Source of the DNA: Caldilineaceae bacterium
GTDB taxonomy: Bacteria > Chloroflexota > Anaerolineae > Caldilineales > Caldilineaceae
Direction: 5' to 3'
Assembly (NCBI GenBank): GCA_026989655.1
Contig: JALSIX010000150.1
Coordinates: 1 to 36,171, forward strand
DNA length: 36,171 bases
Shown: positions 1 through 36,171 of the stretch, piece by piece
Layout of the letters: every line of letters begins with the position of its first letter
How positions within the stretch are numbered: the first letter of the stretch is position 1
Notes under the pieces: model-generated
Told to the model about the DNA's origin: nothing
Databases searched by the model: none
Seen by the model: only the letters and a program-made list of their open reading frames with translations
Made by a program: the position numbers and the translations under genes

Positions 1-5
1 GGTGC

Positions 6-81
<76 letters not shown>

Positions 82-94
82 ATGCAACGTCCCC

Positions 95-123
95 ATTATA
101 GCAGAGAGCCCCAGGCGAACCAA
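95..123 (-). promoter_or_regulatory. sigma-70-type promoter of the tRNA-Pro gene
   Basis: Minus strand: -35 TTGGTT (118-123), 17-bp spacer, -10 TATAAT (95-100). The predicted start near 88 is a few bases upstream of the mature tRNA 5' end at 81, so this is probably the tRNA's own promoter. Confidence 0.8.
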
Positions 124-199
124 ATCGACCCAGCCAGGGTGCGCGGCGAGGGAACGAGCTGCCCCACAGGGCCGAAACCCGGCCTCCCCAGGCCGGAAA

Positions 200-228
200 T
201 TGGTGGATCCCCGCCCCTCCCGTACAAT
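200..228 (+). promoter_or_regulatory. sigma-70-type promoter for the aminotransferase-glycosyltransferase pair
   Basis: Plus strand: -35 TTGGTG (200-205), 17-bp spacer, -10 TACAAT (223-228). Transcription would start near 235, giving a leader of about 65 nt before the ATG at 300. It is divergent from the tRNA promoter, and the two share the 218-bp spacer. Confidence 0.7.
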
Positions 229-299
229 GGAGCCCAGACCGTGGAGCCGAGGATCCGGCGTCGGCCGCGCCGGCACAGCATCGGAGCAGATCTGGACCC

Positions 300-1415
300 A
301 TGACGAACCCAGCCCCGATTCCCCTAGTGGACCTCCAGGCCCAGTACGCGGCCATCGGTGACGAGGTGCACGCGGCCATGGAGGAGGTTCTGCGCAGCGC
401 CCGCTTCATCCTGGGCCCCGAGGTGCAGGCCTTCGAGGAGGCCTTCGCCGCGTTCTGTGGAGCCCGCTTCTGCGTGGGGGTGGCCAGCGGCACGGCAGCC
501 CTGGAGCTGACCCTGCGGGCCCTGGACATCGGCCCCGGAGACCAGGTGATCACCGTGGCCCATACCTTCATCGCCACCGCGGAGGCCATCTCCGCGACCG
601 GAGCCCAACCCGTCTTCGTGGACGTGGACCCCCGGACCTACACCATGGACCCGGACCAGGTGGAGGCCGCCATCACTCCCCAGACCCGAGCCATCCTGCC
701 CGTGCACATCTACGGCCACCCCGCGGACATGGCCCGGCTTCGGGCCATCGCCCAGCAGCACGGCCTGGCCCTGGTAGAGGACGCGGCCCAGGCCCACGCC
801 GCGGAGTGGCAGGGGCGCCGGGTAGGCAGCCTGGGCACCGCGGCCTGTTTCAGCTTCTTCCCCGGCAAGAACCTGGGCGCCTACGGCGATGCCGGCGCCG
901 TCACCACCGACGACCCGGCCCTGGCCGAACGGATCGGGCTCCTGCGCAACCACGGCCGCCACGAGAAGTACATCCACCAGATCCCGGGCTTCGGCCAACG
1001 GCTGGACGCGCTCCAGGCCGCGGTGCTGCGGACCAAGCTGGCCCACCTGGACAGGTGGACCTCCCACCGCCGTCGTCTGGCCGCTCGCTACACGGCCCTC
1101 CTGGCAGACCTGGAGCTCGTCCTCCCCCATGTGGCCCCGGAAGCCAGCCCTGCCTGGCACCTCTACGTGGTCCGCACCCCTCGACGGGACGAACTCCTGG
1201 CCCACCTCCAGGGGCAGGGCATCGCCGCGGGGATCCACTACCCCATCCCGCTCCATCTCCAGCCCGCGTACCGGGAGCTGGGCTACCGGGCCGGCGACCT
1301 GCCGGTCACCGAGGCCGTTGCCGAGACCTGCCTGAGCCTCCCCCTCTACCCGGAGATGACCCAGGCCCAGCAGGACCGGGTGGTGGAGGCCGTCCGAGGG
1401 TTCCTGGAGGGCTGA
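300..1415 (+). CDS. DegT/DnrJ/EryC1/StrS-family PLP sugar aminotransferase
   Basis: This 371-residue protein has the usual length of PLP-dependent nucleotide-sugar aminotransferases, which transfer an amino group from glutamate to a keto-sugar. The N-terminus [10 protein letters not shown] is the conserved family opening and supports the ATG at 300, although no strong ribosome binding site precedes it. Visible family motifs are the [10 protein letters not shown] segment, whose Asp contacts the PLP ring nitrogen, and [14 protein letters not shown], in which Lys190 is the expected Schiff-base lysine. RNHGR and [12 protein letters not shown] follow, as in WecE/ArnB-like enzymes. A glycosyltransferase starts 4 bp after the stop, so the pair is probably co-transcribed for surface glycan or glycolipid synthesis. 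The exact sugar substrate cannot be read from the sequence. Confidence 0.93.
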
Positions 1416-1419
1416 TCCC

Positions 1420-2430
1420 GTGGACGTGTCCCCACCTGCCCCTCCGGTCCCATCCTCGAAGCCGACCGAGGCCCGGCCGCCGGAGCGCCCACAGCGCCCC
1501 CGGCTCTCGGTGGTGATCCCCGCGCGCAACGAAGAGGCCACCATCGCCCAGGTGGTGGAACGGTCCTTCGCGGCCTTCCAGGAGCTGGGATGCCCGGGCG
1601 AGGTCCTGGTGGTGGACGATGGCTCCACCGACGGCACCGGTCGGGTGTTGGCCCAGCTCCAGGAACGCTACCCGGCCCTCCGGGTCCTCACCCACCGCCA
1701 GAGCCTGGGCATGACCGCGGCCCTGCAGCGGATGTTCCGAGCCAGCCAGGGGGAGATCGTGGTCCTCATCCCCGGGGACATGGAGTCCGATCCCCAGATG
1801 GACATCCCCGCCCTGGTCCGCCACATGGAGGCCCACAACCTGGACGTGGTGGCGGGCTGGCGCCAGGGCCGCCGGGACGGGAAGGCCCTGGCCAGCGCGA
1901 TCTACAACTTCGTCATGCGCCATCTGGCCGGGGTGGACGTCCACGATGCCAACTGGATCAAGGCCATGCGCCGGGAGGTGGTGGAGAGCTTTCCGCCCCT
2001 CCGCTCCGACTGGCACCGCTTCCTCCTGATGATCGCGGTGCACAACGGCTTCCGGGTGGGCGAGGTGCGGACCTTCTACCAGCCTCGGCCGGCCGGGAGC
2101 AGCAAGTTCGGCTTCCGCCGGATCCCCATCAGCTTCCTGGACGTGCTGGTGGTCAAGTTCCTGCTGACCTTCAGTCGGGCGCCCATGCGCTTCTTCGGCG
2201 GCCTGGGGCTGATAGGGATCACGGTCAGCCTGGCCATCCTCGCCTACCTGACAGGCCTCTACCTGTTGGTGGGCAAACAGCAACGGCCCATCTTCTGGGC
2301 GGCCAGCACCCTGGCCGTCATCAGCGTCCTTCTCTTTCTGGTGGGCTTCCTGGCCGAGCTCATCGTCAGCCAGGGCGAGCGCATCGCGGCCCTGGAGGAG
2401 AAACTGCGGGACGGGGAGGGCCGGGGATAA
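1420..2430 (+). CDS. Family 2 glycosyltransferase with two C-terminal membrane helices
   Basis: This 336-residue protein starts at GTG, 4 bp after the aminotransferase stop. After a Pro-rich N-terminus of about 28 residues comes a GT-A fold. [11 protein letters not shown] begins near residue 29, [11 protein letters not shown] holds Asp66/Asp67 for nucleotide-sugar binding, and IPGDMESDP holds Asp120 at the DXD position. Two hydrophobic helices lie near residues 258-284 and 290-315. This matches the DPM1/ArnC/GtrB-like branch, which moves a sugar onto polyprenyl phosphate at the inner membrane face. The acceptor lipid and sugar are unknown. Pairing with an aminotransferase suggests an amino-sugar. 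It is convergent with the M28 peptidase gene, 72 bp away, with no clear terminator between them. Confidence 0.88.
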
Positions 2431-2502
2431 CCCCTCCAGCTCTCCATCCCGCCCCTCCAAGGAGGATGGAACGCCTCGCCCAGGAGCTGCGCCTCAGCCC
2501 AG

Positions 2503-4707
2503 TCATTTGCCCTGTACCCAGGGAAGATAGCCCCGGTAAGCCGGAGCAGGAGTGGGTGGAGTGGTAGGCCATGGCGTAGGGGAGGGAGTGGCCAGGGCCT
2601 CGGGAGTGGGCGTGGGGGTCGCCATAGGGGTGGGGGTAGGCGGCACCGGCCGGCAGGCCCACACCGCCACATCGTCCACGTAGCGCCACAGATGGCTGCT
2701 CCGGCCGTCGTTGTACACGTTCAGATAGAGGACCACTGTCCGCCCTCGGTAGGCCGTGAGATCGTACTCCAACACACGCCACCGCTCCGTCCCACGGGCC
2801 GGATCCCGCCCCAGGGTGGCCAGGTACCCGTACCCTGCGTCCAGCAACAGGACCTCCCGGTAGTCCACCCCATCGCCCAAGCCGCCATCCCACACGGCCA
2901 GGGCCAGGCGAACGGTCTCCACGTCCTCGGGGAGGGCCACTGGCTGGAAGGCCGAGGAGTGGGCCAGACGGTTGTCCCCGGCCACGGGGATCCCCAGGCG
3001 CAGGGCTCGAGTGCCCGTGTGGACCACAGGGCCGGCCACGATGGCCGCGGGGTAGGGCGTGTTGCCGAAACGCCAGACCGGCTCCGCCAGCTCCTCGAAC
3101 CCGCCGTTCACCACCCGGTTCTCGCACCCCGGCAGCGAGCCCGGCGTGGGGGTAGGGGACGGCGGGGCGGGCGTCGCAGGGGGCGTGGGGGTCGGGCTGT
3201 CCGAGGACGGCTGGAGCCCGGCCAGGTCGGCCAGGGCGGCCAGGGCCATCTGCGCGATACGGGCGGTGTAGTCCAGGTCCAGCGGGTCCACCCGATCCCC
3301 GCGGGTGTGGTAGTAGGGGTTGCGATCCCGGGGCCGTGCGTCCGTGAAGAAGTTCTCGATGACCAACACCGCGGGGTAGTTGTAGTCCCAGAAGGCGGAG
3401 TGGTCCGAGAAACGGCTGGCGGTGGTGTCCTTCCGCTCGAACACCAGGCCCAGGCCATAGCGCTCCGCGGCGGCCATCAGCGCGGAGCCCAGCTCGTTGG
3501 AAAGAGGGCCGGTGCCCGTGTGGAGCTCCACCACCCGGTCCCGGTCGCCGTCGAAGCCGATCATGTCCAGGTCGATGTACCCCTGCACCTGTTCCCCGGC
3601 CAGGCTCAGCTCTCGGGCATAGCGTCTGGAACCCCACTGCCCCTGCTCTTCCCCGGAGAAGAAGACAAAGCGAACGGTCTCGGCCAGGCGCTGTCCCTTC
3701 AGAAGCTGGAGGAGCACCAGGGTGGCGGCCACCCCGGTCCCGTTGTCGTCGGCACCGGGCGCGGCGGTGTAGGGGACCTCCGAGTTGGTGTCGAAGTGGC
3801 CGCCCACCAGCCATATCCGCTCCGGGTACTGGGTACCGGGCAGGTCCACCACCAGGTTGCGGCCGCTGAAGTCGCCGTACACCCAGGGCACGTAGACCGG
3901 CTCCAGGCCCATCTTCTGGATGGCCGTGTAGAGGTAACGCTCTGCGTCCCGGATGCGGGGCGAGAGGGTGTAGCGGGTGGTCAGGGTCACCGAGCCGCCG
4001 GGGAGGGACGCGGGCTCCTGACCGCTCAGTACCTGGAGCCAGGGGCGCAGCGTCTCCGGGCTGATCCGGCCCAGGAGACCCGCCACCTGGGGATCGGGCT
4101 CGGCTCGAAGCTGGGGGCGAGGTGGATATCCGGCTCCCTCCGGTGCCGGGGCCAGGGTCCAGAGGGGCAGGGGCAGAGGATCCACCAGGGAGATGGCCGC
4201 GCCCTGCCGGAGCATCTCGGCCACGAAGCCGGACTCCCCGGCCCGGTCCACGGCCACCAGGGCCCACGTCCCGATGGTGTGGAGGGAAGCCCAGGTGGGG
4301 CCCACGGCCGGGGAAGACGTCAGACAGGCCTGGGAACAGGTGGCCCGGTCCACCAGGTAGAAGACCTTCCCCTGGGTCTCCCGGGCCAACACCTGGATCT
4401 GGATCCCAGGAGCTGCCAGGCCGGGAAGGTCCTGGGGCCTGGCACTGGCCAACGCCCGATCCCCGGGCAACCGAGCATGGACCCGCAGGGAGGTCTGCAC
4501 GGGCGCGGGCAGCCGGGACAGGCCCTGGATCCACAGGAGCCAGGGGGCATATTCCGCCGGGTCCGAGGCCTGGGCCAAGGCCCCGGGGGGTGAGGAGACC
4601 GGAGCCAGGGCCGAGCCGACCCACCAGGCCAGGCCCCATATCAGCAGGCCGAGAACGGCCCATGCCCGGCCTGGCCGGGCTCCTCTGCCACTGCCAGGGT
4701 GCTCCAT
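2503..4707 (-). CDS. Secreted M28-family zinc aminopeptidase with Pro-Thr linkers
   Basis: This 734-residue protein starts at the ATG at 4707, preceded by an AAAAGGA ribosome binding site; the reading frame stays open further upstream. It has an N-terminal signal or anchor helix (about residues 17-36), an N-terminal region of about 250 residues, and an M28 peptidase core. Both zinc sites are complete: GGHFD (His304), ADDNGTG (Asp321), SGEE (Glu353 as base, Glu354 as ligand), DLDMIG (Asp381) and YYHTRGD (His467). A Pro-Thr linker leads to a C-terminal beta-sandwich module beginning CENRVVNGGFEE. A second Pro-Thr tract then ends in YRGYLPWVQGK. It probably removes N-terminal residues from peptides outside the cell. 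It lies 20 bp downstream of an amidotransferase-like hydrolase and is probably co-transcribed with it. Confidence 0.92.
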   Translation of the reverse strand: MEHPGSGRGARPGRAWAVLGLLIWGLAWWVGSALAPVSSPPGALAQASDPAEYAPWLLWIQGLSRLPAPVQTSLRVHARLPGDRALASARPQDLPGLAAPGIQIQVLARETQGKVFYLVDRATCSQACLTSSPAVGPTWASLHTIGTWALVAVDRAGESGFVAEMLRQGAAISLVDPLPLPLWTLAPAPEGAGYPPRPQLRAEPDPQVAGLLGRISPETLRPWLQVLSGQEPASLPGGSVTLTTRYTLSPRIRDAERYLYTAIQKMGLEPVYVPWVYGDFSGRNLVVDLPGTQYPERIWLVGGHFDTNSEVPYTAAPGADDNGTGVAATLVLLQLLKGQRLAETVRFVFFSGEEQGQWGSRRYARELSLAGEQVQGYIDLDMIGFDGDRDRVVELHTGTGPLSNELGSALMAAAERYGLGLVFERKDTTASRFSDHSAFWDYNYPAVLVIENFFTDARPRDRNPYYHTRGDRVDPLDLDYTARIAQMALAALADLAGLQPSSDSPTPTPPATPAPPSPTPTPGSLPGCENRVVNGGFEELAEPVWRFGNTPYPAAIVAGPVVHTGTRALRLGIPVAGDNRLAHSSAFQPVALPEDVETVRLALAVWDGGLGDGVDYREVLLLDAGYGYLATLGRDPARGTERWRVLEYDLTAYRGRTVVLYLNVYNDGRSSHLWRYVDDVAVWACRPVPPTPTPMATPTPTPEALATPSPTPWPTTPPTPAPAYRGYLPWVQGK

Positions 4708-4726
4708 GGTCCTTTTCCGGGGGCCC

Positions 4727-5665
4727 TCAGAGCTGGGCCACGGTAGCCGGGTCCGTGCCCGGGGTGGGGGGCAGGTCTCCGTCCGGGGCCCGGAGGGGCT
4801 CTTCGGCCAGGCGGCGTCGGATCCGGGCCAGGATCTGGTGTACCCGGTCGGTCCAACCAGGGGGCACCTCCGCCCGCCAGTTGCTCGCCGCGGCCAGGAC
4901 GAAGTGGTAGAAGAGATCCGCGCTGTGTTGGTCTGTCTTGGCCAGCTCCTCCGGATGCCACTGCACTCCCAGGACAAAGGGCAGCTCGGGCACCTCCACC
5001 GCCTCCGGCAGGCCGTCCTCCGCGACGGCCACCACCCGGAGCAGGTGCCCCAGTTCCTTGATGCCCTGGTGGTGCATGGAGTTGATCTCGTGGATCTGGC
5101 CCAGGATCCGGGCCAGTCGGCTGTCCGGCTCGATCTGGACCGCGTGGCTGATGCGGAAGCGCTCGTACTTGGGTGGGTAGAAGTCGTGCTTGTGGAGATC
5201 CGGACGTTGGCTGGTCAGATCCTGGTAGAGGGTGCCCCCCGCGGCCACGTTGAGGAGCTGAACCCCTCGGCAGATCCCCAGGATGGGCATGCCCGCGGCC
5301 AGAGCCCAACGGGTGAGCAGCAGCTCCGTGCGGTCCCGCTCCCGGTCCACCGGCCCCAGGAGCTCGTGGCGGGTCTCGCCGTAGTGGCTGGGATCGATGT
5401 CCTCGCCGCCGGGCAGGAAGAGACCGTCGAGCTGGTCGAAGATGCCCCACAGGGTGGCCTCGCTCATGTGGAGGGGGATCATCACCGGCAGGGCTCCTCG
5501 ACGTTCCAGCTCCCGGACGTAGGTCTGGTTCATGATGTAGAGAGGAAGGCCGAAGAAGCGCTGGGACCGCTCCCGCCCCATGGTCACCCCGATCAGAGGA
5601 CGTCTGGGCAGCTCCTGGCCCAGAGGGGTCAACAGGGTCCTGCGACTGCGTAGCCTTTCGTCCAT
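4727..5665 (-). CDS. Class I glutamine amidotransferase-like hydrolase (peptidase C26, PuuD-like)
   Basis: This 312-residue protein starts at the ATG at 5665. The strand RRPLIGVTMG near residue 21 is the usual beginning of this fold. LPGGEDIDPSHYGE, GICRGVQ with nucleophile Cys132, MHHQGIK and GVQWHPEE with His237 and Glu239 give the complete C26 triad of gamma-glutamyl-gamma-aminobutyrate hydrolases and related enzymes. There is no signal peptide, so it is cytoplasmic. It probably cleaves a gamma-glutamyl amide, but the substrate is open. The C-terminal 60 residues extend beyond the core. It has its own promoter and precedes the M28 peptidase by 20 bp, which suggests a shared role in peptide breakdown (inference). 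Confidence 0.9.
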   Translation of the reverse strand: MDERLRSRRTLLTPLGQELPRRPLIGVTMGRERSQRFFGLPLYIMNQTYVRELERRGALPVMIPLHMSEATLWGIFDQLDGLFLPGGEDIDPSHYGETRHELLGPVDRERDRTELLLTRWALAAGMPILGICRGVQLLNVAAGGTLYQDLTSQRPDLHKHDFYPPKYERFRISHAVQIEPDSRLARILGQIHEINSMHHQGIKELGHLLRVVAVAEDGLPEAVEVPELPFVLGVQWHPEELAKTDQHSADLFYHFVLAAASNWRAEVPPGWTDRVHQILARIRRRLAEEPLRAPDGDLPPTPGTDPATVAQL

Positions 5666-5756
5666 GGTCCGCCTCTCCGCCGAGCCAGAGACCGGGCCGG
5701 GAAGCGGCCTGGGGGGCCTCTCCCCGGTCTCCACGCGGAGTTCTCCCGGTGTGTCC

Positions 5757-5786
5757 ATTATACCGGCAGTCGCAGAATGGTCCCAA
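5757..5786 (-). promoter_or_regulatory. sigma-70-type promoter for the C26 hydrolase/M28 unit
   Basis: Minus strand: -35 TTGGGA (5781-5786), 18-bp spacer, -10 TATAAT (5757-5762). The start would fall near 5750, giving a leader of about 85 nt before the ATG at 5665. It sits between this gene and the stop of the upstream giant repeat gene at 5835, separating the two minus-strand units. Confidence 0.7.
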
Positions 5787-5834
5787 GGCAGACCCCCGCC
5801 CTCTCCTTCGGCCCACCTCGGCCTCCCTGGGGCC

Positions 5835-8800
5835 TTACCGCCGCACCGCAGGGAGGAAGAGCCGATGGGGGGCCCCGTCCCCGGGGAGGTCCAGCCCGAA
5901 CTGGGGAGGGCCCGGGGGCAGCCCATAGCCCGGGGCCGGGACCCGATCCACCGGGATGAAGGGCTCCAGCCGGAGAGGTTTGGTGGTGTCCAGGTTGCTG
6001 TGGCCCCCAGGGCCGAGGCGAGGCCCTCCAGGGCGCACCTCCACCACCCACTGGTAGACCGTGTCGTCGAAGCCCACCATCTCCACCTGGTACTCCCCGT
6101 CCAGGGGGGCCACCACCCCCAGCTCGTCCACATCCTCCCGCAGGTTGGTGACCCAGGCTCCCCGAACCGCGTGGTCCGGCGGCCAGATGTAGATGTCCGG
6201 ATCGCCCTGCTGGGGGATCACGAACGCGGAGAGGTGATCTCCCTGGCGCAGCCGGTAGCGAAAGAGGCGCACCTCGTCCCGGGCCAACGCGTCGCGGCCC
6301 GGCGGCGCGTAGTTGATCCCGGCCAGGGCCGATCCCCTGGAGATGTTGCCCTGGGCGTCCACTGCCCAGGCCCGCAGATAGCGGCGCCCCGGCGTGGGCA
6401 GCAACGTCCATGGGTAGGCCATGCCCGGAGTGTAGGTCAACCACTCGGACCACTGGACCGGCACCCAGCGATCGCTGGCCCGGACGTACTCGTACTCCAC
6501 AAAGGTCACCGCCTGGACCTGGGAGCCCACGTCCGCGGCCGCCACGGTCAGGGAGACGGGGCGCCGGGTGGTGGTCTCCTGGCCGCCGTCGATCCGCAGG
6601 GCCAGCACCTGGGGCGCCTGGAAGTCCGGTTGGGTCGGCAGCACCGTCACGGTGCGGAAGATCTGGTTGTTCTGCTCGTCGCTCTCTGGGATCCGGCCAT
6701 CGGGATCGATCCGGGCGAAGAGGGTGTAGACACCGGGCGCGGGAGGAGTCCACACTACCGGCACCGTGGCATCCGCGCCGCCGGGCTCCAGCCGAGGGAC
6801 CACCGTCCGGCCGATGAAGGTGTCCAGGCCCGGCTCGCCGTAGTAGAAGGCCACCGGCACGTCCAGGAGCAGCCGGTCGCCCCCCGGACGATGGACCCGA
6901 AGCCCGATCTGGGCCGTCTGACCGACCCGCAGCACCCCGGGTTCGGTCCACAGCTCGTAGGGCCGGGCCAACAGGTCGTCGTCCCCGGGGCCGTAGGCCG
7001 TGTAGCCCTCGGCCAGGGTGGCCTGGCTGCCGTCGGGGTTGCGCACGGTCACCGGCCGGGCCCCGGGCTCCAGGAAGCCACCCGGCAGGCGGGCCTGGAG
7101 ATGGCCGGGGCCGATGTAAACGGTCTCCACCGGGCGTTCGTCCACCCACACCTGGCTCTCGGGCTCGAAGTTCACGCCGTACACGTTCAAGGTCACCGGC
7201 AGATGGGCCTGGCCAAAGCCCGGCCGCACCTGGGTCACGGCCAGGCCCTGGGTGGTCACCCGATAGGCCCCGGTGCGGACGGCCACCACGCCATCGGGGT
7301 TGCGCACCACCAGGTCGTAGCGCTGGGGCGGGAGGAAGGCCGGCACCGTCACCTGGATGGTGGATGGATCCACCACCTGGGCATCTGGCAGGGGATAGGG
7401 CCCCAGGGCCACGGTGGCCCCGGGCTGAAACCCCTGGCCCTCCAGGGTGATACGCCGGGAACGGCCGTTGTCCCCCTGGTCCGGCCGCACCCGGTGGATC
7501 TGGGGATCCGCGGGCCCGACCCGGTCCACCATCTCCACAGTGACCCGGGCCACGGCCATCCCTCCCTGGCCGTCGGAGACCGTGTAGCTGAAGACGTCCG
7601 TGCCCAGGAAGCCCGGCGGCATCATGTAGCGCAGGGTGTTGTCCGAATTGATGCTCACCGCGCCGTACTGGCCCTGGGAGACGGCCACCACCCGGAGGGG
7701 ATCCCGGTCCACGTCGTAGTCGTTGGCGGCCACGGGCAGGTTCGCCATGCCCAGGGCCACGATGCGGTAGCGGTCGTCTCGGGCCGTGGGAGGGTCGTTC
7801 ACCGGGGTCACCGTGACCTGGAAGGTCTGGGTGGCGGTCCACTGGCCGTCGCTCACCTCCACCGTGATGGCCGCGGTGCCGTTCCGGTTCGGCGCGGACT
7901 TCAGGTGCAGGGTCCGCTGGAAGCCCTCTCCGGTGAACCAGAGGTTCTCGTCCGGGACCACGCCGATCTCCCCCGAGGTGGCCCGTAGACGGAGGCGGTC
8001 TCCGGGCGTGTCGATGTCCGTGATCTCCAAGGGCACCTGGAGGACCAGGTCCTCCGGGACCGTCTGGTCGGGGATGGGGGCGAGCACGGGCCCATCGTTC
8101 ACCGGCCCCACGTGGAGGGTGAAGGTCTCCTGGGTGGTCAGGCGGCCATCGCTGGCCACCACCGTCACCTGGACCGAGCCGATCCGGTCCGGCTGGGGGG
8201 TCAGCTCCAGGGTCCGCTCCCGGCCGCTTCCCTGCAGGCGAATGCCCGAGAGGGGCAGCAGCGCTGGGTCGGAGGAGCGGGCCGAGAGGACCAGGTCCTC
8301 CGCCGGGTCGTCCACGTCCTCCACGGTGAAGGGGACGGTCAGACGGCCGTCCTCGGCCACCTGCTGGTCGGGAATGGGATGGATGACCGGGGCATCGTTC
8401 ACCGGCAACACGGTGAGGGTGAAGTGGGTGCTGGCGTTGAGGAGGCCGTCGCTCACGGTCACCGTGATGGTGGTGGTGCCGTACATGTCCGGGGCCGGGG
8501 CGACGATCAGCTCTCGATTGGCTCCCTGGCCGCCGAAACGGATCTGGGTCAGGGGCACCAGGGCCGTGTCCGCGGCCGTGGCGTACAGGCTCAACTGGTC
8601 CAGCTCGGTGTCGATGTCGTCCACCAGGATGGGAATGGGCCCGATGGGGGTATCCTCCTGGGTGGTCTGGGGTTCCAGGGTCTCGATGGAAGGCCCGTCG
8701 TTCACCGGGGTCACCTGGACGGGCACCTCTCGGGAGCCGGAGATCCGGCCGTCGAAGACCGTCAGGGTGATGGTGAAGGTGCCGTAGCGGTCCGGCAGGG

Positions 8801-11795
8801 GGCGCAGCACCAGGGTGCGCTCCAGCCCTTGTCCCTCCAGCCGGATCTCCGTGTCCGGGAGGATGTCCGGGTTCCCGCTGCGGGCTTGGAGGACCAGCCG
8901 CTGTTCCTCTGTGTCGGGATCGCCGATGGTGACCGCGAAGCGCTCCTCGGAGTCCTCGGGCAGGGAGAGGAGCCCGGGGTCCTCCACGTAGGGGCGGCCG
9001 TTGATGGTCAGGGTGAACTCCTCGTAGCCCGTGGCATCGCCGTCGCTGGCGGTCAGGCGGATGGTGACCACGCCGAACTGGCCGGGCGCGGGGGTGATGG
9101 TCACCGTGCGTCGATCGCCCTGGCCCGTCACCTGGATGTTCTCGTCGGGCACGATGGACGGATCCGACGAGGTGCCCCACAGGGAGATCACGCTCAGGTC
9201 GCTGTCCTCATCGGTCACGGTCACCTCCATGGTGAGGGAGGTGTCCTGGTCCATCAGCCGATCCCGGATGGCCCCGATGTCCGGGGGATCGTTCTCGGCC
9301 ACCACGGTCACCCGGAAGGTGACCCCGGCGCGCAGGAGGCCGTCGTCCACCCAGAGGGTGACCGTGCTGACGCCCGAGGCCGCGGGCGCGGGAGTGATGG
9401 TCAGGGTGCGGTTCTGGCCGTTGCCGCCCACCCGGAGGCCGGTGAGGGGGATCACCCCGGGATCGGTGGACTCGAACTCAAAGCGCAGCCCGCTCAGGGG
9501 CGTATCGGGGTCGTCCACCGTGAAGTCCACCGTGTGGACCGCGTCCTCCACCAGGGTCTGGTCCGGAATGGGGGAGAGGATGGGATAGGCGTTGGTGGTG
9601 ATCTCGAAGGCGGTGGTGGCCGTGTCCACGCCGTCGTCCGCGGTCAGGGTGATGGTGGTGGTGCCGTAGGCCCCGGCTGTGGGCTCCACCACCAGGGACC
9701 ACTGGTTGCCCTCCCGCAGCAGGGCCAGGTTCTCGTTGGGCACCAGGTCTGGGTTGGAGGAGCTCGCGCTCACCTGGATGTCCTGGGGAGCCGAGTCCAC
9801 GTCGTCCACGGTGAAGGGCACGGTGATGGTCTGGCCCTCCGCGATGCTCTGGTTGAAGATCCGGGAGAAGGTCGGCGGGTCGTTCACCGGGTTCACCGTG
9901 AGGAAGAAGGTGTCGGAGACGGCCAGGTCGCCGTCGTCCACGGTCACGGTGACCAGCACGGTGCCGAAGAGATCCGGCCCCGGGGTCAGGGTCATGCGGG
10001 TGCCGTTGTAGGCCAGGCTGAAGCGGATGTCCTGGGAAGGGAGCAGGAGATCGTCCGCGCTGACCGCGCGGTAGGTGAGCTGGGCCGGGGTCAACTCCTC
10101 GTCGTAGGCCATGAAGAGGACCGTCAGGGGAGTGTCCTCGTCCGTGGTCTGGTCGGGGATGTCCTCCATCACCGGCGGGTCGTTCACAGACTCCACCGTG
10201 AGGACGAAGGAGTAGCTGCCCACGTCCGTGCCGTCATCGGCCCAGAGGGTGATGACGGCCTTGCCGTAGCGGTTGGCCCGGGGCGTTACCGTCAGGTAGC
10301 GGACCAGGCCCTGGCCGCTCAACTGGATGTTCTCCAGGGGCACCAGGCTCAGGTTGTCCGAGGACGCGGTGACGGTGATGGCCTCGCTGGGGGACTCCAG
10401 ATCCTGGACCACGAAGGGCAGCGGGCCCAGGGGCACGTCCTCCTGGGTGGTCTGGTCGCCGAAGGGGACGATGGTGGGGGGGTCGTTCACCGGGGTCACC
10501 GTGACCTGGAAGGAGTCGGTGTCGATATTGGTGCCGTCGCTGACCGTCACCAGGATGATGGTGGAGCCGGTCTCGTTGGCCGCGGGGGTGACGGTGATCT
10601 GGAAGCCCGTGTCCAGGGCCTGGATCTGGATGTTGCCGTTGGGCACCAGGGTGGCGTTGGTGCTGGTGGCGGTGACGGACATCTCCTGGGGCGAGGTGTC
10701 CACGTCGGTCACCGCGGCGGTGATCACCAGGGGCGTGTCCTCCGGCGTCACCTGGGAGGGGATGTTCGCCAGGGAGGGCGGATCGTCCACCGCGACCACC
10801 GTGAGCTTGAAGGTCCGGCTGGCCGTGAGTTCGCCGTCGCTCACCCGGACGGTGATGTTCGTGGTCCCGAACCGGTCTGGGGCCGGGGTGATGGTGAGCT
10901 GCCGGGTGTTGCCCGTGCCGCCCAGGATGAGGTTGCCGTTGGGCACCAGCGCGGTGTCGGAGGACTCCGCGGTGTAGAAGAGGTTGTCGCTGGGGGTCTC
11001 CGGGTCCGAGACCTGGAAGGTGACCACCAGGGCAGTGTCCTCCAGGGTCTGCTGGTCGGGGATGAACTCCATCACCGGCGGCTGGTTCGCGGGGGTGACG
11101 GTGAGGTTGAAGCTCGCGGTGGCCGTGCCGTTGCCGTCGCTGACGGTGACCACCACCTGCGCGCTGCCGGTGACGCCCGGGGCCGGGGTGATGGTGAGGG
11201 TCCGGCTGCCCCCGCTGCCCCCAAAGACAAAGCTCCCGGGGGGCAGCAACAGGGTGTCGTTGCTGGTGGCGGTCAGGGTCAAGTTGTCCAGGGGGGTGTC
11301 CACATCCGACAGGGTGATGGGGATGGGGCTGGTGGCGGTCCCCTCCACGGTCTCCTGGTTGGGGATGGGCTGGATCACCGGTGGATCGTCCACCGGGTTC
11401 ACGGTCACCACGAAGGAGGTCTGGGCCGTCTCTGTGCCGTCGCTCACCACCAGGGTGACAATGGCCTGGCCCGAGCGGTCGGCCGCGGGGGTGAGGGTCA
11501 CCTCCCGGTCGGTGCCCGAGCCGCCGAAGACCACGTTGGCGAGGGGGATCAGGGTCTCGTTGCTGGACAGAGCAAAGAGGGTGAGCTGGTCCGCGGGGGT
11601 CTCGGCGTCGGCGATGGTGAAGGCCAAGGGCCCCAGGGTGACGTCCTCGTCCACCGTCTGGTTGGAGATGCTGCTGATGGTCGGCGGGGTGTTGAGGGGT
11701 GTGGAGAGGCCTCCCCGGGCCTGGCCGGTGGCCCAGGCCAGGACCCCCAACAGGAGACACACCACACCCAGCCGTCGCGCGCTTCTTCGCCCCAT
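5835..11795 (-). CDS. Giant exported protein with tandem cadherin/Ig-like repeats, IPT/TIG, CARDB-like and PPC-like domains
   Basis: This 1986-residue protein starts at the ATG at 11795 and has a signal peptide ending near residue 27. Residues 37 to about 1333 hold 13 tandem repeats of about 100 residues. Their consensus is D-P-P-x-I-x-x-I-P-D-Q-T-x-x-E-D-T near the start and T-x-T-P-A-x-x-x-x-G and V-S-D-G later, as in bacterial Tandem-95/cadherin-like repeats. A diverged VCBS/Big_9-like domain follows (SYTVSDGQGGMA), then two IPT/TIG domains (RNPDGVVA, RNPDGSQAT). Next come a CARDB-like domain (IDPDGRIPESDEQNN) and a region like the bacterial pre-peptidase C-terminal domain. The end is HRLFLPAVRR. 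A surface adhesin or scaffold role is inferred. It is the last of four genes for exported proteins, 20 bp after the preceding stop. Confidence 0.9.
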   Translation of the reverse strand: MGRRSARRLGVVCLLLGVLAWATGQARGGLSTPLNTPPTISSISNQTVDEDVTLGPLAFTIADAETPADQLTLFALSSNETLIPLANVVFGGSGTDREVTLTPAADRSGQAIVTLVVSDGTETAQTSFVVTVNPVDDPPVIQPIPNQETVEGTATSPIPITLSDVDTPLDNLTLTATSNDTLLLPPGSFVFGGSGGSRTLTITPAPGVTGSAQVVVTVSDGNGTATASFNLTVTPANQPPVMEFIPDQQTLEDTALVVTFQVSDPETPSDNLFYTAESSDTALVPNGNLILGGTGNTRQLTITPAPDRFGTTNITVRVSDGELTASRTFKLTVVAVDDPPSLANIPSQVTPEDTPLVITAAVTDVDTSPQEMSVTATSTNATLVPNGNIQIQALDTGFQITVTPAANETGSTIILVTVSDGTNIDTDSFQVTVTPVNDPPTIVPFGDQTTQEDVPLGPLPFVVQDLESPSEAITVTASSDNLSLVPLENIQLSGQGLVRYLTVTPRANRYGKAVITLWADDGTDVGSYSFVLTVESVNDPPVMEDIPDQTTDEDTPLTVLFMAYDEELTPAQLTYRAVSADDLLLPSQDIRFSLAYNGTRMTLTPGPDLFGTVLVTVTVDDGDLAVSDTFFLTVNPVNDPPTFSRIFNQSIAEGQTITVPFTVDDVDSAPQDIQVSASSSNPDLVPNENLALLREGNQWSLVVEPTAGAYGTTTITLTADDGVDTATTAFEITTNAYPILSPIPDQTLVEDAVHTVDFTVDDPDTPLSGLRFEFESTDPGVIPLTGLRVGGNGQNRTLTITPAPAASGVSTVTLWVDDGLLRAGVTFRVTVVAENDPPDIGAIRDRLMDQDTSLTMEVTVTDEDSDLSVISLWGTSSDPSIVPDENIQVTGQGDRRTVTITPAPGQFGVVTIRLTASDGDATGYEEFTLTINGRPYVEDPGLLSLPEDSEERFAVTIGDPDTEEQRLVLQARSGNPDILPDTEIRLEGQGLERTLVLRPLPDRYGTFTITLTVFDGRISGSREVPVQVTPVNDGPSIETLEPQTTQEDTPIGPIPILVDDIDTELDQLSLYATAADTALVPLTQIRFGGQGANRELIVAPAPDMYGTTTITVTVSDGLLNASTHFTLTVLPVNDAPVIHPIPDQQVAEDGRLTVPFTVEDVDDPAEDLVLSARSSDPALLPLSGIRLQGSGRERTLELTPQPDRIGSVQVTVVASDGRLTTQETFTLHVGPVNDGPVLAPIPDQTVPEDLVLQVPLEITDIDTPGDRLRLRATSGEIGVVPDENLWFTGEGFQRTLHLKSAPNRNGTAAITVEVSDGQWTATQTFQVTVTPVNDPPTARDDRYRIVALGMANLPVAANDYDVDRDPLRVVAVSQGQYGAVSINSDNTLRYMMPPGFLGTDVFSYTVSDGQGGMAVARVTVEMVDRVGPADPQIHRVRPDQGDNGRSRRITLEGQGFQPGATVALGPYPLPDAQVVDPSTIQVTVPAFLPPQRYDLVVRNPDGVVAVRTGAYRVTTQGLAVTQVRPGFGQAHLPVTLNVYGVNFEPESQVWVDERPVETVYIGPGHLQARLPGGFLEPGARPVTVRNPDGSQATLAEGYTAYGPGDDDLLARPYELWTEPGVLRVGQTAQIGLRVHRPGGDRLLLDVPVAFYYGEPGLDTFIGRTVVPRLEPGGADATVPVVWTPPAPGVYTLFARIDPDGRIPESDEQNNQIFRTVTVLPTQPDFQAPQVLALRIDGGQETTTRRPVSLTVAAADVGSQVQAVTFVEYEYVRASDRWVPVQWSEWLTYTPGMAYPWTLLPTPGRRYLRAWAVDAQGNISRGSALAGINYAPPGRDALARDEVRLFRYRLRQGDHLSAFVIPQQGDPDIYIWPPDHAVRGAWVTNLREDVDELGVVAPLDGEYQVEMVGFDDTVYQWVVEVRPGGPRLGPGGHSNLDTTKPLRLEPFIPVDRVPAPGYGLPPGPPQFGLDLPGDGAPHRLFLPAVRR
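7797..11687 (-). repeat. Thirteen tandem about-300-bp coding repeats (cadherin/Ig-like)
   Basis: The region encodes 13 consecutive modules averaging about 100 residues inside the giant exported protein. Each begins near P-P-x-I-x-x-I-P-D-Q and ends with a V-T-P-V-N-D type linker. The copies are clearly diverged, so they look like old duplications rather than a recent expansion. Modules 9 and 10 (starting DPPDIGAIRDR and YVEDPGLLS) fit the consensus least well. Confidence 0.85.
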
Positions 11796-11815
11796 GGATC
11801 GTGCCCTCGTCTGCG

Positions 11816-14197
11816 TCAGGGTTGTGGATCTGGGCTCACCAGGTCGAAGGCATACTGGACCTGGTAGGGGGCCTCGGGATCCTCCACCCGGTAGGCCATG
11901 GCCGCGTGGAGCAAGAGGCCCGGCACCTGGGCCGCGTACCACAGCTCCACCTGGCCCGGATCGGCCACCTGGCGGGTGCCCGGGCCGTCGTCCCACAACA
12001 CGATGGGGTCCCGGTTCACCAGGCGCCAGTAGGAGCGGACGCGGCCGGCCACCAGGCCCTGGAGCGGCCCCTCCAGCCGGAAGACCTGGCCGTCCACGCT
12101 GACCGCCCGGAAGCCGGTCAGGTCCAACCCGTAGGGGAGCAGCCAGGGGTAGCCCCATTCCCGGGGGCCATCACCGGCCAGGGAAGTGGCCACCAACCGG
12201 CCATCGGCCACATCGTAGTCCTCGGTCCATTCCTGGCCGGGCCAGTTGCGGGGGTTCGGGTCGAACCACTGGCGCCCCACGCTCCGGGCCACGGTTCCGG
12301 CCACGGCCTGGGTGAAGGTCTGCTCCCACCGGTAGCCGAGGGGCTCGATGGCCCCGTTGGCACGCTGGATGCGCCCGGTGCCCTCCCAGCGCAGGCGGAG
12401 CCCCACGTAAAGGGGGTAGATCTGGACCGACCGAGGCACGCTCCACCCGCCCACGTTGATGCCGGCCCAGGCCCGCACCCGGTAGTAGTAGGTTCCCGGC
12501 GCCTGGTCCGCGATCTCCCACTGGGCCCCGGGGCCCTGGTAGACCAGTCGGGCGTCCTGGAAGTCCGGAGTGGTGGCCTCCTGGAGCTGGAACTCCACCC
12601 AGGCGTTCTCGGGGATCGAGGCGGTCCACGCCAGGGTGTAGCGGTTGTCCAGGTCCGCGTTGTGGACCGAGGCCAGCTCGGGCGTGGGCAGGGAGATGCC
12701 CCGCACCACCAAGGGCAACACCGCCCGCACGGGGAAGGTGGGCGTGGGGGTCGGCGTGGGGGTGGCGGTCCGGGTGGGGGTGGGGGTGGGCGTCCAGGTG
12801 GCCGTGGGCGTGGCCGTGGGGGTCGCGGTGGGGGTGGGCGCGGTGCGGTCCCGGTAGAAGCCGATCACCACGTCCGGTCCGCTGGTGCTGGCCAGGAGCC
12901 CGGTGGCCCGGGACAGGAAGGCCACGTAGCGGCCGTCCCCGGAGAGGACCGGCCGGAACGCGTGGGCCTGGCCCTGGGAGCCGTCGTTGCCCACAGAGAC
13001 CCGCTCCGTCTGGTTCGTCTGACGGTCCCGCACGAAGACATCGGCCACCTGGTTCGTGTCGCCGGGCACCAGGTTGTCGGCATCCGACTGGAAGGCCACG
13101 AACCGACCATCCCCGGAGAGGCTGGGTCGGGCCGGGTCGAGCTGGGGGTTCACCAGGGAGGGGTTGCCCTGGGTCCCGTCGCTGGCCAGGGAAACCCGCT
13201 CCACCCATCCCGTCTCCCGCTCCACCACGAAGACGTCCCAGGTCTGGTTGGTGTCGCCCGCCACCAGGTTGGTGGCGAAGGAACGGAAGCCGATCACCCG
13301 ACCGTCCGCGGAGATGGCCGCCAGGTGGGAGGGGCCGTCCGCCTCGGTCCCATCGACGGCCACGGAGATCCGGACCGTGGTGCCGGCCACGGTGTCGTGG
13401 AGGAAGATGTCCGAGGTGTTGTTCCGGTCGTCGGCCACCAGGTTCGTGGCCAGGGACTCGAAGACCACGTAGCGGCCATCGCCGCTGATGGCGGGCAGGG
13501 TGGCGTCCCGGTCCGCCTGCTCGCCCTCGGAGCTCAGGGAGATCCGGCGGGTCTGGCCTGTGTGCCGGTCGTGGAGGAAGATGTCCCGGCTCTGGTTGGT
13601 ATCGCCCACCACCAGGTTGGACGCGTCCGACGCGAAGACCACGTAGCGGCCGTCCCCGGAGAGGGCCGGGTAGAAGGAGTCGCCGTTGGCCTGGCCGCCC
13701 CCCGAGGCCACGGAGACCCGCTCGGTGAGGCCGGTGACCAGATCCCGCACGAAGATGTCCTGCCGGCCGTTGGTGTCCCCCAGCACCAGGTTGTCGGCCT
13801 GGGACGCGAAGGCCACGTAGCGGCCGTCCCCGGAGAGCGCGGGATCGAAGGAGGGGCCGTTGGCCTCCTGGCCGTCGTTGGAGAGGGAGGCCCGGTTGAT
13901 CTGCCCGGTGACCGGGTTGTAGACGAAGACATCCGAGACCCCATTCCCATCGCCCACCACCAGGTCCGAGGCCTGGGACGCGAAGGCAAAGGTCCGGCCA
14001 TCCGCGGCCATGGCCAGGGAGAGGAGATCGCCGTTGCCCCGGGCAAAGCTGTAGGTGACCCCGGTGACCGCAGCCGGGCGGGCCACCGGGTCCGCGGCCC
14101 GGGTCAGGCCCAGGCCGACCAGCACACCGAGGCCCAGGAGCACCAGGAACAGCCCGGGGCGGCTCCCCCTCGTCCGCGTGCATCCGCTCACGTCCAC
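11816..14197 (-). CDS. Exported seven-repeat beta-propeller protein with Pro-Thr linker and C-terminal beta-rich domain
   Basis: This is a 793-residue protein if the GTG at 14197 is used. The GTG at 14191 is better spaced from the AGGGGG site and may be the true start (791 residues). A signal or anchor helix occupies about residues 15-35. Seven TolB/PD40-like repeats follow, each with (L/I)SGDGRYVAFxSxAxNLV, or AADGRTFAF in the first copy. Most then carry GDTNxxxDxFV. This fits a seven-bladed propeller. A Pro-Thr tract and the motif RAVLPLVVRG come next, then a fibronectin-like segment (YYYRVRAWAGINVGGWS) and a C-terminal domain of about 190 residues that I do not recognise. No catalytic residues are evident. 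It lies 6-12 bp after the preceding gene and 20 bp before the next, so it is part of the same operon. Confidence 0.85.
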   Translation of the reverse strand: MDVSGCTRTRGSRPGLFLVLLGLGVLVGLGLTRAADPVARPAAVTGVTYSFARGNGDLLSLAMAADGRTFAFASQASDLVVGDGNGVSDVFVYNPVTGQINRASLSNDGQEANGPSFDPALSGDGRYVAFASQADNLVLGDTNGRQDIFVRDLVTGLTERVSVASGGGQANGDSFYPALSGDGRYVVFASDASNLVVGDTNQSRDIFLHDRHTGQTRRISLSSEGEQADRDATLPAISGDGRYVVFESLATNLVADDRNNTSDIFLHDTVAGTTVRISVAVDGTEADGPSHLAAISADGRVIGFRSFATNLVAGDTNQTWDVFVVERETGWVERVSLASDGTQGNPSLVNPQLDPARPSLSGDGRFVAFQSDADNLVPGDTNQVADVFVRDRQTNQTERVSVGNDGSQGQAHAFRPVLSGDGRYVAFLSRATGLLASTSGPDVVIGFYRDRTAPTPTATPTATPTATWTPTPTPTRTATPTPTPTPTFPVRAVLPLVVRGISLPTPELASVHNADLDNRYTLAWTASIPENAWVEFQLQEATTPDFQDARLVYQGPGAQWEIADQAPGTYYYRVRAWAGINVGGWSVPRSVQIYPLYVGLRLRWEGTGRIQRANGAIEPLGYRWEQTFTQAVAGTVARSVGRQWFDPNPRNWPGQEWTEDYDVADGRLVATSLAGDGPREWGYPWLLPYGLDLTGFRAVSVDGQVFRLEGPLQGLVAGRVRSYWRLVNRDPIVLWDDGPGTRQVADPGQVELWYAAQVPGLLLHAAMAYRVEDPEAPYQVQYAFDLVSPDPQP
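12738..12842 (-). repeat. Low-complexity Pro-Thr linker coding tract
   Basis: A run of alternating Pro and Thr codons in the propeller gene encodes an extended, probably glycosylated linker. The plus strand here is a near-perfect series of GTGGGGGT/GGGCGT units, so the DNA is strongly G-rich on one strand. Shorter tracts of the same kind occur in the M28 peptidase gene and in the gene at the right edge. Confidence 0.85.
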
Positions 14198-14203
14198 CGC
14201 CCC

Positions 14204-15118
14204 CTATCCACAGTCGGCCATGGGCACCCCGTCCACCCAGATCTCCACATCGTCGAAGTAGATGTTGGAGTTGAAGGGAGCGGGACTCTCCGCCTGGATC
14301 AGCACCAGGATCTGGCCGCTCTCGCCTGCGACCACCCGGTTCTCCAGCACACTCCAGCGGCCCCGGGTGTATCCGTTCACGTAGCGGGCCTCGGGGCCGT
14401 GGGCATCCGGCTTCAGCCCCAGGGAGACCCAGTCGTTCACCACCCGTTCACCGATGCGGAGGGCCGGATGGTTGAACATCAGATATCGGACCCGGACCTC
14501 CACCGACGCGCCGGGGGGCACCTGGAAGACCGGGCTGATGAGGCCGGCCGCGTAGGGCTGCCCGCCCGCGATCTTGAAGGAGAACTCGCCCTGGCGATCC
14601 CCGGGCCCCACGTTGCGCTCCATGTCGAAGCGGACGTTCTCCGCGCGGTAGAGGCCGCCGTCGTCCACCGCGAAGGTGCCCCAGCGGCCATAGCTGGCAT
14701 ACCAGATCTGGCCGTTCCAGCGGGCCGGGTCGTTGAAATCCAGGCACGCCGCGGCCGTGGGGAACAGGGTGTTCCCATGGGCCAGGCCATCCGCCTGGGG
14801 CAGGACCCCTGGGCCCTCCACCATGGGCTGGCCTGGCGGCACAGAGAGCTCCCCGGCGCTCTCCAGCTCGCCGGCCAACTGGTTGTAGACCCGGGTGTCC
14901 GGAAAGAGATCGCCCGGAGCCGGGGCCGGATCGTCGGGCACCGGGGCCACCGCATGGATGCCGGATGGCGGCAGAGGCCGACCGGCCGCGGCCGCGGCAA
15001 AGGCCGGCCACGCCAGGGCCAGGACCAACAGGGCCCGAGCAGCCCATCGACCAGGACACCACCCCAGGCCCCGGGCCCGCAGCCGTCGGATGCTCTGCGC
15101 AGAAAGCACGCCTTCCAT
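14204..15118 (-). CDS. Exported beta-sandwich (carbohydrate-binding-module-like) protein of unknown function
   Basis: This 304-residue protein starts at the ATG at 15118, with GGGGGAA placed just upstream. A signal peptide with hydrophobic core ALLVLALAWPAF ends near an AAAAAG segment. About 90 residues of Pro-rich sequence follow. From CLDFNDPARW onward the sequence looks like a jelly-roll module, with ISPVFQVPPGASVEVRVRY, the aromatic-rich WYASYGRWGTF and the closing strand IYFDDVEIWVDG, which is typical of CBM-like sandwiches. No enzyme motif is visible. It sits 53 bp after the lipoprotein gene and 6 bp before the propeller gene, as the second gene of the four-gene exported set. Binding of glycan or cell-wall polymer is a guess from fold type only. 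Confidence 0.8.
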   Translation of the reverse strand: MEGVLSAQSIRRLRARGLGWCPGRWAARALLVLALAWPAFAAAAAGRPLPPSGIHAVAPVPDDPAPAPGDLFPDTRVYNQLAGELESAGELSVPPGQPMVEGPGVLPQADGLAHGNTLFPTAAACLDFNDPARWNGQIWYASYGRWGTFAVDDGGLYRAENVRFDMERNVGPGDRQGEFSFKIAGGQPYAAGLISPVFQVPPGASVEVRVRYLMFNHPALRIGERVVNDWVSLGLKPDAHGPEARYVNGYTRGRWSVLENRVVAGESGQILVLIQAESPAPFNSNIYFDDVEIWVDGVPMADCG

Positions 15119-15171
15119 AGTTCCCCCGCTGTCGAGCGATCTGCCGTCCACAGGCCCCCATGGCCCGTGGT

Positions 15172-15981
15172 CTACCGGGTCTCCTCCTCCACAAAGCTGA
15201 GCCGGGCGTTGGTGGCCTCCAGCACCTGCTCGTAGGTCTCCATGTCGCCGAAGTAGGCTCGCTGGTACTCCGTTCCCTGGAAGACACCGGTGAAGACCCA
15301 CCGCTTCAGGTACGACATGGTGACCAGCATCCCGGTGCGGACGTCGTAGCAGACCTCGCCGTCGTACAGGGTGGTCCAGCCGTCCCGCTCCTGGACCTCG
15401 GCCGTGCGGGGGCCGGTACACCAGACCGCCACAGCCCGGCCGTCGTCCAGCTCCACCGTCCGCTCGGGAAGCCCCGCCCGGGCGCCGGCCCAGAAGATGA
15501 AGAGTCGATCCTCCTGGCTGGGATAGCGCTCTTCGCCGGTGAAGCGGTCCACCTGGGTCAACCAACTGGTCCGCTTGCCACAGCCCTCGTTCCACCGCAC
15601 CCGACGGTCCAGCTCCAGCCACCGCTCGTCCAGGAGCTTGCGCACACTGACGAACGCGGTGCCCTCGCACCGGTCGAAGGTACAGAGGTCCGAGGAGCAC
15701 TCCCAGGCAATGGACCAGCGGGCCTGGAGGTCCAGGTCCAATACCGGCGCGGTGCCCAGCTCCAGCCCAGGATCCTGGACCGGTGCCGGCGTGGCCTGGG
15801 GCTCGGCCTCGGCGCTCCCGGCCACCGCGTAGACCTGATAGTCGTAGAAGACGTTCCGAGCCGAGGGCTCGGGCCGCTCCCGCCCACACCCGGCCAGGGC
15901 CACCAGCACGAGCCCCAACAGGCCCCACAGCCAGATCCGGGAACAGGGCACCTGGAACGGCGGACACCGTCGATGGACCAT
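15172..15981 (-). CDS. Lipoprotein of unknown function, first gene of the exported-protein operon
   Basis: This 269-residue protein starts at the ATG at 15981, preceded by a strong GAGGAGG site 8 bases away. A hydrophobic stretch ends in the lipobox LAGC with Cys32, so the mature protein is predicted to be lipid-anchored outside the cytoplasmic membrane. The mature part has eight more cysteines. Three lie close together in CSSDLCTFDRC and others in NEGCGKR, VWCTG and EVCYD, suggesting disulfides. The C-terminal half has short beta-strand-like pieces such as GWTTLYDGEVCYDVRTGMLV. I do not recognise the family. It leads the four-gene minus-strand unit, 53 bp before the beta-sandwich gene. No convincing promoter was found in the 108 bp upstream. 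Confidence 0.85.
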   Translation of the reverse strand: MVHRRCPPFQVPCSRIWLWGLLGLVLVALAGCGRERPEPSARNVFYDYQVYAVAGSAEAEPQATPAPVQDPGLELGTAPVLDLDLQARWSIAWECSSDLCTFDRCEGTAFVSVRKLLDERWLELDRRVRWNEGCGKRTSWLTQVDRFTGEERYPSQEDRLFIFWAGARAGLPERTVELDDGRAVAVWCTGPRTAEVQERDGWTTLYDGEVCYDVRTGMLVTMSYLKRWVFTGVFQGTEYQRAYFGDMETYEQVLEATNARLSFVEEETR

Positions 15982-16088
15982 CTCTGCCGCCTCCTCGACT
16001 CCATGCTAGGGGTCCCCCCGCTCCCGTTCCAGCCTGCCCCTGTATGGGAGGCATAAAGCCGCCGTAACCAACCGTACCTTCAGGGGAT

Positions 16089-16117
16089 TTGGCAGTTCCC
16101 CCGTCTGTTGATAAGAT
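16089..16117 (+). promoter_or_regulatory. sigma-70-type promoter of the metallophosphoesterase gene
   Basis: Plus strand: -35 TTGGCA (16089-16094), 17-bp spacer, -10 TAAGAT (16112-16117). Transcription would begin near 16124. This rules out the upstream TTG at 16108 as a start codon. Confidence 0.7.
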
Positions 16118-16224
16118 CGACCCTCGACGCGTGGGCGGACATGGGCCATGTAGCCAGGGCTCACCCATACCATATCGGCCGTTCCACGGGGAAAGCACAC
16201 TGGAAGAGGGGATCTTTGGGGAAA

Positions 16225-17394
16225 ATGGACGAGGGGACCGAGAACACTGGCCTGCCCGAGCGGCCCTTCGCCGGCCCTCGACTCCTGGGAGCCACCCTGG
16301 CCGGCGCAGGGCTCCTGGCCGGGCTGGGCACCGCCCTGGCCGGCTATGCCCTCCTATGGGAGCCCTTCCGAGTTCGCCTGGAGCGGATCACCATCCCCCT
16401 GGACCGGGTGGAGCTCCCGCCCCAGGGGCTCCGCATCCTCCACCTGTCGGACTTCCACTTCCACGGCATGGACCGACGGGAACGGCCCAAGATCCGGCAG
16501 GTCCTCCGCCTGATCCAGGGCATGGAGTACGACCTACTGGTCCACACCGGGGACTTCCTGGAACGGGATCCAGGGCTGGAGAACGTGCTGACCCTGCTGC
16601 GGGCACTGCCCCGACCCCGCCTGGGGGCCTTCGGGGTCCTGGGCAACCACGACTACGTCAGCTACGCGCTGCGCACCACCCTCCGCTTCACCTGGCAGAG
16701 CTTCCGGGCCCGGGAGGCCCAGGAGGGGCGCCTGCCCTGGGGTCCCGGCCTCTCCGGCCGGCTCCGCATGCTGCTCCGCTTCAGCCAGTACATCCTCCAC
16801 CGACACCTGGACTCCGCGCCCGCGGGCGCCAACGACACCGTCCGCCTCCGCCGGGAGCTGGAGCGGCATGGCCTGGCCATCCTCCACAACCAAGCCCTGC
16901 GCCTGGACCAGCTCCATCCCCAGGCGCCCCGACTGTGGCTGGCCGGCGTGGACGACCACCGCTACGGCCGCCCAGACCTCCCCAGAGCCCTCCAGCCCGT
17001 CCCGCCGGGGGATCCGGTGGCCCTCCTCAGCCACAACCCGGACGTGTTGGACGACCCCCACATGGACCGGGTCCAGCTCCTGCTGGCGGGCCATACCCAC
17101 GGCGGCCAGATCCGCCTGCCCTTCCTGGAACGGGGCCAACACGTGGCCGATCCCCTGGCCCGCCGCCACGCCGCGGGCTACTTCCGCCATCGAGGCGTCC
17201 ACGTCTACATCAACCAGGGCCTGGGCGAGGGAATCCCCCTGCGCCTGGGCGCGCCGCCCACCGTCTCCCTGATCACCCTGGTGGGGACAGGGGACCCCCG
17301 GGCGGCGACGCTCCGGAGGAGGCCGGAGGCGGTCAGGAGGAACGGCCGTCTCCGGGGGGCATGGAAAGCCGTTGGTCTCCCGCGTACACGTTGA
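16225..17394 (+). CDS. Membrane-anchored metallophosphoesterase (YaeI-like)
   Basis: This 389-residue protein is read from the ATG at 16225, preceded by TTGGGGAAA. An in-frame ATG at 16141 would add 28 residues with no membrane or domain sequence. A hydrophobic helix at about residues 19-45 anchors it. The calcineurin-like motifs are all present: LSDFHFHG (Asp76, His78), HTGDF (Asp110), GNHDY (Asn141, His142), LLSHNPD (His270) and AGHTHGG (His290, His292). Relatives include YaeI, described as a phosphodiesterase acting on UDP-2,3-diacylglucosamine-like lipids, but the substrate here is unknown. Between GNHD and the next strand there is an insert of about 60 residues rich in Arg and aromatic residues. 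The 3' end overlaps fdhD tail to tail by 62 bp. Confidence 0.9.
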   Translation: MDEGTENTGLPERPFAGPRLLGATLAGAGLLAGLGTALAGYALLWEPFRVRLERITIPLDRVELPPQGLRILHLSDFHFHGMDRRERPKIRQVLRLIQGMEYDLLVHTGDFLERDPGLENVLTLLRALPRPRLGAFGVLGNHDYVSYALRTTLRFTWQSFRAREAQEGRLPWGPGLSGRLRMLLRFSQYILHRHLDSAPAGANDTVRLRRELERHGLAILHNQALRLDQLHPQAPRLWLAGVDDHRYGRPDLPRALQPVPPGDPVALLSHNPDVLDDPHMDRVQLLLAGHTHGGQIRLPFLERGQHVADPLARRHAAGYFRHRGVHVYINQGLGEGIPLRLGAPPTVSLITLVGTGDPRAATLRRRPEAVRRNGRLRGAWKAVGLPRTR

Positions 17395-18199
17395 AGCGCT
17401 CGTCCCGCAGAAAACCGATCAGGGTCCCCCGGAAACGTCGGGCCACCTCCACGGCCAGATGGGAGGGTGCGGAGATCGCACACACGATGGGGATGCCGGC
17501 CACCACGGCCTTCTGGAGGATCTCGAAGGAGCTGCGGCCGCTCACCAGGAGGATGTGGCCGTGGAGGGGAAGCCGGCCGTTCAGCAGGGCCCACCCCACC
17601 AGCTTGTCCACCGCGTTGTGGCGGCCCACATCCTCCCGCAGGCATAGGAGCTGGCCCCGGGTATCGAAGAGCGCGGCCGCGTGGAGACCACCGGTCTCGC
17701 CGAAGAGCTCCTGGGCGGCCTGCATGCGCCCCGGCAGAGCCCGAATCACCTGGGGCGAGACCGTGGGACCCGGGGGCAGCAGAGGACAGTTCCGCATCTC
17801 CAGGGCCTCCAGGCTGGCCTTGCCACACACGCCACAGGCGCTGGTGGTGTAGAAATGGCGCTCCAGGGGAGAGAGATCCGGCAGCGCCGAGAGGTCCAAG
17901 GCCACGTTGACGATGTTGTAGCGCTGCTCCGGGTCCACGTCCCGGTCCAGACAGTAGGTGATGGCGCGCACGTCCCCGCGGCGGTCCAGGAGGCCCTCCG
18001 CGTAGAGGAAGCCCGCGGCCAGCTCGAAGTCCGCGCCCGGGGTGCGCATGGTGACCGCGACGGTCCGCGTCTCGCCGCCTGCCTGGACCCGGATCTCCAT
18101 GGGCTCCTCGGCCACCACCGCGTCCCGACGTCGGCGGACCCGTCCCGGCTCCACCACCGTCACCGGCACGCGGACCCTCCTGCCCACCCGTACGGCCAT
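17333..18199 (-). CDS. fdhD: Formate dehydrogenase accessory sulfurtransferase FdhD
   Basis: This 288-residue protein matches FdhD, which passes sulfur from a cysteine desulfurase to the bis-MGD molybdenum cofactor so that formate dehydrogenase becomes active. The key loop SACGVCGK carries Cys122 and Cys125, equivalent to the essential pair of the E. coli protein. RTPGADFELAAGFLYAEG, EDVGRHNAVDK and VSGRSSFEILQKA are the conserved blocks. The ATG at 18199 is chosen because an upstream GTG at 18232 falls at the predicted transcription start and AAGGAGG directly precedes the ATG. No formate dehydrogenase gene is in the window. A TTGACA/TACAAT promoter overlain by a perfect palindrome suggests specific repression. 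It diverges from the MFS gene and overlaps the metallophosphoesterase gene at its 3' end. Confidence 0.95.
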   Translation of the reverse strand: MAVRVGRRVRVPVTVVEPGRVRRRRDAVVAEEPMEIRVQAGGETRTVAVTMRTPGADFELAAGFLYAEGLLDRRGDVRAITYCLDRDVDPEQRYNIVNVALDLSALPDLSPLERHFYTTSACGVCGKASLEALEMRNCPLLPPGPTVSPQVIRALPGRMQAAQELFGETGGLHAAALFDTRGQLLCLREDVGRHNAVDKLVGWALLNGRLPLHGHILLVSGRSSFEILQKAVVAGIPIVCAISAPSHLAVEVARRFRGTLIGFLRDERFNVYAGDQRLSMPPGDGRSS

Positions 18200-18231
18200 C
18201 CTCCTTCGCTCCTGGATTCCAGGGGGAAACA

Positions 18232-18254
18232 CCCGGGGCTATTGTAGCCCCGGG
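18232..18254. promoter_or_regulatory. Perfect palindrome over the fdhD -10 element (candidate operator)
   Basis: The arms cccggggcta (18232-18241) and tagccccggg (18245-18254) are exact reverse complements around a 3-bp centre. The fdhD -10 hexamer (18241-18246) spans the centre, so a dimeric repressor bound here would block RNA polymerase. No T-tract follows on either strand, which argues against an intrinsic terminator. The regulator is unknown. Confidence 0.6.
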
Positions 18255-18270
18255 GCCTCCAGGCTGTCAA
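18241..18270 (-). promoter_or_regulatory. fdhD promoter
   Basis: Minus strand: -35 TTGACA (18265-18270), 18-bp spacer, -10 TACAAT (18241-18246). The start would lie near 18234, about 35 nt before the ATG at 18199. Confidence 0.8.
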
Positions 18271-18288
18271 CGCCTGCGGAAAAGGCTG

Positions 18289-18315
18289 GGCATATTGCAC
18301 CACGGTGGGGCCCGG
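18289..18315. repeat. 27-bp direct repeat, copy 1
   Basis: The sequence begins ggcatattgcaccacggtgg and is identical to copy 2. It contains the small palindrome CCACGGTGG. It ends 19 bp upstream of the fdhD -35. Confidence 0.85.
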
Positions 18316-18406
18316 CAGCCCCAGGCCGGCTCCTCCCCGGGCAGTGGGCAGGAGCTTCCACCTTGTCGACGATCGTGGACGATACCCCCGGAGGGAGGCC
18401 CCCCTC

Positions 18407-18437
18407 CCAGCCGCCCCCGGCTCGGGGGAGGGGCTGG
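18407..18437. repeat. REP-like GC-rich palindrome 1
   Basis: The outer arms CCAGCC (18407-18412) and GGCTGG (18432-18437) enclose an inner hairpin, CCCCCG (18414-18419) with CGGGGG (18423-18428) around a 3-nt loop. A bulge on one side gives the Y shape usual for REP elements. No T-run follows. Confidence 0.5.
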
Positions 18438-18576
18438 AGAGCGGAACCGGGTTGGATGGGAGTGGGCGTCTCCAGGATGCAGGTCTGAGTACGGGACAAA
18501 AGGATTCCGTCACCGGTGCGGCCCCACGGATGTGGCGCGTGGGCTCCCGAGGCACCCAAGAGCCCCATGCCCGGTT

Positions 18577-18597
18577 CCCTCCCCGTATCGGGGAGGG
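18577..18597. repeat. REP-like GC-rich palindrome 2
   Basis: Perfect 9-bp arms, CCCTCCCCG (18577-18585) and CGGGGAGGG (18589-18597), surround the loop TAT, followed by GCCAGGGAGGGG. This arrangement resembles the common bacterial REP family with CCCTC..GAGGG cores. No T-tract follows. Confidence 0.55.
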
Positions 18598-18668
18598 CCA
18601 GGGAGGGGATTCCACAGTGGACAGGGCTCCTCCCCTTGCCGACGATGCCGAAATAGACTCGAAAGGCA

Positions 18669-18695
18669 GGCATATTGCACCACGGTGGGGCCCGG
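18669..18695. repeat. 27-bp direct repeat, copy 2
   Basis: This is an exact copy of the element at 18289-18315, same orientation, 380 bp away. It lies 51 bp upstream of the MFS gene's -35, so one copy flanks each divergent promoter. Confidence 0.85.
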
Positions 18696-18746
18696 GAGGA
18701 GGGACCCCGCGACCGCCCCGGCCCCCCATTTCCCCCTGCCCGGCAC

Positions 18747-18775
18747 TTGGCCAGACACTCGCTTCGGTGTACAAT
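18747..18775 (+). promoter_or_regulatory. sigma-70-type promoter of the MFS transporter gene
   Basis: Plus strand: -35 TTGGCC (18747-18752), 17-bp spacer, -10 TACAAT (18770-18775). Transcription would start near 18782, about 40 nt before the ATG at 18822. This excludes the in-frame starts at 18675 and 18774. Confidence 0.75.
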
Positions 18776-18821
18776 GTCCGGCCAGAGTATCGTTGCGCCG
18801 CTCCACCCGGAAAGGCCGACC

Positions 18822-20318
18822 ATGCCCACACCCAAGTCCACCCCCCGCTCCGCCCTTGAGCCGGGGGAACAAAACCGCTTTAGGCAACCCCATTCAGCCA
18901 CCCGTAATCGAAGGCCCCATCTCCAGCTCCTGGAGCTGCTGGTCTCCCTGCGCCGCCCCCGGGAATGGAGCCTCCGGGGCCTTCTGATCGGGCTCATGGT
19001 GCCCGTGGGGATGACCACCCTGAACATGTCCATGTTCGGCGTCGCGTTGCCCGCGATCCGAGACGCCTTCCAGGTCCAGGCCGACACCACCGCCTGGATC
19101 GTCACCGGCTACAGCCTTCCCTTCGTGGTCTTCACCCCCATGTACGGCCGCCTGGGCGACATGGTGGGCAAGGACAAGCTCTTCCGCATCGGCATCGCCC
19201 TCTTCCTGGTGGGCTCCCTGATCTGTCTCCTGGCCTCCAACCTGGCCATGCTCATCCTGGGGCGGGCCCTCCAGGGCGTGGGCACCGCAGGGGTCAATCC
19301 CCTGGCCATCGCCATCATCTCGGAGCTCTTCCCCGCGGACGAACAGGGCAAGGCCATGGGGACCTGGAGCTCCACGGCGCCGGCCGCGTCCATGGCCGGG
19401 CCCCTGTTGGGGGGCTTCGTGGTGGACCACGTGGGCTGGAACGCGATCTTCCTGCTCAGCCTCACCGCCGCGCTCATCGCCCTCTATGGGGTCTACCGGC
19501 AGCTCCCCGCCCTGGCCCCACCGGACAACGGCCTGGACCTGGGACAGATGGACTGGGTGGGGGCAGGCCTGCTGGGCGGCACCCTGGTGGCCACCATGTT
19601 CTACCTCTCCAGCCGCACGGTGACCGGTGTGCCCCCCCTCCAGGACTGGCGCCTGCTGGGGCTGGCCCTGGGGCTGGGGCTGGCCTTCTGGCGCTGGGAA
19701 CACCGGACCGCCTCGCCCATGGTGGACTTCACCCTCTTCCAACGTCGAAACTTCGCGCCGGCCTCCATCGCGGCCGGGCTCCGGATGTTCATCATGGGCA
19801 GCGCGAACTTCCTCCGGGCCCTCTTCCTGGCCGACATCTACGGCCTGGGAGGCACCGGCCTGGGGCTGGTGGCCACCCTCTACGCGGGCTCCATCCTGGC
19901 CACCACCCGGCTGGGCGGCCAGCTCTCGGACCGGGTCCATCCCCGCTGGATCGTGGCCACCAGCACGGGGATCCAGGTGATCACCCTGGCCGGCCTGGCC
20001 CTGCTTCCGGCCGGGGCACCCGTCCACCTGGCCGCCGGCCTCATGTGGGGGCAGGCCATGGGGGCGGGGCTGGCCCTGGCCGCGCTCCACCGCATCGCCA
20101 TGGAGGACGTCCCACAGGAGGAGAAGGGCACGGCGGCTGGGCTCTACAGCACCCTGCGCTTCTCCGGGGCCGTGGTGGGGGCTACCCTGGCGGGGGTAGC
20201 CCTGCACCAGGCCCAGCAGTGGGCCCCCTCCCTGATGGATGCCTACCAGTGGGTCTACGGCGCCATCGCGGTCCTGGGCTCCGGGGGCTTCCTGGTGGCC
20301 TGGCGCATGCAGCGTTGA
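18822..20318 (+). CDS. DHA2-type MFS drug/solute exporter (14-helix family)
   Basis: This 498-residue membrane protein starts at the ATG at 18822, with GGAAAGG at suitable spacing. After about 50 charged N-terminal residues come many hydrophobic helices. PAIRDAFQVQADTTAWIVTGYSL is the family start, GRLGDMVGKDKLF is MFS motif A (from about residue 109), and LGRALQGVGTAG resembles motif B. PAASMAGPLLGG resembles the antiporter motif C. The length and the central loop fit the 14-helix DHA2 group, such as EmrB and QacA, which expel compounds in exchange for protons. The substrate is unknown. It is divergent from fdhD over the repeat-rich spacer and is followed, 237 bp later, by rplU with its own promoter. 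Confidence 0.9.
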   Translation: MPTPKSTPRSALEPGEQNRFRQPHSATRNRRPHLQLLELLVSLRRPREWSLRGLLIGLMVPVGMTTLNMSMFGVALPAIRDAFQVQADTTAWIVTGYSLPFVVFTPMYGRLGDMVGKDKLFRIGIALFLVGSLICLLASNLAMLILGRALQGVGTAGVNPLAIAIISELFPADEQGKAMGTWSSTAPAASMAGPLLGGFVVDHVGWNAIFLLSLTAALIALYGVYRQLPALAPPDNGLDLGQMDWVGAGLLGGTLVATMFYLSSRTVTGVPPLQDWRLLGLALGLGLAFWRWEHRTASPMVDFTLFQRRNFAPASIAAGLRMFIMGSANFLRALFLADIYGLGGTGLGLVATLYAGSILATTRLGGQLSDRVHPRWIVATSTGIQVITLAGLALLPAGAPVHLAAGLMWGQAMGAGLALAALHRIAMEDVPQEEKGTAAGLYSTLRFSGAVVGATLAGVALHQAQQWAPSLMDAYQWVYGAIAVLGSGGFLVAWRMQR

Positions 20319-20359
20319 GGGCGCTCCTTGGCAACGCGCTCCCCAAGAATCCACGGCTT

Positions 20360-20388
20360 TTGACATCCCACCCCTTCCCCGGTATAAT
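20360..20388 (+). promoter_or_regulatory. Consensus promoter of the rplU-rpmA-rpmE operon
   Basis: TTGACA (20360-20365), 17-bp spacer, TATAAT (20383-20388): an exact consensus sigma-70 promoter, as expected for ribosomal protein genes. The start would be near 20395. Confidence 0.9.
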
Positions 20389-20394
20389 GGGGTC

Positions 20395-20555
20395 CCGCGT
20401 GGGCAGCCCACGAACCGGCTGCCCACGCTTTGTGTGGGCTGGAGTCCCTCTCCGGTCCTGACACATCGGACCCTACGTCCCAGGCCGCGGGGATCTCCGC
20501 GGCGCCGCCTCCAAGATCCGGGAAGGACTTCCCGGGCGCGGTGAAAGGAGAGACC
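20395..20555 (+). promoter_or_regulatory. Structured 5' leader of rplU with competing hairpins
   Basis: The leader is about 160 nt. Its first 45 nt can form GCGTGGGCAG/CTGCCCACGC (20397-20406 with 20419-20428, perfect 10 bp). Alternatively they can form two smaller hairpins: CGTGGG/CCCACG (20398-20403 with 20407-20412) and an 8-bp stem 20421-20428 with 20432-20439 (one G-U) around UUU. The two states exclude each other. A further hairpin, CCGGGAA/TTCCCGG (20518-20535) with loop GGAC, lies just before the AAAGGAGA site. Autogenous control by L21 or its neighbours is plausible. I see no match to a leader class I know. Confidence 0.6.
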
Positions 20556-21176
20556 ATGTACGCAGTGATCCGTACCGGCGGGAAACAGTATCGGGTAGGC
20601 CCCGGCGACATCATCGAGGTGGAGAAGCTGCCCGGCCGGGTGGGCGAGACCGTGGTCCTGGACGATGTGCTCTTGGTTGCCAACGGGGACCAGGTGGTGG
20701 TAGGGCAGCCACAGGTGGAGGGAGCCCGGGTGGAGGCTCGCATCACCGGCCAGTATCGAGGCGAGAAGATCCTGGTCTTCCGCTACCGGCCCAAGAAGCG
20801 CATCCGGGTACGTCGAGGCCACCGCCAATACCTGACCCGCCTCCAGATCCAGGCCATCCACGCGGAGGGGTTCGAGAGCGCGGTCTACACCGAGCCGGCG
20901 CCGGAGTCCGTCTCCCCCGCCGAGGAGCCCGGGGCGGAAGTGGCCCCGGAGAGCCCTCCGCCTCCCGCGGCGGAGGCCGGGGAGGTAGAGGCCGGGCCAG
21001 AGGCCCAGGCCGAGGAGACAAGCCCCGAGATGGCCGGGGAAGCGGGGCCCGAGGCCTCCGCGGGCCTGGAGGAGGGGACCCAGGGGACAGAACAGGAGGA
21101 CGTCGCCTCGGCGGAGGAGAGCTCCCCGGAGGAGGCCTCGGCCGAGGACACGGGTTCTGAGGAAGGAGAGGCATAA
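20556..21176 (+). CDS. rplU: 50S ribosomal protein L21 with long acidic C-terminal tail
   Basis: This 206-residue protein starts at the ATG at 20556 behind AAAGGAGA. Residues 1 to about 103 are a complete L21: [14 protein letters not shown] at the start, then [15 protein letters not shown] and [11 protein letters not shown]21 binds 23S rRNA in the large subunit and is normally about 100-105 residues. The remaining 100 or so residues are low-complexity Glu-, Ala-, Pro- and Ser-rich and strongly acidic, which is unusual for an rRNA-binding protein. The rpmA start overlaps the rplU stop (TAATG), so translation of the two is coupled and L21:L27 stoichiometry is likely maintained. Confidence 0.97.
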
Positions 21177-21439
21177 TGGCGCACAAAAAGGGAAGCGGTT
21201 CCAGCCGGAACAACCGGGATTCGAATGCCAAACGACTGGGGGTCAAGCGGTTCGGTGGCCAGTTCGTCCGGGCCGGCAACATCCTGGTCCGCCAGCGGGG
21301 CACCCGATTCCGCCCAGGCAAGAATGTGGGGAAGGGCCGAGACGACACCCTCTTCGCCCTCATCGACGGCTACGTGGTCTTCGAGTGGGCCAAGAAGGGC
21401 CGCAAACAGGTGAGCGTCTACCCAGAGAGGGTGCACTGA
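21176..21439 (+). CDS. rpmA: 50S ribosomal protein L27
   Basis: This is an 87-residue protein of normal length. [20 protein letters not shown] is the typical N-terminus that reaches the peptidyl-transferase centre. It starts directly at MAHKKG and lacks the cleavable N-terminal extension found in Firmicutes. [22 protein letters not shown] is the conserved core. The ATG shares one base with the rplU stop codon, and rpmE starts 3 bp after the stop, so the three genes form one tight operon. Confidence 0.98.
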
Positions 21440-21442
21440 GCC

Positions 21443-21799
21443 ATGAAGCCCAAGATCCATCCCGTCTACTACGAGAATGCCCGGGTGGTCTGCTCCTGTG
21501 GCAACACCTGGATCACCGGGAGCACCAAACAGGAGATCCGGGTGAACGTGTGCAGCCAGTGCCATCCGTTCTTCACCGGTGAGCAGCGGATCGTGGACAC
21601 CGTGGGCCGGGTGGAACGCTTCGTCAAACGGCTGGAGGCCCGCCAGAAGACCGTGGCCCGCCGGGAGATCGAGGCCCGCATCCGCCAGGAGGCCGAGGAG
21701 GCGGCCCGCCGGGCCCGGGCCCGGGGAGACGATCCGGAGAAGGCCCGCCAGGAGGTGCTGGCCCGGTACGCGGAGGAACTGGAGGCCGAGGAGGCGTAG
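21443..21799 (+). CDS. rpmE: 50S ribosomal protein L31 (zinc type) with charged helical extension
   Basis: This 118-residue protein starts at the ATG at 21443. The first 70 or so residues are L31: [10 protein letters not shown], then Cys17 and Cys19, and Cys37 and Cys40 in NVCSQCHPF, which make the zinc-binding (C+) form that can act as a zinc store. Residues from about 65 to 118 form an Arg/Glu-rich helix-like tail beyond the usual L31 length, ending in an acidic [10 protein letters not shown]. It is the third gene after rplU and rpmA, and an intrinsic terminator follows 25 bp after the stop. Confidence 0.96.
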
Positions 21800-21824
21800 C
21801 CCCATGGCGGCTTCCAGGATGCCC

Positions 21825-21862
21825 GAGCAGGGATGGCCGGGAGGTCGTCCCTGCTCTTTTTT
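21825..21862 (+). terminator. Intrinsic terminator after rpmE
   Basis: GAGCAGGGA (21825-21833) pairs perfectly with TCCCTGCTC (21848-21856), and a run of six T follows (21857-21862). It closes the ribosomal protein operon. It is the only clear rho-independent terminator I find in the window. Confidence 0.9.
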
Positions 21863-21961
21863 GTTCCCATCCATCTCCAGGCACCGGGGAGCGCCGGCCT
21901 GCCTTCCGGGTGCCCCGGTCAACGCTGCGGTCCTTCCCCCACCCTGCCCAGGAGGTGCTCC

Positions 21962-24013
<2,052 letters not shown>

Positions 24014-24056
24014 CCCGGCGGCCGCTCCCCCGAGCCCCCGGAGCTGTCCGGGCAGC

Positions 24057-24084
24057 TTGGCATTTTGCCAGACTTCGCTACAAT
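24057..24084 (+). promoter_or_regulatory. sigma-70-type promoter of the peroxidase/beta-helix gene
   Basis: -35 TTGGCA (24057-24062), 16-bp spacer, -10 TACAAT (24079-24084). The start would be near 24091, leaving a leader of about 40 nt before the ATG at 24131. Confidence 0.75.
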
Positions 24085-24130
24085 AGAGACAGCTTGAACC
24101 CTTCGCCCGCCTTTCATCCGAGGTGTCCCC

Positions 24131-26377
24131 ATGGTCTGGCTGCAACGCACCCTGGCCGTCGTCGTCTCCCTGCTCGCGGTCCTGGTCGCGGCCTTCCTCT
24201 CCCTGGGCTTCCTCCCGGTCGCGGAGGATCCCCCCATGGACCCGCGCCAGGGTGGAGCCGGGGCCCGCAGCGTGGAGCCCAGCTGGAGCGGCCTCCAACG
24301 GGCATTCCCGCCCATGGACAGCCCCCCCGACACCCCCCAGACCCCCGAGGCCGTGGAGCTGGGCCGTCTCCTCTTCTTCGATCCCGTCCTCTCGGGCGAC
24401 GACCGGATGAGCTGTGCCTCCTGTCACCATCCGGACCTGGGCTTCGCGGACGGGCAGGCCCATCCCGTGGGCGTGGAAGGCGAGATCCTCCCCCGCCACA
24501 CCCCCACCCTGTGGAACGTGGGCTGGGCCCGGCCCCTCTTCTGGGACGGCCGCGCGGAGACCCTGGAGGACCAGGCCAGCACCCCCCTCACCCACCCCCA
24601 GGAGATGGCCGCCGATCCGGAACAGATCCAGGCGGACCTCCGGGCCATCCCCGAGTACGTGGCCCGCTTCCAGAAGGCCTTCCCCAACGACCCCCAGCCG
24701 GTCACCTTCCAGAACGTGCGTCGGGCCCTGGCCGCGTTCCAGCGCACCCTGATCTCGGACGACAGCCCCTTCGACCGCTTCGCGGCCGGGGACGTGAACG
24801 CGCTGACCCCGGCCCAGCGCCGAGGCCTGAACCTCTTCCGCAGTGCGGCCACCCGCTGTTTCGAGTGCCATACACCGCCCCTGTTCACCAACAACACCTT
24901 CCGGGTCATCGGCGTGCCCGAGGAACCCGGCGTCCAGGATCCCGGTCGGGCCGGTGTGGCCCCGGACGCGCCGGCCGGCGCCTTCCGGGTGCCCACCCTG
25001 CGCAACGTGGCCCTCACCGGGCCCTACATGCACAACGGCGCCTTCGAGACCCTGGAGGAGGTGATCGATTTCTACGCGCAGGGAGGCGGCCGGGCCTTCG
25101 GCCAGGAGAACGTGGACCGTTTCGTCCTGGGCTTCGAACTGAGCGAGCAGGAGCGAGCCGACCTGGTGGCCTTCCTCCTGGCCCTGACGGACGAGTCCCA
25201 GATGCCCCCCATCCCCCAGGAGGTGCCCTCTGGCCTGCCGGTGGTGCCCCGGAAGGAGAACCCCGCCCGGGAGCGGGTGGCCCAGGTCAACGTGGCCAGC
25301 AGCCGGGCTACCCAGGAGGAGCGCCCACCCCGGGTCTGGCGGGTGGAGCCCGGCCAACGCATCCAGGAGGTGGTGGACCAGGCCCGGCCGGGAGACACCA
25401 TCGAGATCGCCTACGGGGTCTACCGCCAGAACGTGGTGGTGGACGTGAGCGGCCTGACCCTGCGGGGCATCCCCAACGAGGCCGGCCAGTGGCCCATCCT
25501 GGACGGGGAGAACCGCCTGGTGGACGGCATCGTCTCCAGCGGGAACGACTTCACCGTGGAACGGCTCCACCTGCGCAACTATCAGGGCAACGGCATCCTG
25601 GTGGAAGGGGTTCGGGACGTGGTCCTGCGGGACCTGCGGGTGGAGAACACCGGTGTCTACGGGGTCTATCCGGTCCACAGCAGCGGGGTCCTCATCGAGC
25701 GGGTAGAGGCCACGGGCATCAAGGACGCCGGCATCTACGTGGGCCAGTCCGAGGACATCGTGATCCGGGGATCGGTGGCCTACAGCAACGTCATCGGCAT
25801 CGAGGTGGAGAACAGCGTCAACGCGGAGGTCTACGACAACGAGACCTACCACAACACCGTGGGCATCTTCTTCGACCTGTTGCCCAACCTGACCAGCAAG
25901 GTCGCGGTCGGGGGGAAGATCTACAACAACCGGGTGGAGAACAACAACCATCCCAACTTCGCGGACCCGGACATGATCGCCGCCCGGATCCCCTCCGGCA
26001 CCGGGATGCTCCTGTTGGCCGTGGACGAGGTGGAGGTGTACGACAACGTGATCCGGGGCAACAACTCCGCGGGCATCGCCATCTACCGGCTGACCATCGC
26101 CTTCGACCCCGACACCATCGACGTGGCCGACCGGCCGGAGCGGATCTGGATCCACGACAACCTGTTGGAGGGCAACGGCCGGAACCCGGATCCCGCCCTG
26201 GCCGACCTGGGCATCCCCGGCGCGGATATCCTCTGGGACGGGAGCGCGTGGAGCGTGGTGGTGGACCAACCCGGTGTGCGCACCTTCCCCCCGCTGATCC
26301 CGTCCAGCGACTGGCCAGAGTGGATCCGCAAGGCCTACTGGCAGCTCCTGAACTTCGCGGTCCAGCGTCTCATGTGA
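24131..26377 (+). CDS. Fusion of di-heme cytochrome c peroxidase (MauG/CcpA-like) and right-handed parallel beta-helix
   Basis: This 748-residue exported protein starts at the ATG at 24131 (GAGGTG upstream). An N-terminal signal or anchor helix covers residues 7-30. Residues 72-355 form a bacterial di-heme peroxidase: [14 protein letters not shown], heme 1 CASCH (Cys95, Cys98, His99), [11 protein letters not shown], heme 2 CFECH (Cys243, Cys246, His247), [18 protein letters not shown] with Met300 as a likely heme ligand, and [10 protein letters not shown] linker of about 45 residues follows. From about residue 400 come beta-helix coils rich in Asn and Val, such as [20 protein letters not shown] and [20 protein letters not shown], with a PbH1/NosD-like look. 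Such peroxidases normally end after the first part. Whether the helix binds a polysaccharide or alters the heme reaction is unknown. Confidence 0.92.
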
Positions 26378-26468
26378 TGGGACGATGCGACAGCCGGAGG
26401 CGCCCGTCCATGGCCCCCTCCGTCCCCCCGCCCCACACCCACTGCCCGAACCTCTGAGGAGGAGATCC

Positions 26469-27437
26469 GTGAAGGCCATTCGAGTCCATCGCACCGGAGA
26501 TCCGGACGTGCTCCAGTTGGAGGAGGTCCCCGTGCCAGAGCCGGCCGCCGGCCAGATCCGGGTGAGGTTGGCCGCGATCGGCGTGAACTTCATCGATACC
26601 TATCACCGGCGAGGCTGGTACCCGGTGTCGACGCCCTTCACCCCCGGCGTGGAGGGCGCGGGCACCGTGGATGCAGTGGGCCCCCAGGTCACCGAGTTCC
26701 AGGTGGGCGACCGGGTGGCCTACTGCATGCAGATAGGCTCCTACGCGGAGTACGCGGTGGTGCCGGCCCGGCTGGCGGTGAAGCTGCCGCCGGAGCTGGA
26801 CTTCCAGCAAGCCGCCGCGGCCATGATCCAGGGCCTGACGGCCCACTACCTGGCCTGTTCCACCTATCCCCTGGGGCCGAAGGACACCTGCCTGGTCCAC
26901 GCGGCGGCCGGCGGCACCGGCGCGCTCCTGGTCCAGATGGCCAAGATCCGCGGGGCCCGGGTGCTGGGGACCGTCTCCACCCAGGAGAAGGCCCGGATCG
27001 CCCAGGAGGCCGGCGCGGACGCGGTGATCCGTTACACCCAGGTGGACTTCGTGGAGGAGACCCGTCGCCTCACCGGCGGCCGGGGCGTCCAGGTGGTCTA
27101 CGACTCGGTGGGCAAGGAGACCTTCCACCGCAGCCTGGACTGCCTGGCCCCCCGGGGCTACATGGTCCTCTTCGGCCAGGCCAGCGGCGTGGTGCCTCCC
27201 TTCGATCCCCAGATCCTGAACCAAAAGGGCTCCCTCTTCCTCACCCGGCCCAGCCTGGGCCACTACATCCTGGACCGAGAGGAGCTCCTGGCCCGGGCCC
27301 GGGACCTCTTCGGGTGGCTCCGGGAAGGCCGGCTCCGCCTCCGCATCGACCGGATCTTCCCCCTGGCCCAGGCCGCGGAGGCACATGGCTACCTGGAGGC
27401 CCGCCAGACCAAGGGCAAGGTGCTGCTCGTCCCCTAG
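26469..27437 (+). CDS. Zeta-crystallin-type NADPH:quinone oxidoreductase
   Basis: This 322-residue enzyme starts at the GTG at 26469 behind [28 protein letters not shown] and [15 protein letters not shown] are typical of the quinone oxidoreductase branch of the MDR superfamily, and [13 protein letters not shown] is the family GroES-fold motif. The nucleotide loop AAAGGTG is at residues 145-151. The zinc ligands of alcohol dehydrogenases are absent, as expected. It would reduce quinones or other enones with NADPH in the cytoplasm. The gap after the beta-helix gene is 91 bp and shows no promoter, so read-through is possible. Confidence 0.93.
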
Positions 27438-27716
27438 AGGCCCCGAGGCCGAGAAGGCCTGCCCCGGTTCCCCCAGGGAGCGGCAGATAAGGCGGGCCTC
27501 TCCGAAATCCCACACCGGGCGGGGGCGGTCTGGCCCCGGCGCCACCAGGGCCCCCTGGGATGGGGAGCCCCCTCCGCCCCCGTCCCCGCCCCACAGACGC
27601 CAACCTCCGTGGACCCATCTCCCACCTCCTCTGGTCCCGGCTCCAGCGCGTTCCGGAACGCTGGATCCGCTCCCAGGTGCCCCCAGCCCCTCCTCCAAGG
27701 GCGTGTCCGGGGTCCC
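27438..27716. other. Intergenic region before the subtilase promoter
   Basis: I find no gene here. The sequence is C-rich on the plus strand. It contains a 12-bp perfect palindrome CGTTCCGGAACG (27649-27660) and a short inverted repeat CCAGGG/CCCTGG near 27546. There is no terminator with a T-run after the oxidoreductase gene. Confidence 0.6.
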
Positions 27717-27745
27717 TTGTCAGGCCCCTTCCTTTGCGGTATAGT
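27717..27745 (+). promoter_or_regulatory. sigma-70-type promoter of the subtilase gene
   Basis: -35 TTGTCA (27717-27722), 17-bp spacer, -10 TATAGT (27740-27745). The start would be near 27752, about 60 nt before the ATG at 27813. Confidence 0.8.
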
Positions 27746-27812
27746 AGAGCCGACGACCTCACCGGACCTCACATCGCGAGAGATGCCCCCGTCCGAAGGG
27801 AAGGAGAGTGCC

Positions 27813-30800
27813 ATGCACCGCCGTTGGGTCTTGCCGTTCGTCCTGGTGCTCGTCCTCGTGGGCAGCCTGGGGCTGGTTCCCCTCCATCTCCTGGCCACCG
27901 AGGAGGAGCCCCAGCCCACCTTCGTGCCCGACGAGCTGCTCATCCGCTTCCAACCCGATCTGCCGCCGGAGGAGATCCAGGCCTTCTACCAGGAGTACGG
28001 CCTGACGTTCCAGGAGGACCTGACCCCGGATCCGGAGGCCCAGGCCCCTCTGGTGCGGGCCAAGTCGCCCCAGGAGATCGACCAGGGGCTCCTGGAGACC
28101 ATGCAGCGGGATCCTCGGGTCCTCTACGCGGAGCCCAACTACATCCTCCAGGTGGCCAAGATGCCCGACGACCCGGACTTCGACAAGCTCTGGGGGCTCC
28201 ACAACACCGGGCAGACCGGCGGCAAGGTGGACGCGGACATCGACGCGCCCGAGGCCTGGGACATCGGCACCGGCTCCAAGAGCGTGATCGTGGCCGTCAT
28301 CGACACAGGGGTGGACTACAACCACCCGGACCTGGTGGACAACATGTGGACCAATCCCAAGGAGTGTCCCCAGGGCCCGGGCAAGTGCCAGGCCAACGGC
28401 AAGGACGACGACGGCAACGGCTATGTGGACGACTTCTACGGCGTCAACACCATCACCGGCAGCGGCGACCCCATGGACGACTTCGGCCACGGCACCCACG
28501 TGGCCGGCATCCTGGGCGCCAGCGGCAACAACCAGGTGGGCGTGGTAGGGGTCAACTGGAAGGTCCGGATCGCGGCCTGCAAGTTCCTCAGCGCCAGCGG
28601 CTCGGGCACCACGGCCAACGCGATCAAGTGCTTCAACTACTTCAAGGACCTGGAGGAGAACCAGGGGATCCAGGTCCGGGTGACCAACAACAGCTGGGGC
28701 GGGGGCGGCGCCTCCCAGGCCCTGAAGGACGCCATGGCCGCGCTGGAGAACACCCTCCACGCGGCCGCGGCCGGCAACTCCAACTCCTCGGCCCCCTCCT
28801 ACCCCGCGGCCTACGACCTGGAGAACATCGTCTCCGTGGCCGCGACAGACCACAACGACGAGTACGCGGGCTTCAGCAACTGGGGCGTGCCCCACGTGGA
28901 CCTGGCCGCGCCCGGGGTGGGCATCCTCTCCACCGTGCCCAAGGGCTCCTGCCCCCTCTGCTCGCCCAGCGGCTACGCGTCGGCCAGCGGCACCTCCATG
29001 GCCACCCCCTACGTGGCCGGCGCGGCGGCCCTCATCTGGTCCCAGTACCCCAACCTGAGCGTGGCCCAGGTGAAACAGCGCATCATGGCCGGGGTGGACC
29101 TCCTGGACGACACCTCCAAGGAGACGGTGACCAACGGCCGGCTCAACCTCCTGAACTCCCTGGAGGAGGACGAGGTGCCTCCGGCAGCGGTCACGGACCT
29201 GACCGCCACCCAGACAGGCCTGGCCGCGATCCAGCTCACCTGGACCGCCACCGGCGACGACGGCTTCAAGGGCAAGGCCCACACCTACGACCTGCGCTAC
29301 AGCACCCAACCCATCGACGAGGAGACCTGGGACCAGGCCATCCAGGCCGTGGGCGAGCCCAAACCCCTGGCCCCAGGCACCCTGGAGACCTTCACCCTGA
29401 CAGGCCTGGAGCCCGACACCACCTACTACGTGGCCCTCCGGGTGCTGGACAACGTGGGCAACGCGTCCAAGATCTCCAACCTGGTGCTGGCCAGCACCCT
29501 GCAGGGCAAGCCCGTCTTCCAGGACGACATGGAGAACGGCCCCGGCGAATGGACCGTGGCCGGCATCGATGCCCTGTGGCACCTCTCCACCCGCCGCTCC
29601 CACAGCCCCGAGACCGCCTGGTACTACGGCATCGACGGCCAGTGGAACTACGACACCGGGGGCACCAACACCGGTGTCCTGGTCTCCCCGGTCATCGAGC
29701 TGGGCGCCGCCAAGGAGGCCCTGCTGGTCTTCTGGGAGTGGAGCCAGGTGGAGCAGAGCCCGGCCTTCGACCGCACCCGGGTCCAGGTCTCCACCGACGG
29801 CCAGACCTGGACCACGGTCTTCGAGTCCCACGGCACCAACGACACCTGGCAGCGCCGTACCGTGGACCTGACCCCCTACCTGGGCAAGGCCGGCAAGATC
29901 CAGGTCCGCTTCTGGTTCGACACCGTGGACAGCCGCTTCAACAAGTTCGAGGGCTGGTACATCGACGACGTCCAGGTGCTGGTCCCGGTGCCCAAGGCCC
30001 CGGAGGAGGCCATCCCCCGGCCCAATCTGGTCCTGCCCGAGACCAACATCGGCCTCCACCCCGCCCAGCCCACCGCGGGCCAGCCGGTCACTGTCCAGGC
30101 GGTGATCTTCAACCACGGCAGCGCGCCCGCGGAGAACGTGACGGTCCAGTTCCTGGACGTCAGCGGCGACGTGCCCGTGGCCGTGGGCGAGCCCCAGGTC
30201 ATCAGCCAGATCCCCGTGGGCGGCAGCGGCGGGGCCCAGGTCGTCTACGAGACCGAGGGGAAGGCCGGGGAACGGACCCTGCGGGTGGTGGTGGACCCGA
30301 ACGACGAGATCCGGGAGAGCAACGAGGGCGACAACCAGGCCGAACGGAGCCTGACCGTGGCCCCCCTGCCCCTGCCCAACCTGGTCATCACCCAGGACAA
30401 CGTGGGGTTCCAGCCGCCGGCCTTCAGCCCCGAGGAGCCCGTGACCATCCACGCGACCGTGCGCAACGACGGCCCCGTGGACGCGTCCAACGTCACCGTC
30501 CTCTTCCTGGACGTGACCGACCTGGGCGCGCCCGTGCCCATCGGCGACCCAGTGGTCCTGCCCCAGATCCCCGCGGGCGGCGCCGCGACGGCCACCATCA
30601 CCTACGACACCGGCCCCGGCCACCAGGACCGACGCATCGAGATCCAGGTGGACCCCGACAACTTCATCCAGGAGGCCAAGGAGACGGACAACCAGGTCCG
30701 GGTCACCCTCTCCATGGCCGAGGCTCCGGCCCCCAACCTGGTCCTCCTCCGGGAGAACGTGGACATCCGCCTGGAGACGATCAAGCCCGTGGTGGATGAG

Positions 30801-33800
30801 GGCGACCCGGTGGTCCTGGTGGCCACGGTGCTCAACCGGGGCGGTGTCCCCGTGCGGGATGTCCAGGTCCAGTTCCTGGACGCGACCGACCGCAGCGCGC
30901 CGGAGCCCATCCAGGACATCCAGGTGATCGACCGGATCCCGCCGGGCGGCAGCGCCACCGCCCAGGTCACCTACGACACCACCGGCCGCGCCGGCGATCG
31001 GACCCTCCAGATCCAGGTGGATCCCCACAACTTCATCCCCGAGACCCGGGAGACGGACAACAGGGTCCAGGTGACCCTGGCCGTGGCCGGTGCCCCCGAG
31101 CCCAACCTGGTGATCCTGGACGCGAACCTGGACGTCGCGCCGAGCACGGTCACCGCCGGGGAGCCGGTGACCGTCACCGGCACGGTGATCAACCTGGGCG
31201 ACGCGCCGGCCCCACAGGTGACCCTCCGCTTCATGGACATCACCCAACGTCCCCCCCAGCCTGTGGCCTCGGACCAGGTGGTGGAGACCATCCCACCGGG
31301 CGGCAGCGCCGCGGTCCAGGTGACCTACACCCCGGACGGCGAACCCGGCCAGCGCACCATCCAGGTCCAGGCCGACCCGGACAACTTCATCCCGGAGAGC
31401 GATGAGTCGGACAACGTGGGCCAGGTCCGCTTCACCCTGGCCCCCTCTCCCCTCCCGAACCTGCGCATGCTGGCGGACAACGTGGTCCCGGTGGGCGTGG
31501 GCCCCCAGCCCGTCCAGGCCGGCCAGCCGGTGACCTTCACCGTGGTGGTGCGCAACACCGGCGGGCTGGAGGCGGAGAACGTGGTGGTCCAGTTGGTGGA
31601 CCTGACCCACGGCCAGGTGGAGCGGATGGGGCCCTGGCAGGTCATCGAGGCCATCCCCCCTGGTGGCAGCGCCGCGGTCCAGCTCCGCTACGACACCACG
31701 GGCCGGGCCGGCTCCCGACGGCTCCAGGTCCAGGTGGACCCGAACAACCTGATCCAGGAGGCCAACGAGGCGGACAACCAGGCCGGCTTCCTGTTCCAGG
31801 TGGCAGAGGGCCCCCAGCCCAACCTGGTCCTGGTGCCCGAGAACGTGGGCTTCCATCCCCGGGAGCCCCGGGAGGGCGAACGGGTGACCCTCATCGCCAC
31901 GGTGCGCAACGACGGCGCGGCCCCGGCCCGCGATGTGGTCCTCCTCTTCACCGACGTGACCGAGGGCCAGCCGGTGCCCATCCAGGAAGCCCAGACCATC
32001 GACCGGATCCCACCGGGCGGCAGCGCCACTGCCCAGGTCACCTACCGGACCGAGGGCCGGACAGGCATCCGCTCCATCCGGGTGGTGGTGGACCCAGACA
32101 ACTTCATCGACGAGACGGACGAGACGGACAACCGGGTGACCGTGGAGCTGACCGTGGGCCCGGCCGCCGCGCCCAACCTGCGCATCACCTCGGCCAACGT
32201 GGGGATCGCGCCGCCACGCCCCCAGGCCGGCGAGCCCGTCACCCTGACGGCCACGGTCCTCAACACCGGGGGCGCACCGGCTCAGGGAATCCTGGTCCAG
32301 TTCCTGGACGTGACCGAGGGCCAGGAGCAGCCCATCGGCGAGAAGCAGGCCATTGCCGAGCTGGGCCCCGGCCAGAGCGCCACCGTCCAGGTCCCCTACG
32401 GAACCGAGGGCCGGGCCGGGAAACGGCGCATCCAGGTGGTGGTGGATCCGGACGTGACCGTGGCGGAGACGGACGAGACGGACAACCGGGCCATTGTGGA
32501 GCTGACGGTGGCCCCGGCCCCCCTGCCCGACCTCCTGGCCATCCCGCCGAACATCGGCCTGCACCCGGTGGTGGTGAAGGAAGGCGAGCCGGTGCAGGTG
32601 ACCGTGACCGTGCGCAACGCAGGCGGCGCGGCCGCGGAGGAGGTCACCGTCCAGATCCTGGACGCCAGCCAGAGCCCGCCCACCCCCATCGGGCCCCACC
32701 AGACCATCGACCGGATCCCGCCGGGCAGCAGCGCCACCGTGGAGGCCACCTACGAGACCGCCGGCCGAACCGGTCGACGGACCCTGCGGGTGGTGGTGGA
32801 CCCGAACAACACCGTCGTGGAGGAGCGGGAGGACAACAACCAGGCCGACCGGCCCCTGTTGGTGGTCGCCGAGCCAGGGCCCAACCTGGTCATGGAGGCC
32901 GAGAACATCGGCTTCGATCCGCCGGCCCCCGGAGAGGACACCCCGGTGACCGTCATCGCCACCGTCCGGAACGCGGGCCTCCTGGACGCAGAGGACGTGG
33001 TGGTCCAGTTCCTGGACGCGACCACCACGCCGGCCATGCCCATCGGCGATCCCCAGGTCATCTCCCGGATCCCCGCGGGAGGCAGCGCCACCGCCCAGGT
33101 CCTCTACCACCTGCAGGGCGTGGCCACCGACCGCAAGATCCAGGTGGTGGTGGACCCCACCAACAGGATCCGGGAGACGGACGAGACGGACAACCGGGCC
33201 ACCGCCACCCTGAAGCTGGCCGGCGTCCTCCGCCCCAACCTGGTCATGGAGGCCGAGAACATCGGCTTCGACAACCCCACCCCCCAGGAGGGCGAGCCGG
33301 TGACCGTCCGGGCCGTGGTCCGCAACACCGGCACCGTGGACGCCCAGGGCGTGGCCGTCCGCTTCGCGGACGCCACGGACCGCAGCGCGCCGGTGCCCAT
33401 CGGCGAGATCCAGACCATCCCCCAGATCCCGGCCGGCGGCAGCGGCATGGCCCAGGTGACCTACGACACCACCGGCAAGGTGGGCAAGCGGACCATCCAG
33501 GTGACGGTGGACCCGGCCAACTTCATCCTGGAGACCCGGGAATCGGACAACCAGGCCCAGGCCAGCCTGGTGGTCACCGAGACGGCCCGGGCCAACCTGG
33601 TGATGGTCGCGGCGAACCTGGGCTTCGACCCGCCCGAACCCCAGGAAGGCGATAGGGTGACCGTGCACGTGGTGGTCCTCAACCAGGGAGGCGCACCGGC
33701 CCGAGACGTGGCCGTCCAGCTCCTGGACATCACCGAGGCGCGGCCCGAGACCCTGGCGCCCCTCCAGACCCTGGCCCTGATCCCGCCCGGAGGCTTCGGG

Positions 33801-35366
33801 AGCCTGGAGATCCCCTACGAGACCCAGGGCCGGGCCGGTGAACGCCAGATCCGGGTCCGGGTCGACCCCCAGAACCTGATCCCCGAGACGAACGAGGACG
33901 ACAACGAGGCCACCCGGCCCCTGTCCGTCCGGCCCCGCCCCGTTCCCAACCCGGCCATCCTGGCCGGAGACGTGACCCTGGAACCGGAGCAGCCCCGAGA
34001 CGGCGACGTGGTGTCCATCCGGGCCACCGTGCGCAACGCGGACGGCGTCGCCGCCCGAGACGTGGTGGTGGCCCTGCTGGAGGTGACCGAGGCCGGCCCC
34101 ATCCCGGTGGCCGAACCCCGTCTGGTGGACCTGCTGCCCCCCGGCGGTGCGGAGACGGTGCTCTTCCTCTACGACACCACCGGCAAGACCGGAGACCACA
34201 CCCTTCGGGTGGTGGTGGACCCACGGGACCGGATCCAGGAAGGGGACGAGACGGACAACGCGGTCACCCTGAGCCTGTCCGTGGCCCCTCCCCCCGGCCC
34301 GAACCTGACGGTGTCCGGCGACGACATCCGCTTCACCCCCCCGGCCCCGGCCGCCGGTGACCCGGTGACGGTGACCGTCACCGTGCGCAACGACGGCGAC
34401 CGAGACGCGGCCGGGGTGGCTGTGGCCTTCTTCGACGCGACGGGGAGCCCCCCTCAACCCATCGGCGCCCCGACCCCCATCGGCCTGGTGCCGGCCGGCG
34501 GTTCGGCCACGGCCCAGGTGGTCTACGACACCACAGGCAAGGAGGGCGAACGCACCATCCGGGTGGTGGTGGACCCGGACAACCAGATCCCCGAGCTGGA
34601 CGAGGAGGACAACGCCGCAGAGGCCACCCTGACCGTGGGCGCGCCCGGCGAGCCCGGCGAACTGCCCAACCTGCGGATCCTTCCCAGCGCCATCCGCTTC
34701 GATCCCAGCACCCCCCAGGCCGGCGAGCCGGTGACCATCACCGTCACCGTGCGCAACACCGGCCAGGCCGACGCGGCCCCTGTGGCCGTGGCCTTCTTCG
34801 ACGAGACCCAGGAGGACAACCCCGTCCCCATCGGCAGTCCCCAGCTCATCCAGGAGATCCCGGCCGGGAGCAGCGGCCAGGCCCAGGTGGTCTACGACAC
34901 CACGGGCAAGGAGGGCGAACGCACCATTCGGGTGGTGGTGGACCCGGACAACCAGATCCCGGAGAGCAACGAGGAGGACAACACAGCGACCCGGACCCTC
35001 ACGGTGGGCGGGGCGGATGAGGCCGCCCAGGCTGCCCCCAACCTGGTGGTCCGTCCAGAGCTGGTGCGGGTGCGGGCAGCCCCCAGCGGCGGCACCGAGA
35101 TCACCGTCACCGTGGTGAACGCAGGGCCCGCGGAGGCCCAGGACGTCACCCTGACCTTCGCCCGGGTGGTGGATGGCCGCTGGCGCCCCCTGGTGCCCTT
35201 CCAGACCGTGGCCCGGGTGCCCGGCCGAGGGCAGGCCGTGGCCCGGGCCTATCTGAACGGCCCTCTTCCCGAAGAGGGGTGGATCCTGGGCGTCATGGTG
35301 GACCCGGAGAACCGGATCCCGGAGAGCAACGAGGGAGACAACGTGGCCGTGTTGGACTCTCCATGA
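27813..35366 (+). CDS. Giant secreted subtilisin-like serine protease with 15 CARDB repeats
   Basis: This 2517-residue protein starts at the ATG at 27813, with AAGGAG at good spacing. A signal peptide (to about residue 29) precedes a propeptide-like segment (VPDELLIRFQPD to VLYAEPNYILQ, about 35-115). An S8 protease domain follows with Asp164 (VIDTGVD), His226 (GHGTHVAG), an oxyanion Asn in the AAAGNSN region and Ser395 (GTSMATPYVAG). A fibronectin-III-like domain (about 453-560) and a beta-sandwich (about 568-730, closing GWYIDDVQVLV) come next. Residues 737-2517 are CARDB repeats of about 118 residues (PNLV..., VDPDNxIxExxExDN). It lacks a sorting motif at the C-terminus, ending NEGDNVAVLDSP. 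It probably degrades proteins at or beyond the cell surface. The repeats may reach or hold substrate. No neighbour shares its promoter. Confidence 0.95.
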   Translation: MHRRWVLPFVLVLVLVGSLGLVPLHLLATEEEPQPTFVPDELLIRFQPDLPPEEIQAFYQEYGLTFQEDLTPDPEAQAPLVRAKSPQEIDQGLLETMQRDPRVLYAEPNYILQVAKMPDDPDFDKLWGLHNTGQTGGKVDADIDAPEAWDIGTGSKSVIVAVIDTGVDYNHPDLVDNMWTNPKECPQGPGKCQANGKDDDGNGYVDDFYGVNTITGSGDPMDDFGHGTHVAGILGASGNNQVGVVGVNWKVRIAACKFLSASGSGTTANAIKCFNYFKDLEENQGIQVRVTNNSWGGGGASQALKDAMAALENTLHAAAAGNSNSSAPSYPAAYDLENIVSVAATDHNDEYAGFSNWGVPHVDLAAPGVGILSTVPKGSCPLCSPSGYASASGTSMATPYVAGAAALIWSQYPNLSVAQVKQRIMAGVDLLDDTSKETVTNGRLNLLNSLEEDEVPPAAVTDLTATQTGLAAIQLTWTATGDDGFKGKAHTYDLRYSTQPIDEETWDQAIQAVGEPKPLAPGTLETFTLTGLEPDTTYYVALRVLDNVGNASKISNLVLASTLQGKPVFQDDMENGPGEWTVAGIDALWHLSTRRSHSPETAWYYGIDGQWNYDTGGTNTGVLVSPVIELGAAKEALLVFWEWSQVEQSPAFDRTRVQVSTDGQTWTTVFESHGTNDTWQRRTVDLTPYLGKAGKIQVRFWFDTVDSRFNKFEGWYIDDVQVLVPVPKAPEEAIPRPNLVLPETNIGLHPAQPTAGQPVTVQAVIFNHGSAPAENVTVQFLDVSGDVPVAVGEPQVISQIPVGGSGGAQVVYETEGKAGERTLRVVVDPNDEIRESNEGDNQAERSLTVAPLPLPNLVITQDNVGFQPPAFSPEEPVTIHATVRNDGPVDASNVTVLFLDVTDLGAPVPIGDPVVLPQIPAGGAATATITYDTGPGHQDRRIEIQVDPDNFIQEAKETDNQVRVTLSMAEAPAPNLVLLRENVDIRLETIKPVVDEGDPVVLVATVLNRGGVPVRDVQVQFLDATDRSAPEPIQDIQVIDRIPPGGSATAQVTYDTTGRAGDRTLQIQVDPHNFIPETRETDNRVQVTLAVAGAPEPNLVILDANLDVAPSTVTAGEPVTVTGTVINLGDAPAPQVTLRFMDITQRPPQPVASDQVVETIPPGGSAAVQVTYTPDGEPGQRTIQVQADPDNFIPESDESDNVGQVRFTLAPSPLPNLRMLADNVVPVGVGPQPVQAGQPVTFTVVVRNTGGLEAENVVVQLVDLTHGQVERMGPWQVIEAIPPGGSAAVQLRYDTTGRAGSRRLQVQVDPNNLIQEANEADNQAGFLFQVAEGPQPNLVLVPENVGFHPREPREGERVTLIATVRNDGAAPARDVVLLFTDVTEGQPVPIQEAQTIDRIPPGGSATAQVTYRTEGRTGIRSIRVVVDPDNFIDETDETDNRVTVELTVGPAAAPNLRITSANVGIAPPRPQAGEPVTLTATVLNTGGAPAQGILVQFLDVTEGQEQPIGEKQAIAELGPGQSATVQVPYGTEGRAGKRRIQVVVDPDVTVAETDETDNRAIVELTVAPAPLPDLLAIPPNIGLHPVVVKEGEPVQVTVTVRNAGGAAAEEVTVQILDASQSPPTPIGPHQTIDRIPPGSSATVEATYETAGRTGRRTLRVVVDPNNTVVEEREDNNQADRPLLVVAEPGPNLVMEAENIGFDPPAPGEDTPVTVIATVRNAGLLDAEDVVVQFLDATTTPAMPIGDPQVISRIPAGGSATAQVLYHLQGVATDRKIQVVVDPTNRIRETDETDNRATATLKLAGVLRPNLVMEAENIGFDNPTPQEGEPVTVRAVVRNTGTVDAQGVAVRFADATDRSAPVPIGEIQTIPQIPAGGSGMAQVTYDTTGKVGKRTIQVTVDPANFILETRESDNQAQASLVVTETARANLVMVAANLGFDPPEPQEGDRVTVHVVVLNQGGAPARDVAVQLLDITEARPETLAPLQTLALIPPGGFGSLEIPYETQGRAGERQIRVRVDPQNLIPETNEDDNEATRPLSVRPRPVPNPAILAGDVTLEPEQPRDGDVVSIRATVRNADGVAARDVVVALLEVTEAGPIPVAEPRLVDLLPPGGAETVLFLYDTTGKTGDHTLRVVVDPRDRIQEGDETDNAVTLSLSVAPPPGPNLTVSGDDIRFTPPAPAAGDPVTVTVTVRNDGDRDAAGVAVAFFDATGSPPQPIGAPTPIGLVPAGGSATAQVVYDTTGKEGERTIRVVVDPDNQIPELDEEDNAAEATLTVGAPGEPGELPNLRILPSAIRFDPSTPQAGEPVTITVTVRNTGQADAAPVAVAFFDETQEDNPVPIGSPQLIQEIPAGSSGQAQVVYDTTGKEGERTIRVVVDPDNQIPESNEEDNTATRTLTVGGADEAAQAAPNLVVRPELVRVRAAPSGGTEITVTVVNAGPAEAQDVTLTFARVVDGRWRPLVPFQTVARVPGRGQAVARAYLNGPLPEEGWILGVMVDPENRIPESNEGDNVAVLDSP
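30021..35363 (+). repeat. Fifteen tandem about-355-bp CARDB coding repeats
   Basis: The repeats begin at PNLVL or a variant and run to VDPxNxIxExxExDN plus a short strand. Fourteen are full; the fifteenth is diverged and lacks the DTTGK-type block. Repeats 9 and 10 start with an identical stretch of more than 35 bp exactly 354 bp apart (32881 and 33235). Repeats 13 and 14 share about 75 bp with only a few differences (around 34511 and 34880). This points to recent duplication or gene conversion. Confidence 0.88.
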
Positions 35367-35420
35367 GCCCAACCCGGCCAGCGAGGATGGCTGGGGGCAT
35401 GAGGGATCCCGGATCGAGGT

Positions 35421-36171
35421 TCACTCCCGGAAGGCCCGATAGCCCTGGACCTGGACCTCCACCCGCTCGAAGGGCAGCTCGGGCTGGCCCACCTGCACGG
35501 TGTAGTCCGCGGCCCCGCCGGGCGCCACGCTCTCGGCCTCCACGATGCCCCGGGCGGTCTCCACCACCTCGCCCCGGGCATCGTAGAAGGTGGCGGCCAC
35601 CTGGATCCCGGTCACCGGGAAGGGGTGATCGTTGCGCACCTGGCCCTCCACCACCAGCCCCTCCTCCCGGCGTACCTCCTGGCTCACCAGGGTGAGGCGC
35701 ACGAAGTCCAACACGCTCACGTCGTCCCAGCGCAAGGAGAGCTCGTAGCGTTCCACCGTGGCCGGTGCATCGGCCAGCTCCAGCCGGAAGGGCGTGGTCT
35801 GGCCGGGTCCGGTCCACGGCAGCAGGGTGGTCTGGGCCGCGGCAGCCACCAGCCGACCGCTGCTGTCGTAGAAGGCCCCGGAGACCGTCACCGCGTAGAC
35901 ATCCACGTCCCCCCGATTCAGGACCTCGCCCACCACCACCAGGGTGTTGCCCACCCGGTAGCTCCGATGGCTGCGCACCACCACATCGCCCAGGGCCGGC
36001 GGGGGTCCCGTAGGCGTGGGCCCCGGGGTAGGTGTGCCCATCCCAGGGGTGGAGGTGGCCGTCGGTGTGGCGGTGGGGGTGGCGGTCCCGGCCACGGTGG
36101 GCACAGGGGTCCCGGGCTCCACGGATGGGGTGGGTGTCGGGGTCGGGGTGGGTGTGCCCATCACCCAGGGC
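35421..36171 (-). CDS. Partial gene: Pro-Thr-linker protein with FxLYD-like domains (5' end outside window)
   Basis: The frame is open to the right edge and its start is not in the window; 250 residues are visible. The visible part begins PWVMG, then a Pro-Thr linker of about 45 residues, followed by two related beta-sandwich segments. The first (SYRVGNTLVVVGEVLNRG, VSGAFYDSSGRLV) and the second (GLVVEGQVRNDHPFPVTGIQ, ATFYDARGEVVETA) have the FxLYD signature of an internal strand pair around F/Y-Y-D. Such domains occur in exported proteins of unknown function. PWVMG may be the rest of the LPxV motif seen next to Pro-Thr linkers in other genes here. It converges with the subtilase gene, 54 bp away, without a clear terminator. 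Confidence 0.85.
   Translation of the reverse strand, partial: PWVMGTPTPTPTPTPSVEPGTPVPTVAGTATPTATPTATSTPGMGTPTPGPTPTGPPPALGDVVVRSHRSYRVGNTLVVVGEVLNRGDVDVYAVTVSGAFYDSSGRLVAAAAQTTLLPWTGPGQTTPFRLELADAPATVERYELSLRWDDVSVLDFVRLTLVSQEVRREEGLVVEGQVRNDHPFPVTGIQVAATFYDARGEVVETARGIVEAESVAPGGAADYTVQVGQPELPFERVEVQVQGYRAFRE

Follow-up and report, generated by a model that had tools for sequence, protein, structure and literature searches.

A four-gene set of exported proteins in a few Caldilineaceae: a possible accessory surface adhesin with a cadherin-like stalk

The locus and its four exported products

The window, i.e. the whole stretch of DNA analysed here (36,171 nucleotides), is the entire contig C150 of a Caldilineaceae genome of 4.09 Mb with a completeness of 99%. 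It contains four consecutive minus-strand genes, P0001 to P0004 (referred to below as the cassette), whose close spacing had been pointed out in an earlier note and is confirmed by the measured gaps of 53, 6 and 20 bp. The features of the locus are as follows:

15172..15981, minus strand: P0001, lipoprotein of 269 aa with a six-cysteine all-beta core; lipobox LAGC at aa 29-32
15184..15753, minus strand: P0001 core domain, aa 77-266, six conserved cysteines (alignment and a weak LolA/LppX/LmcA-like model)
14204..15118, minus strand: P0002, secreted protein of 304 aa with a predicted jelly roll at the C-terminus (sequence and model)
14219..14764, minus strand: predicted CBM61/CBM4/CBM16/MAM-like jelly roll of P0002, aa 119-300 (Foldseek and VIA on a low-confidence model)
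11816..14197, minus strand: P0003, propeller protein of 793 aa, GTG start (Pfam and reading of the sequence)
12863..14077, minus strand: seven-blade PD40 propeller of P0003, aa 41-445 (PF07676, E 3.3e-23; blades counted by eye)
12728..12853, minus strand: Pro/Thr-rich (PT) linker of P0003, aa 449-490 (reading of the sequence)
11819..12418, minus strand: C-terminal domain of P0003, aa 594-793, about 200 aa, no known family, nearly confined to P0003 orthologues
5835..11795, minus strand: P0004, giant cadherin-like stalk protein of 1986 aa (Pfam, NCBIfam)
7506..11708, minus strand: P0004 stalk, about 14 tandem-95/cadherin-like repeats of about 100 aa (NF012211; acidic positions resembling calcium ligands)
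5838..7505, minus strand: P0004 C-terminal module with TIG, CARDB and the terminal RLFLPAVRR (Pfam, NCBIfam)
5838-5864, minus strand: C-terminal [FY]LPxxxR motif
15982..16224, no strand: region between the P0001 and metallophosphoesterase genes, presumed to hold the cassette promoter
16225-17394, plus strand: divergent metallophosphoesterase gene, neighbour of the cassette

A codon-model gene caller recovered all four genes, sometimes placing the start later. In a hydropathy scan each of the four proteins begins with a hydrophobic export segment, which in P0004 lies slightly below the cut-off of 1.6 in the window species and above it in the orthologues, and no second membrane segment was found in any of the four window proteins. 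No enzyme family scored above its cut-off for P0001-P0004 in Pfam or NCBIfam, so the claim that all the products are exported and devoid of a recognisable catalytic site holds as far as these searches extend. Scanning of the four-gene block revealed no sigma-70-like promoter on the minus strand and a single terminator-like site, against 2.9 expected by chance; a minus-strand sigma-70-like site was likewise absent from the scanned intergenic region upstream of P0001.

P0001 has the signal peptide, lipobox and cysteine of a bacterial lipoprotein, and a consensus lipobox is present in four of the five orthologues, PVAC standing in its place in G020. Neither the protein nor its core of about 190 residues matched any Pfam family, and a sequence-profile search against the PDB returned no meaningful relatives. 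P0001 relatives were found in 34 of 61 genomes; outside the cassette most of them bear an N-terminal bacterial SH3 domain, which the cassette form lacks. The structure predictions were built from three sequences each, and the AlphaFold model of the P0001 core reached a mean pLDDT of 53. Its matches are mostly to the LolA/LppX/LmcA/RseB fold, with a best Z of 7.4 (LmcA) and no Foldseek E below 1e-3. A Z below 8 may reflect a common arrangement, and 7.4 is under the value at which such a likeness says much.

Such caution also applies to P0002, whose C-terminal 180 residues were modelled as a jelly roll with a mean pLDDT of 45. The model has TmCBM61 as its nearest match (Foldseek E 1.5e-5; VIA Z 11.6 with an rmsd of 2.5 across 120 residues), followed by CBM4, CBM16 and MAM domains, and its predicted fold is that of CBM61 and CBM4/16; this agrees with the earlier assignment of P0002 as the carbohydrate-binding-like part. 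P0002 differs from these families in having no above-cut-off sequence match, no attached enzyme and an additional N-terminal extension. There was no Pfam match, MAM matches being sub-threshold only and limited to 4 of 19 relatives, and no meaningful relative among PDB sequences in a profile search.

The propeller of P0003 belongs to PD40 (PF07676, 81.5 bits, gathering score 20.9), and its seven blades, noted previously, are readable in the sequence. It lies far below the equivalog cut-off for TolB (TIGR02800, 27.2 bits versus 343), and it differs from PD40/TolB propellers by adding the PT linker, an FN3-like stretch recognised by eye after the linker, and the new C-terminal domain. These three elements, like the TIG/CARDB module of P0004, had not been mentioned in the earlier note. 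PD40 propellers are common in the class, and P0003-type propellers also occur alone. A profile search against the PDB gave no meaningful relatives of P0003, and its C-terminal domain had no Pfam match. Among 298 genomes of the class, a sample which excluded the other four cassette carriers, this domain was found only in the window species and, as a partial match of 36%, in one genome of another family. In the latter copy (L097, G243:C93, 535-1263, plus strand), which lies close to the edge of a contig, the domain is preceded by a YLPLGMR motif. Six of the seven propeller blades (12863-14077, minus strand) contain a D-x-N-x(3)-D loop, which could bind a metal such as calcium.

P0004 was correctly anticipated to be a long cadherin-like repeat stalk: it matches NF012211 with 300 bits (cut-off 90) in 13 stretches, about 14 repeats being readable, and PF17963, PF17892 and PF17803 match as well. 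ED, DxD/E, DG and NDPP positions recur in nearly all repeats of the directly read alignment and look like the calcium ligands of cadherins, which suggests that the stalk may bind calcium. The length of P0004 ranges from 1984 to 2013 aa in four orthologues, which share 43-48% identity between genera and 71% within genus g6, and their alignment contains no gap of 10 or more residues from the signal peptide to the C-terminal tail. That repeats have been neither gained nor lost across genera suggests that the length of the stalk matters.

Distribution, location and history of the cassette

The four genes occur together, in the same order and on the same strand, in four other Caldilineaceae species (G008, G018, G020 and G027), so that five species of four genera carry the cassette, with gaps ranging from -8 to 101 bp; in G008 the contig ends inside P0004. 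Among the sampled genomes the closest orthologues of P0001, P0002 and P0003 belong to exactly these five carriers, and P0004 orthologues of matching architecture are confined to them. The presence of the cassette in just 5 of 46 family genomes, several of the rest being incomplete, indicates that it is accessory. The dN/dS values between G018 and G027 (P0001, 0.14; P0002, 0.16; P0003, 0.24; P0004, 0.16) are evidence of purifying selection on all four genes, and taken with the order kept in four other species and the scarcity of terminator-like sites they make the arrangement more than chance. The proposal that the four genes form a unit is thus upheld by the conserved order and the all-or-none presence. 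Single, unlinked homologues in related genomes had been named as what would speak against it: the closest homologues are always found together, whereas solitary copies do exist among the more distant relatives of P0001, P0002, the propeller and the C-terminal module of P0004.

In the window, G008, G018 and G020 the metallophosphoesterase gene, located by coordinates at the compared loci, is divergent from the cassette. For G027 this layout is inferred across a contig break, both genes being found at contig ends compatible with it. The carriers of genus g6 (G018 and G027) have a transketolase gene directly after P0004; in the non-carriers of that genus (G005, G032 and G034), as in G002, G011, G013 and G016 of other genera, the metallophosphoesterase and transketolase genes are directly divergent. 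Similarly, in genus g15 the cassette is present in G020 and absent from G014, and the next two genes (coding for a protein of about 200 aa and a NUDIX protein) are the same pair in both. Sister species therefore lack the entire block at the corresponding site, and comparison of empty with filled sites showed that homology resumes about 50 bp past the P0004 stop and, on the other side, near the metallophosphoesterase start. The flanking genes (metallophosphoesterase, methyltransferase, transketolase, NUDIX) have no relation to the cassette, and those on one side vary from species to species. That the metallophosphoesterase side is shared speaks for inheritance of the cassette at one site, and the wide spread of the empty arrangement for its gain or repeated loss.

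In phylogenetic trees a well-supported branch (97/95 for the P0001 core and 100/99 for P0002) sets the five cassette forms apart, and this single clade for each protein indicates that the cassette was assembled once. The two genes have a longer common history. P0001-like and P0002-like genes are adjacent in 19 of the 21 loci examined around a P0002 relative (the exceptions being G000:C57 and G006:C5), which makes the pair older than the four-gene set, and this constant neighbourhood suggests a joint function. In two other families the two genes stand tail to tail. P0001-like genes are the more widespread and also occur without P0002, e.g. in genus g8. With the old pair, P0004-type modules and PD40 propellers all widespread, the cassette can be described as the old pair plus two proteins from common exported families, of which P0003 bears an almost private domain. 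In many Caldilineaceae the P0001-like/P0002-like pair, with SH3 on the P0001-like protein, is found near trmFO-like, thymidine phosphorylase-like and mltG-like genes (loci L056, L057, L066, L067, L053, L063 and others), and many of these pairs adjoin trmFO-like or further housekeeping genes.

Proposed function and alternative explanations

The four genes, their export signals and co-inheritance, the kinds of domain in P0003 and P0004 and the constant stalk length form the basis on which we suggest, with moderate confidence, that the cassette encodes an accessory complex acting at the cell surface as a glycan-binding adhesin, the assembly and ligand of which we infer. Since related species have either the whole block of genes or none of it, these genes probably specify one accessory surface attachment structure. 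We propose that they constitute one operon for a non-enzymatic complex, in which P0001 would be lipidated and stay on the membrane, while P0002, P0003 and P0004 would be secreted via their signal peptides and would remain at the surface through non-covalent contacts. P0001 and P0002 would represent the older core pair. P0002 may bind a polysaccharide of the cell's own envelope, of the sheath or of a neighbour, and the P0003 propeller might act as a docking hub joining the parts. P0004, stiffened by calcium, would serve as a stalk that does not vary in length (about 14 repeats, or some 60 nm at full extension) and would keep a distal module out and away from the filament. Adhesion, like the binding of calcium and glycan and the formation of a complex, is thus a putative property of the set. 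Against the adhesin complex stand the low confidence of the P0001 and P0002 models, the fact that the sequence shows no means by which P0002-P0004 stay at the surface, and the existence elsewhere of solitary homologues of the propeller and of the C-terminal module of P0004, which implies that these can work without the other three proteins.

The absence of a described system with this set, claimed previously, was borne out in Pfam, NCBIfam, PDB sequences and the literature searched; in particular, searches of the literature on cadherin, propeller and lipoprotein sets in Chloroflexota gave no description of the four genes. The closest parallel to P0004 in design is GhlA, a protein of 6596 aa with 49 DUF11 domains which makes up the polar grappling hooks of Litorilinea aerophila, a filament former of the class Caldilineae (PMC13319060). 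Like GhlA and GhpA of Aureispira, P0004 is a giant exported protein of Ig-like beta-sandwich repeats, arranged as beads on a string, and may form a long projecting surface structure (PMC13319060). However, GhlA has no signal peptide (PMC13319060), whereas P0004 has one, together with about 14 cadherin/tandem-95 repeats, a TIG/CARDB tail and three partner genes. No DUF11 match was found in P0004 at E up to 1 (Pfam), and by that test it is neither a relative of GhlA nor a grappling-hook protein.

The RapA proteins of Rhizobium, also secreted and cadherin-like, are lectins that bind exopolysaccharide with calcium and contribute to the matrix and to cell cohesion (PMC5061743). They differ from the cassette in having one or two Ra/CHDL domains, export by PrsDE and lectin activity within the cadherin-like protein itself (PMC5061743), whereas in the cassette the candidate for glycan binding, the jelly-roll protein P0002, is encoded separately. 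P0004 also resembles the sortase-anchored LPXTG adhesins in forming a long tandem beta-sandwich stalk at the surface, but it lacks their C-terminal membrane segment and basic tail and ends in FLPAVRR. A C-terminal hydrophobic segment is absent from P0002 and P0003 as well, so that none of the three has the sortase-type LPXTG/helix/basic-tail anchor. With neither a lipobox nor a C-terminal anchor their mode of surface retention is not visible in the sequence, and retention would be either non-covalent or due to a signal not yet known.

Another possibility, which we consider unlikely, is that the cassette encodes structural parts of an envelope layer enclosing the multicellular filament (an outer layer or a lattice-like layer of protein) and not an adhesin. 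In L. aerophila an outer layer does enclose the whole filament, along with an S-layer-like layer of protein whose composition is unknown (PMC13319060), and four exported proteins without enzyme domains would suit such a role. However, a main layer would be expected to be near universal, unless species-specific like many S-layers, and a cassette so rare in the family is better explained as an accessory, niche-dependent structure for attachment than as a core envelope layer.

It is quite unlikely that P0001 is a lipid carrier or assembly factor of the LolA/LppX/LprG type which, with P0002, delivers or folds P0003 and P0004. The fold matches of the P0001 core and the existence of the P0001-P0002 pair without P0003 and P0004 would fit this role, but the model has low confidence and its Z is below 8. 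In addition, six conserved cysteines are, to our knowledge, not typical of such carriers, and the SH3 domain of most P0001 relatives suggests wall binding rather than lipid transport. The capture of polysaccharides for feeding, by a system akin to Sus or scaffold systems but without enzymes, appears improbable: a lipoprotein accompanied by binding modules, including the CBM-like predicted fold of P0002, would be expected of it, but the cassette has no transporter, glycoside hydrolase or dockerin, its flanking genes are unrelated and variable on one side, and no SusC/SusD pair or enzymes were found in the locus (Pfam on the four proteins; neighbours read by eye). That the four are independent exported proteins without a common function, as the solitary P0003-type propellers and P0004-type modules might suggest, is very improbable in view of the order kept in five species, the all-or-none presence at one site and the single origin.

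Extending the adhesin reading, one may speculate, with considerable doubt, that the cassette represents a hitherto undescribed type of modular appendage on the surface of filamentous Chloroflexota, in which an ancient P0001-P0002 pair was joined by a propeller carrying a new domain and by a cadherin stalk of fixed length. The whole would be held at the surface with neither a sortase nor a membrane anchor, perhaps aided by the C-terminal FLPxxxR. Members of the Caldilineaceae occur in abundance in activated sludge (PMC9942424), and which proteins make up the outer layers of filaments of this kind is not known (PMC13319060). An all-or-none four-gene surface set, together with pairs of species with or without it at one site, provides a handle on the filament exterior. 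The analysis also names two protein families lacking any model, i.e. the P0001 core and the C-terminal domain of P0003, and recognises the older P0001-P0002 gene pair as widespread in the family.

The C-terminal motif and other features of the window

The end of P0004 conforms to a pattern, a hydrophobic residue followed by [FY]LPxxxR, which is located at the extreme C-terminus of large exported proteins, including P0004 and its paralogues, with no membrane segment behind it (window and loci L106-L112, L114-L116, L125, L130, L147 and L154). It terminates 18 of 508 called genes against 0.2 expected, in a sample enriched for P0004 relatives, and 8 of 550 genes of the window species' own genome against 0.8 expected, this count covering about 0.65 Mb. 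These protein-level counts were preferred to a scan for the DNA pattern, which was discarded as too unspecific, its matches being just somewhat commoner than in a reversed control. The motif might represent an undescribed C-terminal signal; literature searches on C-terminal sorting in Chloroflexi and on the string LPLVLR gave nothing describing the four-gene system. Within P0003 a similar LPL[VIL] motif directly follows the PT linker in all five orthologues (AVLPLVVRG in the window, 12701-12721, minus strand). A variant of the C-terminal motif, YLPWVQGK, ends a protein with a PT-rich tail encoded at 2503-4578 (minus strand).

C-terminal modules of the P0004 type are found widely as unlinked copies, which in some cases stand in tandem. 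The window encodes a second giant exported protein of 2527 aa (27783-35366, plus strand), weakly similar to this module and with an N-terminal region that by eye is subtilisin-like. Further upstream, the gene at 24131-26377 (plus strand) codes for a protein with a CASCHH haem motif, which by eye resembles di-haem cytochrome c peroxidase/MauG, and it is adjoined by a gene for a small cytochrome c-like lipoprotein (23624-24013).
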